A DNA stretch of 64,000 nucleotides from Halanaerobium sp. MA284_MarDTE_T2 (lineage in GTDB: Bacteria > Bacillota > Halanaerobiia > Halanaerobiales > Halanaerobiaceae). The stretch lies in contig NZ_QPJE01000007.1 of assembly GCF_003337245.1 (NCBI RefSeq), positions 1-64,000 of the forward strand, in the 5' to 3' direction. The notes under the pieces were generated by a model. It did no database searches and was not told the DNA's origin. It was given only the letters and a program-made list of their open reading frames with translations. Positions 1-64,000 of the stretch are shown one piece after another (the stretch's first letter is position 1; each line of letters begins with the position of its first letter). Position numbers and translations under genes: made by a program.

Positions 1-27
1 TTATTAGCTAAACATAATAATTGAAAT

Positions 28-438
28 TCAAAACCGTCTGCTATTTTCTCGGGGCAAGCCCACGAGGTTTGCTAGCAGACTATAACTTCTATCACGAAAG
101 CGGTCCTCGAAAAAAGATGGGAGTGTCATAGAATCTGTCACTTCTGTATATACACGCAGGCGGCTGGCAACATATTTCCAGTTCAAAAATGTGCCGATAA
201 AAAGACCAATTGCTATCCAGGACTGGCTTAATCCACCTAAATATACTGCACCGGGGAGCCCCATAAGAAGCCATCCACTCATATCACTTGCCTGAGCTGA
301 AAGGGCTGTTACCCAGCTTCCCATAGCTCTTCCTCCAATAAGATAATCCTCAAGACTGGCTGTTTTATTATAAAAATAAACTCCAATTCCCATTAAAAAA
401 ATCAGATAAACAGAAAATGATGTATAAGTTGCTGACAA
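28..438 (-). pseudogene. putP: truncated sodium/proline symporter (PutP)
   Basis: The N-terminal ~115 residues match the sodium:solute symporter (SSS) family PutP: a first membrane helix, then LEDYLIGGRAMGSWVTALSA and QASDMSGWLLMGLPGAVYLG, which are PutP sodium-site signatures. The family is ~500 residues long, but this frame stops after 136. Similarity ends just after FRDRS, exactly where an IS200/IS605-like hairpin begins, and the last ~18 residues are encoded by that hairpin. The start is TTG at 438, about 5 bases after GGAGG. Only one or two transmembrane segments remain, so transport is not expected. The rest of the gene, if it exists, lies left of the window. Truncation by a mobile element is inferred from the junction. 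Confidence 0.85.
36..93. repeat. IS200/IS605-like terminal hairpin interrupting putP
   Basis: An 8-bp inverted repeat (GTCTGCTA at 36-43, TAGCAGAC at 73-80) encloses a smaller CTCG/CGAG stem, followed by TATAACTTCTAT. A second locus at 5833-5884 shares GGGCAAG, ACG, GGTTT, CTAG and AACTTCTAT in the same order although the stem bases differ. Compensating stem changes with conserved loops and flank are typical of subterminal hairpins of single-strand transposons (IS200/IS605). The family call is inference; no transposase lies in the window. Confidence 0.5.
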
Positions 439-591
439 TATTCCTCCACTCCTATCTTCTTAAATTAATTATAGTAATTATATATACTATACCAAAAAAT
501 TATTGCTAAATAAAGTTTCTGCAGCTGTATACATTTTTTCAATCAGAGATTTAAATCTGGCAGAACTGCTGCTTCAATATATAATAATTCA
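439..591. other. intergenic region between pcm and putP
   Basis: This 153-bp AT-rich gap must hold the putP promoter on the minus strand. No convincing -35/-10 pair or terminator was identified. Confidence 0.3.
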
Positions 592-1239
592 TTAGTATCC
601 ATTTTCTCCAATCAAAGGCACAAATCTTACATAATCAAGTTCCCTGCAGCTGAACTTCTCTGCCGACTTTCTTTCTATCAACATCAGCTGCTGTATACCA
701 CCTTTTTCGCCAACAGGAACAACCATTAAACCTCCATCAGCAAGCTGTTTTTTCAACTTTTCCGGTACTGATGGAGCTGCCGCAGAAACTAAAATTTTGT
801 CAAAAGGACTGTATTTTTCCCAGCCCAGAGTCCCATCAGCAGTTTTAACCATAATATTGCTGTATTCGAGATCTTTAAATCTTTTTTCTGCTTTTTTAGC
901 AAGCTCAGCTATTCTTTCTACAGTATAGACTTCAGCAGCTATCTGGGCCAGAACTGCAGCTGCATATCCGGAACCTGTACCGATTTCCAGTATTTTATCT
1001 TCCTTTTTGGGTTTAATTAACTGAATCATGGCTGCAGCAATATAGGGCTGGCTAATTGTCTGCCCGAAATCAATCGGAAGTGCACTATCTGCATAAGCCC
1101 TATTTTTGTATTTTCCCAGCACAAATTTTTCGCGGGGTACAGTTCTCATCGCATCAAGTACATTTTTATCATTAATTCCCCTTGGAACAAGCTGTTTTTT
1201 TACCATTTCTTCTCTCATTTTTTTGTAATCAGCTGTCAC
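592..1239 (-). CDS. pcm: protein-L-isoaspartate O-methyltransferase
   Basis: A repair enzyme that methylates L-isoaspartyl residues in damaged cytosolic proteins using S-adenosylmethionine. The 215-residue length is normal for the family. The N-terminal MVKKQLVPRGI segment and DFGQTISQPYIAAAM (substrate-side motif) precede the SAM-binding ILEIGTGSGYAAAVLAQ loop at about residues 84-100. The post-II region reads ILVSAAAPSVP, and the C-terminal GGLMVVPVG is also typical. The start is GTG at 1239, 8 bases after GGAGGG. It lies 64 bases downstream of the acyl-CoA synthetase gene on the same strand and may be cotranscribed with it, although no functional link is evident. Confidence 0.93.
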   Translation of the reverse strand: MTADYKKMREEMVKKQLVPRGINDKNVLDAMRTVPREKFVLGKYKNRAYADSALPIDFGQTISQPYIAAAMIQLIKPKKEDKILEIGTGSGYAAAVLAQIAAEVYTVERIAELAKKAEKRFKDLEYSNIMVKTADGTLGWEKYSPFDKILVSAAAPSVPEKLKKQLADGGLMVVPVGEKGGIQQLMLIERKSAEKFSCRELDYVRFVPLIGENGY

Positions 1240-1303
1240 AAGTAATCCCTCCAGTTTTTTAAGGCAGCACTAATAAAATACTGCCCGGTCTGCAGTCAGC
1301 TAG

Positions 1304-2800
1304 TTATAAATCTCTAAGCACTTTTTTGTCAATCTTTCCAGTAGTTCCTTTGGGCAGTTCATCCACAAAGTCCACCAATTTGGGTATTTTATAATTTGCA
1401 AAATACTCCATACAGTATGTTCTTATTTCTCTTTCAGTAGCAGTTTCTCCTTCTTTCAGCACAATCACAGCTTTTGGTATTTCACCTCTGAGCTCATCCT
1501 TTGCTGCTACAACTGCTGCTTCCAGTATTTTAGGATGTTTGTAGAGCTGTTCTTCTATTTCACGCGGATACACGTTCATACCCCCAACATTAATCATATC
1601 TTTTTTCCTGTCAACTATATAGATATAGCCGTCTTCATCCATTTTCCCGAGATCTCCAGTGTGGAACCAGCCACCTCTCAATGCTTTTTTAGTTGCTTCA
1701 GGATTTTTAAAATATCCCTTCATAACATTATCACCCTTAACAGCTATTTCTCCAATTTCTCCTCTGGGCAGTTCATTATCATCTTTATCTACTATCTTTA
1801 CTGCTGTTCCAGGAATAGGCAGTCCAACAGAAGTGGGTTTTCTGATACCTTTTGGTGGATTGGCGTAGGCAACAGGTGAAGTTTCTGTTGGTCCATTACC
1901 TTCAATTATTGTTACATTAAATGTCTCTTCAAACTCTTTCATAATCTGCTGAGGCATGGCTGCTCCACCAGAAAGACATAACTTTAGATGTGAGAGATTA
2001 TACTGATCTCTGTTTTTTACATTTAATAAAGCTGTATACATGGTGGGGACACCAGTAAAAAATGTTACATTTTTCTCCTGAATTGTACGCAGCACCTTTT
2101 CGGGGAGAAACTTTTCGGCAATAACTATATCTGCCCCTAAAAATATAGGCATCAGCATACACACAGTTTCTGCAAAAGCGTGGAACATAGGCAAAACACA
2201 TATATATCTGCCGGTATCATCTACATGCAGATGTTCTATCGTAGCCTCTGTATCATAAATTAAATTATGGTGTGTCAGCATTGCACCTTTAGGATCACCA
2301 GTAGTTCCAGAAGTATAAAGACAGGCTGCCACTGACTGTTCATCTACATTTTGCAATTCCGGCAGCTTATCTGATTTATCAGCAAATTCATCAATATGGA
2401 TTGTTTCCTCTTCCTTTTCATCAACCAGTATAATATTCTCCAGATAATCAAGCTCACATTTTTTCAGCAGGGGCAAAAAGCCTCTGCTTGTTATTACTGC
2501 TTTAGCTTCAGAATTATTAAGAATATATTCGACTGCAGGAACTTTAAACATTATATTTATTGGAACCATTGTGGCTCCAGATTTTATAACACCAAAATAG
2601 GCTGTCAAAAATTCCAGACTGTTGGGCAGCATTATACTAACCATATTTTCTGGCTCTATACCCAGATCTATCAGCCCATGGGCCAGTTTGTTTGATCTGA
2701 TATTTAGTTCTTTATAACTTATCGTATCATTAGCAAAAAAAGCCGCTGTCTTATCACCTTTTTCTGCTGCAACTTTATTTAAAACATCTCCTACTAACAC
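1304..2800 (-). CDS. long-chain acyl-CoA synthetase (AMP-forming)
   Basis: An ANL-superfamily ligase that activates a carboxylic acid as acyl-AMP and then acyl-CoA. The P-loop is YTSGTTGDPKGAMLTHHN (about residues 162-179). Other core motifs are the A5-like EGNGPTETSP, the GWFHTGDLG region, and the hinge DRKKDMINVGGMNVYPREIE. The C-terminal PKGTTGKIDKKVL supplies the catalytic lysine. Its 498 residues resemble the FadD-like/4-coumarate:CoA-ligase-type group. Substrate chain length cannot be read from sequence. The GTG start at 2800 follows AAAGGAGG. No beta-oxidation genes are nearby, so lipid recycling or fatty-acid uptake are equally possible. Confidence 0.88.
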   Translation of the reverse strand: MLVGDVLNKVAAEKGDKTAAFFANDTISYKELNIRSNKLAHGLIDLGIEPENMVSIMLPNSLEFLTAYFGVIKSGATMVPINIMFKVPAVEYILNNSEAKAVITSRGFLPLLKKCELDYLENIILVDEKEEETIHIDEFADKSDKLPELQNVDEQSVAACLYTSGTTGDPKGAMLTHHNLIYDTEATIEHLHVDDTGRYICVLPMFHAFAETVCMLMPIFLGADIVIAEKFLPEKVLRTIQEKNVTFFTGVPTMYTALLNVKNRDQYNLSHLKLCLSGGAAMPQQIMKEFEETFNVTIIEGNGPTETSPVAYANPPKGIRKPTSVGLPIPGTAVKIVDKDDNELPRGEIGEIAVKGDNVMKGYFKNPEATKKALRGGWFHTGDLGKMDEDGYIYIVDRKKDMINVGGMNVYPREIEEQLYKHPKILEAAVVAAKDELRGEIPKAVIVLKEGETATEREIRTYCMEYFANYKIPKLVDFVDELPKGTTGKIDKKVLRDL

Positions 2801-2908
2801 TTTTTTGCCTCCTTTAAATTAAATAAAACAAATTGATTTTCTCCGCTCTACTCAGCTGCTCTGTAATTTAATTTTAATCAAACAATATTAGGAAAACGTC
2901 AGATGTAA

Positions 2909-3871
2909 TTACCACCTTGCTTTAAAGCCTCTACTGTCTAAATGAATAAATGGGCCGCGGATTCCGTTTGCCCTGTATTTTGCAATTCCTCCAATAAGTG
3001 GTCTGTAAAATTCTTTATTTTCTAGGGAAATAAAAATACTGTACAGAACATCTGCATCTCTAATATCAATTCTTCCATCACCATTTAAATCATCCATAAC
3101 TCCATTCTGATTTTGATCTATAAAAATATCGACTGCATCTCCAAAAATATGACGGCTGTGCTCAGAGTTACCCAGTGAGCTGTTGTAAAAGGGTGTCCTG
3201 TATCCACTCATTATGTTAAAGGTATCTGCTTTGATACCTTTCTGATTTATTTCTATTAAAAAATATTCCAGCTTAATCAGTATATCTTCTTTTAAAACAA
3301 GATATTTAGGGTAATCACCTTTCTGACTGCAGATAAACTGTCCCAATTTAAAATGTGGGCTTACTTTTACATCCAGTATAGATGGCATGATCTCGACAAA
3401 ACCGCTTGGCGTTTGATAATACTGCCTCATTTTTTGTGGAATCGATGGATAATTACCTATCCGATAATTATTAATAAAACTTCCCTTTTCATTCTGATAG
3501 GGATAAAGGACAAAAACTTTAAAGTTTATCTTACAGTTGTTAGAAGCACTGCTTCTTCTCAGCTCCAGTTCATAGAGTCCTACCTCTTCTGGTGCCTTCC
3601 ACCTGAAGCTGTATTTTCCTTTTTTGATCAGCTGACCTGAATCATAGAGCAGCTCATAACTGCTATTTTGGAATTCTTCTGCTGCTGTAAGTTCTATAGT
3701 TTCTCCAGGTATAACAAAAAGGCTGAATTCTTTAAAAGGTATTCTATGATTTTTATAATTTACTGCAAAATCTGCTTTTTGAAGAGAAAAAGCCTGCAGT
3801 GGAGCTGCTGTAGTGATTAAAAATGCTGATGTTATTAATATTAATACTGCTGTTTTTCTTATTTTCATCAA
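2909..3871 (-). CDS. secreted M15-type peptidoglycan peptidase with EF-hand/dockerin-like insert
   Basis: The protein has an N-terminal signal peptide (MMKIRKTAVLILITSAFLIT, likely cleaved near PLQA). A beta-rich N-terminal half, possibly Ig-like, precedes a C-terminal zinc peptidase domain of the DUF882/M15 (YcbK-like) class. YRTPFYNSSLG leads into SRHIFGDAVDI, which carries the SxHxxGxAxD zinc-ligand signature, and PFIHLDSRG gives the last histidine. Between them, DQNQNGVMDDLNGDGRID resembles calcium-binding EF-hand or dockerin loops. It lies 17 bases downstream of the L,D-transpeptidase gene on the same strand, so both probably remodel the periplasmic cell wall. Whether it acts as a peptidase or only binds the wall is not decided. 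Confidence 0.8.
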   Translation of the reverse strand: MMKIRKTAVLILITSAFLITTAAPLQAFSLQKADFAVNYKNHRIPFKEFSLFVIPGETIELTAAEEFQNSSYELLYDSGQLIKKGKYSFRWKAPEEVGLYELELRRSSASNNCKINFKVFVLYPYQNEKGSFINNYRIGNYPSIPQKMRQYYQTPSGFVEIMPSILDVKVSPHFKLGQFICSQKGDYPKYLVLKEDILIKLEYFLIEINQKGIKADTFNIMSGYRTPFYNSSLGNSEHSRHIFGDAVDIFIDQNQNGVMDDLNGDGRIDIRDADVLYSIFISLENKEFYRPLIGGIAKYRANGIRGPFIHLDSRGFKARW

Positions 3872-3888
3872 AGTGGTCTCCTTATGTC

Positions 3889-5649
3889 TTAGTTTAATCG
3901 CTCTTTTTTAAAAAATGATTCCTTTAATTTTGCATCTCTTCCATAGATATCTTTTCTAAAATTTATTTTCCCTTCTTCTCCAACCCAGGCTGTAGAATAC
4001 TGAAGGTGAATGGTAAAGGGACTGCTTAAAGTTATATATTTTTCTTTATTTTTCTGCAGCTCTTTGTCTATCTTTTCTTTAGTCCACTCCGGATTATCTC
4101 TCAGCAAATATTGGGCCAGCTCCAGCGGCTTCTCGATACGAATACAGCCTGAACTGAAGCTCCTCTCACTGTGATCAAACAGCCCTCTGTTGGGTGTGTC
4201 ATGAAGATAAACACTAAATTTGTTGGGAAAAAGAAATTTTACCCTCCCCAGTGCATTGTTATCACCGGGATCCTGTCTTATAATAAAATTAAAATTATCT
4301 TTATCTATATTTTTCCATTCAATATCTGCCGGATCAACCTCTACCAGTGAGCCTTCTCTGTATTTAAAAAGTCGGTAGTTATTTTCCGCTAGATATGATA
4401 TATCTTTTTTTATCAGAGGAAGTTTGTCCTCGACAGCTATTGTTTTGGGAACAGTCCAGTAAGGATTCAGCACAACATATCTAATCCTGTCACTGAAAAC
4501 AGGTGTGCTCCTCTGATCATTCCCGACTATAACCTTCATCTCCATAACCTTTTTGCTGTTTTCCACAACATCAAGGCTGAAATCAGCAATATTGACATAA
4601 ATATAATTTTTACCAAGGCTGTCAGGCAGCCAGCGCAGTCTCTCCAAATTTACTGTAATCTGATTTATTCTGTCGTCAAGGTTTATATTAAGCTCTCTAA
4701 CAGTATTATTGCCCAAAATCCCATCTGTGGTCAATCCATAATCAGACTGAAACTCCATAAGAGCTTTTTCTAAATTTTTATCAAAATAATCGTCAGAAGC
4801 ATCTCCACCTATACTGTAGCCGTGTGCAAGCAGATTCTGGCGCAGCAGTTCAACCCTCCTGCCTGAAGCTCCAACTGCAAGCAGTTCTCCAGGTGGTATA
4901 TAAGACCACTCGGAAACACTTTTTTTTCTGCAAAATTCCTTAAGCTTTTCTCTTAAATCACTGTACTGCTCAAATCCCGGCAGCAGAGTCTGGAGAGAGC
5001 CCTCTATATTTTTATTTTTTAAAGCCATATTTAAATAGCTCATAAAATCCATATTGTTTTTTTCTATATAAAATTGAGTTTCAAATTCCAATGTTTCCGG
5101 ATCTATCTTTCCCAAAAGATAGTCACCGGCAAGAGTAAAATATGCATCAGTAAGCAGTATATCCAGCAGATAAAGATCATCAAATTTCTCAGGCTCTTTA
5201 CTATTATATTTTTTCAGCAGAGCTGTCAGCGAATCAGCATGATAATCAGCTGGGTTCAGTCCTTCTTCCCGGCTCCTTTTTACCTCTGCAATAAGGTCAT
5301 ATGCATTATTATCTATCATATTATTACTAAACCAGATCAATTGATATTCATTATCTTCATAAAAGGATAGTATTTTATCCCGGTAGTTAATGCTTTCTCC
5401 TTCCAGCAGTCCTTTACTAAAAGAAGGTGCTTTTAAGAGATAATTTTTTACAGAAGTGTCAAGAACAGCAGAAGCTGACAGGCTGAAAGATATAATCAGC
5501 ACTGCTGCTGTAATAAAAATTAATTTAATTATTTGAAGCTTCCACCTGCTGTCCTCTTCTCTACTATGTTTTTCTATACTATTCTCTCCTGTACTGCACT
5601 TTTTCCTGCTGAGTCTGTCAAAAATATATTTTTCTGCTAATTTCTGCAT
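3889..5649 (-). CDS. YcbB-type L,D-transpeptidase
   Basis: An inner-membrane anchored, periplasmic enzyme that forms 3-3 crosslinks in peptidoglycan. A ~45-residue charged N-terminus leads to one membrane helix (about residues 41-64). A scaffold domain, a peptidoglycan-binding repeat (DASDDYFDKNLEKALMEFQ, about residues 285-318) and the YkuD catalytic domain follow. The active site is HSERSFSSGCIRI (about residue 500), with the catalytic cysteine in SxGCxR and an upstream histidine in YLHDTPNR. The 586-residue length fits YcbB/LdtD of diderm bacteria. It is followed closely by the M15 peptidase gene, forming a two-gene wall-remodelling unit. Confidence 0.9.
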   Translation of the reverse strand: MQKLAEKYIFDRLSRKKCSTGENSIEKHSREEDSRWKLQIIKLIFITAAVLIISFSLSASAVLDTSVKNYLLKAPSFSKGLLEGESINYRDKILSFYEDNEYQLIWFSNNMIDNNAYDLIAEVKRSREEGLNPADYHADSLTALLKKYNSKEPEKFDDLYLLDILLTDAYFTLAGDYLLGKIDPETLEFETQFYIEKNNMDFMSYLNMALKNKNIEGSLQTLLPGFEQYSDLREKLKEFCRKKSVSEWSYIPPGELLAVGASGRRVELLRQNLLAHGYSIGGDASDDYFDKNLEKALMEFQSDYGLTTDGILGNNTVRELNINLDDRINQITVNLERLRWLPDSLGKNYIYVNIADFSLDVVENSKKVMEMKVIVGNDQRSTPVFSDRIRYVVLNPYWTVPKTIAVEDKLPLIKKDISYLAENNYRLFKYREGSLVEVDPADIEWKNIDKDNFNFIIRQDPGDNNALGRVKFLFPNKFSVYLHDTPNRGLFDHSERSFSSGCIRIEKPLELAQYLLRDNPEWTKEKIDKELQKNKEKYITLSSPFTIHLQYSTAWVGEEGKINFRKDIYGRDAKLKESFFKKERLN

Positions 5650-5832
5650 AGAGTCCCCCTTGTATATCTATCTTTTACCTCTATTTACTTAATTATCTTA
5701 TCTGATATGCTTTCACTGTAAAAAGTATTAAATGATAATTTTTGACTTATATAATCCCTATCTTAACAAGCTTCTCAAATTGGCATGATATTAAAAATCG
5801 ACTTTTTTCGCACTGCAATCATGATATACATT

Positions 5833-5884
5833 GACACTCCACTGGGCAAGTACGTCAGGTTTTCTAGTGTCTAACTTCTATAAC
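5833..5884. repeat. IS200/IS605-like hairpin, second copy
   Basis: GACACT (5833-5838) pairs with AGTGTC (5866-5871). Loop and flank elements GGGCAAG, ACG, GGTTT, CTAG and AACTTCTATAAC are shared with the copy that cuts putP at 36-93, although the stem bases differ. No transposase is adjacent, so this is a solo end or a small non-autonomous derivative. Confidence 0.5.
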
Positions 5885-6009
5885 TACTAATTATTTTATC
5901 ATAAAAAAGAAAAAGCCGAAAGTTACATATTTTAAGGGCAGCCAGCAATATTTTTTATCCATTCAAAACAAAAAACTGCCAATAATAAATAGTTTAGCTG
6001 TTGTCAGAT

Positions 6010-6073
6010 AAAATTTCGTTGATGACTAAAGCCCCCTTTTTGCAGCTTGAAAATAAATTTTGGGGAAACTCCT
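6010..6073 (+). repeat. terminal fragment of the 262-bp MITE-like repeat
   Basis: About 64 bases match one end of the MITE copy at 9700-9963 in the same orientation, including TTCGTTGATGACTAAAGC and the terminal GGGGAAACTCCT. The other ~200 bases are missing, so it is a remnant or solo end. Confidence 0.8.
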
Positions 6074-6087
6074 ATTAATTTTGTAAA

Positions 6088-6116
6088 TTGTAAAATGTGC
6101 TTAAAAGTTATATAAT
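6088..6116 (+). promoter_or_regulatory. sigma-70-type promoter of the SsuABC-like operon
   Basis: -35 TTGTAA (6088-6093), 17-base spacer, -10 TATAAT (6111-6116). The start codon of the substrate-binding protein is at 6169, preceded by GGAAGGATGATAAA. The promoter begins 15 bases after the MITE remnant. Confidence 0.65.
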
Positions 6117-6168
6117 ATATTACAAAGTTAAATTTATCACATTTTAAATATTATGGAAGGATGATAAA

Positions 6169-7074
6169 ATGAAAAAAATAATTACTCTACTTATACTAAC
6201 AACTGCAGTTTTAACTATCGGCTGCTCAACTATAAACTATGCTGAGGCTGAAGACCTTTCTCTAAAGATAGGACTTATGCCTGCTGTTGATTCTGCCCCG
6301 ATTTTTTTAGCTGAAGAAAAGGGGTATTTTGCAGAGCTGGGTTTAGATGTTGATATGCAGATCTACAGAAATGCAAATAACCGTCAGACCGCCCTGCAGA
6401 GTGGTGCTCTGGATGGTGCTATAACAGATCTAATCGCCTTTATTAATAATGTTAACAATGGTTTTGGTATAAAGATAACTACCAGTACTGATGGAAGTTT
6501 TCCCTTTCTTGTAAAAAAAGATTTTAAAGAAAAAGATAAAATTGAAATAGGTATGATGAAGGTAAGTGTATCCAATTTTCTTTCTGAAAAATTTTTGGCT
6601 GATAAGTATGAGCTGAAAAAAATATATATTCCAGCTATTCCAGCCAGACTGGAAATGATCGCTGCAGGTCAGCTGGATATGGCAATTATTCCGGAACCGA
6701 TGGCTTCAATGGGAGAACTGAGGGGCCTCAAAAAAAGGTTTTACGAAAATAAAGATGAATTTATGCCTGAAGCAATGATTTTTACAGAAACAGCTTTAAA
6801 AAACAAAGAAAAAGAAATTGAACTGTTCCACAGAGCTTACAATAAAGCGGTAGAAGATATTAAAAAAGATGATGCTTGGGCAAGAAAAGTATTGATTGCA
6901 AGGCTTGAGCTTAATCCAAAAATAGAAGGTATGATAGAGATGCCTGAATACCATTATTCTCGTGTGCCGAGCCAGGAATATATGTCAGAAATTATTGACT
7001 GGGTGGAGAAGGTTCAAAATGAAATTATTGATGTAAAATATGAAGATATGGTTGAAAGGAAGTTTAATAAATAG
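6169..7074 (+). CDS. ABC transporter substrate-binding protein (SsuA/THI5-NMT1-like)
   Basis: A type II periplasmic-binding-fold protein. The N-terminal signal ends in TIGC, an acceptable lipobox, so it is probably a membrane-anchored lipoprotein. The mature part opens with LKIGLMPAVDSAPIFLAEEKGYF, typical of the taurine/nitrate/pyrimidine-precursor binding family, followed by QTALQSGALDGAITD. The C-terminal half carries MAIIPEPMASM. The 301-residue length is normal. The stop codon overlaps the ATPase start by one base, and the permease follows, giving a complete importer. The ligand cannot be read from sequence; sulfonates, hydroxymethylpyrimidine or aromatic acids are possible. Confidence 0.82.
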   Translation: MKKIITLLILTTAVLTIGCSTINYAEAEDLSLKIGLMPAVDSAPIFLAEEKGYFAELGLDVDMQIYRNANNRQTALQSGALDGAITDLIAFINNVNNGFGIKITTSTDGSFPFLVKKDFKEKDKIEIGMMKVSVSNFLSEKFLADKYELKKIYIPAIPARLEMIAAGQLDMAIIPEPMASMGELRGLKKRFYENKDEFMPEAMIFTETALKNKEKEIELFHRAYNKAVEDIKKDDAWARKVLIARLELNPKIEGMIEMPEYHYSRVPSQEYMSEIIDWVEKVQNEIIDVKYEDMVERKFNK

Positions 7075-7811
7075 TGATTAAGATTAATAATCTCTCAGTC
7101 AGCTACACTGATAAAGAGAAAAAACTTTTTGCTCTGCAAAATATTAATCTCACCATAGAAAAAAACAGCACCTGTGCTGTGATAGGTCCTTCTGGCTGTG
7201 GAAAAACCACCCTTATTTATGCTCTGGCAGGTCTGCTTGAAAAAGAGAGCGGCAGTATTGAGATATTTGGTGAAAAGCAGAATGGCATTCGCAAACAGAC
7301 CGGACTTATTCTTCAAAATTACGGTCTTCTGCCCTGGAAAATAGTTCAGGAAAATATTGCCCTTGGTCTTAAAGTTAGAGGTGAAGATCCAAAAGTTATT
7401 GAAACAAAAGTAAATAAAATATTAAACAAACTTGATATAGAAGGACTTGAACAAAAATATCCCGCACAGTTGAGCGGTGGACAGAAACAGCGGGTTGCTA
7501 TCGGGAGGTCACTAGCCTTAAGTTCTGATCTGCTTTTGATGGATGAGCCTTCTTCTTCACTTGACGAAATTAGTAAAGAAAAACTGCAGAACCTGATATT
7601 AAAGCTGTACAAGGAAAATCAACTTACACTGGTCATTGTTACCCACAATATTGCTGAAGCTGTATTTTTAGGACAGAAAATTGTAGTTATGAAAGATTCT
7701 GGGATAAAAGATATTCTGGATAATCCCTATTTTGGAGATGAATCTCTGCGCTATAAGATGGATTTTTATAAAATATGTCTGGAAGTAAGAAAAAGTCTGG
7801 AAAAGGAATGA
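7074..7811 (+). CDS. ABC transporter ATPase (SsuB/ThiZ-like)
   Basis: The ATP-hydrolysing subunit of the importer formed with its neighbours. The Walker A motif is GPSGCGKTTL (about residues 38-47), the Q-loop LILQNYGLLPWK, the signature LSGGQKQR (about 133-140), Walker B LLLMDEPSSSLD and the H-loop VTHN. The Q-loop followed by LLPWK is characteristic of the nitrate/taurine/pyrimidine ATPase subgroup. The GTG start at 7074 overlaps the stop of the binding-protein gene by one base, so translation is probably coupled. 245 residues is normal for this subgroup. Confidence 0.9.
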   Translation: MIKINNLSVSYTDKEKKLFALQNINLTIEKNSTCAVIGPSGCGKTTLIYALAGLLEKESGSIEIFGEKQNGIRKQTGLILQNYGLLPWKIVQENIALGLKVRGEDPKVIETKVNKILNKLDIEGLEQKYPAQLSGGQKQRVAIGRSLALSSDLLLMDEPSSSLDEISKEKLQNLILKLYKENQLTLVIVTHNIAEAVFLGQKIVVMKDSGIKDILDNPYFGDESLRYKMDFYKICLEVRKSLEKE

Positions 7812-7816
7812 ATTTC

Positions 7817-8638
7817 ATGAATAATAAAGAAGAAAAAAAAGAGAAAAAAATATTATATAGTAAGAATAAAAATAATGATAAAAATTCAATTTACAGATTG
7901 ATAGAAAATCTGAATACTGCTTACGGAACTTTTATGATTTTTCTTTTCTGGTATGGCTTTTATTATCTTATTGATTCACCTGTTATTCCAGCACCACACC
8001 GAGTTCTGCTCAACTTTATCGAACTGTTCCCTGAAGTAATATTTATCCATTTAATAAGAAGTCTAATCCGCATCACAACAGCTGTATCTATCTCTCTTCT
8101 GCTCGGTGTTTCAATTGGTCTGGCCCTGGGCATGAACAAAAAAGTGGATGAAGTATTAAGTCCGGTAATTTATATTTTATATCCCATTCCAAAAGTTGCC
8201 TTTCTACCTGTGCTGATGATACTGATGGGGCTTGGAGATTTGCCGAAAGTAGTTCTTATTACGTTGATTATCATCTTTCAAATTATTGTTACAACCAGAG
8301 ATGCAGTTAAAGGTCTGGGAAAAGAACTTTTTTATTCTGTCCGGTCACTGGGAATGAATAAAAAGCAGATATATAGACACCTTATTATCCCTGCTGTACT
8401 TCCGGAAATACTGACCTCACTGAGAATCAGCGTCGGTACCAGTATTGCTGTCCTCTTTTTTGCCGAAAATTTTGCCACTACATATGGAATAGGATATTTT
8501 ATTATGAACAGCTGGTCTACTGTCAATTATACTGCTATGTTCAGCGGTATTCTGGCCCTCAGCCTGCTCGGACTGGCTTTATTTAAAATTGTAGATATTA
8601 TTGACGCAAAATTGTGTGCCTGGGTAAAAGTGAGCTAA
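7817..8638 (+). CDS. ABC transporter permease (SsuC/ThiX-like)
   Basis: The membrane channel subunit of the same importer. A lysine-rich cytoplasmic N-terminus is followed by about six hydrophobic segments. The EAA-like coupling loop reads LGKELFYSVRSLGMNKKQIY with IIPAVLPEILTSLR, typical of BPD_transp_1 permeases. The ATG at 7817 is preferred: it follows AAAAGGAATGAATTTC with a 9-base spacing and starts 6 bases after the ATPase stop. An in-frame start at 7775 would lie inside the ATPase gene. Length from the chosen start is 273 residues. Confidence 0.87.
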   Translation: MNNKEEKKEKKILYSKNKNNDKNSIYRLIENLNTAYGTFMIFLFWYGFYYLIDSPVIPAPHRVLLNFIELFPEVIFIHLIRSLIRITTAVSISLLLGVSIGLALGMNKKVDEVLSPVIYILYPIPKVAFLPVLMILMGLGDLPKVVLITLIIIFQIIVTTRDAVKGLGKELFYSVRSLGMNKKQIYRHLIIPAVLPEILTSLRISVGTSIAVLFFAENFATTYGIGYFIMNSWSTVNYTAMFSGILALSLLGLALFKIVDIIDAKLCAWVKVS

Positions 8639-8703
8639 ATTGCTTCAACTTTCTTGAAAAAAACTGTTTTATAGAATAAATATAAAAATTTGGAGGTAAA
8701 TTG

Positions 8704-9780
8704 ATGAAAATATTAATTTTGGAATACTTCATCAGCAGAGGCGGACTTTTAAACCAAAAAATATCTTTTTACAGTGAGGGAATAAAAATGCTGAATACCC
8801 TCCTCCACTCTTTTGCAGATATTGAAGGTGCAGAAATAACAACTTATATAAACAGCGATTTTTTTCACTTTTTTCCGGAAAGATATAAAGATGAAAATAT
8901 AAGATTTAAAAAAGCTGATATAAAAAAGGACGTGGATTATTTTTCGTATTTAGACAAGAATATTTCTGATGAATACGATTTTTTTCTGCTTACTGCTCCA
9001 GAATCCGATAATATACTGTACAAACTCAGCAGACTGCTGGAAAATAAAGGTATAATTAATCTCGGATCCAGCTCTGATACTGTTTCTACGGCAGGAAATA
9101 AATGGACAGTTTATAATTCTCTTAAAAACAGAGCAGTCAGGCAGCCTCCCACTTTTTTGATAAATAGCTTAAAAACAAAAAACGGTTTTAAGATTAACAA
9201 TCTGACTTTTCCTGCTCTGGCCAAAGCTGTCCACAGTGCAGGTTCTGAACTGGAATTTATAAATAAGAAGCAAGATCTGGACAATCTCGATAGACAGAAA
9301 AATTACCTGCTGCAGCAGGTAATAACTGGAATTCCGGGCAGTATTTCTGTTTTAACAGCTGAAAATAAGTTTGAAATTTTAAGCATAAATAAGCAGATTA
9401 TTGATCAGAAAAATTATAAATATCTGGGAGGTATTATAGATTATCCCTTTCCCTACCAGGAACAGCTAAAAAAAATGACAGCAGAGGTTAAAAAAGCTTT
9501 CCCCTCTCTTACGGGCTATTTTGGCATCGATTTTATCTATAGTGAGGGAAAATATTATCTGCTTGAAATTAATCCAAGAATCACCAGTTCAATTATAGGC
9601 TTAAATCAAAAAATTCCACTGGGCAGATCAATAATAAATTCTGTCCTGATGAACAGACTTCCTGCCGACATATCTTCTAAAGGTCAATATACTTTTTATC
9701 TGGACTTTCCCCATTTTTTATATACTGCTGCAAAAAAGGGAGATGCAGGAATATTGAAATTTTTAGTCAATGAATCTTAA
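8704..9780 (+). CDS. ATP-grasp ligase resembling tyramine-glutamate ligase MfnD; 3' end rewritten by a MITE
   Basis: The N-terminus MKILILEYFISRGG with FYSEGIKMLNTLLHSF resembles archaeal MfnD, an ATP-grasp enzyme that makes gamma-glutamyltyramine for methanofuran. ATP-grasp elements are FPALAKAVHSAGS, LLQQVITGIPGSIS and GIDFIYSEGKYYLLEINPR (Mg/ATP site). Start is ATG 8704, 7 bases after GGAGG. The last 26 residues, from LDFPHF, are encoded inside the MITE at 9700-9963. Removing the element and one copy of its 9-bp target duplication restores a frame ending ISEFHNMLI, about 17 residues shorter. The ATP-grasp core looks intact. The MfnD assignment is a family-level guess, supported by the methanofuran genes in the window but not by adjacency. 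Confidence 0.62.
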   Translation: MKILILEYFISRGGLLNQKISFYSEGIKMLNTLLHSFADIEGAEITTYINSDFFHFFPERYKDENIRFKKADIKKDVDYFSYLDKNISDEYDFFLLTAPESDNILYKLSRLLENKGIINLGSSSDTVSTAGNKWTVYNSLKNRAVRQPPTFLINSLKTKNGFKINNLTFPALAKAVHSAGSELEFINKKQDLDNLDRQKNYLLQQVITGIPGSISVLTAENKFEILSINKQIIDQKNYKYLGGIIDYPFPYQEQLKKMTAEVKKAFPSLTGYFGIDFIYSEGKYYLLEINPRITSSIIGLNQKIPLGRSIINSVLMNRLPADISSKGQYTFYLDFPHFLYTAAKKGDAGILKFLVNES

Positions 9781-9963
9781 CGAAATGAAGGAAGAAATAG
9801 GGTTGAACTGCAGGATGGAGTGAGCTAATCATGAGTCAGGAAGACTCATTGATTAGTGTGCCCTATTTCACACCCGAATTGAGTTTTAGATAAATCTAAA
9901 AATTTCGTTGATGACTAAAGCCCCCTTTTTGCAGCTTGAAAATAAATTTTGGGAAAACTCCTA
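9700..9963 (+). mobile_element. MITE-like palindromic element, copy with 9-bp target duplication
   Basis: 264 bp, near identical in reverse complement to the copies at 31991-32253 and 41338-41597. Imperfect terminal inverted repeats are CTGGACTTTCCCC at one end and, on the opposite strand, TAGGAGTTTTCCC. It is flanked by a perfect direct repeat ACTTTTTAT (9691-9699 and 9964-9972), the probable target-site duplication. Internally it is quasi-palindromic. It encodes no transposase. Confidence 0.9.
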
Positions 9964-10231
9964 ACTTTTTATATAAGCGAATTTCATAATATGCTTATAT
10001 AAAAATTGATGTTATTTCTTCAGCGAGCGGTTGGCATTATTAACTCCCCAAATCGGATTTTCAGTGATTTGAAAATATTTATGTCAGGAAAACACAAAAA
10101 AAGGCTGCTGGAGAATAACCAGCAGCCTATACAGAACTTATGCTGTGTTCGTTGCAAAAAGTTGGGGAATAGCTATTTCCTTTCTCCTTAATTAATAAAA
10201 AGGAATATAAATTATTTTCTTGTTAATATTT
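9964..10231. other. intergenic region after the MITE
   Basis: Begins with the second target-duplication copy and the displaced original 3' end of the ATP-grasp gene (ATAAGC... to a TAA at 10000-10002). It also contains the terminator of the downstream minus-strand gene. A 61-codon frame at 10006-10191 has no recognisable features and was not accepted. Confidence 0.6.
10094..10127 (-). terminator. rho-independent terminator of the OYE-family gene
   Basis: A perfect 9-bp stem (GGCTGCTGG 10103-10111, CCAGCAGCC 10119-10127) with a 7-base loop is followed on the minus strand by a run of seven T. It lies ~105 bases past the stop codon at 10232. Confidence 0.9.
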
Positions 10232-12232
10232 TTATATATTTAATGCCACTTCATTTGCACTCCAAATAGCATCCATAATATTTGATGGCTCCTGGGCATC
10301 TCCAACCATATAAACATCTGATCTGGCAGCATATAGTTTTTCATATAAATCCTGCTCAGAATTAAATCCACTTGCAATTCCAATTGTATCAGCTTTGATA
10401 GATGTTTTATTATAGTGATTGTTTATTAGTACAGCTCCTTCATCAGTAACTTCTAATAAACAATTATTGGTCATGACTTCTATATTATAATAATTCATTA
10501 AATCAATTAACATTTCTCTATTCATATGCGGCACAGGTTTTCCCTTGCTTAGAATATCATCCATCATTTCTACTACAGTTACATTTTTTCCTTTTCGAGC
10601 AAGATATAGAGCAGTTTCACAGCCTACCAGCCCACCACCAATCATAACAACATTCTGACCTGCTTTTTCCACATCATTTAATAATTCTACAGCAGTTAAC
10701 ACATGTTCTTTTTCTATACCAGGTACATCTAGTTTTGCTACTTCAGAACCTGTGGCAACAATTATAGCTTCTGGATCTTCCTCATTTATTAACTCTTCAG
10801 TAACTTCACTGTTTAATACAACATCAATATCAAGTTTGTTTATTTCATGTTTATACCATTCTAACAGCCTTTTGTCTTCATATTTAAAATCAGGAATGGC
10901 TCCTGGTATAATATTTCCTCCTAGTTCTTCACTTTTTTCATAAAGAGTTACATTGTGTCCGCGCAAATGAGCTATTCTGGCTGCCTCCATTCCTGCTACT
11001 CCACCACCAATAATCATTATTTTCTTAGGTGAAGTAGTAGGTTCTATCTTATAATATCTTTCTCTGCCAACAGCTGGATTTACCGCACAGCAAAGGGGTT
11101 TGCCGTCAAATCCTCTTCCCAAACACCCTACATGACATCCAATACAGGGACGTATACTTTCTTCATCATTATTCATTACTTTTTTCGGCCATTCAGGATC
11201 AGTCAATAATGGTCTTCCAAGACCTATAATATCTGCCTGATCATTATCAAGAGCTTTTCCAGCTACTTCAGGATTACCCATTTTACCAGCAACAATAACA
11301 GGTACATTTACTACTTCTTTTAATTGTTCACTAAATTCTAGGTAACATCCGTCACTTTGATATAGTGGTGGATGGGCCCAATACCAAGCATCATATGTCC
11401 CTGCATCAGCATCAAAAGCATCATATCCTGCTTCCTGTAATATTTTAGCAGCTTTCAACCCTTCTTCAACAGTACGTCCTTTTTCCTGGTAATCTTCACC
11501 TGGAAGACCACCCTGCCTCCAGTCTTTAATACAGCTTTTTATACTATATCGTAATACTACCGGAAAATCCTGACCAGCTTTTTTCTTGATTTCCTGAACT
11601 ATTTCAATCGGCAGTCTTAATCTTCCTCTTAAATCTCCACCGTATTTATCTGTTCTTCTATTAAAAATCGACAGAGTAAATTGATCAAGCAAATACCCTT
11701 CATGCATAGCATGAATTTCTACTCCATCATAACCTGCATGTTTAGCAATGGCAGCAGCTTCACCTGTTTTTTCAACTAATGTTTCAACTTCTTCTGTAGT
11801 CAATTCTCTACAGGTTGTTTCAGGATCCCAATAGTTAGGAATAGCTGAAGCTGAAACAGGTGGTGCATCTAAAATTGCAGGAGCCCCACTTCTTCCAAAT
11901 CCCAGTGATAATTGCAAAAATACTTTTGTCCCGTATGAATTACATCTTTCAACTAATTCTGCCGAAGTCATCCCAAATTTTGCAGGGTTTTGTGAAATAC
12001 ATGGGATAAGTCCGGTTTTAATTTTATCAAGTTCATTTTCTACTTTAGTAAGACTTGTTATTATTAACCCAACATCGCCCTTAGCCCTTTCGACATAATA
12101 ATCAATTCCTCTTTGAGTAAAACATCCTTCAGAATCAACAAGACCAAATGCCCCCATAGGTGCCATAGCTGTCCGGTTTTTAATTTTTACATTTCCAATA
12201 CTAATCGGTGTGAATAAATTATTCCTAGACAT
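10232..12232 (-). CDS. Old Yellow Enzyme family NADH:flavin oxidoreductase with Fe-S cluster (2-enoate/2,4-dienoyl-CoA reductase type)
   Basis: A three-domain flavoprotein. The N-terminal FMN TIM barrel (residues ~1-370) begins LFTPISIGNVKIKNRTAMAPMG and has GYDGVEIHAMHEGYLLDQF and RTDKYGGDLRGR. A [4Fe-4S] segment CIGCHVGCLG ends at the fourth cysteine in CCAVNP. The C-terminal FAD/NAD domain contains IMIIGGGVAGMEAAR and VVMIGGGLVGCETALYLARKG. It reduces activated double bonds using NAD(P)H; the substrate is unknown. Start ATG 12232 is chosen for its GGAGGAATAATTTTT site; the longer frame to 12289 has none. It is monocistronic between a consensus promoter and a strong terminator. Confidence 0.88.
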   Translation of the reverse strand: MSRNNLFTPISIGNVKIKNRTAMAPMGAFGLVDSEGCFTQRGIDYYVERAKGDVGLIITSLTKVENELDKIKTGLIPCISQNPAKFGMTSAELVERCNSYGTKVFLQLSLGFGRSGAPAILDAPPVSASAIPNYWDPETTCRELTTEEVETLVEKTGEAAAIAKHAGYDGVEIHAMHEGYLLDQFTLSIFNRRTDKYGGDLRGRLRLPIEIVQEIKKKAGQDFPVVLRYSIKSCIKDWRQGGLPGEDYQEKGRTVEEGLKAAKILQEAGYDAFDADAGTYDAWYWAHPPLYQSDGCYLEFSEQLKEVVNVPVIVAGKMGNPEVAGKALDNDQADIIGLGRPLLTDPEWPKKVMNNDEESIRPCIGCHVGCLGRGFDGKPLCCAVNPAVGRERYYKIEPTTSPKKIMIIGGGVAGMEAARIAHLRGHNVTLYEKSEELGGNIIPGAIPDFKYEDKRLLEWYKHEINKLDIDVVLNSEVTEELINEEDPEAIIVATGSEVAKLDVPGIEKEHVLTAVELLNDVEKAGQNVVMIGGGLVGCETALYLARKGKNVTVVEMMDDILSKGKPVPHMNREMLIDLMNYYNIEVMTNNCLLEVTDEGAVLINNHYNKTSIKADTIGIASGFNSEQDLYEKLYAARSDVYMVGDAQEPSNIMDAIWSANEVALNI

Positions 12233-12322
12233 AAAAATTATTCCTCCTTCTCTGTTAAAGTATCTCCTAAAATGTGAACTTTTAAACAAATAATCTATTG
12301 ATTAATTTGTTTATTTATTCAC

Positions 12323-12351
12323 ATTATATCTTGATAGATAATAATTGTCAA
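12323..12351 (-). promoter_or_regulatory. perfect-consensus sigma-70 promoter of the OYE-family gene
   Basis: On the minus strand: -35 TTGACA (12351-12346), 17-base spacer, -10 TATAAT (12328-12323). The start codon is ~91 bases downstream, leaving a moderately long leader. Confidence 0.88.
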
Positions 12352-12400
12352 AATATTTACGAAAATTACGCAATTTAATTTTTAAAATTATAAAAAAATA

Positions 12401-12498
12401 GATTTCGTCATAAATTAAATTTTTAGATTCATCTAAAACTCCAACTATGGTAGGAAATAGAATTCCTTAATCAAAGAATCCTCCTGCCTCATGATTTC
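12401..12498. repeat. degenerate remnant of the MITE-like repeat
   Basis: Shares TTTTTAGATT, ATCTAAAACTC, AATC, GAGTCCTCCTG-like and CTCATGATT blocks with the central part of the full-length elements, in the same order but with many substitutions. Terminal repeats are not evident. Confidence 0.6.
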
Positions 12499-12546
12499 GA
12501 CACACAGGATGTGCTGGTGTTCCAAATTGCTGCAGGATATAGTAAA

Positions 12547-13047
12547 TTAATCTGTAAATTTGCAGTATTTTGAAATATCTCCACTATCATAATCAAGATT
12601 TTTTATATAATATTCTAAAGACAATTTATCAATTATTAAATTTTTAGGATCTGCAATTTCAGCCAGAGGTATAAGCACAAATGCTCTTTCTGTCATTCGT
12701 GAATGAGGTATTTTAAGATTTTCACTTTTATATTTTTTATCCCCATAGAGAAGAATATCTATATCTATTGTTCTCGGACCCCATTTTTTTGTCCTTATTC
12801 TTCCCAGCTTTTTTTCTATTTTCAGCAGCTTTTTGAGCAAATTTTCTGGAGAAAGCCTGCTTTCTAATTTAATTACTGCATTTAAAAAGTCGTCCTGGTC
12901 TTTATAACCAACTGCTTTTGTTTCATAAATAGAAGATTTTTTAGTTACTTTTGTTTGCGGCAGCCTGTTTATCTCTAAAACAGCTTTTTTTAAATAGGAT
13001 TTGCGCGGATCAATATTTGATCCCAAACCCAAATATATTGTTTTCAA
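12547..13047 (-). CDS. folK: 2-amino-4-hydroxy-6-hydroxymethyldihydropteridine pyrophosphokinase
   Basis: Transfers pyrophosphate from ATP to 6-hydroxymethyl-7,8-dihydropterin. IYLGLGSNIDPRKSYL opens the protein. Later come KTKAVGYKDQDDFLNAVI (as YETKAVGYKDQ), LLKIEKKLGR and the signature RKKWGPRTIDIDILLYG-like segment KKWGPRTIDIDILLYG, then PHSRMTERAFVL. TTG at 13047 is preferred because GGAAG lies 8 bases upstream and the family begins with this strand; the frame open to 13107 adds 20 unrelated residues. The product feeds folate and, in methanopterin makers, also H4MPT. It is the last gene of the fol operon. Confidence 0.92.
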   Translation of the reverse strand: MKTIYLGLGSNIDPRKSYLKKAVLEINRLPQTKVTKKSSIYETKAVGYKDQDDFLNAVIKLESRLSPENLLKKLLKIEKKLGRIRTKKWGPRTIDIDILLYGDKKYKSENLKIPHSRMTERAFVLIPLAEIADPKNLIIDKLSLEYYIKNLDYDSGDISKYCKFTD

Positions 13048-13222
13048 ATTATCACTTCCTTTTTCTACTCCAAAACATATTACTCTTCCTATTATCCTGC
13101 CGATCAACTTTAACGTCCATCATTAATAATTTTATAGCTGATTATTTTATCATCATCAATTTTATTGTTAATATTCCAGTCATTAGCGTTTTTACCATAT
13201 CTTATTAATATATTAAAAATTA

Positions 13223-13606
13223 TTATTTTTCAAAATTTGATCTCTGTCTTTTTAATACTATAGAGGCATCTTTAAGTATACCTTCAATAGGTGCTGATGG
13301 TTTTTTTATTTCTATCTTAACTGAATCCAGTCTATTAAATTCCGAAAATAGTTTTTCTATAATCCTCAATCCAAGTGCTTCTATAAGATCAAAACGCTCA
13401 TTTTCTACTACTTCTTTAATCATTCTAAAGATATCACCATAATGAACTGATTTTTCAAGATTATCTTCTCTAGCTGCAGCTTCAAGATTCAGATAACCTG
13501 TAAAATTGACTGTAAAACGCTGGCCCATTTTTTCCTCTTCTTTAAGTGCTCCATGATATCCATAAAAAATCATCTCATTTAATGATATTTCATCTTTACT
13601 GTTCAT
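13223..13606 (-). CDS. folB: dihydroneopterin aldolase
   Basis: Cleaves 7,8-dihydroneopterin to 6-hydroxymethyldihydropterin and glycolaldehyde. The 127-residue protein has the family pattern: LNEMIFYGYHGALKEEEKMGQRF near the start (written here in two overlapping parts, MIFYGYHGALKEEE and KMGQRFTVNF), then SVHYGDIFRMIKEVVE, LIEALGLRIIEKL and VKIEIKKPSAPI. The ATG start at 13606 lies inside the last codons of folP (11-base overlap), so translation is probably coupled. A 175-bp gap separates it from the folK start. Confidence 0.9.
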   Translation of the reverse strand: MNSKDEISLNEMIFYGYHGALKEEEKMGQRFTVNFTGYLNLEAAAREDNLEKSVHYGDIFRMIKEVVENERFDLIEALGLRIIEKLFSEFNRLDSVKIEIKKPSAPIEGILKDASIVLKRQRSNFEK

Positions 13607-14456
13607 TATTTCCCTCCCATTTTACCGCATCTGCCATAACTGTAGCCCGTTTTATTTCTTCTACATCATGAACCCGGACAATGCTGGCCCCATTGAGCAC
13701 AGCAGTGGTCACAGAAGCAGCCGTACCAAAAATCCTGCCAAATTTTTCGTCTTTAGTCACATATTTAATTAAAGATTTGCGGGATGTACCTATCAAAATT
13801 GGGTAATTCAGCTCCTCAAAGCTTTTAAGCCTGTTTAAAATCTGAAGATTGTGCTGCTGTTTTTTCCCAAATCCAATTCCTGGGTCAATAATTATTTTTT
13901 CATCCCTGACACCTGCTTTTCTGACAGCTTCTATGCTGGTCCAGAGATATTTCTTTATTTCAAAAATAAGGTTTCTATATTCAGGATTTTCCTGCATCGT
14001 TTTCGGTTTACCCTGAATATGCATTAAGACAACTGGAGCATCATAATATGCTGCGGTTTCTGGCATTTTCCTGTCAAATCTCATCCCACTTATATCGTTT
14101 ATTATCGAAGCTCCCATCTCAAGTGCCGCTGCTGCTGTTCCACTCTTATAAGTATCTATAGAAATTGGTACAGATACTGCTGCCAGTACTTCTTTCAAAA
14201 CTGGCAGCAGCCGCTTTTTTTCTTCCTCTAGAGAAACCCTGTCTGATCCAGGTCTTGTAGACTCTGCCCCCATGTCAATAATATCTGCACCCTGTTTTTC
14301 CATTTCGACTGCCCGCTGAACTGCTCTATCAATTTCATTATATTTTCCACCATCAGAAAAAGAATCAGGAGTTATATTTAAAATACCCATAATAAGTGTT
14401 TTTCTGCTGTAATCAAGCTCTCCTCTATTTGTTTTGATTATTTTTTTATTATCCAC
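13596..14456 (-). CDS. folP: dihydropteroate synthase
   Basis: Condenses 6-hydroxymethyldihydropterin pyrophosphate with p-aminobenzoate. The full set of DHPS motifs is present: MGILNITPDSFSDGG (about residues 26-40), IDMGAESTRPGS, SIDTYKSGTAAAALE, INDISGMRFD, VLMHIQGKPKTMQ, IIDPGIGFGKKQQHNLQIL and GTSRKSLI. GTG at 14456 follows AAGGAG by 8 bases and overlaps the ADP-ribosylglycohydrolase gene by 8. This is the ordinary folate enzyme. The separate DHPS-like protein at 33047-34432 lies in the H4MPT cluster, suggesting division of labour between the two pterins. Confidence 0.93.
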   Translation of the reverse strand: MDNKKIIKTNRGELDYSRKTLIMGILNITPDSFSDGGKYNEIDRAVQRAVEMEKQGADIIDMGAESTRPGSDRVSLEEEKKRLLPVLKEVLAAVSVPISIDTYKSGTAAAALEMGASIINDISGMRFDRKMPETAAYYDAPVVLMHIQGKPKTMQENPEYRNLIFEIKKYLWTSIEAVRKAGVRDEKIIIDPGIGFGKKQQHNLQILNRLKSFEELNYPILIGTSRKSLIKYVTKDEKFGRIFGTAASVTTAVLNGASIVRVHDVEEIKRATVMADAVKWEGNNEQ

Positions 14457-15453
14457 TAAAATCACTCCTTAAAACTGTAATTTTTTCTGCAGTTTTTTGT
14501 ATTTCCAAATTATTTATCTGCAAAATATCTTTTTCCCATTTTTTGGGAAAAGACAAATATCCCTTATAAGCTCCCAAAATTGAACCGGTTATTGAAGCAA
14601 TTGTATCTGTATCTCCACCAATAGAAGCTGCTTTTTTTAAAGCCTGATAACCATCATCAGCATATAATTTGAATATTACCAGAGCGGCAGGAAAAACATC
14701 AGCAGCACTGATTCCTGTACCAATAACTTCAGAAATAAAAATGAGCACTTCTTCTCTAGAAAAAGCAGACCTGCTGAATTTTAAAATATGTTTTGTGCGT
14801 GCAGAAACAGAAGGCTGGTATGTTTTTATTCCCAATTTTTCTCCTTTTTCCATCATATCAATAGATTCTGATATAATTTTATCCAGACAGCTGCCTGCTG
14901 CCGCTTCTGATACTGCAGCTGCTGCTCCACATGCTGCAGTAATGGCTGTATCTGTATAATGAGAATAGTAGGCTGTCTGTTCTATTATCTGCAGCATAAG
15001 ACTCTTTTTAGCAGGCGGAAAAATCAGACCTACAGGTGAAATTTTCATTACAAGTCCGGATGTTGTACCTGTTCTGTCAGACAGCAGAAGTTTTTCTCCC
15101 TTTAAAAGCTTTTTAACTATATTACTAGTACTGGGTCCTATAAGTGATCTTTCTATAAGTTTGTTGGTCTTTATGTATCTGGCAAAATCTAAAATATAAT
15201 CATCTTTATCCATTTTCCCATTATTTTTAAGCAGGTAATCGGCCAGATGAAAAGTCAAAAAAGTATCATCTGTAACCTGAGCTCTGGATAAATCTCTTTT
15301 CAGAAAATTTTTTTCAGGAATATCATAAAAATCATTAATCTGCTTATGAATTAACTTAATTTCTTTTCCGGACATCATTTCAAAAGGCATTCCCAGCGCA
15401 TCACCAACAGCCGTACCCATTAGTGAAGAATAAATCCTCTCATATATATCCAA
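14449..15453 (-). CDS. ADP-ribosylglycohydrolase family protein
   Basis: A DraG/ARH-type dinuclear-magnesium hydrolase. Its N-terminal SSLMGTAVGDALGMPFE is the family signature, VTDDTFLTFHLADYLL supplies TDDT metal ligands, and the C-terminal SIGGDTDTIASITGSILGAY supplies the GDTD(T) metal site. The 334-residue length is typical. TTG at 15453 follows GAGGAGGG. It is the first gene of an operon with folP, folB and folK, overlapping folP. Whether it acts on ADP-ribosyl proteins, ADP-ribosyl-arginine or another nucleotide is unknown; its coupling to folate genes is not explained by its family. Confidence 0.87.
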   Translation of the reverse strand: MDIYERIYSSLMGTAVGDALGMPFEMMSGKEIKLIHKQINDFYDIPEKNFLKRDLSRAQVTDDTFLTFHLADYLLKNNGKMDKDDYILDFARYIKTNKLIERSLIGPSTSNIVKKLLKGEKLLLSDRTGTTSGLVMKISPVGLIFPPAKKSLMLQIIEQTAYYSHYTDTAITAACGAAAAVSEAAAGSCLDKIISESIDMMEKGEKLGIKTYQPSVSARTKHILKFSRSAFSREEVLIFISEVIGTGISAADVFPAALVIFKLYADDGYQALKKAASIGGDTDTIASITGSILGAYKGYLSFPKKWEKDILQINNLEIQKTAEKITVLRSDFSG

Positions 15454-15596
15454 AAACAGCCCTCCTCAGCATATTTAACATTCACTCATCCAGTATATTG
15501 AACAGATTAAGTATTTCTTCAGCACAGCATATCTAACAAATTAAATTCCTGTCCAGTACAGGAGTTGAATTAAATTTAGAGATTGTTTTAATGAAT

Positions 15597-16310
15597 TCAA
15601 GTAATTCTTGTTAAAATTGGATTTTCACCCTTTAAATATTCGACTGTCCGTTCACTGTAACTTCCATTGATAATAGTGGTTTTTATGTTAGTTTTATAAA
15701 ATAAAGTAGGAAAATAATTATCTATTAATCCCTCTTCTCTGAGTGATTCTGCAGCCTGATAATATATTTTTTTAGTTTTGCTGTCATTTCCTCTAATCCC
15801 GGCTTCTTTAAGAAAAAGTGGATCTCTTGCTTTTAATAATATCAGTTCTTCTGCACATGCTCTGTCTGCCAGCTCAAGAGCAATACTGTCTGAACTTACG
15901 TCCCAGCTGTGTGGAAGTGGATCATATTTTCTATAGTAAGCTGACGGCAAAAATATACTTATTTTATTTTTCTCTATTTTGCTTTTATTAAATTCTCCGT
16001 CTCCTGTTTTATTAAAATCGCCATCAGCAGCATTTAAAAATGTATAATCATTTAAAAAACTGCTCAACATATATGCATTTATTTCCACAGCTGATATGGC
16101 AGCAAAATGAGCACTACTGTCATTTAAATCATATTTTCTGTCAAATTCTCTTATCAAATCAGCAGATTTTCCACCACCTACAGTAAATACTAATCCTTTT
16201 ATATCAAGTGCTGAAATATCTTTTAAAATTTTTTTTAGACTGTTAAAGATATCAGATGAAAAAAAGCTGCCCCCTATTTTTATTACTTTAATATTGTTTG
16301 TTTTTTTCAC
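15597..16310 (-). CDS. mfnE: amino-acid-kinase-fold protein, probable methanofuran biosynthesis kinase (MfnE-like)
   Basis: An amino acid kinase fold. KVIKIGGSFFSSD (about residues 9-21) is the ATP-phosphate loop and VFTVGGGKSADLIREFD the second glycine-rich motif. The 237-residue length and its position beside MfnF-like and MfnB genes fit MfnE, which adds a phosphate to 5-(aminomethyl)-3-furanmethanol phosphate. Family knowledge supplies the reaction. It is the last gene of the 15-gene C1 operon, 60 bases after the MfnF-like gene. A different small-molecule kinase role cannot be excluded from sequence. Confidence 0.7.
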   Translation of the reverse strand: MKKTNNIKVIKIGGSFFSSDIFNSLKKILKDISALDIKGLVFTVGGGKSADLIREFDRKYDLNDSSAHFAAISAVEINAYMLSSFLNDYTFLNAADGDFNKTGDGEFNKSKIEKNKISIFLPSAYYRKYDPLPHSWDVSSDSIALELADRACAEELILLKARDPLFLKEAGIRGNDSKTKKIYYQAAESLREEGLIDNYFPTLFYKTNIKTTIINGSYSERTVEYLKGENPILTRIT

Positions 16311-16370
16311 TGTTTCACCTGCTTTTTAAAGTACTGTTTTAAATTATTATTAAAATTCTAGAATTATCTA

Positions 16371-17417
16371 CTAGCCGCTAATAATATTATCTGCCAGTAT
16401 AAAAGCTGCTGCTGATGTGGTCAAAATATTGTTTTTTATAAATGGAACTTCTTTGCAAATCTTTTTACTGTCAGCTTTGAGATCATTTAGATAGGGATAT
16501 AATTTTTCTGCGCCTCTATTTAAAAGCAAGGGTATATTGAATTTTGGATCAATCTGAGAATATATCTGATAAATATTTTCTTTAATAAGATAAAGTTCTC
16601 TATTTAAAATATATTCTGCTGCCAGATCTATCTCTTCAGCAGCAGAAATATCCATATCACTTCCGATCAATTTTGCAATTCTGTTCCTGGCCGATTTTTT
16701 GTCTCCGGGTCTTCCATCTGCAGATGGAATAAGATATTCCTCACTGCTGATAATATCTGTCAGAAGATGAACATCGGCTGTAGAAGCAAAATATTCCCTC
16801 ATTACAGGAATAAATTTCCCTCTATAGGGAATCTTATCTACAATATCAGCCAGACTGGTGCGTAAAAGTCCCAGATATATTAATTCTCCCATATATAATC
16901 TTTCTGTATCTGTTCTGGCTTCCAGGGCCAGCCTCCTCCTCATGACAGGCACAAGATCAGTAGTAGTACTCCCCAGATCAAAAAGAACAAAATTTTCTAC
17001 AAAATAACTCAAAAACTTTGCCGACACAGCCCAGTTGGCGGCTGCAAGTTTGCTTATATCTGTAATTTCACCTGCTTTTTTTAATTCAGCAGAATGATTA
17101 AAAAAATATAACTTTTTCTGCGGAAAATTATCCACAAAAAGTGATATTACATATTCTATTCCCTCTCTTTTGCTAAAAAATCTGTCCGCCAGCTCTGCAG
17201 TCATTACCACAGCAAAATAGTCAGCATCACCCAGCTGATCTGCTATTTCTCTGATCATTTTGACAGGAGATAAACTTTTATTCCACATGGGAAAATATCG
17301 AGATAGTGATTTAATTTCTCTTACACAGCCTAACTTAGATTCTGATGTATAAACAATTCTGGTTGCCTTAATATTTGCTCCACCAATATCCCAGCCTATT
17401 ACTTTAAGTCCGCACAT
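16371..17417 (-). CDS. mfnF: H4MPT-linked C1-transfer family protein, probable MfnF-like (hydantoinase/oxoprolinase fold)
   Basis: A 348-residue protein with actin-like/hydantoinase-A features. VIGWDIGGANIKATR is the N-terminal phosphate loop, MTAELADRF follows, and NFVLFDLGSTTTDLVPV is the second nucleotide-like loop. This composition matches the H4MPT-linked C1-transfer family found in methanogens and methylotrophs, which as I recall includes MfnF, the enzyme joining the furan pyrophosphate to gamma-glutamyltyramine (or tyramine). Its stop side is 60 bases from the kinase gene, and its start overlaps the mfnB 3' end by 14 bases. The assignment rests on the fold signatures and on its neighbours. 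Confidence 0.72.
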   Translation of the reverse strand: MCGLKVIGWDIGGANIKATRIVYTSESKLGCVREIKSLSRYFPMWNKSLSPVKMIREIADQLGDADYFAVVMTAELADRFFSKREGIEYVISLFVDNFPQKKLYFFNHSAELKKAGEITDISKLAAANWAVSAKFLSYFVENFVLFDLGSTTTDLVPVMRRRLALEARTDTERLYMGELIYLGLLRTSLADIVDKIPYRGKFIPVMREYFASTADVHLLTDIISSEEYLIPSADGRPGDKKSARNRIAKLIGSDMDISAAEEIDLAAEYILNRELYLIKENIYQIYSQIDPKFNIPLLLNRGAEKLYPYLNDLKADSKKICKEVPFIKNNILTTSAAAFILADNIISG

Positions 17418-18132
17418 TATCTCTGCTCTTTCTATTAATCAATTTGTAGAGGCTGTCAATTTTTTCCGGGCTTATTTCACTCAGCCTGTTATTTTTCCTG
17501 CACACCGCACCTCTAAATCCAATTATATCAGCACCTATCTCCATCAATAAATCGATATCTTCTGCTTTTAAAGAGCCGGCCAGTGCATTTAGTAAACCAG
17601 ACTCTGCAGAAGAGCTGACAAATTTTTTTAACTCATCCACTTCCATAAAATCAAATAGATTTTTTCCACTTTTATTAAGGGTATCTATCATAACCCCATC
17701 AATATCTGCTTTGGCAGCTATCTCAGGCAGGAACAGCGGATTTAATGTATTGTTTTCTGCATAATCAGCATAGCTGACAGCTATAATATTAGGGCTGTAT
17801 CCTGATTCTCTAACAGCAGACTTTACATTCTGCAGCAGATAAACGGCTTCTTCCGTCTCTTTGGGACCATATAAACCTATTTTTATATAATCAACCCTGC
17901 AGTTTGCAAGTCCATATGAGACAAGAGAAGCAAGGCCAGGCAGATTCGGCATATCTCCACCAGCTGCACTGATCGGAAAACCACTGTACAGGCGGCGAAT
18001 TTTATTTATTTGCTGAGGAAAATTAGCACCGAGTGAACCTTCCGCAGGATTTTTAATATCAAGTATATTAAATCTGCTGTCTTTTATTTTTAGCGCTTCT
18101 CTGTAATCTTTAACACTTATTAAAAGCTTCAA
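17404..18132 (-). CDS. mfnB: (5-formylfuran-3-yl)methyl phosphate synthase
   Basis: A small TIM barrel making the furan ring phosphate of methanofuran from two glyceraldehyde-3-phosphate molecules. LLISVKDYREAL at the start and ILDIKNPAEGSLGANFP (lysine and glycine loop) match archaeal MfnB, as does DYIKIGLYGP, which carries another active-site lysine. GVMIDTLNKSGKNLFDF supplies the conserved aspartate, and ALAGSLKAEDI and IGFRGAVC form the phosphate end of the barrel. The TTG start at 18132, ~8 bases after GGGGG and 1 base after the mptA stop, gives 242 residues. An upstream extension to 18219 would lie within mptA. Confidence 0.88.
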   Translation of the reverse strand: MKLLISVKDYREALKIKDSRFNILDIKNPAEGSLGANFPQQINKIRRLYSGFPISAAGGDMPNLPGLASLVSYGLANCRVDYIKIGLYGPKETEEAVYLLQNVKSAVRESGYSPNIIAVSYADYAENNTLNPLFLPEIAAKADIDGVMIDTLNKSGKNLFDFMEVDELKKFVSSSAESGLLNALAGSLKAEDIDLLMEIGADIIGFRGAVCRKNNRLSEISPEKIDSLYKLINRKSRDNVRT

Positions 18133-18133
18133 T

Positions 18134-19135
18134 TTAACATCCCCCACATTCTTCAAGCCACTCTTCTGGAGCAGTATTCTGACAGATAATATAATGATTG
18201 TTTTTACGAAATTCATCATTTCTCTGTTTTAGTTCATTTCTAATTTCTCCAATTTTTCCTCTTCTTTCCGCACAAACTTCATAGCTGTGTATTCCCTCAT
18301 AATTTATCTGTTTTGCCAGCAGATAGTCTTCATCATCAAGCCATTTAAATTTGCTGATAGTTCCTGAAACCATCTCTCTGACCACATCTTCTACAAATCT
18401 CGGCTTAAGGTGAGCGTTTTTTACTATTTCCAGCTCATCAACCCTTTTTAAGAGATCCAGCACCCTGCTGCTCATCGAATTTTCTACTATTTTGACAAGT
18501 TTTTCGGCATCAATACTTCTGTCTGTACCAATCATTAGTGTACCTTGTCCCCGCTGATTGTGTGAGGGTAGGGGAAGATATTTAAAAACTTTTTCCAGTT
18601 CTTTACTGGTAAAACCTTCTTCTTTTAATTTTTTTTCTGCAAACTCTTTTATCATCTGCTGTGCACAGGGGCAGACTGTCATCCCATTTGTTTCCACACC
18701 AACAAGGTGCCTGCTCCCTTCTTTACTGCTGACCGCCCAGCCAATAATTGTATTGATTTTCTGCGTTTTTTTACCTGATACAGGTGCTGTTTCATCAACC
18801 GGATATTTTGCCTTTATTCTGACTTCGGCCTTATTTGCATGCTGTCTTTCTCTGGCCATTTCAGCCATATAAGTTGCAAAATCTTCTATAACCATCGATT
18901 TTTTTCTTATAGTCTCATCTATTATTTGAGTAATTGTTTCATCAAAACGCGACATATGGGCACCTTTCTGCTCAGGCAGCAAATCTACATAAATATCAAA
19001 GGTGGAATAAAAGAGATTATCACTATCTTTATTTTTTATTCTAATTATTTTTTGGATATTAGTTACTCCCACTCTGTTAAGTCCTACGACAAAACGGGGT
19101 TTTTCTTTTTGCACATCACGTTTAAAATCTTCCAT
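18134..19135 (-). CDS. mptA: GTP cyclohydrolase of the MptA/FolE2 family
   Basis: Opens the pterin pathway by hydrolysing GTP. Motifs are VGLNRVGVTNI, QKGAHMSRFDETI, MTVCPCAQQMI (metal-ligand cysteine) and LPLPSHNQRGQGTLMIG (histidine ligand). The family contains Fe(II)-dependent archaeal MptA, which stops at the cyclic phosphate, and bacterial FolE2 (GCYH-IB), which makes dihydroneopterin triphosphate. Placement between methanofuran and H4MPT genes favours a cofactor-dedicated role, but sequence alone does not choose the product. ATG 19135 follows GAGGAGGC with 9-base spacing and is preferred over the longer frame. Confidence 0.85.
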   Translation of the reverse strand: MEDFKRDVQKEKPRFVVGLNRVGVTNIQKIIRIKNKDSDNLFYSTFDIYVDLLPEQKGAHMSRFDETITQIIDETIRKKSMVIEDFATYMAEMARERQHANKAEVRIKAKYPVDETAPVSGKKTQKINTIIGWAVSSKEGSRHLVGVETNGMTVCPCAQQMIKEFAEKKLKEEGFTSKELEKVFKYLPLPSHNQRGQGTLMIGTDRSIDAEKLVKIVENSMSSRVLDLLKRVDELEIVKNAHLKPRFVEDVVREMVSGTISKFKWLDDEDYLLAKQINYEGIHSYEVCAERRGKIGEIRNELKQRNDEFRKNNHYIICQNTAPEEWLEECGGC

Positions 19136-19171
19136 AATTATCAGCCTCCTCAATTATCACTCCAGTTCTAA

Positions 19172-20083
19172 TTATCTGGTCCAGCTTTTTACAAATTTAG
19201 GTCCTCCAATTAAAATGCTCAAAAAAAGTGCAGCTGTAATAAGATCAGCTGTTGTTCCAGGATTAACTTTTTCTTCTCTGCTCCTTAAAAAACCATCAAA
19301 TTCTTCTGTCATTTTTTGGCCAGTTTTAGTTTTAAGTCCACCCCGGTCAATTATTTTTAGAGCTTTTTGTGAAACTAAGTCTGCTGTTTTGCTGCCGTAC
19401 TTGCGAAATATTAAACTATCTCTGTATCTGCTGAGCACTTCAAGATAGGTCTGCACTACAGCAGATTCTATATCATCAAAGTAGAGTAAATTGTTTTTTA
19501 ATCGGGGATAAGTAAAGTCCAGAGTTAATGCAAATCCGCCTGCATATTCAGCTGCTATTTTATCTCTTTTTTCGGCCAGCCTCATTGCCTCCAGCAGAGT
19601 TATATTCACTTCTTCTCTTATATCTGCTTCTTTTACTTTAGACAGATTGCCGGCTCTGGAAAGATTAATCGCCTGATAGGCCGCCTCTGCATCTGCTTTT
19701 GTCAGACTGTTCAGTACTGATTTGATTTCTTCTTTCAACAGTAAAATAATATCATTTTTTTTTATATTATCCAGTTTATTATTTTCTCCAAGCTGACAGA
19801 ATGCTGCAGCAACTGGAACACAGAGAAGTATTATACCCAGATTTGTATTGCTGTCTACATAAAGATGGGTGTTTTCTACAGCTTTCAGAATTCCCCGACC
19901 TGGGTTTTTGAGATCAGAACAGTTAAAGGCATCAGATGCCGCAGCAGCACTAATAAGAAAATCCCTGTAGTGAAGATCAGAAAAAGATCTGCCTGGATAA
20001 ATATTTCCTGGTTTTGGTGAAGAAACTTCTATCAGGCAGGCAATCTCAAAAGCATGAGAAATTTTGCTATCTTTTAAATCCAT
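19172..20083 (-). CDS. CitG/MdcB-family protein (triphosphoribosyl-dephospho-CoA synthase-like) of H4MPT clusters
   Basis: An all-alpha protein of ~304 residues with the CitG-family pattern: LIEVSSPKPGNIYPGRSFSD at the N-terminus, NTNLGIILLCVPVAAA as the conserved glycine loop, and an alanine-rich C-terminal helix with PGTTADLITAALFLSIL. In CitG this family transfers a phosphoribosyl unit to make the citrate-lyase prosthetic group precursor. Citrate or malonate lyase genes are absent here, and CitG-like genes recur in methylotroph H4MPT clusters, so a role in methanopterin assembly, perhaps a ribosyl step, is inferred. ATG 20083 has AAGGAG at 6 bases and is preferred over upstream ATGs. Confidence 0.78.
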   Translation of the reverse strand: MDLKDSKISHAFEIACLIEVSSPKPGNIYPGRSFSDLHYRDFLISAAAASDAFNCSDLKNPGRGILKAVENTHLYVDSNTNLGIILLCVPVAAAFCQLGENNKLDNIKKNDIILLLKEEIKSVLNSLTKADAEAAYQAINLSRAGNLSKVKEADIREEVNITLLEAMRLAEKRDKIAAEYAGGFALTLDFTYPRLKNNLLYFDDIESAVVQTYLEVLSRYRDSLIFRKYGSKTADLVSQKALKIIDRGGLKTKTGQKMTEEFDGFLRSREEKVNPGTTADLITAALFLSILIGGPKFVKSWTR

Positions 20084-20137
20084 TATTCTCCTTTCTAAAT
20101 CCATTATTTCCCTTTCCAAAAAAATTTTATTATAAAT

Positions 20138-21001
20138 TTAGACAAGCATATCAATAATTTTGTCTGCTATATTAAAATCTGTTACCTGCTGCAGACCATG
20201 CCAGCCAGGGATACTGTTTACTTCAATTAAATAAGGCCTCTTATAATCTCCTTCTTCAAGAACAATATCAATTCCTGCATATTTTAGTTTTAATATATCG
20301 GCTGCATGTACAGCCATATCTACAATATGACCTGGCAGATCTATTTTTTTACTGCTGGCACCTCTAGCAACATTAGTTTTCCAGCTGCTGCCACACCTTT
20401 CGGAAGCAGCAATCAGCTGTCCATTACAGACAAAAACCCTGATATCACTTTTTTTATGAGGAATATATTTCTGCAGATAAAAAACATAATTGTTCATCTC
20501 CCAGGCCCTAAATACTCTATAGGCAGTATCCTCGTCTGTTATTCTTACTATCCCCTTACCTAAAGAACCGAATAATGGTTTTAAAATGATATCCTGCCAT
20601 CTGTAGTAAAACTCCATTGCCTCAGTAAAATCTTCACTGACAAATGTTTCTGGGGTTGGAATTCCTTCATCTGCAAGTAAAAACTGTGTATAATATTTAT
20701 CAACTGTTTTTTCAATCACAGAAGGATTGTTAATAATCTTTTTCTCTCTAGCTGCCATCCTATTAAGTATATCCATTCTGAGTATAATCTGTTCTAAACT
20801 CCCATTAGGTATAACCCTAACAAAAATATAATCGGCACTGTCCAGAACAAAATCTTCACTTTTTACATCAAAATCAGTCCCGATTCCTGCTCCCAGTTTT
20901 GAAATAGGGATCCTCCTTGCTTCAATATTTTTCTTTTTAAGTGCTCTAGAAATCTCCTTTACATGCCAGCCGTCATAAGATGCCAGTATTACTGCCTGCA
21001 A
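20138..21001 (-). CDS. mptN: RimK-like ATP-grasp ligase, probable methanopterin-tail ligase (MptN-like)
   Basis: An ATP-grasp protein with the RimK order. A Rossmann-like N-terminus (AVILASYDGWHVKEIS) precedes VEKTVDKYYTQFLL-type segment IEKTVDKYYTQFLLADEGIP. The ATP loop ILKPLFGSLGKGIVRI and YLQKYIPHKKSDIRVFV follow, then ADILKLKYAGIDIV and YLIEVNSIPGWHGLQ (Mg site). MptN adds L-glutamate to tetrahydrosarcinapterin precursors in methanogens, and a homologue is conserved in methylotroph H4MPT clusters. The amino acid here is unknown. The TTG start at 21001 lies 1 base beyond the mch stop and 7 bases after GGAGGG, indicating coupled translation. Confidence 0.75.
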   Translation of the reverse strand: MQAVILASYDGWHVKEISRALKKKNIEARRIPISKLGAGIGTDFDVKSEDFVLDSADYIFVRVIPNGSLEQIILRMDILNRMAAREKKIINNPSVIEKTVDKYYTQFLLADEGIPTPETFVSEDFTEAMEFYYRWQDIILKPLFGSLGKGIVRITDEDTAYRVFRAWEMNNYVFYLQKYIPHKKSDIRVFVCNGQLIAASERCGSSWKTNVARGASSKKIDLPGHIVDMAVHAADILKLKYAGIDIVLEEGDYKRPYLIEVNSIPGWHGLQQVTDFNIADKIIDMLV

Positions 21002-21002
21002 T

Positions 21003-21968
21003 TTACTGCCCTCCAAAAAAAGATTTTTTCAATATTTCATAATTTATACTGCCGGCAGAAAAACTGCTGCCTGTCTTCCTGTTTGTTATAATAACTCTTG
21101 CTGGACTAAAGAGCATCGGATCGATATCATAAAAATTATTATATTTTTTAAAAAGTTTTAAAAAACTTTCTCCATAATCTTTAGATGAATTTGATGGGAT
21201 TTTATCTATCAGATCTTCTATTTCCTCATCTTCACAAAATACTGTGTAATATGCTGTACCCCCATACAGCACTGCATCATTGGTTCTTCCAATAGCTGTC
21301 AGGTTATCTGCTGCCACTGGAGAAATAGGACAGCTCCCCCAGCCGCTTTCTATTTTACGGAGATCAAAGTTGAGTTCATGCATTTTATGCAGTCCGGTCT
21401 CTACTATCCTGCCGCTTATCTGTATTGAACCTGTCAGTGATTCTGCTGGTGCAGTAAGTATATAGACATCATCACAGGGAGTTGACAGTTTATCTGCTAT
21501 ATAGTCTGCTGCTTCTAAATCTGGCAGCTCGGAAGATTCCAGAACAATAACTGCCGGTACCCTTTCGTTTTCATGATATTCACTGAATTCTTCATATAAC
21601 TCTTCTTCTTTTAGCAGTATCCTGCCTGGACCGGAAGCCATAGCAAAAAAATCTCCACTTTCTACTTTCCAGCCTGCATACTGAGAAAGCATACATGCTT
21701 CCAGTGGATGATCAACCCGTACTTCCACAGACGGAAGCTGATAGCTCTGTAGATCAAAGCTGCCAAAACTTGCTTTCCCCATTCCTCCGAGACAAATTTC
21801 TATAAAATATTTACCCGCTCTGTAACCTCCTTTAGTTTTAACACCTCCATCTATAATCATAACACCATTTTCCATCTGTTGAACATCAATATTTAGATCT
21901 TCTTTATTTTTAATCATTTTTTTAACCAGCATAACTGCATTTTTATTGAGAGTTAACCTTCTTTCCAT
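21003..21968 (-). CDS. mch: methenyl-tetrahydromethanopterin cyclohydrolase
   Basis: Interconverts methenyl-H4MPT and 5-formyl-H4MPT. The 321-residue length matches Mch. Recognisable blocks are NKNAVMLVKKMI, MIIDGGVKTKGGYRAGKYFI, GMGKASFGSF, EVRVDHPLEACMLSQYAGW, FFAMASGPGRIL and WGSCPISPVAADNLTAIGR, with NDAVLYGGTAYYTV near the C-terminus. All are typical of Mch from archaea and methylotrophs. The ATG at 21968 follows GGGAGAG and overlaps the fwdC 3' end by 16 bases. It sits between the formyltransferase/dehydrogenase block and the cofactor-biosynthesis block of the operon. Confidence 0.93.
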   Translation of the reverse strand: MERRLTLNKNAVMLVKKMIKNKEDLNIDVQQMENGVMIIDGGVKTKGGYRAGKYFIEICLGGMGKASFGSFDLQSYQLPSVEVRVDHPLEACMLSQYAGWKVESGDFFAMASGPGRILLKEEELYEEFSEYHENERVPAVIVLESSELPDLEAADYIADKLSTPCDDVYILTAPAESLTGSIQISGRIVETGLHKMHELNFDLRKIESGWGSCPISPVAADNLTAIGRTNDAVLYGGTAYYTVFCEDEEIEDLIDKIPSNSSKDYGESFLKLFKKYNNFYDIDPMLFSPARVIITNRKTGSSFSAGSINYEILKKSFFGGQ

Positions 21969-22807
21969 ATAAGGATCTCTCCCTTCCCTATTTCTGTATT
22001 ATCACCTGTATATCTATGATAATAACCGGAAAACATATTTTGGGGAATATCTATCTTAAACTCATTTTTGAGGTGGGCAAAGGCAATTTTTAAAAATTCT
22101 GGATAATAGCTGATATTATAATTAAAAGTGGGCAGCATTTCCAGCTGATGGGCAGAAATAATTGTTCCACGCTTCATAGCAGCACCTGTTCTTTTACCTG
22201 CTTTACCAAAAAGATAGATAGAACCTGCCACCATTTGAGCTCCGGCCATATCTCCACAGCTGCCGCTGACAATTATCTCTCCTCTCCTCATTCTGCTGCC
22301 GAGAAAACTGCCAGCACTGCCCTTAATATAAATTACCCCTCTGTTCATGCCTAGCTTATCTCCCCTAAAGGCTGAACCTACATAATTACCTGTATTCCCA
22401 TTTACCTTAATATATCCACCCTGCATTTCTGCTCCCAGCCAATCACCGGTGTCTCCATTGACCTCTATTTTACCTCCACTCATTTCTGAGCCTGTATGCA
22501 TACCAGTACTGCCATTAATAAAAATTTCACCGGTTGTCATACCTGCTCCTATATATTTAAAATTATCCAGCTCTCCGTCTATAAATATGTTCTGAGAGGG
22601 CTCTCCTTCTATTTTGAAAAAATCTTTAAGCTTATACTTTTTTCTTCCTGCCAGCAGAGTCAGCTCAGCTATTTCGGAAATAGTCTTTTCTGCAGTTATA
22701 TCAGGAGATATATTTTCTGCTTCTACCGGCAGTTTACCTGCTGTTTTACCTTCTGGCTGAATTAAAGATGGATTATCCTTTTTTAAAATCAGCTTTAATT
22801 TACTCAT
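21953..22807 (-). CDS. fwdC: formylmethanofuran dehydrogenase subunit C
   Basis: A beta-helical subunit built from repeats of the type GxxxGxxM/R: examples are GDTGDWLGAEMQGG, GNTGNYVGSAFRGD, GSAGSFLGSRMRRG, GSCGDMAGAQMVAG and GKAGKRTGAAMKRG (about residues 110-220). The C-terminal part carries QLEMLPTFNYNISYYPEFLK, typical of FwdC/FhcC. It is a structural partner that organises the FwdA-FwdB core and, in the archaeal structure, shapes the formate channel region. ATG 22807 follows GAGGGGTGATC and overlaps the ftr stop by 8 bases. About 285 residues, close to the archaeal length. Confidence 0.9.
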   Translation of the reverse strand: MSKLKLILKKDNPSLIQPEGKTAGKLPVEAENISPDITAEKTISEIAELTLLAGRKKYKLKDFFKIEGEPSQNIFIDGELDNFKYIGAGMTTGEIFINGSTGMHTGSEMSGGKIEVNGDTGDWLGAEMQGGYIKVNGNTGNYVGSAFRGDKLGMNRGVIYIKGSAGSFLGSRMRRGEIIVSGSCGDMAGAQMVAGSIYLFGKAGKRTGAAMKRGTIISAHQLEMLPTFNYNISYYPEFLKIAFAHLKNEFKIDIPQNMFSGYYHRYTGDNTEIGKGEILIWKEG

Positions 22808-23702
22808 CAAGATCACCCCTCAGTATTTCGTGCAGGTAAATATTTTCTGTGCCGAGATCTCCACCATAGTTTCCTGCAGTTATTTTTATTATCCCTGGTA
22901 TACAGGCATTTTTTATGCCAACTGCCATTGCGTCTGATACAGCTTGTGTACTTAAACCATCTATAACTATTTCCAGAACTGAACCTGCATTTTTGGTCAG
23001 CATACTGTCTTTAACCTGTGCTTTAATGGTTGGACAGTAGGGTGTATTGGTAGATGCATTAAGAAATTTATATTTTGAACTGACTTTACTGCCACTGCTG
23101 ACTATTCCCCCAGGGAAAGGCATTATCACATCATTTAATCTGTGCACTGCTGCCACTGCTTTTTCGGCGGCTTCAAGTGCTGCCTGACTATCTTCCCCTA
23201 TTATTAAGAAATTTCCACCACCAAGTCCTTTTTTGATACCAAAACTTTCTTCTATTAAGAATTCACCACTCATTATTGGAATCCGCCAGAATCTTCTGTC
23301 ACTGTATAATTTGGAGATCTGATATCCATCACCAAAATAGCGAAGATTACCGCCCACTTTGATTTTCTCGTCTGTATGCAGACCGTTAAAACATGAAGTG
23401 GTGGCTGCAGTCATGATGGTCTGTCCTATTCTTTTTGTCAGTTCATTTAACATACTTTCTTTTTTCATAGTAAAAAAAAGCAGGCTGCAGCCGGGTCTTC
23501 CATCCGATGTTTCCTCAGGCAGCAGTTCTTTTTCCAGCCCGGCCTCTATCCCACACTCTATGATAGATGTTGCAAAGCCGACTGCTTCTCTAGCAGCTGT
23601 TCTAGCCCATTTTTCGTTTCTTGCTGTGACAATAACTCTGCTTCCGTACATAGTAAATGCTTCTGCAAAAGTATCTTCAATTTCTACACCTTTCAACTGC
23701 AT
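22800..23702 (-). CDS. ftr: formylmethanofuran:tetrahydromethanopterin formyltransferase
   Basis: Moves the formyl group between H4MPT and methanofuran. GVEIEDTFAEAFTMYGSRVI at the N-terminus is the Ftr hallmark, followed by GFATSIIECGIEAGLE, RPGCSLLFF and a KVGGNLRYFGDGYQ block. The C-terminus has TNTPYCPTIKAQVKDSMLT and AGNYGGDLGTENIYLHEIL. 300 residues is the normal length. Archaeal Ftr is free-standing, whereas in methylotrophs the homologue (FhcD) is a subunit of Fhc; here the gene lies between fwdA and fwdC, as in the bacterial gene order. ATG at 23702 overlaps the end of fwdA by 10 bases. Confidence 0.94.
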   Translation of the reverse strand: MQLKGVEIEDTFAEAFTMYGSRVIVTARNEKWARTAAREAVGFATSIIECGIEAGLEKELLPEETSDGRPGCSLLFFTMKKESMLNELTKRIGQTIMTAATTSCFNGLHTDEKIKVGGNLRYFGDGYQISKLYSDRRFWRIPIMSGEFLIEESFGIKKGLGGGNFLIIGEDSQAALEAAEKAVAAVHRLNDVIMPFPGGIVSSGSKVSSKYKFLNASTNTPYCPTIKAQVKDSMLTKNAGSVLEIVIDGLSTQAVSDAMAVGIKNACIPGIIKITAGNYGGDLGTENIYLHEILRGDLDE

Positions 23703-25363
23703 GGAATCACCTCCAGATTATTAAAATAGCTGTCTGAAACCGGATAGTTTTCAATCGAAATACTGTAGTAATTTTTGAAATCTTCACCGATTATTTCACT
23801 TATATTTTTATCATAATCCGGTCTGGCGACAAGTGTTTTTCCTTCTCTCAATTTTTCTACCAGCTTTCCATCTTCAACAATTATTTTCCCTGATTTAATT
23901 ACAATTTCAGGATGAGCAAATACTTCTGCTATTTTATCTTTGCTTTCCAGCCTGCTGTAAACTGTAATATCTGCATCTGCTCCCACACCAATATGACCTT
24001 TATTTGCCAGACCTAGTGCTCTGGCCGGTCCAGATCTTGTAATCACAGCTATTTCATCAAGGCTGTATTCTCTTTCCAGTTCTGCTATATCTGTATAATT
24101 TCCAAGTTTATTGTGCATTTCTGATATCATCTTCAGCCGATAATCTCTACTCATCAGCAGTTTTATTATCCAGGGATAGGCAGTAAATGGACCTGCATTT
24201 GGATGATCTGTTGTCAGAAAAACCTTCCAGGGATCATCTATTTTTAAAAACAGCTCCAGACCAATTGCCCACTGTATTCCATTTATAAGATTTTTCTTTT
24301 TGTAGTTCATGGGCACTATACCTGAACCGGTTTCCATCTCTACATCTGTATTAACCCATTTGCTGCCTGTCAGCTTATGAAGATTATATTCTAAAATACC
24401 ATCAGCTGTCATGGTTGTTACCTCACCAAATACTATCTGACCAATATCAACAGTTAACTTATCATCATTATTTACTTTTTCTGCTATCTGATCTGCCGCA
24501 GAGACAAATTTAATTTTGCTTTCTTCATTAAGACCATAACTGCTGAACTGGATATGTGTTATATGTTTTCGGTAATCTTTGAGCAGATCAAGTGTGGAAA
24601 TTGTAGTTTTATAATTGCCAGGTGAACCTAGATCATTTGTATGAATATGAACAGGGTGCGGCAGTCCCAGCTCGTCATTTGCTTCTGCCAGTGCCAGCAG
24701 TATTTCTCTTGGAGAAAGATTAAAATGTGTCCCTTTTTCTTCAATTCCCCTGAGCCTTTTTCCTTCTTTCCAGGCCTCCACTCCACCTGGATTAACTACT
24801 TTAAGTCCAAATGCACCTGTGACATTTATCAGCCAGGCAAGATAATCTTTTAAGGCTTTTTTGTTTTTCTCTTTTATAAATTTAAGTACAAAATAATTAT
24901 TGCCGCTTAGGACAAGAAATCCCTTATCAATAAATGGAAGTCCTCCGAACTCTTCGTGTATATGTCTGGCCTTCATGGGGGGACCTGCTGCTTCCATAAC
25001 CGTAGTATATCCCATCAGGCTGTAGCGGTATCCTGTCACATAACTTGTTGGTACTGTTGAACCTACACCGGACCGCAGTCCTCCTTTTTTGGGAACATTA
25101 TCGTGGCGATGATCTTCCGGCCTCAACACACGACCGGTATTAATTTTAGGTCCTGCAATATGTGCGTGAATATCTACTCCTCCCGGCATTACAATTTTTT
25201 CTTTAAGATCTATTTCCTGATAACTACCCTGATTTTTTGCACTCTCTATCTCTTCCGCTGAAGGTTTTGAAACTATTTTTTCATTTTTAATCCATATATC
25301 TTCTTTTACAGCAGACTTATTATTTTTTGGATCATAGATAATTCCGTTTTTTAATCTAATCAT
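23693..25363 (-). CDS. fwdA: formylmethanofuran dehydrogenase subunit A (amidohydrolase)
   Basis: A metal-dependent amidohydrolase that hydrolyses or forms formyl-methanofuran, exchanging formate with the dehydrogenase subunit. VMPGGVDIHAHIAGPKINTG carries the HxH metal motif. GLKVVNPGGVEAW holds the lysine expected to be carboxylated, VHIHTNDLGSPGN gives further histidines and FLTTDHPNAGPFTAYPWI the late aspartate. The 556-residue length is normal. ATG 25363 is 10 bases after GGGGAG and overlaps the fwdB stop by 8. The subunit is shared by archaeal Fwd/Fmd and bacterial Fhc, so it does not by itself decide between redox and hydrolytic systems. Confidence 0.93.
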   Translation of the reverse strand: MIRLKNGIIYDPKNNKSAVKEDIWIKNEKIVSKPSAEEIESAKNQGSYQEIDLKEKIVMPGGVDIHAHIAGPKINTGRVLRPEDHRHDNVPKKGGLRSGVGSTVPTSYVTGYRYSLMGYTTVMEAAGPPMKARHIHEEFGGLPFIDKGFLVLSGNNYFVLKFIKEKNKKALKDYLAWLINVTGAFGLKVVNPGGVEAWKEGKRLRGIEEKGTHFNLSPREILLALAEANDELGLPHPVHIHTNDLGSPGNYKTTISTLDLLKDYRKHITHIQFSSYGLNEESKIKFVSAADQIAEKVNNDDKLTVDIGQIVFGEVTTMTADGILEYNLHKLTGSKWVNTDVEMETGSGIVPMNYKKKNLINGIQWAIGLELFLKIDDPWKVFLTTDHPNAGPFTAYPWIIKLLMSRDYRLKMISEMHNKLGNYTDIAELEREYSLDEIAVITRSGPARALGLANKGHIGVGADADITVYSRLESKDKIAEVFAHPEIVIKSGKIIVEDGKLVEKLREGKTLVARPDYDKNISEIIGEDFKNYYSISIENYPVSDSYFNNLEVIPCS

Positions 25364-26642
25364 TTTCAATCAGCTCCCCTATTCTGGATACTGCAGAAGC
25401 ATCATCCGGCCAGCTGTCGTCGAGAAATTTTCTCAGCTGAAGTGGAACATGGTCCATCCTGTAAACTGTTCCGGAAGCACCAATACCCTTTACAGCAGAT
25501 GGTATTACTACATCTGCTATTTCTGTAGTTAAATTCCAGTGAGGATCCAAAACTATGGTTGGTATTTTCTTTAGATATTCTGCTGCCTCATGTGGCAGAC
25601 TGGCTGCAGGGTCAGAAGCAATAATAAAAGCTGCATCTACTTCTCTGCGGGCCAGCAAATCAACTGCCGAAAATTCTCCTGGATTATAGCGGGGATAATT
25701 TCTGCTGAAATTAACAGCAAACGGATAACCTGTCTGCCAGGCCATTGTAATTTCACTGCCGGCAACATTTCCATGTCCCCGCATAGGTATCATTACAAAT
25801 CTTCCATAATCATTAAGATTTCTGACCAGGCTCATCGCAGCCCAGGTATTCATATATTTTCCTCTACTCATAGTTAAACCCATTCCATAAAAAACAGACC
25901 CATATTTTACCTTTTTCATTTTCTCAGCCAGATCTTTCAGCTTTACCAGCTCTATACCACCTATTCTGCCGTCTTCTGAAGTCGGTGTTCTGCCGCTTAC
26001 TAGCATCTGCAGAGCCATCAAAATCTCGAAATCAGAATTTGGTTTTACCTGAAAAAAATGATCTGCCAGTTTGGCAGTGGGAGTTTTTCGGACATCAAAA
26101 ACAATTATTTCCCTATCCTTTCTATTCTTACGATACATACCCTGTGATAATATCGAATATCTTTTGGCATGATTAGGATGAGCTTCCACTGGATTTGCCC
26201 CCCAAAAAATCATCATATCTGATCTGTTTTTTACCTCACCTAATGTAGCAGATACCATCCCTACAAGCTGTTTTGCCAGTGTTCCCGGGCCGTGGCAGAC
26301 AGAAGACGTGCTGTCTATATTGGCACCACATTTTTCCGCCAGTTCAACTGCAGCTTTTTGTGCCTCTGCAGTTGTACTGCTGAGACCGTAAATAAGTGGA
26401 TTCCTGCTGCTGCTTAAAATTTCTGCTGCTGCAGAAACCGCTTTATTATATTTAACTTCTTTACCTTTTATCTGGGGAACAGTTCTATCTTTTTGAGCAT
26501 GTTCGTATTTTTTTCTGGAGATAGCACAGGCATTTTTTATATTTTCTATTTTATTATTTTTAACCTTTATTTCAATATCATCACATAGTGCACCACAAAA
26601 GGTACAAATTATATTTTGATAGGTTTTGCTTTCCTCATTCAA
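25356..26642 (-). CDS. fwdB: formylmethanofuran dehydrogenase subunit B, with Fe-S and Mo/W ligands intact
   Basis: The catalytic subunit that oxidises formate to CO2 at a Mo- or W-bis-pterin centre. The N-terminal ICTFCGALCDDI plus NACAI supplies four cysteines for a [4Fe-4S] cluster. SVCHGPGTLAKQLVG (about residue 100) carries the cysteine that binds Mo/W in archaeal FwdB. LGEVKNRSDMMIFWGANPVEAHP, FYGMGLTMSRGKY, PMRGHGNVAGSE and PSAVKGIGASGTVYRMD all match archaeal FwdB. As I recall, FhcB of aerobic methylotrophs lacks these cysteines, so this protein looks redox-active. 428 residues. TTG at 26642 overlaps the fwdD stop as TTGA. Confidence 0.92.
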   Translation of the reverse strand: MNEESKTYQNIICTFCGALCDDIEIKVKNNKIENIKNACAISRKKYEHAQKDRTVPQIKGKEVKYNKAVSAAAEILSSSRNPLIYGLSSTTAEAQKAAVELAEKCGANIDSTSSVCHGPGTLAKQLVGMVSATLGEVKNRSDMMIFWGANPVEAHPNHAKRYSILSQGMYRKNRKDREIIVFDVRKTPTAKLADHFFQVKPNSDFEILMALQMLVSGRTPTSEDGRIGGIELVKLKDLAEKMKKVKYGSVFYGMGLTMSRGKYMNTWAAMSLVRNLNDYGRFVMIPMRGHGNVAGSEITMAWQTGYPFAVNFSRNYPRYNPGEFSAVDLLARREVDAAFIIASDPAASLPHEAAEYLKKIPTIVLDPHWNLTTEIADVVIPSAVKGIGASGTVYRMDHVPLQLRKFLDDSWPDDASAVSRIGELIEND

Positions 26643-26992
26643 CTATCCTCCCCCTCCTTTCTTTTTATCATTACTTTTTTTCCTTTCGAGCTGGGCATTC
26701 CAGTTCCATCTGTATCTGTACCGATCAATTTATTTGCCTGGGGACCATAGGGAATAAAAACTATTTCTTCCGGCAGATCACCTTTTTTACAGCTCAGCTC
26801 AACCTCTCCGGAATCGGTGTAAAGTAATATTTTTTTCCCTTCACTTAAATTATATTCTTCTAAAATATTTTCATTTAATTCTACATAAGCTGTACTGTCT
26901 TCATAATTCTGATTATTTTTACCCGAAACAGATGCCATTCCCTGTTTTATAGTTCTACCAGTTATCAGAGTAAATGATCTTTTATCAGCCAA
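26639..26992 (-). CDS. fwdD: formylmethanofuran dehydrogenase subunit D (pterin-dinucleotide-binding domain)
   Basis: A 117-residue protein of the molybdopterin-dinucleotide-binding fold, completing the FwdB active site. TLITGRTIKQGMASVSGKN aligns with the start of archaeal FwdD, and FIPYGPQANKLIG with TGMPSSKGKKVMIKR matches its cofactor-binding end. TTG at 26992 lies 7 bases after GGAGG and 2 bases after the stop of the ATP-grasp gene; the open frame to 27046 would overlap that gene. FwdD is not part of the four-subunit methylotroph Fhc complex, so its presence supports a genuine Mo/W formylmethanofuran dehydrogenase. Confidence 0.86.
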   Translation of the reverse strand: MADKRSFTLITGRTIKQGMASVSGKNNQNYEDSTAYVELNENILEEYNLSEGKKILLYTDSGEVELSCKKGDLPEEIVFIPYGPQANKLIGTDTDGTGMPSSKGKKVMIKRKEGEDS

Positions 26993-26994
26993 AT

Positions 26995-28209
26995 TTACAC
27001 CTCCTCTACAACAAATTCTTCCAAAAAAGAAAAAGCATTTCTGCACAGCTCAAATAATTTCTGCCTACTTCCTGCACGAATCAAAACTGTGCAGACAGGA
27101 GAAGTCTTTTCTATATATTCTCCTGGATGAGGCAGATCTCTAAATTCGTATTTTCCGCTCATATTAATTTCTTTATAATCAAGCAGTTTTGTTATCTCTT
27201 TTTTTACAGTCAGATTAGATTTTGCATAATATATTACCTTCGCATATAACGGCATTTCGGAAAAAATAAATTTTTCTCTGAGATTTTCATCTATACTGCT
27301 GCTGAAATAAAGATTAAAAAGTTCTTTCCCAAAAATAGGCAGCAGAAGCTCAACTGCTGCAGTGAAGCGGGGATTTAACTCTATAAAATATATTCCATCT
27401 GGTGCAAGTATAAAATCTATTCCACTGATACCTTTAAGTCCATACTCCCGGCTCAGGCTTTCTGCCATATTCTGCAGCTTCTTTATAATATCCGAAGTGC
27501 TCCTGATTAATAGATTACCTCCATAGCGAAAACTATTCTGAAAATTTAAATCTTTAAGCTGTTCTGTAATTCCCAGAATTTCCGCACTTCTGCCGTCAGC
27601 TGCAAATATGGCTGAAGATACTCTACCTTCGATATACTGCTGCAGATAAAAATTTCCCCACATTTCTGTATCAATTTCTTTTTGAGCTTTATTGAGATTG
27701 TTATAAACTGTTATATTTTTACCTCCACCACTTAAATATGGTTTTAAAAGATATTTTCTATCTGGATTGATCCTGCTTTGTTTCTTCAGTTCTTCTCCGG
27801 TCTTTATTATTTCAGGCAGGTTAAACCCTCTTTTTTTTAGATAACTGAATATGTCACTGCCTTTTTCTCTGCTGACTTTACTGCTGATTTTCTTAAGAAC
27901 TTCTGCTGAATTTCCCAGCAGTTTAATTTCTTTTTCTGCCAGAACTTTATTTAATAATTCCGGCCTATTATCCCAGTCAGAACTGTAAACAAAATACTGT
28001 TCTTTATCATAATGTTTTTCTATCAGCTTAAGCAGTCCTTCAGTACTGTAATTCTGACCTGCTGAATTTCTTTTGATACTGAAGCTTCTGCTGCAGAATT
28101 TTTTTAAATCCAGATCTCCAAAAAAATCAATACAGCTAACATCACAACCTGCTTTTGCTGCTGTTTCCGATAGAGCTCGACCAGAAAATCCGCTGACAAG
28201 TACTTTCAT
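26995..28209 (-). CDS. ATP-grasp ligase of the C1 operon, acceptor unknown
   Basis: A 404-residue carbamoyl-phosphate-synthetase-like ATP-grasp protein. A Rossmann-like start (VLVSGFSGRALSETAAKAG) precedes KYLLKPYLSGGGKNITVYN, the ATP loop, and FYLQQYIEGRVSSAIFAADG. GLKGISGIDFILAPDGIYFI with ELNPRFTAAVELL forms the Mg/ATP site. The last ~110 residues are a C-terminal domain. It immediately abuts mtdB (no gap) and precedes fwdD by 2 bases. ATP-grasp genes of this type are conserved in methylotroph H4MPT clusters, and attaching an amino acid to methanofuran or methanopterin is inferred; it could also be the MfnD function. Confidence 0.72.
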   Translation of the reverse strand: MKVLVSGFSGRALSETAAKAGCDVSCIDFFGDLDLKKFCSRSFSIKRNSAGQNYSTEGLLKLIEKHYDKEQYFVYSSDWDNRPELLNKVLAEKEIKLLGNSAEVLKKISSKVSREKGSDIFSYLKKRGFNLPEIIKTGEELKKQSRINPDRKYLLKPYLSGGGKNITVYNNLNKAQKEIDTEMWGNFYLQQYIEGRVSSAIFAADGRSAEILGITEQLKDLNFQNSFRYGGNLLIRSTSDIIKKLQNMAESLSREYGLKGISGIDFILAPDGIYFIELNPRFTAAVELLLPIFGKELFNLYFSSSIDENLREKFIFSEMPLYAKVIYYAKSNLTVKKEITKLLDYKEINMSGKYEFRDLPHPGEYIEKTSPVCTVLIRAGSRQKLFELCRNAFSFLEEFVVEEV

Positions 28210-29070
28210 CTAGTTCAGCTCTTTGTAAAGTTTATATACTTCCACAGCATTAAAAATACTGTCAGTGCTTTTAAACAGTTCAGCTACTGCTTTTTTGTGC
28301 AGTTTCATTTTTAAACCACCTATTCCCAGTGCTCCAAATACTTTAACTCCATCGATAATATCACCATCTGCTCCAGGCTTTATACCTTCTATTCCGGCCG
28401 GACTTACAGCATTAATATCTCCCATAACTTTTATGCTGTCTACTTTTTTCCACATATCTTCTGTAAGAAAATTAATTTTTGGTGGGCCAGCCGATAAAAT
28501 TACATCTTTACCACTTATTATCTTTTCAAACTCTTCTTTTTTAGAGCCCTGAACTCCAGAAATATTTTTAACATCATATTTTTCCATTATTTCTTCTGCC
28601 TTCTTTTCTGCCCTTTCCCGGCTGCGTGATGTGATAACTACTTCTGCTCCTTCTCTGGCTAACAGCATAGCTGCTCTTACTCCTACCGGTCCTGTACCGG
28701 CTATTACGACAGCTTTTTTATCTTTTAAGTTCACAGAATTTTTAATTTTCAGGACTGCTGCTGCAGCTGTTGTATTTGCTCCATTTGAATCAAGAAGCAC
28801 TGAAACTCTAAAATTGGCAAAAAATACATCTTTTACTGCGGCAAGGATTTCTTCACCTTTATTTACATCAGAACCACCAATAAATACAGCCGTGTTGTTC
28901 ATTTTTTTCGGACTCCTGGTAAAAACAGCACCATAGATTATATCTTCCACTTCTTCTTTTTTTATATCAGCATGAGAAATTATATTATCTGCTCCTGCAT
29001 CATAGGCAACCACCTGGTCGAAAGTGCTGGCCCTCTTATCTGTATCAAGCTGAATAAGTAGTTTTTTCAT
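28210..29070 (-). CDS. mtdB: NAD(P)-dependent methylene-tetrahydromethanopterin dehydrogenase
   Basis: Oxidises methylene-H4MPT to methenyl-H4MPT with a nicotinamide cofactor. The N-terminal LIQLDTDKRASTFDQVVAYD is the family hallmark, followed by GAVFTRSPKKMNNTAVFIGG. The Rossmann nucleotide site is KKAVVIAGTGPVGVRAAMLL (about residues 119-138), followed by VVITSRSRERAE. The serine/arginine after the beta-strand suggests NADP may be accepted, but this is only suggestive. 286 residues, as in methylotroph MtdB. Methanogens use F420-dependent Mtd instead, so this catabolic step is of the bacterial type. The ATG start at 29070 is near GGTGATC. Confidence 0.92.
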   Translation of the reverse strand: MKKLLIQLDTDKRASTFDQVVAYDAGADNIISHADIKKEEVEDIIYGAVFTRSPKKMNNTAVFIGGSDVNKGEEILAAVKDVFFANFRVSVLLDSNGANTTAAAAVLKIKNSVNLKDKKAVVIAGTGPVGVRAAMLLAREGAEVVITSRSRERAEKKAEEIMEKYDVKNISGVQGSKKEEFEKIISGKDVILSAGPPKINFLTEDMWKKVDSIKVMGDINAVSPAGIEGIKPGADGDIIDGVKVFGALGIGGLKMKLHKKAVAELFKSTDSIFNAVEVYKLYKELN

Positions 29071-29098
29071 TTCCGCTGATCACCTCTGTATAATTTTT

Positions 29099-29126
29099 GA
29101 AGACAGTGGGAAATCCCACTGTCTTC
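29099..29126 (-). promoter_or_regulatory. perfect 12-bp intercistronic hairpin in the C1 operon
   Basis: GAAGACAGTGGG and CCCACTGTCTTC form a perfect 12-bp stem with a 4-base loop between the first gene (DUF2193-like, stop at 29172) and mtdB (start 29070). No T-run follows on the minus strand, so it is more likely an mRNA-processing or stabilising hairpin than a full terminator. Confidence 0.7.
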
Positions 29127-29171
29127 TTAATACTTAATATTACATCTGCCGTTTTTTTAAATTAATTTGAA

Positions 29172-30659
29172 TTAAACTGTATCCTTCCAATTGCAGTGTT
29201 TGTGCTTTTTAACATAAGTACATACAGCACAGTCCTTACAGTAACGGGCAGGTGCAACTACTGCTTCTGGCTTTGTGGCAATTATATTTGTCATCAGTGT
29301 TGCAGTAACCGGCTCACTTGTCAGCAGACATGGGAAGTCAGCCAGACGCATCAGTGATGAGAATTTAACTGTAATTGCACAGGCAGGATATGCATAGCGC
29401 TGTGTATTCTGCAGTATTTCACTGTTTTCTATCGGGCTGAAGTCTATTTCGATACCTTTAACTTTACACCCGGCACCAATTGGTTCATCATCTATTATCT
29501 TGTCACCACGGTGAATCATATCCATAAAGTCAACATTGTGCAGCTCTACAGCCTGACCTCTACCTGGATTTAAGTTAACATAGTTGTGGAATCTCTTTGT
29601 TAAAAGATCAATAACCATTGGAGCAGTAAATCCTTCGTCCCAAAGCATTGAAGAAACTGCTGCTGCTGTTGAACCTGTAGCAACACTTAGAACATCATAG
29701 AGGCTGTCATAGCCTTTTTCCAGACCTTTTTCCAGTGTGTTTTTCATTACATTGGAAACAACTTCTACAATTTCCATTGTTACATCATCTTTAAGCATAT
29801 TGTAGGTTGACTGTGCAATGTGGTGGGCAATATCTCCAACACAGTATGCAGGTACTACAACTATATTTGCGGGATGAACTCCTGCTTTTTTAGCTGCAAG
29901 TACATAAGGCTTCATCCATTCTTTGTAGCGTTTCATATACTCTTTTGCATCAAATGAAGTCATACCTTCATCTTCCATCAACTTAACCTGTGCATCTATC
30001 GGCTTATCATAGAGCATCTGCATAGTTTTAACTTCTTTATCAGCAGCTTCTGCTGCAGTTTTACCACTTTCTACAGCTTCTGTCCAGGCTCCACCAATAC
30101 CATAAGAGGTATTCATACCCCAGGATTTGGCTGCCAGCAGTGTCTTTTTGTAATCTCCATCAATATCAGTATTTTTGAGAATTTCATTTACTACATTACT
30201 TACTGATCCAGGACTAAAGGCAAAGTCAACAACACAGGTAGGCCCATACATTCCACCATATCTGCGCATTGCTTCACGGGCGATAAGAGCTTCTTCTTTT
30301 TTAATCTGCTCGATAAACTTCTCTGCTGCTTTGCGGAAATCCGGATCATCTTCATATAAAATTTCAAGAATTGGAGGTGTCTGATAGTGCTCAACAAATG
30401 GATCATCCTCAGGACGAACAGTATCTGTTAAGTCTTTCAGTATTTCATAATGGGCTTTAACAGACTCAATGTGAAGATCAAAAACCTCTTTTGACTGTCC
30501 TTCAATTGGCTTCATTTTTTTAACAGCATCAACATAAGGCTTCGCATCGGTAATTTTAAATTTCTTACCTCTTTTTTCTTTAAAAACACCAACATCTGCA
30601 AATTGAGCTGCAACAGCCTCATCAATCATTTTCTTAGCAATTTTAGCTTTGTCTACCAT
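29172..30659 (-). CDS. DUF2193-like protein, first gene of the C1 operon, function unknown
   Basis: A soluble 495-residue protein without signal peptide or membrane segment. I recognise it as resembling the methanogen family DUF2193, from memory and without a search. Striking blocks are YGGMYGPTCVVDFAFSPG, KSWGMNTSYGIGG, VVPAYCVGDIAHHIAQST (cysteine and paired histidines), RFHNYVNLNPGRG and a C-terminal cysteine set YCKDCAVCTY...HCNW, which could bind a metal or Fe-S cluster. ATG 30659 follows GAAGGGGGATATTTT. A sigma-54 promoter lies ~130 bases upstream and a strong hairpin follows, suggesting high, inducible synthesis. Position suggests it feeds one-carbon units to mtdB; this is inference, and no catalytic family is recognised. 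Confidence 0.7.
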   Translation of the reverse strand: MVDKAKIAKKMIDEAVAAQFADVGVFKEKRGKKFKITDAKPYVDAVKKMKPIEGQSKEVFDLHIESVKAHYEILKDLTDTVRPEDDPFVEHYQTPPILEILYEDDPDFRKAAEKFIEQIKKEEALIAREAMRRYGGMYGPTCVVDFAFSPGSVSNVVNEILKNTDIDGDYKKTLLAAKSWGMNTSYGIGGAWTEAVESGKTAAEAADKEVKTMQMLYDKPIDAQVKLMEDEGMTSFDAKEYMKRYKEWMKPYVLAAKKAGVHPANIVVVPAYCVGDIAHHIAQSTYNMLKDDVTMEIVEVVSNVMKNTLEKGLEKGYDSLYDVLSVATGSTAAAVSSMLWDEGFTAPMVIDLLTKRFHNYVNLNPGRGQAVELHNVDFMDMIHRGDKIIDDEPIGAGCKVKGIEIDFSPIENSEILQNTQRYAYPACAITVKFSSLMRLADFPCLLTSEPVTATLMTNIIATKPEAVVAPARYCKDCAVCTYVKKHKHCNWKDTV

Positions 30660-30797
30660 AAAATATCCCCCTTCATGAGATTATTGTCAATTACAACTAC
30701 ACCTGCTTATCCCTACTCAGTATTAACAACTCTCCAGATTTCCCCCCCTTTCTATATTGATAATTTTTAGATTTACTATATCCATTATATATTAATA

Positions 30798-30813
30798 TGC
30801 ATATATCGTTCCA
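30798..30813 (-). promoter_or_regulatory. sigma-54 (-24/-12) promoter of the C1 operon
   Basis: On the minus strand TGGAACGATATATGCA: GG at -24 (30812-30811) and GC at -12 (30800-30799) with exactly 10 bases between. It matches TGGCACGRNNNTTGCW at all specified positions but two. Predicted transcription start is near 30787, giving a ~128-base leader. A sigma-54 activator gene lies 5 kb upstream on the same strand. Confidence 0.75.
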
Positions 30814-30850
30814 TTAATTTATATCTGAAGAATTATTTTATCTTTCCCTA

Positions 30851-30873
30851 TCTGTCAGCACTTTCAGTACAGA
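30851..30873. promoter_or_regulatory. candidate activator-binding dyad upstream of the sigma-54 promoter
   Basis: TCTGT (30851-30855) and ACAGA (30869-30873) form a 5-bp dyad separated by 13 bases, 38 bp upstream of the -24 element. It is the only obvious dyad in this gap. It is closer to the promoter than most enhancer sites. Confidence 0.35.
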
Positions 30874-30947
30874 TAAATGGCATAAAATGTTTTCCAAGTT
30901 TGAATTTTCAGATATAATACGCTTAAAAATTAAACAATGTTTAAAAA

Positions 30948-31931
30948 TTAAACGCACTTTTCAATTTTTACCCCCTCAGCGGCTGCTTTTGTGGTGATTA
31001 TATCTGTAACATCACCTTTAAATTTATTCAGCAAACTGATTTTTAACATTTCTGCTGTTTTTTTATCTGCACAAATTCCGTAAAGCGAGGGACCCCAGGA
31101 GCTCTGCCCTGCTCCATATGACCCATTTTGAAGCATAAATTTTACTATTTCTGCAGATATTTTTGTACTGTACCTCCCTCCCTGTACCTGTTTAAAATAA
31201 TCTCCCACATTTATTTCCAGCTGTGTTAAAGCTCTGCCGAAACTTTTAATATCTTTTTCCACCAGTGCAGGAAGCATACCCAGGAGAATATGATGAGCAT
31301 TTTCTGCAGCAGTATCTCTTGACATAGATTTTAAATTTCTGAAAGTTTTAATTTCTTTTCTTCCAGAAAGGCCTGTTTTATCTACCTGTGGAAAAACAAT
31401 AACTAACCTCCATTTTTCGGGCACTTTTTTTTGGAAAATAACAGGTGGTAGATAACTGTCATTTTCTTTTTCAGCCACAGGACGTCCACCATCTACAATA
31501 AATCCACCGGTATAAAATACTCCAAAACCTATTCCCGATCTGCTGTGCTTTCTGTCTACATATGCAGCTACCTGTTCAGGTTTTAAATTCAGCTGGTAGA
31601 GATTGTTCAGACCTTCCCCAATGGTAAGTCCAATCTGAGTTCCGGAACCAAGTCCCTGATGAAATGGCAGAATTTCTTCTATCTCTACCACAGCACCCTG
31701 ATTCTGGCCCAGCATATTTTTACTGTGGAGCTTTTTTATAAATTTTTCCAGAATTTCTGCAGTTTTTTCTGAATATTTTCCTGTAACAGAAATGTTATCA
31801 GATTTTTTGAATTTCATAATACAGGCAGGATTTTCTACTCCTATCCCTGCTCCTCCATAAATTCTGCCTCTACTTCCATCTAAATCGATCTGCCCGAAAT
31901 GTATTCTGGCCGGACTTTTTATCTTTATCAA
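30948..31931 (-). CDS. mptG: beta-ribofuranosylaminobenzene 5'-phosphate synthase
   Basis: Joins p-aminobenzoate (or 4-hydroxybenzoate) to phosphoribosyl pyrophosphate with loss of CO2, the first committed step to the methanopterin arylamine. A GHMP-kinase-like fold of 327 residues: SPARIHFGQIDLDG at the N-terminus, LPFHQGLGSGTQIGLTIGEG as the glycine-rich loop, HSRSGIGFGVFYTGGFIVDG, and GAGQSSWGPSLYGI at the C-terminal part. All are typical of RFAP synthase of archaea and methylotrophs. TTG at 31931 follows AGAGGTGA. It lies just upstream of the sigma-54 promoter of the main operon, with a MITE copy directly upstream of its own start. Confidence 0.9.
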   Translation of the reverse strand: MIKIKSPARIHFGQIDLDGSRGRIYGGAGIGVENPACIMKFKKSDNISVTGKYSEKTAEILEKFIKKLHSKNMLGQNQGAVVEIEEILPFHQGLGSGTQIGLTIGEGLNNLYQLNLKPEQVAAYVDRKHSRSGIGFGVFYTGGFIVDGGRPVAEKENDSYLPPVIFQKKVPEKWRLVIVFPQVDKTGLSGRKEIKTFRNLKSMSRDTAAENAHHILLGMLPALVEKDIKSFGRALTQLEINVGDYFKQVQGGRYSTKISAEIVKFMLQNGSYGAGQSSWGPSLYGICADKKTAEMLKISLLNKFKGDVTDIITTKAAAEGVKIEKCV

Positions 31932-32332
31932 TATATCACCTCTCAGAATAATTTAATAGTATAGCGTATAATTGTCAATAGTTTTTTAACAGGAGTTTCC
32001 CCAAAATTTATTTTCAAGCTGCAAAAAGGGGGCTTTAGTCATCAACGAAATTTTTAGATTTATCTAAAACTCAATTCGGGTGTGAAATAGGGCACACTAA
32101 TCAATGAGTCCTCCTGACTCATGATTAGCTCACTCCATCCTGTAGTTCAACCCTATTTCTTCCTTCATTTCGTTAAGATTCATTGACTAAAAATTTCAAT
32201 ATTCCTGCATCTCCCCTTTTTGCAGCAGTATATAAAAAATGGGGAAAGTCCAGCTTTTTAAGCAGCCTCATTGGAAAATATATTTTTTAATGCTCAGTTA
32301 ACAGGTTAAAAGTTCTAAAGCACAGTGGAAGA
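31932..32332. other. intergenic region carrying a MITE copy
   Basis: A 401-bp gap between the DUF447 gene and mptG. Nearly all is the MITE copy at 31991-32253. The ~60 bp between the element and mptG (31932-31990) must provide any separate mptG promoter unless read-through crosses the repeat. Confidence 0.6.
31991..32253 (-). mobile_element. MITE-like palindromic element inside the C1 cluster
   Basis: 263 bp, nearly identical to the copies at 41338-41597 (same orientation) and 9700-9963 (opposite). Ends are AGGAGTTTCCCC and, inverted, CTGGACTTTCCCC. Flanking T-rich stretches (GTTTTTTAAC and CTTTTTAAGC) are similar but not identical, so a target duplication is uncertain. Confidence 0.88.
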
Positions 32333-32884
32333 TTAATTTAAATAATCTTTCAGAAAATGATAGCATTCGATTTCTCTGCTGCCTGCAGTTTTTATTATAA
32401 TTCTTTTGTTTTTCTGCAGAAACTCCTTAACTTCTTTTCGGCTGGTGCTGATGCCGATCCGTGATGCTCTCACTGCTGCCTCTACAAGCAGATTACTGGC
32501 CCGATTGAACCCTCTGTATTCTCTGAGTATGACTCTGGAAACTATTTCTGCTTCAATACTGTATTTCTCTTTTTTTTCTGCGGTGCTGTTTACGTTAAAT
32601 TGCAGATAACTGCAGGCTCGGCTTAGATAAAATCCATCTTTATCAGGGGTTTTTTTTACTTGAAAATCAGGTTCTATAAGGGCAGATTTAACAAGATGCA
32701 GTGCACTATCAGTTATATTTATTACTCCCTTTTTTGTCTTGAGTAAATTTTCTGCTGTAATTGAATCTTTATAAAAGTAAAATTCCACTCTATCTGATTT
32801 ATCTGAAAAAAGTTCTACACCTGCAGCTGCAAAATGAGGAGTTTTATTTTTATTTATAGTTGTCATTACAGTTTCTATAATCAC
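32333..32884 (-). CDS. DUF447-family protein of H4MPT clusters
   Basis: A 183-residue protein resembling the DUF447 family, which occurs in methanogens and in methylotroph H4MPT gene clusters. Visible features are an N-terminal beta-rich half (NKTPHFAAAGVELF, then FYFKDS-like FYFYKDSITAENLLKT) resembling FMN-binding split barrels, the conserved ILREYRGFNRASNLLVEAAV, and a C-terminal helical segment with AVRASRIGISTSR. GTG at 32884 follows GGAGAAGG. No reaction is established to my knowledge; a flavin-linked step in methanopterin formation is a guess from context. It is bounded by a tandem-repeat array upstream and a MITE downstream. Confidence 0.72.
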   Translation of the reverse strand: MIIETVMTTINKNKTPHFAAAGVELFSDKSDRVEFYFYKDSITAENLLKTKKGVINITDSALHLVKSALIEPDFQVKKTPDKDGFYLSRACSYLQFNVNSTAEKKEKYSIEAEIVSRVILREYRGFNRASNLLVEAAVRASRIGISTSRKEVKEFLQKNKRIIIKTAGSREIECYHFLKDYLN

Positions 32885-32897
32885 TGCCTTCTCCTTC

Positions 32898-33011
32898 CTC
32901 GTTAAATAGCATTTACATCTTTAAATAATTTTCATCTCGTTAAATAGCGTTTACCCCGTTATATATTTTTTACCTCGTTATATAGTATTCAACACTTTAA
33001 ATTTCGTTTAG
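32898..33011. repeat. six 19-bp tandem repeats
   Basis: Units start at 32898, 32917, 32936, 32955, 32974 and 32993, with consensus CTCGTTAWATAGYRTTTAC. Alternate units are closer to each other (38-bp higher-order period). The array fills the gap between the DHPS-like and DUF447 genes, and there are no spacers, so it is not a CRISPR. Confidence 0.85.
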
Positions 33012-33046
33012 ATATTTAATACTCTTTTAGCGACAATATCAAAAGA

Positions 33047-34432
33047 TTACTCTAAATCAAAATGATCTAAATAACCCCAGCTGAGTTCATCTTCCTGTCG
33101 ATAATTTTTCTTCAATTTTAGTGCTGTCTCTGCTTTTTTTAGTTCTTTACCCAGGTAAAATGCATGAGATAAACTGCCCACATAATTCAACCTGTCAAAC
33201 AGCTCTTTTATATCCTGTCCATGGTAGTATTCTTTTCCATTAAAAATATGAATTTCCTTTCCATCACTGAGGATTCTGTAATTTGTATCTCTGACAGAGG
33301 CCCTAATCTCCTCTATTTCTTTACTGCTGTAATTCTTGTTTTTTCTGTCTTTTAAAGTTATCAGAAGTTCAGACAGTTTATTGGGCAGCATATTTTCTTC
33401 TTTAGCATATTCATTGATCTTCAGTGCCAGATCCAGCTCTTTTACAGAACCTGAGGTTTTAGCAGATGCTTCTGTTGTCAGAACATAGTCTATTCCCAGC
33501 TCTGCTGCTAGTCCGGCCGAAATAAAATTGAGCCCCGTACTGTCGGCATCTGTAAGTTCTATCAGATTTCCAACCCCCATCATAACTGCACTATTTCTGC
33601 TGCTGTCTGTGCAGTATTCTATATATCTGGAAAGTGATTTTTTAAAGCCAAAGTTAATAGGATCCAGTATGGGATCGGCAATATAATTTCTGCAGCCTCT
33701 TTTTTTAACTTCCTCAATATTTTTGTAAAGTGAATTTAATCCAACCTCTGGATCGGGAATTATAACAGGAATAAAGCCTGCTCCTTCAACAGCACTATAG
33801 TTGCTGCTGTTAATACTTAGAACATAGTCTATATTTTCTCGGTCAGCTCTTTTTATTTCTTCTGCATTTAAACTGTCCAGACTCAGCTTGAAACCCCGCT
33901 TTTTTAGCTCATATATTGTTTTTTCCAGATGGGGAAATTCTCTCCCATTGACACAACCTAGATCCACTATATCAGCCCCACTCCGGTGATAATACTCAGC
34001 TTTAGTGATAATTTCTGGAAGTGAAGTAAGGGCTGCTTCGTTAATTTCGGCAATAATTTTTATCTTACGTTCTTTTTTTTCGAAATCAACTGCGGCAGGT
34101 TTTTCTCCAAAAAATTCCGGCAGATCAATTATTTCATCAGGTCCCCGTACTACCTCAACCTGATAGTCAAATATTTTGTTAATTTCTGTTTCAATTTTAT
34201 CTTCTTCTGCTCTGGAGCGTCCGGGCAGATATACTATTAGTTTATCTTCAGTATAGTTTTTCAGCAGATGACTTTCTTTGAGCTGTCTGATAATAAAACT
34301 GCTGTCTAAAAGCGCAGCAACTGTAATCGGTATTTTTAGTATGCTGTATTTTTCTTCAAAATTTATCTGTCTCAGTTTTTTCTGCAGAGAAGAAAAAGCA
34401 AGTTTCCCAGTTATAAATAGTTTTTCAGCCAT
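33047..34432 (-). CDS. dihydropteroate-synthase-like protein of H4MPT clusters
   Basis: A 461-residue protein whose middle part is a DHPS-like TIM barrel: KIIAEINEAALTSLPEII, YHRSGADIVDLGCVNGREFP, LSLDSLNAEEIKRAD, YIADPILDPINFGFKKSL and AVMMGVGNLIELTD. The N-terminal ~110 residues form a separate domain and the C-terminus has HIFNGKEYYHGQDIKELFDRLN. The usual folate DHPS signature (NITPDSFSDGG) is absent. Such proteins occur in methanogen and methylotroph H4MPT clusters, where joining the pterin pyrophosphate to the ribofuranosyl arylamine is the expected role. It overlaps the fusion gene upstream by 22 bases. Confidence 0.8.
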   Translation of the reverse strand: MAEKLFITGKLAFSSLQKKLRQINFEEKYSILKIPITVAALLDSSFIIRQLKESHLLKNYTEDKLIVYLPGRSRAEEDKIETEINKIFDYQVEVVRGPDEIIDLPEFFGEKPAAVDFEKKERKIKIIAEINEAALTSLPEIITKAEYYHRSGADIVDLGCVNGREFPHLEKTIYELKKRGFKLSLDSLNAEEIKRADRENIDYVLSINSSNYSAVEGAGFIPVIIPDPEVGLNSLYKNIEEVKKRGCRNYIADPILDPINFGFKKSLSRYIEYCTDSSRNSAVMMGVGNLIELTDADSTGLNFISAGLAAELGIDYVLTTEASAKTSGSVKELDLALKINEYAKEENMLPNKLSELLITLKDRKNKNYSSKEIEEIRASVRDTNYRILSDGKEIHIFNGKEYYHGQDIKELFDRLNYVGSLSHAFYLGKELKKAETALKLKKNYRQEDELSWGYLDHFDLE

Positions 34433-35688
34433 AACTCCACCTCATTAGGATGTGTAATTACCTTTACTCTTTCTACTGATTTTAACTTTTCTGCATTATC
34501 AAGATCAATTTTGCGGGGAAAAACATCTACCATTTTGTCTGGTGCCGGAGATACTAAATTTTCCTCTATGTCTGTCGGCAAAACCAGAACCGGAACCTTT
34601 GCTTTACCGGCATGTGCCATCATATTTGTAACCAGTGTATCCGAAATCCCATATAAATATTTTGCAGCTGTATTTGATGTTGTCGGTGAAGATACAACAA
34701 AATCGTAATGGCCCTTATATAATCTTCCTATTACAGCCGCACTGGGACTGGTGTCTTTATGAATCTCACAGTTTAGCTGTTTCAATTTTTCGTAAAGGCT
34801 GTATATTCTCAGCACTTCAGATCCGGCATCACTTAAATATATATCGATCTTCCACCCAGGATATTTTGTTTTTAAATATTTTATTTCTGCCAGAGTTTCC
34901 TCCAATAGATGGCCGGCTCCGGTTATACACCAGGCTATTTTCCCTTTCAAACTGTCATCTTCTATCAGCTTTATTTCTGCTCTACCCAGTGATCCACTGT
35001 GGAAGGCTGAAGCTATGAGGAGCCCAGAAAACCCGGCTTTTTTCACTATTTTTACATCTCTGTAATCCTTAATTCCTCCCCCTGTGATAAACTCCAGATC
35101 GGGAAATGACGCTTTTATATCCAGCAGATATTCGGCCAGTCCCATCCCGGTTCCCACATGAGCAAGATCCAGCATAATAAACTTTTGATAGCCGTATAAT
35201 TTTATTTCTTTTACTATCTGCTGTGCCTCCATCTGCTCCCATTTTTTAATTTTGTGGATCAATCTGCTATTTTTGAGATCTATGCTGATATATATTCTTT
35301 CTCTGTATTCTTTTAATTCTTCTAACATGCTCAGATCGCTGAGGGATTCTGTCGCTATTATGGCATAATCTATACCTTTTTTTAAAATTTCTATCACATC
35401 TTTACTGTTTTTAAAACCACCGTCCAACAATATATTGTAATCCGGAAATTCTTTTTTTATTTTCAAAGCTGATTTTAAGTTTCTGTCGTTTCCTGTTATT
35501 GCATCTAAGTCGGCAATATAGAGTTTTTTTAGACCCAGCTTTTTCCGAAAAGCTTCTGCAATTTTTTCTGGAGAAGCTGTAAATTCATCAGTAAGCCGGC
35601 TTTTTACCGGCTGATATTTTTGCCTTTCACCTGCTTTACCCTGTACTGCTAAACCATCTTTAATATCTATAACACCGATAGCTTCCAC
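34411..35688 (-). CDS. fusion of HisA-like TIM barrel and flavoprotein (dihydromethanopterin-reductase-like)
   Basis: 425 residues in two domains. Residues ~1-235 are a HisA/HisF-related barrel: GVIDIKDGLAVQGKAGERQ, LYIADLDAITG, ILLDGGFKN and FITGGGIKDYRDV. Residues ~240-425 form a flavoprotein-like domain: IAWCITGAGHLLEETLAEIK, FVVSSPTTSNTAAKYLYGI and VTNMMAHAGKAKVPVLVLPTD. The second half resembles archaeal-type flavoproteins and DmrB/DmrX, which reduce dihydromethanopterin. Both domains occur as separate proteins in methylotroph clusters, so the fusion suggests linked functions in H4MPT formation. The GTG start at 35688 follows GGAGAG and lies 5 bases after the regulator stop. Confidence 0.78.
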   Translation of the reverse strand: MEAIGVIDIKDGLAVQGKAGERQKYQPVKSRLTDEFTASPEKIAEAFRKKLGLKKLYIADLDAITGNDRNLKSALKIKKEFPDYNILLDGGFKNSKDVIEILKKGIDYAIIATESLSDLSMLEELKEYRERIYISIDLKNSRLIHKIKKWEQMEAQQIVKEIKLYGYQKFIMLDLAHVGTGMGLAEYLLDIKASFPDLEFITGGGIKDYRDVKIVKKAGFSGLLIASAFHSGSLGRAEIKLIEDDSLKGKIAWCITGAGHLLEETLAEIKYLKTKYPGWKIDIYLSDAGSEVLRIYSLYEKLKQLNCEIHKDTSPSAAVIGRLYKGHYDFVVSSPTTSNTAAKYLYGISDTLVTNMMAHAGKAKVPVLVLPTDIEENLVSPAPDKMVDVFPRKIDLDNAEKLKSVERVKVITHPNEVELWLKNYL

Positions 35689-35692
35689 ATAA

Positions 35693-37291
35693 TCACTCTC
35701 CTATTTTTATCTGATATTTGTCTATTTTATTGTAAAGGGTAGCCCTTGTTATACCGAGAATTTCTGCTGCCTTTGTTAAGTTTTGTCCTGATTTTTTTAG
35801 TGCATTTATTACCGCCTTTTTTTCCATTTCTTCCAGAGACATAGGTCCAGCTTCATCTGTTTTTTTTGTCGATTTTTTGCGAATTTCTTTTGGCAGATGT
35901 TTTGGTTTTATAATTTCTTCATCCATGGCAAATGTAATTACACCTTCCAGCATATTTTCCAATTCTCTTACATTTCCCGGCCAGTCATAATTGATTAAAT
36001 ATTCTAATGTATTACTGTGAAGCTTTTTGCTGGGAATCCCAAATTTGTGGCAGTGTTTTTTAATAAAATTTTCCGTTAATAATTTTATATCTTCTTTTCT
36101 CTCCTTCAGCTCTGGTAGTGGTATTGTAATTACATTTAGGCGGTAATAAAGGTCTTCACGAAAATTTCCCTTTTCCACTTCTTTGAGGAGATTTTTTTTG
36201 GTTGCTGTTATTATTCTTACATCTATCGGCAGAGCTCTTGTTCCACCAATACGTGTTACTTCTTTTTCCTGTATCACCCTCAGCAAGTTCTGCTGTGCTG
36301 AAAGAGACATCTCTCCTATTTCATCCAGAAAAATCGTGCCCCCATTGGCCAGCTCAAATTTGCCAGGTTTTCCACCTTTTATGGCACCTGTAAATGCCCC
36401 ATCTTCATAACCAAAAAATTCGCTTTCCACAAGATCTTTAGGAACTGCACCAACATTTATGGCTACAAAAGGTCTATTGCGCCGATAATTATAATTGTGT
36501 ATTGCCTGGGCAAACATTTCCTTACCTGTACCACTGCTGCCGACAAGCATTACTGTAGAATCATTTCTTGCTGCTATTTTTGCCACTTCTATTGCTTTAT
36601 ACATTTTTTCGGATTCTGTAACTATACTGGAAAAATCGTAGCGCACTCTGGAACCGATTTTTGGACTTGATTTTATTTTTTGTTTTGAAATTAATGTATC
36701 AATAGGTGTTTTTTCGGTCAGAGTCAGACCGATAATATGAATGATAAGTTTAAGTAGATCAATATTTATTTCTGCAGGAGAAAATGCCCCTACTACTCCA
36801 AGCAGTTCACTGTCTTTATTAAGTATTGGATAGGCAGCAGAATTAAGTTCTGTCAGATTGTTTTTGAAATGTTCGTTACCAATAACATGAGAAGGATTTT
36901 TAGTAAAAAGTGTCAGTCCAACTGCTGAGGTTCCTTTATGAAATTCACTCCAGTTATCTCCGGTCCTAATATCTAAAAAATCTTCAAGATGATTTTTAAC
37001 AGATAAAATATAACCTTCCTCATCTGTAATCAGAAAGGCTGCCGCGATATTTTCCATTATCTGATTTAATTCATCAAATATAAAATCAAATTTGTCCAGC
37101 TCATCTCTATATTTTGCTATTTTTTCTGCTGCTCTATTTTGATCCAGCAGCTGGCTGGCCGAAAATTCGTCTGTTTTTATACCATAATCAGAACTCCTCT
37201 TCCATGAATTTTGTATAACTTTTCTAAAAGGTGTATAACTTCTTTTTATTTGAGTTAATAGGCCGTCAAAATCAAAATTATCTCTTTGCAA
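35693..37291 (-). CDS. sigma-54-dependent transcriptional activator (GAF-AAA+-Fis HTH)
   Basis: A bacterial enhancer-binding protein of 532 residues. An N-terminal SYTPFRKVIQNSWKRSSDYG and a GAF/PAS-like sensor (residues ~70-200) resemble AcoR. The AAA+ domain has VMLVGSSGTGKEMFAQAIHN (Walker A), the sigma-54 contact loop GAFTGAIKGG, GGTIFLDEIGEM (Walker B) and REDLYYRLNVITIPLPELKE. The C-terminus is a Fis-type helix-turn-helix (LTKAAEILGITRATLYNKID). No receiver domain, so it is likely ligand-responsive. It precedes the fusion gene by 5 bases and is the obvious candidate to act at the sigma-54 promoter at 30798-30813. Start TTG 37291 follows AAGGAGG. Confidence 0.9.
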   Translation of the reverse strand: MQRDNFDFDGLLTQIKRSYTPFRKVIQNSWKRSSDYGIKTDEFSASQLLDQNRAAEKIAKYRDELDKFDFIFDELNQIMENIAAAFLITDEEGYILSVKNHLEDFLDIRTGDNWSEFHKGTSAVGLTLFTKNPSHVIGNEHFKNNLTELNSAAYPILNKDSELLGVVGAFSPAEINIDLLKLIIHIIGLTLTEKTPIDTLISKQKIKSSPKIGSRVRYDFSSIVTESEKMYKAIEVAKIAARNDSTVMLVGSSGTGKEMFAQAIHNYNYRRNRPFVAINVGAVPKDLVESEFFGYEDGAFTGAIKGGKPGKFELANGGTIFLDEIGEMSLSAQQNLLRVIQEKEVTRIGGTRALPIDVRIITATKKNLLKEVEKGNFREDLYYRLNVITIPLPELKERKEDIKLLTENFIKKHCHKFGIPSKKLHSNTLEYLINYDWPGNVRELENMLEGVITFAMDEEIIKPKHLPKEIRKKSTKKTDEAGPMSLEEMEKKAVINALKKSGQNLTKAAEILGITRATLYNKIDKYQIKIGE

Positions 37292-37404
37292 AGTTTAGGT
37301 ACACCTCCTTATAAACTTAACTTTCATATTCTTCTTACTAATGATTTCTCTAAATATTCGTTTAATCCTGCTGTACAAAAATAGTTTTTGCTGTAATTAA
37401 AAAA

Positions 37405-37451
37405 GATAAAAAAAGACCACAGCCTGATATTTAAATCAGATTGCGGTCTTT
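37405..37451 (-). terminator. rho-independent terminator after the DUF5320 gene
   Basis: AAAGACC and GGTCTTT arms enclose an inner CTGAT/ATCAG stem; on the minus strand the hairpin is followed by seven T. It separates the DUF5320 gene from the sigma-54 activator. Confidence 0.85.
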
Positions 37452-37464
37452 AAATCTTATTTTA

Positions 37465-37797
37465 CTATTCAGCTGATAAATCTTCTATCTTTTTCTTAAC
37501 TATCTCCAGGTCGTTTTCCAGAGAATTGGCAAGATTCTTAAGTTCTGTAAGCTGAGTTTTCTGTATTTCTTCTTTACTTACAGGACTTACAGGAGCTGCT
37601 GGTGCGGTACCATAAAAGCGGGCTCCGCGTCCACGACCATAACCGCCGCCTCTGCCGAATCCTCTTCCATAACCTCTTCCGACATATGCCGGTGTTCCAG
37701 ATACAAAACCTGGACTGTCTGCTCCTGCACAATAACCCATTGCTCTACCTGTCATTGGTCCCATTCCTTCTGGACCGGTTCTATCTCCTCTTGGCAT
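37465..37797 (-). CDS. DUF5320-type small glycine-rich protein
   Basis: A 110-residue protein beginning MPRGDRTGPEGMGPMTGRAM, typical of DUF5320 proteins, then a Gly/Arg/Tyr-rich middle (RGYGRGFGRGGGYGRGRG) and a C-terminal coiled-coil-like helix (LKNLANSLENDLEIVKKKIE). A single cysteine follows the N-terminal motif. Function is unknown. Such genes commonly accompany NifX/NifB-domain proteins and MinD-like ATPases with ferredoxin inserts, as here. ATG 37797 is chosen over 37806 because AGAGGTGATATTT immediately precedes it. Confidence 0.8.
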   Translation of the reverse strand: MPRGDRTGPEGMGPMTGRAMGYCAGADSPGFVSGTPAYVGRGYGRGFGRGGGYGRGRGARFYGTAPAAPVSPVSKEEIQKTQLTELKNLANSLENDLEIVKKKIEDLSAE

Positions 37798-37885
37798 AAA
37801 TATCACCTCTTTTAAATATTTTTGAACATATGCTCTTTATATTTATTATTATAACTCTATTTTGGGCATATGTCAACAATTATTT

Positions 37886-37917
37886 TAAAAAAATCCCCCC
37901 TTTCTTTCTGGGGGGAT
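37886..37917 (-). terminator. rho-independent terminator of the NifX/Mrp cluster
   Basis: ATCCCCCC and GGGGGGAT form an 8-bp stem with a 9-base loop, followed on the minus strand by a T-run. It ends the operon whose last gene stops at 37925. Confidence 0.88.
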
Positions 37918-37924
37918 CATATTC

Positions 37925-38263
37925 TTAGTGATCACATGCATTCTGGTCTGTCGTCAGATTATCGGCAAGGTAATCCACAACTATTTTTTCTACATCCCCT
38001 AAAGCACCACATATTACGTTTATTCCATTTGCTTCAAAAATATCAACAGCTTTCTGGCCCATACCTCCAGAGATTACTGTATCTATTCCGTGTTCATTTA
38101 AAAATTTGGGTAAAAAACCGGGTCTGTGTCCGGGATTTTTTAATATGTTCTTATCCTTGATATGATTATTTTCTACTGAAAAGACTACAAACTGTGGTGC
38201 ATGACCAAAATGCTGTGAAACTGTCTCTCCACTGCTTGGTAGTGCTATTTTTCTCACAATCAT
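37925..38263 (-). CDS. NifX/NifB-domain (dinitrogenase iron-molybdenum cofactor-like) protein
   Basis: A 112-residue ribonuclease-H-like fold protein: IALPSSGETVSQHFGHAPQF at the N-terminus with the conserved HFGHAPQF, GFLPKFLNEHGIDTVISGGM and a C-terminal histidine. This family (NifX, NifY, NafY, MTH1175 type) binds Fe-S or Fe-Mo-type clusters in nitrogen fixers; no nitrogenase gene is in the window. It is the last gene of the cluster, its start overlapping the MinD-like gene by 4 bases. Handling of a metal cluster is inferred. Confidence 0.85.
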   Translation of the reverse strand: MIVRKIALPSSGETVSQHFGHAPQFVVFSVENNHIKDKNILKNPGHRPGFLPKFLNEHGIDTVISGGMGQKAVDIFEANGINVICGALGDVEKIVVDYLADNLTTDQNACDH

Positions 38264-39132
38264 TCCCCCTTAAAATTATTCTTTATTTTTGATACCACCT
38301 GCAGCATCATCTCTTTTAAATCTTCATTTCCTGGATTAGCGGCAAACAGTTCTCCCTTCTGCAGAGAGTCAACTATTTTTTTGCTGTAAGGAATTCTGGC
38401 AAAAAGTTCAATATTTTCATTTCTGCAGTATTCTTCTATCCTATCAGATATAGCTTCATTTATATCAAATTTATTGATAATAAGTCCTGCCTCGATATTA
38501 AAATGATCTATAACTTCTATAACTCTTCTCAAATCGGAAAAACCGGTAAGTGTAGGTTCTGTAACAAGAAGAGCCATATCTGCATCATTAAGTGATGCAA
38601 TAACAGGACAGCCTATACCAGGTGAGCCGTCAACTATAATCCAGTCTGCATTAATTTCTTTTGCTTTTTCATCGGCAATTTTTTTGACCTCAGATACCAG
38701 TTTACCGGATGTATCTGCTCCTGGAATAAGGCGGGCATGTATCATAGGACCATATTTGCTTTCAGCTCTGTAAATATTACCTGTCACAATCTCTTCCATT
38801 TTTAGTGCATCTGTTGGACATACTTCAGCACAGACTCCACAGCCTTCACATTTTAAATCAATTACAGAAAAATCGCTTTTCCTGATCGCATTAAAGCGGC
38901 AGTTATCATAGCAGATGCCGCAGTCTATACACTTTTCCTCATCTTTAACTGCCAGCTTTGCTCCTCTATATATTTCATCATTCCTGTTTTCAGGTTTAAG
39001 CAGCAGGTGCAGATTGGGAGCATCTACATCACAGTCAGCTATTACTACTTTATCCATCAGGGATACCAGATTAGCAGTAAAGGTCGTCTTTCCTGTCCCT
39101 CCTTTACCACTAATTACTGTTATTTTTTTCAT
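38260..39132 (-). CDS. MinD-family ATPase with two-cluster ferredoxin insert (first of pair)
   Basis: A P-loop ATPase of 290 residues. ITVISGKGGTGKTTFTANLV is the deviant Walker A. A ferredoxin-like insert (residues ~60-115) has CIDCGICYDNC and CEGCGVCAEVCP, for two [4Fe-4S] clusters. ADWIIVDGSPGIGCPVIASL is the Walker B/switch region, and LLVTEPTLTGFSDLRRVIEV the later motif. It probably uses ATP to assemble or transfer Fe-S or other metal clusters, as proposed for related Mrp/NBP35 proteins. Its start overlaps the next MinD-like gene by 23 bases. The two paralogues are tandem and likely act together. Confidence 0.87.
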   Translation of the reverse strand: MKKITVISGKGGTGKTTFTANLVSLMDKVVIADCDVDAPNLHLLLKPENRNDEIYRGAKLAVKDEEKCIDCGICYDNCRFNAIRKSDFSVIDLKCEGCGVCAEVCPTDALKMEEIVTGNIYRAESKYGPMIHARLIPGADTSGKLVSEVKKIADEKAKEINADWIIVDGSPGIGCPVIASLNDADMALLVTEPTLTGFSDLRRVIEVIDHFNIEAGLIINKFDINEAISDRIEEYCRNENIELFARIPYSKKIVDSLQKGELFAANPGNEDLKEMMLQVVSKIKNNFKGE

Positions 39133-39976
39133 TATTATTTACCTCCCTGACTATATCGTAATATAATAATTGAAATTTTGATTTCCAGCTTCCCATTTTT
39201 TTCACAAAAGCAGTTCCATCAGAGTAGAGTTCTGCAATTTCGCGGGAAAAAGGAATTTTCAGCAGAATATTTATATCATTTTCACTGCAGTAGTTTTCTA
39301 TCAAATGATCCGAATTTTCATCTGAACGATTAATAACTACTCCAAATGGCTGCTGAATCTCCTGCAGCATTTCTATTACCATATCCATATCATGCAGGCC
39401 AAAAGGAGTCGGTTCTGTGACAACAATTGAATAATCTGTATCAGCCACAGCCTCAACAGATGGACATGTTGTTCCTGGTGGAGAATCTATTATAACCTTT
39501 TTGTCTGTGTCTATTTTTGTTTTTAGTTTTTCTATTACAGGTACTGATTTTTCTTCTCCGGTGTTTAATTCACCCTGCCAGAAATCTATTTCTCCACTGA
39601 CGGCATGGTAAATTTTGCCGAGTTCTCTTTCTATTTCTGTAATTGCGTTTTCCGGACAGACAATTTTGCAGCCACCACAGCTGTGGCAGATTTCCGGAAA
39701 AACCAGCACCTGATCCAGCATCATGGCAAGTGTATTATATTCACAGAAATCAACACATTTTTTGCAGGCAGTACAGAGGTCATCATCTACTTCTGGAATT
39801 AATCTCAGTACTGATTCAGCTTCTGTGTCAAAAATATCTGGACTTATAAAAATGTAATCATCAGGCTCCTCAACATCTGCATCAAGAAGCTGCACATTTT
39901 TTAGTGAGAGGGCCATATTTACTGCCAGAGTAGTTTTGCCTGTACCACCCTTTCCACTCAATATAGAAATTTTCAT
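39110..39976 (-). CDS. MinD-family ATPase with two-cluster ferredoxin insert (second of pair)
   Basis: The paralogue of its downstream neighbour, 288 residues. ISILSGKGGTGKTTLAVNMA is the Walker A; the insert has CTACKKCVDFC and CHSCGGCKIVCP; KVIIDSPPGTTCPSVEAV is the switch; and IVVTEPTPFGLHDMDMVIEM follows. One insert differs from its neighbour by longer spacing between the two cysteine sets. It follows the NifX-like gene by 10 bases, so the cluster is one operon. Cluster transfer to metalloproteins is inferred; the co-located Mo/W- and Fe-S-dependent FwdB is one possible client, without direct evidence. Confidence 0.87.
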   Translation of the reverse strand: MKISILSGKGGTGKTTLAVNMALSLKNVQLLDADVEEPDDYIFISPDIFDTEAESVLRLIPEVDDDLCTACKKCVDFCEYNTLAMMLDQVLVFPEICHSCGGCKIVCPENAITEIERELGKIYHAVSGEIDFWQGELNTGEEKSVPVIEKLKTKIDTDKKVIIDSPPGTTCPSVEAVADTDYSIVVTEPTPFGLHDMDMVIEMLQEIQQPFGVVINRSDENSDHLIENYCSENDINILLKIPFSREIAELYSDGTAFVKKMGSWKSKFQLLYYDIVREVNNNEKNNSN

Positions 39977-39986
39977 CTCTACACCC

Positions 39987-40349
39987 CTATCTCTTTCCTC
40001 TGGATGTTGGAACTGTAACTCTGGTCAGACTTCCACTCTGCAGAGATTTGATGGCAGAATTTAAACTATCTTCAGCCGAAATCGAATACATTTCTATTCC
40101 TGCTGAATCCAGTGCATAAAATGCTTTAGGACCAAAATCATTGGCTATTATTACATCAGCACCTTTATCAGCACAGAGCTGGGCTGCCCCAACACCAGCA
40201 CCACTGGCCTGACTGGCAGAATCATTTTTAACAAATTCAATCGACATATTTTCCGAATCTATAACAGCAAAATATGAAGCTCTGCCAAATTTGCTGTCTA
40301 TTTCAGCTTCAAGGCCTTTATCTGATGAAGATGGAATAATAATTTTCAT
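39987..40349 (-). CDS. NifX/NifB-domain protein (second)
   Basis: A 120-residue protein of the same family as the one at 37925: MKIIIPSSSDKGLEAEIDSK, FGRASYFAVIDSE and GAAQLCADKGADVIIANDFG are the family blocks, and it ends with a short basic tail. It has one cysteine in the AAQLCADKG segment. It begins directly after the Mrp gene (adjacent, no gap), so translation is probably coupled. Role as an Fe-S or metal-cluster carrier is inferred from family membership and from its neighbours. Confidence 0.85.
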   Translation of the reverse strand: MKIIIPSSSDKGLEAEIDSKFGRASYFAVIDSENMSIEFVKNDSASQASGAGVGAAQLCADKGADVIIANDFGPKAFYALDSAGIEMYSISAEDSLNSAIKSLQSGSLTRVTVPTSRGKR

Positions 40350-41192
40350 TTAATCAACCTCCATTTTTAATTTGACTGGTTCCAGTTCTTCGTCAAAACC
40401 ATTTTCCATTTTGTCTATTTTTTCAGCAATAGAAATAAATTCTCTGCTTATTTCTGAATCCGGTTCTTCATACATAATAGGATTACCGGAATCACTTCTT
40501 TTCCTTATATCTGAGACCAGCGGCAGCTGACCTAACAGTTCTGTTTCCATATAATCAGCCAGATTTTTCCCACCATTTTCTCCAAATATATACTCTTTAT
40601 GGCCGCATTCTGAACACTGATAATAGGACATATTTTCTATTACTCCGAGGACTTTTCTGTCCATCTTTTCAGCCATCTTTCCGATTCTTCCAGCCACTTT
40701 TGTTGCAGTAACCTGTGGAGTTGTGACAACAGCTATATCAGAATGAGGAACTTTCTGCATTATGTTTAAAGACATGTCACCTGTTCCTGGAGGAAGATCC
40801 ATCAGCAGATAATCCAGTTCTCCCCAGCGAACATCTTTAAAGAACTGTTCCAATGCTCCTCCTAAAAGTGGTGCTCTCCAGATTACAGGACTGTTTTCAT
40901 CAACAAAAGAACCCATGGAGATAACTTTTATCCCATGTGCTTCAGGTGGAATAATTTCTTTTTCATCCACAGCCTTTGGCTTTTTTTCAACACCCAGGAT
41001 TCTGGGAACACTAAATCCCCTTACATCGGCATCAAGAATTCCAACATTATATCCCAGTTCTGCAAGTGCTGTTGCAAGATTGACTGTTACAGTGGATTTC
41101 CCTACTCCGCCTTTACCACTTGCTACTGCTATAATTCCTTTTTTGATCGAACCATGTTCCAGCTTAATCTCTTTATTTTCTACTTTATACAC
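40350..41192 (-). CDS. mrp: Mrp/NBP35-family Fe-S carrier ATPase
   Basis: A cytosolic P-loop ATPase of the Mrp/ApbC group that binds and delivers [4Fe-4S] clusters. KGIIAVASGKGGVGKSTVTV is the deviant Walker A; RGFSVPRILG, MGSFVDENSPVIWRAPLLGG and DYLLMDLPPGTGDMSLNIM are family signatures. The C-terminal half has YYQCSECGHKEYIFG with the CxxC that holds the bridging cluster. 280 residues. The GTG start at 41192 follows GAGGTGAT. It is the first gene of the five-gene cluster that runs to 37925. Confidence 0.93.
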   Translation of the reverse strand: MYKVENKEIKLEHGSIKKGIIAVASGKGGVGKSTVTVNLATALAELGYNVGILDADVRGFSVPRILGVEKKPKAVDEKEIIPPEAHGIKVISMGSFVDENSPVIWRAPLLGGALEQFFKDVRWGELDYLLMDLPPGTGDMSLNIMQKVPHSDIAVVTTPQVTATKVAGRIGKMAEKMDRKVLGVIENMSYYQCSECGHKEYIFGENGGKNLADYMETELLGQLPLVSDIRKRSDSGNPIMYEEPDSEISREFISIAEKIDKMENGFDEELEPVKLKMEVD

Positions 41193-41705
41193 TATATATC
41201 ACCTCTATAATATATTATGGTCATTTGTTCATATTTACTATATCACTTTTAACCTTCTGGTGCAAGAAAATATCATTTCTAATTCAAATCGTACATTTAA
41301 TTATGCAATTTAAGTTCTAATTTTTTTTATTTAAAAAAGTTTCCCCAAAATTTATTTTCAAGCTGCAAAAAGGGGGCTTTAGTCATCAACGAAATTTTTA
41401 GATTTATCTAAAACTCAATTCGGGTGTGAAATAGGGCACACTAATCAATGAGTCCTCCTGACTCATGATTAGCTCACTCCATCCTGCAGTTCAACCCTAT
41501 TTCTTCCTTCATTTCGTTAAGATTCATTGACTAAAAATTTCAATATTCCTGCATCTCCCCTTTTTGCAGCAGTATATAAAAAATGGGGAAAGTCCAGTCA
41601 GTATTATTATTTGATATTAAATCCTCTCTCCTTTATAATTAACAGAGAGAAATGATAATTTCAACAATGAAAGGAGATGAATGATCACAAAGTGGTCTGT
41701 TTATT
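41193..41705. other. divergent intergenic region with a MITE copy
   Basis: A 513-bp gap between divergent mrp and selU. It contains a MITE copy (41338-41597), the upstream region of mrp (41193-41337, AT-rich) and a small leader ORF before selU (41681-41719). No other gene was seen. Confidence 0.7.
41338..41597 (-). mobile_element. MITE-like palindromic element upstream of mrp and selU
   Basis: 260 bp, near identical to the copy at 31991-32253 in the same orientation. The first few terminal bases (AGG) are lost or changed (AAAAAGTTTCCCC). No target duplication is evident. It separates two divergent operons and could carry or insulate promoter signals. Confidence 0.88.
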
Positions 41706-41719
41706 ATGAAAGTAATTAA
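41681..41719 (+). CDS. possible 12-residue leader peptide before selU
   Basis: ATG at 41681 directly follows AAAGGAGATGA, the only good ribosome site in the area, and encodes MITKWSVYYESN before a TAA that lies inside the selU start region (overlap of 14 bases). The selU ATG at 41706 has no ribosome site of its own, so it may depend on coupling to this ORF. It could instead be a chance frame. Confidence 0.35.
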   Translation: MITKWSVYYESN

Positions 41720-42794
41720 ATATGAAGATACTCTTGACTTAAAAAATAAAATTTATATAGATGTCAGGACAGAAGAAGAATTTACAGAAGCAACAATTCC
41801 TTCAGCTGTCAATATTCCGCTGCTCAATTTTGAAGAACGTAAATTGATCGGTACCATGTATAAACAGGAGAGCCCCAAAAAAGCAAAACTAAAGGGAGTG
41901 GAGATAGTTGCCCCTAAGATTCCGACTCTGATTAAAAAAATAAATAATTTAAATGAAAAGTACGATAACTTAATTCTATTCTGTTCCCGCGGTGGTCTGA
42001 GAAGTGAAAGTCCGGCCAGATTTGCAGAACTTGCCGGTATAGAAGTATTTAAGTTAAAAGGAGGCTATAAAGCTTACAGAAACTATATACTTGATAGACT
42101 TGATTCTTTTGATATAAAAAACACGTTTGTTACACTGCACGGCAATACAGGTGTGGGTAAAACTAAAATTCTGCTGGAACTCGAAAAAATGGGGGAAAGT
42201 ATACTGGATCTGGAGGCTCTGGCCAATCACCGGGGATCTGCGTTCGGCAGCATCGGTCTCGGCAGCCCCTATAATCAAAAAATGTTCGATTCCTTATTAT
42301 ATGAAGACCTCAAAAAGAAAGATAAAAAGGGAGGATATATTTTCCTTGAAGCAGAAAGTAAAAGGATCGGTTATTCTATAATACCTGATATTGTACTGCA
42401 GGCAATGCAGGCTGGCCCTAAAATCCTCATTAAAGCACCGATAGAAAAAAGAGTAGAGATAATTTATGAAGAATATGTAAATGATATTATAGAAAATAAA
42501 GATAAATTTATCCACCGAGCTGAGGAATCTCTTAAAGCAATAGAAAAATATGTAGTACAAAAAGCAGGAAAAAATGTATATTCTTCCATGCTTGAAGATC
42601 TCAGACGTGGAGATTTTAAACCGCTGATTAAAAAACTGCTGCAGAAATATTATGACCCTCTTTATGCACACTCGCAGAATAAAATAGATCAATTTGCTGC
42701 AGAAGTTGAGTCTGACAATATCAGAAAAGCCGCAGAAAAAATTCTGCAGCTAGTGAATTCTACCAGTTTTCGTAATGAACACGCTCAGGCTTAA
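41706..42794 (+). CDS. selU: tRNA 2-selenouridine synthase
   Basis: Replaces sulfur by selenium in the wobble 2-thiouridine of tRNAs for Lys, Glu and Gln (MnmH). The N-terminal rhodanese domain has YIDVRTEEEFTEATIPSAVN and the catalytic LILFCSRGGLRSESPARFAE (cysteine near residue 97). The C-terminal P-loop domain has TLHGNTGVGKTKILLELE, ANHRGSAFGSIGLG and FLEAESKRIGY, matching SelU. 362 residues is normal. A selenophosphate supplier (SelD) is not in the window. Its 3' end overlaps the convergent nitroreductase gene by 35 bases. Confidence 0.92.
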   Translation: MKVIKYEDTLDLKNKIYIDVRTEEEFTEATIPSAVNIPLLNFEERKLIGTMYKQESPKKAKLKGVEIVAPKIPTLIKKINNLNEKYDNLILFCSRGGLRSESPARFAELAGIEVFKLKGGYKAYRNYILDRLDSFDIKNTFVTLHGNTGVGKTKILLELEKMGESILDLEALANHRGSAFGSIGLGSPYNQKMFDSLLYEDLKKKDKKGGYIFLEAESKRIGYSIIPDIVLQAMQAGPKILIKAPIEKRVEIIYEEYVNDIIENKDKFIHRAEESLKAIEKYVVQKAGKNVYSSMLEDLRRGDFKPLIKKLLQKYYDPLYAHSQNKIDQFAAEVESDNIRKAAEKILQLVNSTSFRNEHAQA

Positions 42795-43260
42795 ATCGAT
42801 CTGACTCAGGTTTATCTCCAGCTGGATACCCTACTGATATTATTGATAAAGGCACTACATTTTCTGGAAGTTCCAAAAATTCTTTAATATCCTTAACTCT
42901 TTTTTCGGCAGGATATACTCCCAGCCATACAGCACCAAGATCAAGATTAACTGCTTCCAGCAGAATATTTTCTGCTGCTGCAGAACAGTCCTGTACCCAG
43001 AAGCCTTCGTATTTCTGTTCATTTAGATCTGCACAAACTGCAACTGCCAGTGGAGCTTCTTTCAGCATAGATGCATATGGATGAATCTCTGACAGCCTGT
43101 CCAAATGTTTCCTATCTTTTATCACTATAAAATGCCAGGGCTGTTCATTACCTGCTGATGGTGCAGCCATTCCTGCCTTTAAAAGTTTTTCGACCTTCTC
43201 ATCTTCTACTTCTTTATCAAGATATTGTCTTATACTTCTCCTTTTAAAAATTTCATCCAT
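42760..43260 (-). CDS. nitroreductase-family FMN protein (short)
   Basis: A 166-residue member of the nitroreductase/BluB-like superfamily. IFKRRSIRQYLDKEVEDEKV at the N-terminus holds the FMN-phosphate RRS(I)R motif, AAPSAGNEQPWHFIVIKDR is the next FMN segment, and AVNLDLGAVWLGVYPAEKR with ISVGYPAGDK closes the site. It reduces nitro- or quinone-like compounds with NAD(P)H; the natural substrate is unknown. ATG 43260 follows GAAGGAGG; the longer frame has no support. The gene is convergent with selU. Confidence 0.88.
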   Translation of the reverse strand: MDEIFKRRSIRQYLDKEVEDEKVEKLLKAGMAAPSAGNEQPWHFIVIKDRKHLDRLSEIHPYASMLKEAPLAVAVCADLNEQKYEGFWVQDCSAAAENILLEAVNLDLGAVWLGVYPAEKRVKDIKEFLELPENVVPLSIISVGYPAGDKPESDRFKPERVHYENW

Positions 43261-43304
43261 AATTAATTCCTCCTTCAAAAATAATTATAATATATTTTTA
43301 ACTT

Positions 43305-43335
43305 TAAAAAAAGCCCCCGGCCAAAAAAACCGAGG
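43305..43335 (-). terminator. rho-independent terminator of the first SNF symporter gene
   Basis: On the minus strand CCTCGG pairs with CCGGGG (one G-U) around a T-rich loop, then GC and a run of seven T. It lies ~80 bases past the stop codon at 43416. Confidence 0.78.
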
Positions 43336-43415
43336 ACCTGATATATTTATTATTATAATTTCTCTTTAACTACTGATTAATTTTTAATAATTTAATGTTC
43401 TAATCTTATTTAAAA

Positions 43416-44891
43416 TTAAATTTCGTTCTGACTTTTACCGGAAATAAATACTGCAACAACAACAAGTAATGCTGCAACTCCCCATCCAAAAACAACAAGT
43501 TCACTTGTTGGGTAGCCGCCATAAGCATTGCTGAATTCTGAAATAGTATTCTGAATCAGACCATAACCGATAAATAGTGGTGCTACAATCTTTATCATAG
43601 CTGTCCAGCTCCTACCGACATGCATATCAGTGCTTTCATTCATATTATCTTTAATTACATTAAGATCAAATGCATAACTTAATACGAGCATTTCAACAAA
43701 ACCTACTGTAAGCAGACCAAAGATATTGACAAAATGGTCAACTATATCTAAAATAGCCAGTCCACCCTGTGTAGTCATCGGCACTCCTAAGATAAATCCA
43801 ATAATAGCAACAATTGTAATGGCTTTTTTGCGGCTGAGGCTGAAGTTGTCAATTAAAGAAGACACAACAGACTCAATAAGCGAAATACTTGATGAAAGTC
43901 CGGCAATTGTCAGTGACAGGAAAAATGCAAATCCAAACAGCTGCGGCAGTCCTGGTAAAAGATTAATCGCTTTTGGAAATGCTATAAATGCCAGTCCTAT
44001 TCCAGATGTTGCAACATCCTGTATTGCAACTCCCTGCTGATAGGCCATATATCCTAAAATACCGAAAACACCAAACCCTACTACAATACTGAATATACTG
44101 TTTGCTACACCGGCAATAATACCATTTTTAACTACATCTGATTTTTTGGGAAGATAACTGGAATAAGCTATCATAATCCCAAAACCTAAACTTAAAGTAA
44201 AGAAGATCTGACCATAGGCACCAACCCAGATATTAAAATCCGTTATTTTGGAAAAATCAGGTGTGATAAAAGCTTTAATTCCTTCCATCGCTCCAGGTAA
44301 TGTAACACCTCTGGCAACAATTATAAGTATCATTAATGCTAATAAGGGCATAAAAATTTTGCTGGCCTTCTCTATACCTTTTTCTATTCCACCAGCAATG
44401 ATTAAATAATTGACCAACCATACTATAAGCAGTGCAAAGAAAATATGCCACTGCATACCACCAAAAGTAAATGCACTTCCTGAAAAACCTAAAAAATCAC
44501 CAAAGAAAAATGCTTCTGGATCAGCAGTCCAGCCTAAAGAAAAAGATTCTAAAACAAATAATAAACTCCATGCTATAATAACAATATAATATACTACTAC
44601 GGTAAATGCTACCAGTACTGACCACCAGCCGACCCATTCAAATTTCTCACCTACTTTGCGAAAAGAACTTGGTGCCGAATTTCTGGTAAAAAATCCAAAT
44701 CCCATTTCAAGTAATAAAAGCGGTATTCCGGCAGTTAAAAGAGCAAAAATATAAGGAAATAAAAATGCTCCACCACCATTTTCGTAAGCCTGATAAGAAA
44801 AACGCCAGATATTACCCAAACCAACAGCTGAACCTATTGTTGCTAAAATAAAACCAAGCCTACTACCCCATTCATCTCTCTGTTTTTCCAT
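43416..44891 (-). CDS. sodium-dependent transporter of the SNF (neurotransmitter:sodium symporter) family
   Basis: A membrane symporter with ~12 helices and 491 residues. The sodium-site region is WGSRLGFILATIGSAVGLGN followed by IWRFSYQAYENGGGAFLFPY, the LeuT signature. AGLSSSISLIESVVSSLIDN is the TM8 sodium-binding segment. Substrate is probably an amino acid but cannot be specified. ATG 44891 follows GGAGAGAGAAA; the extension to 44912 would include the ribosome site. A second SNF gene is at 46343, and with putP this indicates a Na+-driven uptake economy, common in salt-adapted anaerobes. Confidence 0.92.
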   Translation of the reverse strand: MEKQRDEWGSRLGFILATIGSAVGLGNIWRFSYQAYENGGGAFLFPYIFALLTAGIPLLLLEMGFGFFTRNSAPSSFRKVGEKFEWVGWWSVLVAFTVVVYYIVIIAWSLLFVLESFSLGWTADPEAFFFGDFLGFSGSAFTFGGMQWHIFFALLIVWLVNYLIIAGGIEKGIEKASKIFMPLLALMILIIVARGVTLPGAMEGIKAFITPDFSKITDFNIWVGAYGQIFFTLSLGFGIMIAYSSYLPKKSDVVKNGIIAGVANSIFSIVVGFGVFGILGYMAYQQGVAIQDVATSGIGLAFIAFPKAINLLPGLPQLFGFAFFLSLTIAGLSSSISLIESVVSSLIDNFSLSRKKAITIVAIIGFILGVPMTTQGGLAILDIVDHFVNIFGLLTVGFVEMLVLSYAFDLNVIKDNMNESTDMHVGRSWTAMIKIVAPLFIGYGLIQNTISEFSNAYGGYPTSELVVFGWGVAALLVVVAVFISGKSQNEI

Positions 44892-45077
44892 TTTCTCTCT
44901 CCTCCTTAACATCTTTTCTAAAAATTACCCGAATTTATGCTCTCTTCTTCCTGCTAAAAAAATTCAGGTTGTAAGTATTATACCAAATAAGGTAAATAAT
45001 TTCCAGAAAAACCACAAAATAATTTCTTTCTTTTGTTAAAATTCTGATAACTGCATATTTTCGCAAAGTAATTTTTA

Positions 45078-45974
45078 TTACACTGATGATTTAATCCAAT
45101 AAAGTTTATTGTCTTTTATAATTGATTCTAGTTCCCCCTCACCGGCCAATTTAGAAACAAAAGCATTTACAGTCGTTTTTAAAAGAAAGTATTTCTGCAT
45201 TGAATTTATTTTTATCTTCCGATCTTCAACAACAGCTGCAAAAAGTTCTGCCTCTTCTTTTTTTGTTTTAAGAATATTGCAGATCAAATCTTCCATCTTT
45301 TTAAAAAAATCTAAGTTTAAGCGGCATACCTCAGCTGGATTCTTTAGCAGTTCTCCATGACCTGGCAGATAGTAATCAAAATCACTTTCAACTAAATAAT
45401 TTAAAGTTTTTACTGCTGAAGCTATATCTGCATAATAAGGTATGCCGTGTTTTTTTATAATATCCTCTTCTACATAGGAATCAGCTGTAAAAATTACATT
45501 TTGACAGACTACACCTATCTGATGTAAACTGTGTCCTGCCAGTGAAACAAATTCTATTTCTATGCCATCAATATTTATCCTTTCTCCTGCTGAAATTCTG
45601 CGGTCAACTCTGGATGGTTCTGCTTTTAGAAATTTGCTGCACAGTTCTGGTGGTGGGTATGCTCCCCCAAAAAAATATGCAGGTTCATATTCAGGGAATT
45701 CAAGCAGATGTGCCTCTCCACGAGGAGCCCATACCTGAAGATCTGTTTTTTCTATCAGGTGGGCATTACCTCCATAGTGATCTGCATGTCCGTGTGTATT
45801 TATTATAATATCTGCTGTTAAATTGTTTTTGCTTAAAACTCTTAAAATCTTATTAGCAGTAGATTTATCCAGGCCACTGTCAATTAAAATTGTATGGTTT
45901 TTAGTTTTAATAAGTCCAATATTAACTCGATCAGATAAAAATGAAACATTTTCTGTTATTTCACAGTATTTCAC
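45078..45974 (-). CDS. metallo-beta-lactamase-fold hydrolase
   Basis: A 298-residue MBL-fold protein. NTHGHADHYGGNAHL (about residues 58-72) is the HxHxDH metal motif; GHSLHQIGVVCQNVIFTADS and YLPGHGELLKN give the later histidine and aspartate ligands. The N-terminus VKYCEITENVSFLSDRVNIG resembles glyoxalase-II/flavodiiron-type MBL subfamilies. The C-terminal ~70 residues form a helical domain of unknown role. GTG 45974 is chosen because GGAGG stands 8 bases upstream and the longer frame includes it. The reaction (thioester or other hydrolysis) is unknown. Confidence 0.85.
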   Translation of the reverse strand: MKYCEITENVSFLSDRVNIGLIKTKNHTILIDSGLDKSTANKILRVLSKNNLTADIIINTHGHADHYGGNAHLIEKTDLQVWAPRGEAHLLEFPEYEPAYFFGGAYPPPELCSKFLKAEPSRVDRRISAGERINIDGIEIEFVSLAGHSLHQIGVVCQNVIFTADSYVEEDIIKKHGIPYYADIASAVKTLNYLVESDFDYYLPGHGELLKNPAEVCRLNLDFFKKMEDLICNILKTKKEEAELFAAVVEDRKIKINSMQKYFLLKTTVNAFVSKLAGEGELESIIKDNKLYWIKSSV

Positions 45975-46113
45975 AGCTATTACCTCCATTATTATAGTAA
46001 TTGTTTTTAATTTTTTATTATTCAATAATCTTTTTAATATTATAACAGATATTCTGCAGGCTTAGCAAAAATATATAATAATTATTCTTCAAAAATATTT
46101 TTAAATTATATTT

Positions 46114-46188
46114 GATATGTCCACAAAAAAGATATTTGCGAAAAATGAATTAGAGACGCAAATACCCTTTTTGTGGGAGAACCATATC
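46114..46188. repeat. imperfect 75-bp inverted repeat
   Basis: GATATG/CATATC at the ends, CCACAAAAA/TTTTTGTGG next, then ATATTTGCG/CGCAAATA around a ~16-base loop. No T-run follows, so it is not a normal terminator. It may be a small palindromic mobile remnant. Confidence 0.7.
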
Positions 46189-46271
46189 TTAAATCAAAAT
46201 AATTTTCAGAAAAATTATTGTAGAATAAAAATAGGAAGAATTTTGGGGAAACTCCATTTAATAAAAGGAAA

Positions 46272-46300
46272 TTGATGATTTAACAATAATATGGTAAAAT
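46272..46300 (+). promoter_or_regulatory. probable promoter of the second SNF gene
   Basis: -35 TTGATG (46272-46277), 17-base spacer, -10 TAAAAT (46295-46300), 42 bases upstream of the start codon. Confidence 0.5.
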
Positions 46301-46342
46301 AATAACAATTTAATAAAGATTAAAAAGTTAAAGGGAGGTATA

Positions 46343-47674
46343 ATGGTGGAGAGAGAAAATTGGACGTCAAAGTTTGGATTTATACTGGCAGCTTCTGGAT
46401 CTGCTATCGGTCTGGGGAATATCTGGCGGTTCCCATATATTACCGGTACAAATGGAGGAGCAGCTTTTTTATTAATTTATATTACAGCAATAATATTAAT
46501 CGGTTATCCAGTTCTAATCTCTGAAATGGCAATAGGCAGAAAAACTGCCAGAAATCCTATTGGTGCTTTTAAAAAACTTGCCCCTGATACACCATGGTGG
46601 CTTGTAGGAGCTTTAGGTGTTCTTTCTGGTTTTGTTATTTTAAGTTATTATTCTGTTGTTGCCGGCTGGGGTATGTCATATGCTGTTAAATCTATTGGTG
46701 GTTTTGCAGATGGAACTGATTTTGCAGCACTTTTTGGCAGCCATATTTCCAGTACATTTTCCCCTATTTTCTGGCATGCTGCATTTATGTTTCTGACAGT
46801 TGCTGTTATTGGTGCTGGTATTGTTAACGGGATTCAGAAAGTAGTAAAAGTACTGATGCCTATGCTGTTTTTAATTACATTTTTACTTATTTTCCGCTCT
46901 CTTACTTTAGAAGGAGCATTAAAAGGACTGATTTTTTATCTTAAACCTGATCTGAGTGCTGTTAATCTGCAGACATTTGTTGATGCGATTTCTCAGGCTT
47001 TCTTTACACTGAGCCTAGGTATGGGAGCCATTATTACTTATGGAAGTTATTTGAGTGAAAATGACAACATAAATGAAAGTGCTGGCTATGTTATGTTTTT
47101 CGATACAGCTGTGGCTTTTTTAGCCGGTTTTGCTATCTTCCCGGCTGTTTTTGCACTTGGCTTTGATCCTGCCGCTGGCCCGGGACTTACATTTATTACT
47201 CTCCCGGCTGTTTTTGCAAAAATGCCGTTGGGGGCACTTTTTTCTTTTCTCTTTTTTATACTGCTGACAATAGCTGCCCTTACATCTTCTATTTCTATGC
47301 TGGAAGTGGTTGTTGCATTTCTGGTAGATGAATACGGCTGGAACAGAAAAAAAGCCTCCTATTTTATGGGTTTTTTAATCTTCTTTGTTGGATTACCTCC
47401 ACTGCTCGGCTACAGTTCTTTTTCTAATTTTAGATTTTTGGGTATGGATGTACTTGATACTTATGACTGGTTTTCAAATGTTATTTTTCTACCTACAGGT
47501 GGTCTCTTAACTGCCATATTTGTGGGTTACTACTGGGGAAGTACAAATGCAGTTGAAGAAGCGAACAAAAATAGCAGTTTTAAAATTGGAAAAAGCTACA
47601 GATTTTTAATCAAATATATTGTACCTGCTGCTATAATTATCATAATTACTCTCAGTTTGATAAACAGTATTTAA
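46343..47674 (+). CDS. sodium-dependent transporter of the SNF family (second)
   Basis: A 443-residue membrane symporter. FGFILAASGSAIGLGNIWRF and PYITGTNGGAAFLL form the sodium/substrate site; AISQAFFTLSLGMGAIITYG is the TM6 segment and ALTSSISMLEVVVAFLVDEY the TM8 segment. It is shorter than the paralogue at 43416 and appears to have 11 helices, as many bacterial NSS proteins do. Substrate probably an amino acid. ATG 46343 (or GTG 46346) follows GGGAGGTATA. Apparently monocistronic. Confidence 0.92.
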   Translation: MVERENWTSKFGFILAASGSAIGLGNIWRFPYITGTNGGAAFLLIYITAIILIGYPVLISEMAIGRKTARNPIGAFKKLAPDTPWWLVGALGVLSGFVILSYYSVVAGWGMSYAVKSIGGFADGTDFAALFGSHISSTFSPIFWHAAFMFLTVAVIGAGIVNGIQKVVKVLMPMLFLITFLLIFRSLTLEGALKGLIFYLKPDLSAVNLQTFVDAISQAFFTLSLGMGAIITYGSYLSENDNINESAGYVMFFDTAVAFLAGFAIFPAVFALGFDPAAGPGLTFITLPAVFAKMPLGALFSFLFFILLTIAALTSSISMLEVVVAFLVDEYGWNRKKASYFMGFLIFFVGLPPLLGYSSFSNFRFLGMDVLDTYDWFSNVIFLPTGGLLTAIFVGYYWGSTNAVEEANKNSSFKIGKSYRFLIKYIVPAAIIIIITLSLINSI

Positions 47675-47754
47675 ATTAATTATATTACCCATATTATTTT
47701 TCAGATGTAATTCTAACACTAATTTAGTTTACTTACTTTTCAGGAGGAATTAAA

Positions 47755-48921
47755 TTGCAGACAGACAAAAACAATTTATGCATTCACTATGATAAATGTG
47801 GTGGATGCTCTATTCAGCATATTGATTATAAAACTCAACTTGAACAGAAAGAAGAAATGCTTTTAGAAATATTTGAAGACAATCATCTGGGCACTGAAAA
47901 CTATGAAGAAATTATTCCAAGTCCGGAGATATTTGAATATAGAAATAACATGGAATTCAGCTTTGGAGATTTGAAAAAAGGTGGAATTCTGCAGCTGGGA
48001 ATGCATCCAAAAGGAAAACGCTTTGATGTCATAACAGTTGATAACTGCCTTCTGGTTGATAATGATTTTAGAATTATACTAAAAACTATATTGGATTACT
48101 GCAGAGAGCATGATTTTAAAAAATATCATATTAAAACCAGAAAAGGTTTTTTGAGAAATTTAGTTATCCGCAAAGGAATAAATACCGGGGAAGTAATTGT
48201 TAATTTAATTACCACTTCACAAAACTCTCATTATTTTACTGAACTGTCAGATGAGCTTTATAATTTAGAATATAAGGGAAAGATAGTTGGATTTATTCAG
48301 ACAATTAATGACAATTTTTCTGACACTGTTGTTTCAGAAAAAGAAACAGTGTACAGGGGAAAAAATTATTTTTACGACAAACTTTTAGGACTGAAGTTTA
48401 AAATAAACTCCCTTTCCTTTTTTCAGACAAACACACTTGGTGCCGAAAAGCTCTATTCTGAAGCACAAAAATATGTGGGCAGTTCAAAAGGGAAAAATGT
48501 TTTTGACCTTTACTGTGGAACCGGAACTATTTCACAGGTAATTGCTTCAGAAGCAGACAATATCTTTGGTATTGAAATTGATAAAGAGGCTGTCAAAATG
48601 GCAGAAGAAAATGCAGCTCTAAATAATATAGAAAACTGCCGCTATATTGCTGGAGATGTTTTAGAAAAAGTTGAAGAGATAAATATCAAAGGAGATCTGA
48701 TTATTATTGACCCTCCCAGACCGGGTATAAACCCAAAAGCTCTGGGAAAGATCATATCTCTTAATACTCCAGAAATTTTATATATATCCTGTAATCCAAA
48801 AAGTCTGGCCAGAGATTTAACAGAACTTATTTTTGCTGGCTATAAAATAAAATCTTTCAAAGCAGTTGATATGTTTCCACATACAAAACATCTTGAAACA
48901 ATAGTTTATCTCAAAAAATAA
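47755..48921 (+). CDS. RlmD/TrmA-family RNA (uracil-5-)-methyltransferase
   Basis: A SAM-dependent m5U methyltransferase acting on rRNA or tRNA. The N-terminal CIHYDKCGGCSIQHIDY plus a later cysteine resembles the [4Fe-4S] site of RumA. The SAM-binding region is NVFDLYCGTGTISQVIAS; LIIIDPPRPGINPKAL and LYISCNPKSLARDL hold the catalytic cysteine. 388 residues: the N-terminal TRAM RNA-binding domain of typical RlmD is missing, an uncommon but known short form. Target base is therefore uncertain. TTG at 47755 follows CAGGAGGAATTAAA. Confidence 0.88.
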   Translation: MQTDKNNLCIHYDKCGGCSIQHIDYKTQLEQKEEMLLEIFEDNHLGTENYEEIIPSPEIFEYRNNMEFSFGDLKKGGILQLGMHPKGKRFDVITVDNCLLVDNDFRIILKTILDYCREHDFKKYHIKTRKGFLRNLVIRKGINTGEVIVNLITTSQNSHYFTELSDELYNLEYKGKIVGFIQTINDNFSDTVVSEKETVYRGKNYFYDKLLGLKFKINSLSFFQTNTLGAEKLYSEAQKYVGSSKGKNVFDLYCGTGTISQVIASEADNIFGIEIDKEAVKMAEENAALNNIENCRYIAGDVLEKVEEINIKGDLIIIDPPRPGINPKALGKIISLNTPEILYISCNPKSLARDLTELIFAGYKIKSFKAVDMFPHTKHLETIVYLKK

Positions 48922-49115
48922 AATTGATTTAATAAATACTTTCAATACACCTTCAATTTTTGTATTACTGTTCAATAGAAAACAGCAATTTGTTTTCATT
49001 TAATCTGCAGTTGATTTGAGTGGATCTTACATTATGATTCTCTATAACCTAAAACCTGTTTAACTATAATCTAAAATAATATGGTTTACAAGATAATCTG
49101 TATTCGCATAATCTA

Positions 49116-49145
49116 AATATACTTCAGTACAGGCTGAAGTATATT
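49116..49145. repeat. perfect 12-bp hairpin
   Basis: AATATACTTCAG and CTGAAGTATATT with a 6-base loop. No clear T-run on either side, so its role as a terminator of the converging genes is uncertain. Confidence 0.6.
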
Positions 49146-49156
49146 AAAAATAATAA

Positions 49157-49209
49157 AGGAGTTTCCCTCTGCCGCATTAAAGGCAGAATATCTGCAGGGA
49201 AACTCCTTG
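49157..49209 (-). terminator. cruciform with MITE-like ends, possible terminator
   Basis: The outer arms AAGGAGTTTCCC and GGGAAACTCCTT enclose an inner CTGCC/GGCAG stem. The ends equal the MITE terminal repeat (GGAGTTTCCC), so it may be a minimal derivative. On the minus strand it is followed by TTTATTATTTTT and could end the mgtE-nitroreductase transcript. Confidence 0.5.
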
Positions 49210-49278
49210 AATATTATTATATGATATGCTCACAAATACTTTTTTGTTGTAAAAAATTATATAGATTAGTTGATAATT

Positions 49279-49914
49279 TTACTTAATCCAGGTTACAACT
49301 TCAGATAGATTCTTTCTTTTGGGAGAACTCACTTCTTCAGCCGGAACACCAAGAGGTGTAATTAAGGCCAGATAATATTTATCTTTATCTATACCCAGAT
49401 ATGATTGAATCTCCAAAGCTGCATAATTCTGACTTGTCATCCAGCAGGTTCCATAACCCATATCTGCTGCTTTTAACATAAAATTTTCTGCAGCAGCCCC
49501 TATATTCTGAATCCCTGGATCTGCTTTAAACAAAGCTTTTATTTCAGATTCAGATGAACCTGCTTTTTCCATAATATCCAGTCCTGTCACCGGATAATCT
49601 GAAGCAAAAATTAATACAAGCACCGGTGCCTCTTTAAAATGAGTACTGAATTTTAAATATTTTTTAAAATTATTTTTTAAATCCTCATCTTTTATAGCAG
49701 CTCTTAACTTATTATTTTTAACTGAAATAATTTCAGCTATATCATTTATCTTTTCACTATTTTTAACAATTACAAAATGCCAGTTCTGAATATTTTTGCC
49801 GGAAGGTGCTTTTACTGCTGCCTTCAGCATTTCTTCGATATCCTTATCCGGGACATCATCATCTGTAAATTTTCTCACACTACAGCGTTTGTCGAAAATA
49901 TCTTTTTTTTCCAT
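49279..49914 (-). CDS. nitroreductase-family protein (second)
   Basis: A 211-residue FMN-dependent nitroreductase homologue. DIFDKRCSVRKFTDDDVPDK gives the FMN-phosphate RCSVR-type motif (cysteine replaces the more usual arginine/arginine pair); KAPSGKNIQNWHFVIVKNSE and AADMGYGTCWMTSQNY follow, with LITPLGVPAEE at the end. Natural substrate unknown. ATG 49914 follows GGAGGTTGATTTAATT. It lies downstream of mgtE on the same strand by 27 bases. Confidence 0.86.
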   Translation of the reverse strand: MEKKDIFDKRCSVRKFTDDDVPDKDIEEMLKAAVKAPSGKNIQNWHFVIVKNSEKINDIAEIISVKNNKLRAAIKDEDLKNNFKKYLKFSTHFKEAPVLVLIFASDYPVTGLDIMEKAGSSESEIKALFKADPGIQNIGAAAENFMLKAADMGYGTCWMTSQNYAALEIQSYLGIDKDKYYLALITPLGVPAEEVSSPKRKNLSEVVTWIK

Positions 49915-49941
49915 AATTAAATCAACCTCCATTATAATAGT

Positions 49942-51291
49942 TTAAATTAAATATACCAAAAACATTTTTGCTAGTCCCAGGAAAATAAAGAACCCAAAAA
50001 CATCAGTAACAGTTGTTAAAAATATTGCAGAAGCTAAAGCAGGATCAATTCCAGCCGATTTTAAACCAAGTGGTATCAGGAATCCAAATAATCCGGCTAA
50101 TAAGAGGTTAAATACCATTGCCAGAAATATAATTATTGCCAGATAATAATTTCCATACATATAGTATAATATGACCCCTGTCAAAATACCTGTTGCAGCA
50201 CCATTAATAGTTCCCAGCATACCTTCTTTAAAAATTAATTTCCAGCTTTCTTTAAAATCAACATCTCCTAAAGCTATGCTCCTGATAACAACCGACAGTG
50301 TCTGACTGCCTGCATTACCTCCCATACCGGCTACTATCGGCATCGCTACTGCTAAAGCTACAACCTGTGCAATTACATCTTCAAATATTCCAACTGTAAA
50401 TGCAGCCAGAAAAGCTGTACCCAGATTGATAAACAGCCAGGGAAGCCTCCTCTGTACTGATTTAAAAAGCGGTGAATCAACACTTTCCTCTTCATGTACA
50501 CCAACCATTTTGTACATATCTTCTGTGTTTTCAGCTTTTATGACATCAATAATATCATCTATAGTAATAATACCTATCAAAATACCTCTTTTGTTGACAA
50601 CCGGCATAACAGTCAGATCATATTTAGAAACCTGACGTGCAACAACCTCCTGATCAACATCTGGAGTTACTTTAATAATATTGTCTTCCATTATTTCAGA
50701 TAGCTTTGTTTCATCTGATGAACTTAAAATTTCGCGCAGATCAACAACACCTACCAGTTTTTTCTGGTCATCAGATATAAAAATGGTATCAATTATTTCT
50801 GTATCAGGTCCAATACCTTTAATTTTCTTCAAAGCTTCAGTAGTGGTGAGGTTCTTGTTCAGCAAAATATATTCTGTTGTCATTATTCCGCCGGCTGACT
50901 CTTTATCATAACCCAGCAGTTTTTTTACTACTTCTGCCTCTTCCTGCTTCATATGTCGGAGGAGCTCTTTCCTTCTCTGAATGGGGAGAAGTCCCAGTAT
51001 ATCTGTAATATCATCTGCTGCCATATAAGAAAAAATTTCTATTATTTCTTCATAACTTTTATTTTTTAATATATCGATCTGCAGTTCTTTTTCCGATTCT
51101 TCAAAAATATCTGCCAGATCTTCTGTGTTCAAAAGTGAAGTGAAGTTTTCTATTTTTTCTCTGTCGAGTTCTGATAAGGCTTCAGCAATATCAATTGGAT
51201 AGTTTTTTTCCACCCATTCTTTAGAAACATTTTTGTTTTTATCCAAATATTCAAATATATCATGTTTAATATTATCAAGTTTTTCTGCCAT
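49942..51291 (-). CDS. mgtE: magnesium transporter MgtE
   Basis: A gated Mg2+ channel of 449 residues. An N-terminal helical superhelix (residues ~20-130, LADIFEESEKELQIDILKN), two CBS domains (residues ~140-260; SAGGIMTTEYILLNKNLTT, VMPVVNKRGILIGIITIDD) and a plug helix lead to five membrane helices. IVAGMGGNAGSQTLSVVIRS and NGAATGILTGVILYYMYGNY hold pore residues. The domain order and length are classical for MgtE. The N domain and CBS pair sense cytosolic Mg2+. Transcribed together with the downstream nitroreductase gene. Confidence 0.95.
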   Translation of the reverse strand: MAEKLDNIKHDIFEYLDKNKNVSKEWVEKNYPIDIAEALSELDREKIENFTSLLNTEDLADIFEESEKELQIDILKNKSYEEIIEIFSYMAADDITDILGLLPIQRRKELLRHMKQEEAEVVKKLLGYDKESAGGIMTTEYILLNKNLTTTEALKKIKGIGPDTEIIDTIFISDDQKKLVGVVDLREILSSSDETKLSEIMEDNIIKVTPDVDQEVVARQVSKYDLTVMPVVNKRGILIGIITIDDIIDVIKAENTEDMYKMVGVHEEESVDSPLFKSVQRRLPWLFINLGTAFLAAFTVGIFEDVIAQVVALAVAMPIVAGMGGNAGSQTLSVVIRSIALGDVDFKESWKLIFKEGMLGTINGAATGILTGVILYYMYGNYYLAIIIFLAMVFNLLLAGLFGFLIPLGLKSAGIDPALASAIFLTTVTDVFGFFIFLGLAKMFLVYLI

Positions 51292-51332
51292 AAAATCACC
51301 TCAATTTTTATTTATCTAAAACTGATTTATAC

Positions 51333-51890
51333 TCATCTCATAATCATACTATTCAGCCCCATTATGATTAAAATAGTACCTCCAATAAAATCAGCATATT
51401 TTTCCACCAGTTTAATATGCCTAACATATTCTATTAATTTGAAAGCTGCCGCAGTCATTGTAGAAGCAACTATTCCAATAATTAATGTTTTATGAATCAT
51501 AACTGCTGAACTTAAATCATAAAAAAGCGAAAATCCTGCTCCCAGTGCATCAATACTGACACTTATCCCTAAAACAGCAATAGTTATCAGTGTTAAATTT
51601 TTATATATGCACTGTTCATCATCTTTAAAACCTTCATAAAAAAATAAAATTCCTAGAATTAAAATAACACTACCGCTTAAAAAATCAGATATTCTAAAAA
51701 AATTTTGATTTATATAATGACCAAGCAGTGCACCGGAAAATGCAAATAAAAATTGGAAAAATCCAAAAGAAAAAATTATTTTAATTCTATCTTCTTTAGA
51801 AGGATTTGAACCACAGCCAATTCCCATTGAAACACCAAATGCATCTAAAGCAAGCGCTAGTGCAATTAAATAAATATTTATTGTGATCAC
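51333..51890 (-). CDS. mntP: putative manganese efflux pump MntP
   Basis: A 185-residue six-helix membrane protein that exports Mn2+. LIALALALDAFGVSMGIGCG is the first motif with its conserved aspartate, and ISVSIDALGAGFSLFYDLSS the second, paired motif; both match MntP. Topology and length fit. The only canonical start is GTG at 51890, inside GAGGTGATC, which is itself the best ribosome site; a non-canonical ATA/ATT start a few codons inward would have better spacing. Upstream of mgtE on the same strand, so it may share a metal-homeostasis unit. Confidence 0.86.
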   Translation of the reverse strand: MITINIYLIALALALDAFGVSMGIGCGSNPSKEDRIKIIFSFGFFQFLFAFSGALLGHYINQNFFRISDFLSGSVILILGILFFYEGFKDDEQCIYKNLTLITIAVLGISVSIDALGAGFSLFYDLSSAVMIHKTLIIGIVASTMTAAAFKLIEYVRHIKLVEKYADFIGGTILIIMGLNSMIMR

Positions 51891-51991
51891 CTCAGTACAG
51901 TAGTTTAAAGTGTGTTATTTATTATTTTATCATAAAAATACTCAAATTTATAATTTAATTGGAAGAAGGATTTTTCCTATTTTTTAAATTA

Positions 51992-52000
51992 TGTTATAAT
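51992..52000 (+). promoter_or_regulatory. extended -10 promoter of hutP
   Basis: TGT followed by TATAAT (51995-52000) forms an extended -10 element 34 bases before the start codon. No good -35 was seen, as allowed for this promoter class. Confidence 0.55.
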
Positions 52001-52034
52001 AAATATATAAATTAAATTAACAGGAGGGTAAATT

Positions 52035-52451
52035 GTGGAACACAACAGTTTAGAAACCGCTAAAGCAGCAATAAAAATGGCCATATCTACCAGAAGTGAA
52101 GAAAAAGAATTGAAAAAATTATTTGCTGAAGATAATATAGAGACAGCCGCCGTAGATTTTGGTGGAGAATTTAATAAATCTGTTCCAGAAATTATAGAAA
52201 GAGCTGTAATCGCAGCAAAAAGGGAAAAAATCATTACAGCTTCTCATGTTGATCAGGGAACAGTGGCCGGTGCTGCACATGATGCCCTATCACAAATTAT
52301 GCACAGAACTATGGGCCTAAATGTTGGAGGTAAAGTTGGTATTGCGCGCAGTGGTGAGCATTTAGTAGTATCTGTATTTTTTGGTGTAGGCATGTTCAAC
52401 CTTAATGAAGTAACAGTTGGCTTAAGCCACAGATCACTGGTGCATAAATAA
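52035..52451 (+). CDS. hutP: HutP-family RNA-binding antiterminator protein
   Basis: A 138-residue HutP homologue. B. subtilis HutP binds L-histidine, Mg2+ and NAG triplets in leader RNA to prevent termination in the hut operon. Visible here are AAVDFGGEFNKSVPEIIERA, ALSQIMHRTMGLNVGGKVGI, ARSGEHLVVSVFFGVGMFNL and NEVTVGLSHRSL, blocks I associate with HutP-family proteins of anaerobic Firmicutes. Histidine-utilisation genes are not in the window. GTG 52035 follows AGGAGGGTAAATT. It sits directly upstream of an attenuator-like leader (52465-52649), which suggests, without proof, a local target. Confidence 0.85.
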   Translation: MEHNSLETAKAAIKMAISTRSEEKELKKLFAEDNIETAAVDFGGEFNKSVPEIIERAVIAAKREKIITASHVDQGTVAGAAHDALSQIMHRTMGLNVGGKVGIARSGEHLVVSVFFGVGMFNLNEVTVGLSHRSLVHK

Positions 52452-52464
52452 TAAAATATATCTG

Positions 52465-52494
52465 TTGACAAGGTCACCCAAAGAATTATATAAT
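52465..52494 (+). promoter_or_regulatory. strong promoter of the ABC uptake operon leader
   Basis: -35 TTGACA (52465-52470), 18-base spacer, -10 TATAAT (52489-52494). It sits 14 bases past the hutP stop and drives the leader that ends in the intrinsic terminator at 52590-52616. Confidence 0.85.
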
Positions 52495-52499
52495 AAAGA

Positions 52500-52649
52500 A
52501 AATAAAATAACTGGTAGTATGGTAATATGGTAGGAGAGTTATAGAGATAACTGTATCCTTTTTGGGATGGTTATTTTTGGTATTCACAGCACTCCTGACG
52601 GGGTGTTTTTGTTTTTATCCCTTCTACCAGTTAGAAAGGAGAAGGTTCG
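52500..52649 (+). promoter_or_regulatory. attenuator-like leader RNA of unassigned class
   Basis: The ~100-base transcribed leader has three TGGTA units exactly 8 bases apart (52512, 52520, 52528), two overlapping hairpin options (GTTAT/ATAAC and ATAAC..ATCC/GGGAT..GTTAT), then an intrinsic terminator before the first gene. Too short for a T-box. No known riboswitch consensus was recognised. Confidence 0.6.
52590..52616 (+). terminator. intrinsic terminator within the leader (attenuator)
   Basis: CACTCC (52590-52595), loop TGAC, GGGGTG (52600-52605), one G-U pair, followed by TTTTTGTTTTT. It lies 34 bases before the start codon at 52650, so expression of the operon requires read-through. Confidence 0.8.
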
Positions 52650-53633
52650 ATGAAAAAAAATTTTTTTACAGATTTTAATTTTAAAATTATCTCTCTCATG
52701 ATTATGACTGTTTTGATCTTCACTATTTCTACAGGTGCTGCAGAATATGAAATTGGAATATCTCAATTTGTTGAACATCCAGCTCTGGACTCTGCTCGAG
52801 AAGGATTTATCGATGCTCTTGCTGAGGAAGATTTTGTAGAAGGTAAAAATATTGAAATTACCCTTCAAAATGCTCAAGCAGATATGGCTACAGCCCAGAG
52901 TATAGCTCAGAGATTTAAACAGCAGCGGCCGGATTTGGTTCTGGCTATTACAACACAATCTGCCCAAACAGCTGTTAATGTTATTAAAGATATTCCAATT
53001 CTCATAACAGCAGTAACAGATCCTGTTGTGGCAGGACTTGTTGATTCGATGGAAAAACCGGGCGGCAATGTAACAGGCACAACCGATATGAATCCTGTTG
53101 CAAAACAGCTTGATCTGGTAAAACAGTTTATTCCTAATGTAAAGGATATAGGTATTCTCTATAATCCTGGAGAGGTTAACTCTGTTGTTCAGGTAGAAAT
53201 CGCAAAAGAAAAGGCAGAAGAAATGGGTGTTAAATTACATGAAGGTACTGTAACCAACAGCAGTGAAGTAAGTCTTGCTGCATCTGCACTGGTGGACAAA
53301 GTAGACGCAATTTATGTACCTACAGATAATATTATTGTGTCTGCACTTCCGGCTGTATTAAACATAACAAACCCTAAAAAAATACCTGTTTTTGCTTCCG
53401 AAAATGGTCAGGTTAAACAGGGTGCTGTGGCAACACTGGGAATCGATTATTATATGCTGGGTAGACAGACCGGTAAAATGGCAGCCAGAGTGTTAAATGG
53501 CGAAAAACCAGCAGATATGTCGATTGAAGGGGCAGAAAATCCCAAACTTTATTTAAATAAAACTGCCTGCAGTAATCTGGGACTGGAAATACCGGAAGAA
53601 ATACTAGAAAAAGCTGATGTAATTTACGAATAA
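52650..53633 (+). CDS. ABC transporter substrate-binding protein (TrpX/ABC_sub_bind type)
   Basis: A periplasmic protein of 327 residues with a plain signal peptide (MIMTVLIFTISTGAAEYEIG region; no lipobox cysteine), unlike most monoderm Firmicute homologues. IGISQFVEHPALDSAREGFI opens the fold; LVLAITTQSAQTAVNVIKDI, PGGNVTGTTDMNPVAKQL and IYVPTDNIIVSALPAV follow, and VKQGAVATLGIDYYMLGRQT is the last conserved block. This family includes putative tryptophan/tyrosine uptake proteins; the ligand here is unknown. ATG 52650 follows AAAGGAGAAGG. Permease and ATPase follow. Confidence 0.87.
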   Translation: MKKNFFTDFNFKIISLMIMTVLIFTISTGAAEYEIGISQFVEHPALDSAREGFIDALAEEDFVEGKNIEITLQNAQADMATAQSIAQRFKQQRPDLVLAITTQSAQTAVNVIKDIPILITAVTDPVVAGLVDSMEKPGGNVTGTTDMNPVAKQLDLVKQFIPNVKDIGILYNPGEVNSVVQVEIAKEKAEEMGVKLHEGTVTNSSEVSLAASALVDKVDAIYVPTDNIIVSALPAVLNITNPKKIPVFASENGQVKQGAVATLGIDYYMLGRQTGKMAARVLNGEKPADMSIEGAENPKLYLNKTACSNLGLEIPEEILEKADVIYE

Positions 53634-53731
53634 AAATGTATAATAAAATATACAGCAACATACAACTATAAAAACATTAAATATTATTTATTTATGGTTA
53701 AAAACTTGATAATATTGTAAAGAGGTGTACT

Positions 53732-54598
53732 ATGAATCTAAGTTTTGCTCTGACATCCCTTGAACAGGGACTGGCATTTGCTTTAATGGCTCTGGGAGTT
53801 TTTATTACTTTTAGAATACTTGATTTTGCAGACTTAACAGTAGACGGCAGCCTCCCTCTAGGAGCTGCCGTATCGGCCAGATTAATAACAGCAGGTGTAA
53901 ACCCATTTTTTTCACTTGCTGCAGCTTTATTTGCCGGTGGATTGGCTGGAACTATTACCGGCTTTTTGAACACAAAATTAAAAATTGCTCCTCTTCTCTC
54001 AGGAATTTTAACAATGACTTCTCTTTATTCTATTAATTTGAGGGTTATGGGAAGGCCAAATATTCCACTAATCAGCCGAGAAACCATTTTTTCTATTACA
54101 GAAGATTGGGGATTGGCATACCCATGGAACAATATCATTCTACTTGCCGCACTAATTATTGCTGCTAAACTAATTTTAGATGCTTTTTTGAACACACAGC
54201 TTGGTTTTGCACTACGAGCCACCGGAGACAATCCACAAATGATAAGAAGTATGGGTATCAGCACAAACTCAATGAAAATGCTGGGACTCATTATTTCCAA
54301 TTCTTTTGTAGCACTTTCTGGAGCACTGGTGGGACAGTATCAGGGCTTTGCTGATGTAAATATGGGTATAGGTACAATTGTAGCAGGACTTGCTTCTGTA
54401 ATTATTGGAGAAGTTTTAATTGGCGAACACTCTATTGTTGTAACAACACTTGGTGTAATTGTTGGTTCTATACTCTATCGTTTTAGTATTTCTATTGCTT
54501 TAAATTTAGGTCTTGCTGCTTCAGACCTTAAGCTATTAACTGCTATTATTGTTGTTATATTCTTATCGACACCCAGACTTAAAAAAATATTGAGGTGA
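53732..54598 (+). CDS. ABC transporter permease (TrpY-like, branched-chain-type fold)
   Basis: An inner-membrane permease of 288 residues with about eight hydrophobic segments. Family blocks are EQGLAFALMALGVFITFRIL, DFADLTVDGSLPLGAAV, LRATGDNPQMIRSMGIST (the cytoplasmic coupling loop) and GQYQGFADVNMGIGTIVAGL. It pairs with the binding protein upstream (98-bp gap) and the ATPase downstream (4-bp gap) to form one importer. Confidence 0.88.
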   Translation: MNLSFALTSLEQGLAFALMALGVFITFRILDFADLTVDGSLPLGAAVSARLITAGVNPFFSLAAALFAGGLAGTITGFLNTKLKIAPLLSGILTMTSLYSINLRVMGRPNIPLISRETIFSITEDWGLAYPWNNIILLAALIIAAKLILDAFLNTQLGFALRATGDNPQMIRSMGISTNSMKMLGLIISNSFVALSGALVGQYQGFADVNMGIGTIVAGLASVIIGEVLIGEHSIVVTTLGVIVGSILYRFSISIALNLGLAASDLKLLTAIIVVIFLSTPRLKKILR

Positions 54599-54602
54599 AA
54601 AA

Positions 54603-55400
54603 ATGCTTGTTATTAAAGATCTCACAAAAATTTTTTACAGAGGTACTTCAAATGAAAATACAGCTTTAAATAATATAAATCTTACTGTAAATGAAGGGGA
54701 CTTTATTACAATTGTAGGAAGTAATGGAGCCGGGAAATCTACTCTTCTCAATTCCATTGCCGGAGTTTTTCCTGTAGAAAAGGGAAAAATACTTTTAAAC
54801 GGAAAAGATATTACCTGTCAGACTGAGTATAAATGTGCTAAAAATATAGGGCGCGTATTTCAGGACCCTCTTTCCGGTACTTCACCGGAAATGACAATAG
54901 AACAGAATTTATCCCTTGCAATCTCTAAATCAAATAATCTTTCTCTGAAGTGGGGATTGACATCATATAAAAGAAAAATAATAAAAAAACACCTTAAAAA
55001 AATTGATTTAGGCCTTGAGGATAGATTGACCACAAAAGTTAAACTGCTTTCTGGTGGACAGAGACAGGCACTAACTCTTCTGATGGCCACAGTTGCTGAT
55101 CCGGGCCTGCTGCTGCTTGATGAACATACTGCAGCTTTAGATCCCGCTACAGCAATTAAAATAAAAAAATTAACTGCCGAACTGATAAATGAAAATAATA
55201 TTACCACACTTATGGTAACACATAATATGGAAGATGCTATAAAAATGGGCAACCGACTGATTATGATGGATGATGGTCAGATAATTTATGATATCACAGG
55301 TAAAAATAAAGATAATCTCACCATAGAAAAGCTGCTCAAAATGTTTGAAAATAAACATGGAAGTAAGTTTAATAATGACAGAATTCTGCTTTCTGTTTAA
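54603..55400 (+). CDS. ABC transporter ATPase (TrpZ-like)
   Basis: The ATP-hydrolysing subunit of the importer. TIVGSNGAGKSTLLNSIAGV is the Walker A, RVFQDPLSGTSPEMTIEQNL the Q-loop region, KLLSGGQRQALTLLMATV the signature, and LLLLDEHTAALDPATAIKIK the Walker B; MVTHNMEDAIKMGNRLI is the switch histidine segment. DEHTAALDP is distinctive for this subgroup. 265 residues. It ends just before a bidirectional terminator. Confidence 0.9.
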   Translation: MLVIKDLTKIFYRGTSNENTALNNINLTVNEGDFITIVGSNGAGKSTLLNSIAGVFPVEKGKILLNGKDITCQTEYKCAKNIGRVFQDPLSGTSPEMTIEQNLSLAISKSNNLSLKWGLTSYKRKIIKKHLKKIDLGLEDRLTTKVKLLSGGQRQALTLLMATVADPGLLLLDEHTAALDPATAIKIKKLTAELINENNITTLMVTHNMEDAIKMGNRLIMMDDGQIIYDITGKNKDNLTIEKLLKMFENKHGSKFNNDRILLSV

Positions 55401-55431
55401 AAGCCCTGGCTGAAAAAAGCTCAGGGCTTTT
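55399..55431. terminator. bidirectional terminator between the ABC and opp operons
   Basis: AAAAGCCCTG (55399-55408) pairs with CAGGGCTTTT (55422-55431). T-rich on both exits, it can end both converging transcripts (ATPase from the left, oppF from the right). Confidence 0.85.
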
Positions 55432-55452
55432 GATTATGATATTTAATTAAAC

Positions 55453-56436
55453 TTATTCTTCCAGCAGGTGACATGCAGCAAAATGATTATCTCCATAATC
55501 TTTAAAAACAGGTTCTTCAACAGAACATTTGTCAAATGCCTTAGGACATCTGGGGTGAAACCTGCAGCCGGATGGTGGATCTACCGGACTGGGCACATCA
55601 CCTTCCAAAATTATACGCTCCTTCTTTTTGGTTGGGTCTGCTTCTGGAATAGCAGATAATAGAGACTGTGTATATGGATGCATCGGATCATCAAACAGCT
55701 CAGTTTTATCAGCCATTTCTACTATCTTACCCAGATACATAACTGCTATTCTATCACTAATATGCTTTACAACACTTAAGTCATGAGCAATAAAGAGATA
55801 GGTCAATCCAAAGTCTTTCTGCAGATCCTGCAGAAGATTTATTACCTGTGCCTGTATAGAAACATCTAAAGCAGAAACAGGTTCATCTGCAATAATAAGT
55901 TTTGGATCAACTGCAAGTGCTCTTGCAACACCTATTCTCTGGCGCTGCCCACCGCTGAATTCGTGTGGATAGCGGCGCATATATTCAGAACCAAGTCCAA
56001 CTCTTTCCAGTATATCTTTAACTTTTTCGTTGCGTTCTTTTTTGTTTTTGGCCAAATTGTGTATGTCAATCGGCTCACCAACTATATCTGCAACAGTCAT
56101 TCTCGGATTTAGTGAAGCATATGGATCCTGAAAAATAATCTGCATATCTCTTCTGATATTTCTTAAATCTTCTTTATTAAGTGAAAGCACATCTTTTCCT
56201 TCAAAAATGACTTCACCTGCTGTTGCTTCCAGCAGACGGAGAATTGTTCTACCTGTAGTTGATTTACCACAGCCAGACTCTCCTACAAGACCCAGTGTTT
56301 CTCCCTTATTAACAAAAAAACTAACATCATCTACCGCCTTAACATAAGCAACTGTCTTTTTAAAAATTCCAGCTTTTACAGGAAAATATTTTTTAAGATT
56401 GTTTACTTCAAGTAATTTTTCTGCCATGCCGATCAC
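55453..56436 (-). CDS. oppF: oligopeptide/dipeptide ABC transporter ATPase OppF-type
   Basis: The second ATPase of a peptide (or nickel/sugar-like) importer. [20 protein letters not shown] is the Walker [20 protein letters not shown] the OppF-specific Q-loop, [18 protein letters not shown] the signature and [20 protein letters not shown] the Walker B. The C-terminus has [18 protein letters not shown], a cysteine segment typical for Opp ATPases that often binds an Fe-S cluster. 327 residues; last gene of the opp operon, overlapping oppD by 4 bases. Confidence 0.93.
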
Positions 56437-57464
56437 CTCTGCTCCTCATATATTTTCACATTTTGCTTTTTCATCTCTTCAAGATCTTTGTATCTCCAGC
56501 AGCGGACTTTATGTCCTTCAGCTGCATCTACAATTTTCGGCTCATCTGTAAAACATTTTCCTTCAGCAAGAGGACAGCGGGTGTTGAACTTACATCCATC
56601 TGGAAAATTAAGTGGATTTGGTACAATACCTGGGATTGCCTGAAGCCTGTTTACATCTCTGTCCAGTTTTGGTATTGAATTCATCAATCCCCAGGTATAT
56701 GGATGTTTTGGATCAGCAAAAAGTGTGTTTACATCTGTATATTCAACAATTTTACCCGCATACATAACCGCTACTCTATCAGAAATCTCTGCAATTACAC
56801 CGAGGTCGTGTGTTATCATCATAATAGACATCCCATAACTAGCCTTAAGACTGTTCATAAGTTCCAGTATCTGAGCCTGAATTGTAACATCGAGAGCTGT
56901 TGTTGGCTCATCTGCAATTAACAGTTTTGGATCACAGGATAAAGCCATGGCGATCATAACTCTCTGCCTCATGCCACCAGATAACTGGTGTGGATATTCA
57001 TTAATCCTTTGTTCTGGAAGGGGAATTCCAACTTTTTTAAGCATTTCAACAGACTCTTTCATTGCCTCTTTTTTACTGAGGCCTTTATGAATAATTATAG
57101 CTTCAGAAATCTGATCACCAATTGTATAGACCGGATTTAGAGAAGTCATCGGCTCCTGGAAAATCATGGATATCTCATTACCCCTTATTTTCCTCATTTC
57201 GGCCTGGCTCAGTTTTGTAAGATCTATTCCTTCAAACAAAATTTCCCCCTCAGCAATTTTTCCTGGGGGAGATTCAACCAGTCCCATTATTGAAAGTGAT
57301 GTTACACTCTTACCACAGCCTGATTCTCCAACTATACCAAGAGTTTCTCCAGGATAAATTTCGAAATCTATCCCATCAACGGCTTTAACTACTCCTTCTT
57401 CTGTATAGAAGTATGTTTTTAAGTTTTTAACATCTACAAGTTTTTCCTTATTTTTATTTGCCAA
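56433..57464 (-). CDS. oppD: oligopeptide/dipeptide ABC transporter ATPase OppD-type
   Basis: The first ATPase of the importer, 343 residues. [20 protein letters not shown] is the Walker [20 protein letters not shown] the OppD Q-loop, [18 protein letters not shown] the signature and [20 protein letters not shown] the Walker B. The C-terminal [19 protein letters not shown] is the cysteine segment. Its 3' end overlaps oppF by 4 bases (coupled translation). Start ATG 57464, 33 bases after oppC. Confidence 0.93.
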
Positions 57465-57497
57465 AATTTTTCACCTACCCTTTTGTATTCTAAACTT

Positions 57498-58415
57498 CTA
57501 CCTACTTTTTGGATCAAGAGCATCTCGGAGTCCATCACCGAAAAGATTGAATCCAAGCACTGTTAAAATAATAGCAATGGCCGGAAATACTCCCCACCAC
57601 CACTGCCCCTGTGCCAGATATCCCTGGCCCGCAGAAATCATATATCCCCAGCTGGGAGTAGGAGGCTGTGTTCCAAATCCAAGATATGTTAATGATGCCT
57701 CAATCATAATAATACTTCCCATACCAAGTGTTGCCTGGACAATTACAGGAGCAATAATATTAGGCAAAATATGTTTGAACATTATCTTCCAATCTTTAAC
57801 ACCAAGTGCACGAGCAGCTTCAACAAATTCCTTTTCTTTAATTGAGAGAACCTGCCCTCTTACAACTCTAGCAATAGACATCCAGTAAACAAGACTAATA
57901 GCGGAAAAAGTTAAAATTAAGCTGGGTGGGAAAAAAGCCACAATTGCAATAACAAACAGCAGAAATGGAAATGCATATAAAACATTGATAATCCAGCTTA
58001 TTATATCATCTATTATCCCACCATAATAACCGGCAAGTGTACCCAAAATAATACCGATTAAAACAGAAATTGACATGGCAGCAATAGATATCTGCAGTGA
58101 GATACGAGCACCATAAATAACCCGTGTTAAAATATCTCTTCCATATAAATCTGTTCCAAATAGGTGGTCAGCAGACGGTGGAGCTAGCTTTACAGCTGCC
58201 CCTTCTGTCCATATCAGCTGTTCCACTGGATCATATGGAGTTAAATATGGAGCTAAAATAGCAACTATTATAAATAATATTACTATACTCATACCCACTA
58301 ATGCAAGTTTATTTCGCTTTAATTTTCTCCATGAATCCTTTAATAATGTATCAGAAGTTTCTTTTAATCCTTCACTTTTTAAATTGCTTTTTTTATTTAA
58401 ATTTTTATCACTCAA
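57498..58415 (-). CDS. oppC: peptide ABC transporter permease OppC-type
   Basis: A membrane subunit of 305 residues. A charged cytoplasmic N-terminus leads to KLALVGMSIVILFIIVAILA and then PPSADHLFGTDLYGRDILTR, the OppC hallmark. The coupling loop is VEAARALGVKDWKIMFKHIL; SLTYLGFGTQPPTPSWGYMI and GDGLRDALDP are typical C-terminal blocks. It pairs with OppB to form the channel. Confidence 0.92.
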   Translation of the reverse strand: MSDKNLNKKSNLKSEGLKETSDTLLKDSWRKLKRNKLALVGMSIVILFIIVAILAPYLTPYDPVEQLIWTEGAAVKLAPPSADHLFGTDLYGRDILTRVIYGARISLQISIAAMSISVLIGIILGTLAGYYGGIIDDIISWIINVLYAFPFLLFVIAIVAFFPPSLILTFSAISLVYWMSIARVVRGQVLSIKEKEFVEAARALGVKDWKIMFKHILPNIIAPVIVQATLGMGSIIMIEASLTYLGFGTQPPTPSWGYMISAGQGYLAQGQWWWGVFPAIAIILTVLGFNLFGDGLRDALDPKSR

Positions 58416-58463
58416 AATATTGGACCTCCTATCATTTTGTTAAATAGATTAATTAAGCAGTTA

Positions 58464-59390
58464 TTATTCATACCTGATCCTTGGATCAAAAAATCCATAT
58501 GATAGATCAACTAATAGATTTGCCAGCACAAATACTAGAGCCATGAATAATACTACCCCTCTTATTATTGGAAAATCTCTATTTGTAACAGCCTGAATAG
58601 AAAGTCTGCCCAGTCCAGGCAGAGAATAAATAGTTTCAGTAAGCATTACACCACTTAAAAGGCTGGCAGTCTGCAGGCCTATAATTGTAATAACAGGAAT
58701 AAGAGCATTTTTTAATGCATGTTTATAAATTACTGCTTTTTCTTTTAATCCTTTTGCACGGGCAGTTTTTACATAATCCTGATGAACAACTTCCAGCATA
58801 GTAGACCTGGTTAATCTAACTATAAGTGCCATTGGTCTGACCCCAAGAGTTAAAATTGGAAGTACATAATAAATCCATTCTCCATTCCCAAGTCCAGTGC
58901 CGGGCACCCAGCCCAATTTTCGAGCAAATATAATAACCATAATTAATCCTACAAAATATACAGGTGAGGCTATTCCCAGCAGGGAAAAAATCATACTCAG
59001 ATAATCCTGCCACGTATATTGATGGGTTGCAGAATATATACCAATCGAAACTCCTAAAACAACAGCTATAATCATAGCTCCAATAGCAAGTGTTGCTGTA
59101 ACAGGAAGCCGGCTTTTTATTGATTCTATAACTGTCATATTATTTCTATAAGATCTCCCCAGATTTAATGTAAAAACATCTTTATAGAATTTAACCAGCT
59201 GAACATGTGTTGGTTCATCCAGACCCATCTCTTTTCGGATCAACTTCAGTGTTTCTGGATCACCTCTCTGGCCCATCATTATCCTGGCCGGATCACCAGG
59301 TACAATAGTTGTTAATATAAAAACAACTAATATTACTCCAAGAATAACCGGAATGACCCCTAGTGTCCTCCTAATAAAATATGCAAACAT
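58464..59390 (-). CDS. oppB: peptide ABC transporter permease OppB-type
   Basis: A membrane subunit of 308 residues with six helices. The N-terminus YFIRRTLGVIPVILGVILVV and the periplasmic PGDPARIMMGQRG are OppB-like; the coupling loop is VKTARAKGLKEKAVIYKHAL and the C-terminus LLVDLSYGFFDPRIRYE is diagnostic. A hairpin at 59477-59506 separates it from oppA. Confidence 0.92.
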   Translation of the reverse strand: MFAYFIRRTLGVIPVILGVILVVFILTTIVPGDPARIMMGQRGDPETLKLIRKEMGLDEPTHVQLVKFYKDVFTLNLGRSYRNNMTVIESIKSRLPVTATLAIGAMIIAVVLGVSIGIYSATHQYTWQDYLSMIFSLLGIASPVYFVGLIMVIIFARKLGWVPGTGLGNGEWIYYVLPILTLGVRPMALIVRLTRSTMLEVVHQDYVKTARAKGLKEKAVIYKHALKNALIPVITIIGLQTASLLSGVMLTETIYSLPGLGRLSIQAVTNRDFPIIRGVVLFMALVFVLANLLVDLSYGFFDPRIRYE

Positions 59391-59476
59391 CAGTAAAAAC
59401 CTCCATTTTCCTTTCCTATTGTAGTAAATATAAATTTATTAATCAAAATTAAATATATACTGATAAAAAAGGCATA

Positions 59477-59506
59477 ATTTTGGTTCCCATTAATGGGAAC
59501 CAAAAT
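59477..59506 (-). terminator. intercistronic palindrome (partial terminator) between oppA and oppB
   Basis: A perfect 30-bp palindrome, ATTTTGGTTCCCATT and its complement. On the minus strand it is followed by TATGCC and then a T-run, so it may end a fraction of transcripts and leave oppA more abundant than the channel subunits, a common arrangement. Confidence 0.75.
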
Positions 59507-59541
59507 CTGCCCTGAATATATTATTTAATTTTCACGCTAGA

Positions 59542-61167
59542 TTACTTACTAATCCACACATCTCTAAATAGATTGGCATGCTGACCAAAGGCCGGCAGCT
59601 CATAATTGTTGACATATGGCTGTACCAGTGAGTGAGTTGTATAGTGATAAATAAATACCCATGGTGCTTCTTCAACTGCTATTTTTTCTGCCTGCTGATA
59701 TGCCTGTTTGCGTTTTTCTGGATCTGTTTCAAGACGGGCATACTCAGTTAATGTATCAAACCTTTCATTGCTGAATCGTGCATAATTTCCTTCTGGACCA
59801 ATATTATCGGAATGCAGAAGAACATACAGGAAGTTATCAGGATCATTATAATCAGCCACCCAGCCCATTCTAAAGAATGCAGCTTCTCCACGCTCAACAG
59901 AATCAAGATGGCTTCCCCAGTCTAAATTCTGAAGTTTTACATCTATTCCAACCTGTCTGTACTGAGCCTGCAGTGCTTCGGCCACACGTTTATGTCCTTT
60001 TGAAGTATTATACTGAAGTGTTACTTCAAATCCATCTTGATATCCAGCTTCTGCCAGCAGTGCTCTGGCTTTATCTGGATTATAACTATATCCTTCTAAT
60101 TCCTCATTATATCCAAACATGGTGGGGGGGATAATACCTTTAGCAGGTGTATTCCTTCCATTCTGAACCAGTTCAATCATCATTTCACGATTGATAGCAT
60201 AATTCATAGCCTGGCGCACACGCTTATCATCAAAAGGCTCTTTTTCCACATTCATACCATAGTAGTATGTTCCAAGCTGTGGTAGTTCAAAGAATGTATC
60301 AGGATAGTTTTCTTTAGCATCAAGATAGAAAGGATCATCAACATATGTTTGATAAATATTTCCAATCTGGAATTCTTCCCACATCATTGTATAATCAGGA
60401 ATAATACGGAATTCTAGAGCCTCCAAATAAGGCAGCTGATTACCATCTTCATCTTTCATCCAGTAATTATCATTTCTGGACATTCTAACAACTGAATCCT
60501 GTTCCCATGATTCAAATTTAAATGCACCAGTCCCAACTGGATGAAAGTTCCAGTCTTCTCCCCACTTATTAACATCCTCTTTTGGCATTACAACAAAAGT
60601 ATTATATGCAAGTGTACCTAAAAAAGGTGCAAAAGGTTTTTCCAGTTCAACTTCAAGGGTATATTTATCAACTGCTCTAACACCAGCCAGCTTATCTGTT
60701 TCACCATTACGATATGCATCATACCCTTTAATCATATCAATAAAATATGCACGTGGTGATTTTGTTTCTGGAGAAGTAATGTGATTAAATGTCCATACCC
60801 AGTCTTCAGCTGTTACTTCACGGCCTCCATTAGCAGTTGGGGTTCCACCTTCTGTTTCTGCATGAAAGTGAACTCCTTTTCTCAAATGAAATGTATAGGT
60901 TTGAGCATCTTCACTAATATCCCAGGATTCTGCAAGCAGTGGTTTTATATTTCCTTCTGAATCATATTCAACTAATGTTTCAAAAAGCTGATATATCATT
61001 TCTGCAGATTTGGTGTCTGTAGACTGTGCCGGATCCATCTGGGGTGGATTACTCTGCAGTGCATCCTTCCATACACCACCATATTTATCTGTTTCAGCCA
61101 TTACAGCTGCAGAAAGTCCAACAATCAGAACAGCAGTCAATATAATGCTAATTAATTTTTTTTTCAT
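59542..61167 (-). CDS. oppA: peptide ABC transporter substrate-binding protein OppA/DppA
   Basis: A periplasmic solute-binding protein (family 5) of 541 residues. The signal peptide is MKKKLISIILTAVLIVGLSA followed by AVMAETD, with no lipobox cysteine, as expected for a periplasm-bearing diderm. FETLVEYDSEGNIKPLLAES and AQTYTFHLRKGVHFH are SBP_bac_5 blocks, with VRQAMNYAINREMMIELV and YNPDKARALLAEAGYQDG later. The ligand may be peptides but could be another compound. Start ATG 61167 follows AGGAGGAAAG; a consensus promoter lies ~175 bases upstream. Confidence 0.92.
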   Translation of the reverse strand: MKKKLISIILTAVLIVGLSAAVMAETDKYGGVWKDALQSNPPQMDPAQSTDTKSAEMIYQLFETLVEYDSEGNIKPLLAESWDISEDAQTYTFHLRKGVHFHAETEGGTPTANGGREVTAEDWVWTFNHITSPETKSPRAYFIDMIKGYDAYRNGETDKLAGVRAVDKYTLEVELEKPFAPFLGTLAYNTFVVMPKEDVNKWGEDWNFHPVGTGAFKFESWEQDSVVRMSRNDNYWMKDEDGNQLPYLEALEFRIIPDYTMMWEEFQIGNIYQTYVDDPFYLDAKENYPDTFFELPQLGTYYYGMNVEKEPFDDKRVRQAMNYAINREMMIELVQNGRNTPAKGIIPPTMFGYNEELEGYSYNPDKARALLAEAGYQDGFEVTLQYNTSKGHKRVAEALQAQYRQVGIDVKLQNLDWGSHLDSVERGEAAFFRMGWVADYNDPDNFLYVLLHSDNIGPEGNYARFSNERFDTLTEYARLETDPEKRKQAYQQAEKIAVEEAPWVFIYHYTTHSLVQPYVNNYELPAFGQHANLFRDVWISK

Positions 61168-61340
61168 AAAATACTTTCCTCCTCTTAAATTTTAAATACT
61201 CTGCTGGGTACCTTATTGGTACATACAGAAAAAGATTTCTCAATATTTCCTTTTGTATGATACTCCCCCTCCAAAAAAGGCCAATAAAAGTTGGATAACT
61301 CAACTTTATTCAAGTAATCTAGCTAAAAGTATATGAATTA

Positions 61341-61369
61341 ATTATATTATGTATATTAAATATTGTCAA
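61341..61369 (-). promoter_or_regulatory. perfect-consensus sigma-70 promoter of the opp operon
   Basis: On the minus strand -35 TTGACA (61369-61364), 17-base spacer, -10 TATAAT (61346-61341). The oppA start is ~174 bases downstream, leaving a long 5' leader (61168-61340) in which no riboswitch was recognised. Confidence 0.85.
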
Positions 61370-61393
61370 GATTGGCACCAGCAGGAATTTTCT

Positions 61394-61963
61394 TCATTTT
61401 ATTTTATTAAATTTTTGATAAAAACTTCTTGTTTTTAGTACTTTACGTATAAAATCATCTGTTTCTTCAAACGGAACACTGTACTCTTCCCCCATTTTTC
61501 CATCCCAGCCGGATTCTATCCATTTACTGACATTGCCCTGTCCAGCATTATATGCAGCCAGTGCCAAATTTAATTTATTATCAAATTTTTCCAATAAATG
61601 AGCAAAATACCAGCTTCCAAACTCAATATTAATTTTGGGATTATAAAGATCAGAAACAACAAAATTTTCTAAATCTTTTTGTTCCGCTATCCATCCTGCT
61701 GTCTCGGGCATTATCTGCATCAGGCCCACAGCACCACGGCTGGATAGAGCATCTGAATTAAAACCGCTTTCTACAAATATAAGTGCAGCCAGTAGATCGG
61801 AATCAACGGAGCTGGTTTCAGCTTCTTTAGAGATAATTTCTCTGTATTTAATAGGCTGAAAATACAATTTAAAATAATATGGCTGTGAAAATAACAATAA
61901 AATACAGACAGCAAGTAGTACAAGTGATATTATATTTGATTTGACATATTTGCTTATATACAA
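61394..61963 (-). CDS. lytic transglycosylase (Slt-type)
   Basis: A peptidoglycan-cleaving enzyme of the SLT family, about 189 residues. A signal-anchor helix (ISLVLLAVCILLLF) precedes the catalytic domain: LLAALIFVESGFNSDALSSR carries the catalytic glutamate in VESG; GAVGLMQIMPETAGWIAE and NLALAAYNAGQGNVSKWIE are the other motifs. TTG 61963 is chosen because GGGAGGAAAGG lies just upstream; the frame open to 62005 begins inside mgsA. Confidence 0.88.
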   Translation of the reverse strand: MYISKYVKSNIISLVLLAVCILLLFSQPYYFKLYFQPIKYREIISKEAETSSVDSDLLAALIFVESGFNSDALSSRGAVGLMQIMPETAGWIAEQKDLENFVVSDLYNPKINIEFGSWYFAHLLEKFDNKLNLALAAYNAGQGNVSKWIESGWDGKMGEEYSVPFEETDDFIRKVLKTRSFYQKFNKIK

Positions 61964-61985
61964 AACCTTTCCTCCCAGAGGTTGA

Positions 61986-62363
61986 TTAGATATTTTTTTC
62001 AGCAAGTGAATTAATGATCATTTCTGCAGTAGATAAATTTGTTGCAAGGGGAACTGCATGCACATCACAGACTCTAAGCAGTGCACTAACATCCGGCTCA
62101 TGCGGCTGAGCAGTCAGCGGATCCCGCAAAAATATTACACCATCCAGTCTTTCTTTGGCAATTTCTGCTCCTATCATCTGATCTCCCCCCAGGGGACCAG
62201 AAGCCATCCTTTCAATGTTCAAACCGACTTCATCGATCAGCCTTTTACCTGTTGTACCGGTGGCTATTAAATCCATTTTTTCGAGAATCTTTTTATGTTT
62301 TTTAGCAAAATTTATAATATCTTTTTTCTTTTTATCATGGGCTATTAAAGCTATTCTTGTCAT
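61986..62363 (-). CDS. mgsA: methylglyoxal synthase
   Basis: Converts dihydroxyacetone phosphate to methylglyoxal and phosphate, a bypass of lower glycolysis. The 125-residue protein has [52 protein letters not shown] (catalytic aspartate in GGDQ) and [20 protein letters not shown], all family motifs. The ATG at 62363 follows AAAAGGAGG and overlaps the 3' end of coaE by 29 bases. Confidence 0.94.
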
Positions 62364-62952
62364 TTAAATCCACCTCCTTTTCCCAGTAATAATCCAGTTT
62401 TTCCTTCAAATCGCTGATACTGCTGTTGTTGTCAATAACAGTATCTGCCTTCTTAATCTTTTCCTTCAGAGGAAGCTGAGAATTGATTCTGCTTTCAGCT
62501 TCTGAAACAGTAAGATTATCTCTTTTTTTGATCCTCTCTATCTGCTTTTTGCGCTCAGTATTAATCACCCAGACTTTATCACAGTAGCTGTCAAGACCGG
62601 TTTCATATAGCAGTGGAGCCATAAAAATTACTATTTTTCCATGAGAAATAATTTTTTCTGCTTTATTTTTCATTTCTGAAATAATAAGGGGATGTAATAT
62701 AGATTCTAATAGTTCTTTTTTTTCTCTACAGCTGAAAATAATATTTCCCAGCTTTCTGCGGTCTATTTCTCCATCTTCTTTTAAAATTCCTTCTCCAAAT
62801 TTATTTTTTATCTGCTCCCAGCCTTTTTCTCCTTTTGCTGTAATCTGATGTGAAATTTTATCTGCATCAACTATTTCAGCATTTTTGGTGGACAAATATT
62901 CTGCAGCTGTCGATTTGCCGGAAGCAATTCCACCTGTAAGACCAATTATCAT
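62335..62952 (-). CDS. coaE: dephospho-CoA kinase
   Basis: The last step of coenzyme A synthesis. [20 protein letters not shown] is the P-loop, [15 protein letters not shown] gives the substrate aspartate, and [18 protein letters not shown] with [20 protein letters not shown] are the usual later blocks. About 205 residues. ATG 62952 is chosen for its 8-base spacing after GGAG; the GTG at 62961 lies too close to the ribosome site. A 24-bp gap separates it from mutM. Confidence 0.94.
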
Positions 62953-62976
62953 CTTATTCACTCCTGTGAAAATAAT

Positions 62977-63801
62977 TTACTTCTGACAGTTGGGACAGTA
63001 ATAGCTGCCTCTCCCGCCAACCTTTTTTTTCTTAATTGTGCTGCCACATCTGCAGCATTTTTCCCCTGCTTTCTGATATATCTGCAGTTCTTCCTGAAAT
63101 GAACCCTTTTCCCCAAATGCATTTACATAATCACTAAAAGTGGTCCCTCCATATATGATACCTTTTTTTAGTATTTCTCTCATACTGCGGTAGATTTTTT
63201 CTATTTCTGGCTCTGTCAGTGTATCAGCCTTTCTCTCCGGATCTATACCGGATCTAAACAAAATTTCATCTGCATAGATATTACCTATTCCAGCAATAAA
63301 TTTTTGATTCATAAGCAGTGATTTTATAACACCACGCCTGTTTTTGAACATTTCTTTAAAATCATCCAGACTCAGATCATCAGAGAGAGGTTCTGGCCCC
63401 AGTTCAGCATAACCTCCGGCTTTTCCCGGCTGATCTTTATCGATCAAATAAATCCTGCCGAATTTTCTTATATTATTAAATCTAAGCTCCTGTCCATTAT
63501 CGAGATGAAAAACTACATGTGTATGTTTATCTCGAAATTTTTCGCACTGTTTAACAAGCAGTTTACCTGTCATCCGGAGATGGATAATCATTTCTTTATC
63601 ATTTTCCAGTTCAATGATAATATACTTGCCTCTTCTGGTTATATCTACAATCTTCCGACCGACAGCTTCGTTTTTAAATTCATCTGCCGCAGGATGAGCA
63701 ATTATTTTTTTCTCACTGATTGTTATATCTGTTATATATCGATCTTTTATAAGTGGTCTCAAACCTTTAACTATAGTTTCTACTTCTGGTAGTTCAGGCA
63801 C
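62977..63801 (-). CDS. mutM: formamidopyrimidine-DNA glycosylase
   Basis: Excises oxidised purines (8-oxoguanine) and nicks the DNA. The GTG start at 63801 makes the N-terminus PELPEVETIVKGLRPL, with the catalytic proline after Met removal; the longer frame to 63816 would bury it. HLRMTGKLLV is the helix-two-turn-helix upstream region, QKFIAGIGNIYADEILFRSG the H2TH domain, and the C-terminal zinc finger is CCRCGSTIKKKKVGGRGSYY followed by CPNC. About 274 residues. Its start overlaps the end of polA by 8 bases. Confidence 0.95.
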   Translation of the reverse strand: MPELPEVETIVKGLRPLIKDRYITDITISEKKIIAHPAADEFKNEAVGRKIVDITRRGKYIIIELENDKEMIIHLRMTGKLLVKQCEKFRDKHTHVVFHLDNGQELRFNNIRKFGRIYLIDKDQPGKAGGYAELGPEPLSDDLSLDDFKEMFKNRRGVIKSLLMNQKFIAGIGNIYADEILFRSGIDPERKADTLTEPEIEKIYRSMREILKKGIIYGGTTFSDYVNAFGEKGSFQEELQIYQKAGEKCCRCGSTIKKKKVGGRGSYYCPNCQK

Positions 63802-64000
63802 TGCAGTCCACCTCATAATCTTCTTTATCCCGCCAGTTTTTTCCTATCTGCAGATCAACAATAAGCGGTACATCCAGTTTACAGGTATTTTCCATCTTTT
63901 CTTTAATTAAACAGGCAGCTTCTTTAAGATCAGATTCTGCTACTTCAAATACTAGCTCATCATGAACCTGAAGCAGTATATTTACTTTTAGCTCTTTATC
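63794..64000 (-). CDS. polA: DNA polymerase I, 3' end (partial)
   Basis: The last 68 codons of an ORF entering from the right edge. VNILLQVHDELVFEVAE is polymerase family A motif C, with the catalytic His-Asp-Glu, and PLIVDLQIGKNWRD is the typical C-terminus. The stop at 63794-63796 overlaps the mutM start, a gene order (polA-mutM-coaE) common in Firmicutes. The rest is outside the window. Confidence 0.92.
   Translation of the reverse strand, partial: DKELKVNILLQVHDELVFEVAESDLKEAACLIKEKMENTCKLDVPLIVDLQIGKNWRDKEDYEVDCSA

Follow-up and report, generated by a model that had tools for sequence, protein, structure and literature searches.

DUF2193 as a candidate entry enzyme for C1 units in the H4MPT-linked metabolism of Halanaerobium and other anaerobes

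The DUF2193 family is widespread in methane-cycling archaea and is shared with oxygen-avoiding bacteria, and its function is unassigned. A member is encoded in the window analyzed here, i.e. a stretch of 64,000 nt from Halanaerobium sp. MA284_MarDTE_T2 (contig NZ_QPJE01000007.1), where it stands next to genes of H4MPT-linked C1 oxidation. The locus raises the question of how C1 units enter this pathway, and whether the DUF2193 protein is the enzyme that delivers them.

The DUF2193 open reading frame encodes a predicted 495 aa protein on the minus strand (30659..29172). It begins with an ATG codon, just 5′ of which is a GGGGG ribosome-binding stretch, and the plus strand opposite contains many stop codons. 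The preliminary description of this DNA associated the protein with DUF2193, and the HMM search bears this out: the match to Pfam PF09959 is 838.8 bits (cut-off 25) and aligns aa positions 6–495 with model positions 2–498, which is full length. Profile searches gave no other Pfam or NCBIfam match. The closest relative is a Halanaerobium congolense protein, which is 88% identical.

The gene set for H4MPT-linked C1 oxidation, i.e. mtdB, mch, ftr and fwd, is present in the window together with genes of H4MPT synthesis. The features of the cluster are as follows.

19172..20119, minus strand: CitG-like protein, frequent in bacterial H4MPT clusters (TIGR03132, E 3e-11, below cut-off)
20138..21016, minus strand: MptN-like glutamate ligase for the H4MPT tail (NF040720, 290.7 bits, cut-off 350)
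21003..21968, minus strand: Mch, methenyl-H4MPT cyclohydrolase (PF02289, 408.7 bits)
21953..22816, minus strand: FwdC (GXGXG, PF01493)
22800..23702, minus strand: Ftr, formylmethanofuran:H4MPT formyltransferase (PF01913 and PF02741)
23693..25369, minus strand: FwdA, amidohydrolase subunit (PF07969)
25356..26642, minus strand: FwdB, with the active-site Cys in VCHGPG at the Cys/Sec position (TIGR03129, over cut-off)
26639..27046, minus strand: FwdD (Molydop_binding; NF042908, E 1e-23, below its cut-off)
26995..28209, minus strand: ATP-grasp ligase, weakly MfnD-like (PF02655; NF040722, E 1e-8, below its cut-off)
28210..29070, minus strand: MtdB-type methylene-H4MPT dehydrogenase (Mpt_N, PF09176)
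29172..30659, minus strand: DUF2193 protein (type 1), proposed C1-entry enzyme (PF09959, 838.8 bits; conserved residues and structure models)
30813..30798, minus strand: sigma-54-type −24/−12 site TGGAACGATATATGCA, within the 288-bp gap upstream of DUF2193; equivalents in 15 of 15 bacterial loci
30948..31931, minus strand: beta-RFAP synthase of H4MPT biosynthesis (TIGR00144, over cut-off)
32333..32884, minus strand: DUF447-like protein (cluster c7); by eye it resembles the L001 and L010 homologues, of which the L010 member matches DUF447
33047..34432, minus strand: dihydropteroate-synthase-like protein of H4MPT biosynthesis (TIGR00284, E 5e-51, below its cut-off)
34411..35688, minus strand: fusion of a HisA-related domain with a dihydromethanopterin-reductase-like flavoprotein (TIGR00734, TIGR02700, TIGR02699)
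35693..37291, minus strand: sigma-54 enhancer-binding protein, candidate regulator (PF00158 and HTH_8; GAFTGA intact; homologue in 14 of 15 bacterial loci)

This cluster could plausibly both make H4MPT and oxidize methylene-H4MPT to CO2. The placement of mtdB directly after DUF2193 was correctly described before; the Mpt_N gene starts approximately 100 bp downstream. The flavoprotein part of the 34411–35688 fusion is DmrX/AfpA-like and is a separate, unfused gene in Peptococcaceae. Just upstream of the cluster, at positions 37465–41192, there are genes that by eye encode MinD/Mrp-type ATPases with ferredoxin domains and NifX-like proteins.

The preliminary description noted that Fae, Mer and Mtr are absent from the window and that a donor is thus missing. 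This extends to the host genome, which is 99.8% complete: Fae, Mer and MtrH were searched for genome-wide and none was found, including a fae gene elsewhere in the genome, which had been named as evidence that would speak against the proposal. The H4MPT pathway thus lies beside DUF2193 without a known C1 feeder. The same is true of the other bacteria tested with respect to Fae and Mer. Fae is absent from all 17 entries of bacterial DUF2193 bearers (some entries represent one genome twice), and Mer was found in none of the bacterial bearers tested. Among archaeal bearers, Fae and Mer are present in some and not in others. Fae occurs alongside DUF2193 in 4 of 27 bearer entries, all of them archaeal, and in two of the four Thermoproteota bearers. 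A strict mutual exclusion of DUF2193 and Fae is thus rejected for archaea, where both occur in some bearers.

All 15 distinct bacterial DUF2193 loci are located within an H4MPT biosynthesis/oxidation cluster. RFAP synthase is a partner in 15 of these, the sigma-54 activator in 14, MtdB in 13 and FwdB in 12; the absences are mostly in short contigs. MtdB directly follows DUF2193 in Halanaerobium and some Clostridia.

A −24/−12 site (TGGCATN6TTGCW-like) is found 79–290 bases before the DUF2193 start in each of the 15 bacterial loci. The 16-base scores are 17–20 of 21, with shuffle frequencies of 0 to 0.023. Eight of nine archaeal loci show nothing above shuffles, and the ninth scores like the bacterial sites, by chance; to our knowledge, sigma-54 is absent from the archaeal hosts. 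The pattern in the window, taken alone, is no commoner than chance, and the weight of the site rests for this reason on its conservation. Since the site is conserved and the cluster also encodes an activator, DUF2193 seems, as judged from the sequences, to head a sigma-54 transcript that is induced by substrate in bacteria. It had previously been presented as the lead gene of the operon. The cluster as a whole does not begin with DUF2193, as the RFAP synthase, DUF447-like, DHPS-like and HisA/flavoprotein genes are upstream on the same strand; however the 288-bp gap with its sigma-54-type site makes a transcript of its own plausible.

The neighborhoods of other DUF2193 genes show a second recurrent partner, the AqpM-type channel. 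Its gene is 94–124 bp after DUF2193 in Peptococcaceae and Desulfosporosinus, and it is near DUF2193 in eight bacterial loci. It lies within 27–308 bp, nearly always on the same strand, in 29 of 33 archaeal type-1 loci, which are non-independent samples, most of them from one phylum search. The paired channel matches the solved AqpM structures (3ne2, 2evu/2f2b) with E about 1e-90. Three of the four archaeal type-1 loci that have no AqpM gene (L021–L023) are beside Mtd or MtdB, Ftr, FwdB/A/C and Mch, and the fourth (L139) is a short contig; the association with Mtd or MtdB, Ftr, Fwd and Mch is found in the Bathyarchaeal and Thermoproteota loci L019 and L021–L023. DUF2193 genes are thus overwhelmingly beside H4MPT-linked C1 genes or AqpM; a location mostly outside of C1 contexts, which the preliminary description had held would count against a C1 role, was not observed. 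AqpM as an obligatory partner is rejected, as no MIP channel at all was found in the Halanaerobium genomes that carry DUF2193. Other transporter genes also occur nearby: ECF-type transporter genes adjoin DUF2193 in Thermoproteota loci L022, L023, L138 and L139, and a CbiM cobalt transporter gene is near it in L017.

The AqpM pairing could signify that the substrate is methanol, which AqpM would admit and DUF2193 would oxidize to methylene-H4MPT or formaldehyde by means of a metal or Fe-S center. AqpM has a narrow, rather hydrophobic filter (PMC3287591), methanol is fermented by Ca. Formimonas warabiya (PMC9768040), and no methanol dehydrogenase was noticed nearby. However DUF2193 has no recognized redox domain and no match to solved folds, methanol use is not known for many archaeal bearers, and the links of the type-2 proteins described below suggest aldehyde chemistry; a methanol-level enzyme is considered unlikely. 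A channel of the MIP family would also suit a neutral compound of larger size, akin to glycerol, dihydroxyacetone or glycolaldehyde, from which DUF2193 would cut a hydroxymethyl group for H4MPT, by analogy with serine hydroxymethyltransferase, which acts on serine and THF. Dihydroxyacetone-kinase-like genes are seen by eye 3–4 kb upstream in L140, and type-2 genes beside an aldehyde oxidoreductase would also be in keeping with it, but the DhaK/DhaL neighbor is a single case, the AqpM pore is narrow, and neither a PLP-type nor an aldolase fold was found for DUF2193. This is quite improbable.

Some Halobacteriota genomes contain a second DUF2193 copy that has only 35–40% identity to the window protein. 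These type-2 sequences form one fully supported group in the tree. In 12 of 13 type-2 loci an MtrH homologue is encoded next to DUF2193 or elsewhere in its cluster, and the thirteenth is a 3-kb contig. The L114 and L120 clusters also encode a Mer-type, luciferase-like protein together with an aldehyde ferredoxin oxidoreductase, and in L119 an aldehyde ferredoxin oxidoreductase gene precedes the type-2 gene. These partners link the family with H4MPT-based C1 transfer by evidence separate from the bacterial operons, and they point to aldehyde-level chemistry. Type 2 resembles the MtrH-coupled methyl-transfer systems in being paired with an MtrH homologue, like the substrate-specific partners; it differs in that no corrinoid domain is recognized in DUF2193 and some clusters add the aldehyde ferredoxin oxidoreductase. 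The bacterial sequences fall at three places in the tree, where the forks are open, and the tree fits more than one number of moves between bacteria and archaea. The contig of L018, filed as Actinomycetota, carries a DUF2193 sequence very close to that of Bathyarchaeota L019 and is probably a mis-binned archaeal contig.

The presence of DUF2193 follows that of Mch within one family. Among 14 Halanaerobiaceae genomes, the same six have both genes and the same eight have neither, an arrangement expected once in 3003 if the two were independent. Mch is found in 74 of 300 Thermoproteota genomes, and all four genomes with DUF2193 are inside the Mch set. In Halobacteriota, DUF2193 is present in 72 of 247 genomes searched (~29%). 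A general need for DUF2193 in Mch-bearing genomes is rejected, given that only 4 of the 74 Thermoproteota have it and that neither DUF2193 nor Fae was found in five more distant Mch-bearing genomes, where the surroundings of Mch are quite different. In L087, L088 and L090, which bear Mch and no DUF2193, two diverged Mch genes flank genes similar to those of 2-oxo-acid dehydrogenase complexes (E1 alpha/beta, E2). These unusual clusters contain short-chain dehydrogenases, in some cases E3 and lipoate ligase, and in L087 methyltransferase-like genes, and Fae is absent from them.

The location of bacterial DUF2193 genes among RFAP synthase, DHPS-like and flavoprotein genes might also be that of an enzyme of H4MPT or methanofuran biosynthesis, or of a side-chain modifier. 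But M. jannaschii, the control, has no DUF2193 and yet makes H4MPT, the family is limited to 4 of 74 Mch-bearing Thermoproteota, and archaeal copies are with AqpM, away from biosynthesis genes. This is the least probable of the readings considered here.

An alignment of 47 sequences of both types shows H70, E90, Q93, T94, D145, W180, D276, H279, H280, D291, R356, R367, H374, D377, D380, C444, E449, C477 and C489 to be invariant, and E372 and C474 are kept at ≥90%. The C-terminal conserved set is C474-x2-C477...[C/H]x2-C489. C474 is lost in L018/L019 and there is a Cys/His swap within the set, which would favor a knuckle of the zinc or labile Fe-S kind over a fixed cluster, as far as residue conservation indicates. 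The preliminary description had based a metal site on Cys/His-rich blocks. Conserved Cys and His residues are present, H279 and H280 among them, but CxxCxxC is rejected as a metal motif because its third Cys (C480) varies, and the Cys of the AYCVGDIAHHIA block varies across the family while D276, H279 and H280 are family-wide. A putative metal site may be formed by H279, H280, E372, H374 and C444, and C474/C477/C489 may add a Zn or Fe-S knuckle.

The structure model made from the 47-row alignment (pLDDT 91.4, pTM 0.91) is almost all helical; the other model has a pLDDT of 84.5. When both models were compared with solved structures, no Foldseek match was below E 0.001, and the best Z scores, 4.8 and 4.6, were to long-helix proteins at noise level; the lack of a match is not proof of a new fold. 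When used as sequence queries, neither the single protein nor the 47-row profile found a relative among solved structures. A characterized unrelated enzyme, which had been considered evidence against the proposal, was thus matched neither by sequence nor by fold.

The only DUF2193 protein named in the open literature searched is Mvol_0354 of M. voltae, which is of the same PF09959 family as the window protein, itself a full-length match. It is more abundant on pyrite, which its authors relate to iron/sulfur handling, with a suggestion of Fe-S binding (PMC9431491); PF09959 is named nowhere in that literature. This abundance on FeS2 and the Cys-rich C-terminus (PMC9431491) would agree with a protein that handles iron or sulfide, i.e. 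a labile Fe-S carrier or a chaperone for the Fe-S/W enzymes of the pathway, with AqpM passing H2S. However the strongest conserved set (D276, H279, H280, E372, H374, D377, D380) is outside of the Cys-rich C-terminus, and such a function does not predict the consistent H4MPT clustering, the MtrH pairing or the nesting in the Mch set. Iron or sulfide handling is distinctly unlikely.

On balance, DUF2193 probably catalyzes C1 entry into an inducible oxidation pathway that depends on H4MPT, and replaces Fae there, a conclusion held with considerable reserve. Context gives the entry role good support, much better than the position in one genome from which it was first proposed; for the direct handling of H4MPT, its chemistry and direction, the substrate and the binding of metal, we infer the following. 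DUF2193 would take a C1 unit from a small neutral compound to form methylene-H4MPT independently of Fae. MtdB, Mch, Ftr and FwdABCD would then convert this by way of methenyl- and formyl-H4MPT and formyl-methanofuran to CO2. Formaldehyde/methanediol is the leading candidate, because the pathway begins at the formaldehyde level and some type-2 genes are beside aldehyde oxidoreductase; methanol ranks second. In bacteria the sigma-54 activator would turn on DUF2193 plus the genes of H4MPT synthesis and of the H4MPT-dependent steps. For archaea whose metabolism already depends on H4MPT, only DUF2193 and the AqpM channel would make up the portable unit, whereas in bacteria not otherwise running on H4MPT, DUF2193 would travel with the genes for H4MPT synthesis and use; this arrangement is as expected of an entry step. 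Type 2, with MtrH and in some clusters the Mer-like protein and aldehyde oxidoreductase, would perform the same chemistry between methyl/methylene-H4MPT and formaldehyde/formate.

Several points count against an entry role. Formaldehyde and H4MPT condense spontaneously, and an entry enzyme is thus not strictly required. Many methanogens grow on H2 or acetate, where use of methanol or formaldehyde is not expected. To these are added the archaeal bearers with Fae, the five Mch-bearing genomes without DUF2193 and Fae, Halanaerobium without a MIP channel, and the higher abundance of the M. voltae protein on pyrite. Shared spread with the operon could be a partial source of the co-occurrence.

A broader form of the proposal is put forward tentatively, as a possibility that falls short of an even chance. 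DUF2193 may represent a novel class of enzyme that differs in fold from every solved structure; it would be an anaerobic counterpart of Fae whose metal site loads a C1 unit from a channel-delivered neutral compound onto H4MPT. DUF2193 and AqpM would form a portable C1-uptake module common to methanogens, methane-oxidizing archaea, Thermoproteota and anaerobic Firmicutes, and another branch of the family would be coupled to MtrH and an aldehyde ferredoxin oxidoreductase. The likeness to Fae (PF08714) is in the proposed pathway position, i.e. methylene-H4MPT supplied to MtdB/Mch/Ftr/Fwd. DUF2193 differs in having no PF08714 match and about 495 aa, all-helical in the model, versus 159 positions in the Fae family, and also in its anaerobic hosts, sigma-54 operon and extra Cys/His residues.

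If DUF2193 feeds H4MPT, this would explain how anaerobes without Fae run the H4MPT pathway. It would constitute an unrecognized C1 input for methanogens, methane-oxidizing archaea and sulfate-reducing Firmicutes, would supply AqpM with a partner in metabolism, and may bring to light that anaerobes use or detoxify formaldehyde or methanol in ways not suspected so far. As the operon is of the sigma-54 type, its inducer, and hence the substrate, can be tested directly in Desulfosporosinus and Halanaerobium, both of which can be cultured.

H4MPT genes in Firmicutes, including the H. hydrogeniformans genome, were already known (PMC5020050). New here are the conservation of the bacterial H4MPT cluster and its sigma-54 site, the AqpM pairing, the MtrH-paired type 2, the co-occurrence with Mch and the residues kept across types. 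Links of DUF2193 to H4MPT oxidation, AqpM, MtrH or sigma-54 control were not found in the open literature searched and are possibly published elsewhere. The DUF2193 clusters have mtdB, mch, ftr/fhcD, fwd/fhc and H4MPT-synthesis genes in common with the H4MPT/methanofuran modules of methylotrophs and Firmicutes (PMC5020050), but they have no Fae, DUF2193 is the proposed entry gene, FwdB keeps the Cys or Sec active-site residue, and sigma-54 control is predicted.

Two separate copies of the DUF2193/H4MPT cluster are present in Desulfosporosinus lacus (L011, L024) and in a Peptococcaceae MAG (L007, L008). In Ca. Formimonas warabiya (L010), a formate-dehydrogenase-like set of NADH-dehydrogenase-like and molybdopterin oxidoreductase genes is ahead of the cluster at positions 2127–7490. 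The FwdB genes of L010 (18558–19856), L007, L011, L024 and L025, from Desulfosporosinus, Ca. Formimonas and the Peptococcaceae MAG, have an in-frame TGA exactly at the Cys position of the VCHGPG/YCHGPG motif of Halanaerobium and L008. These FwdB are probably selenoproteins with an active W/Mo site, and the Peptococcaceae MAG has TGA in one FwdB copy and Cys in the other.
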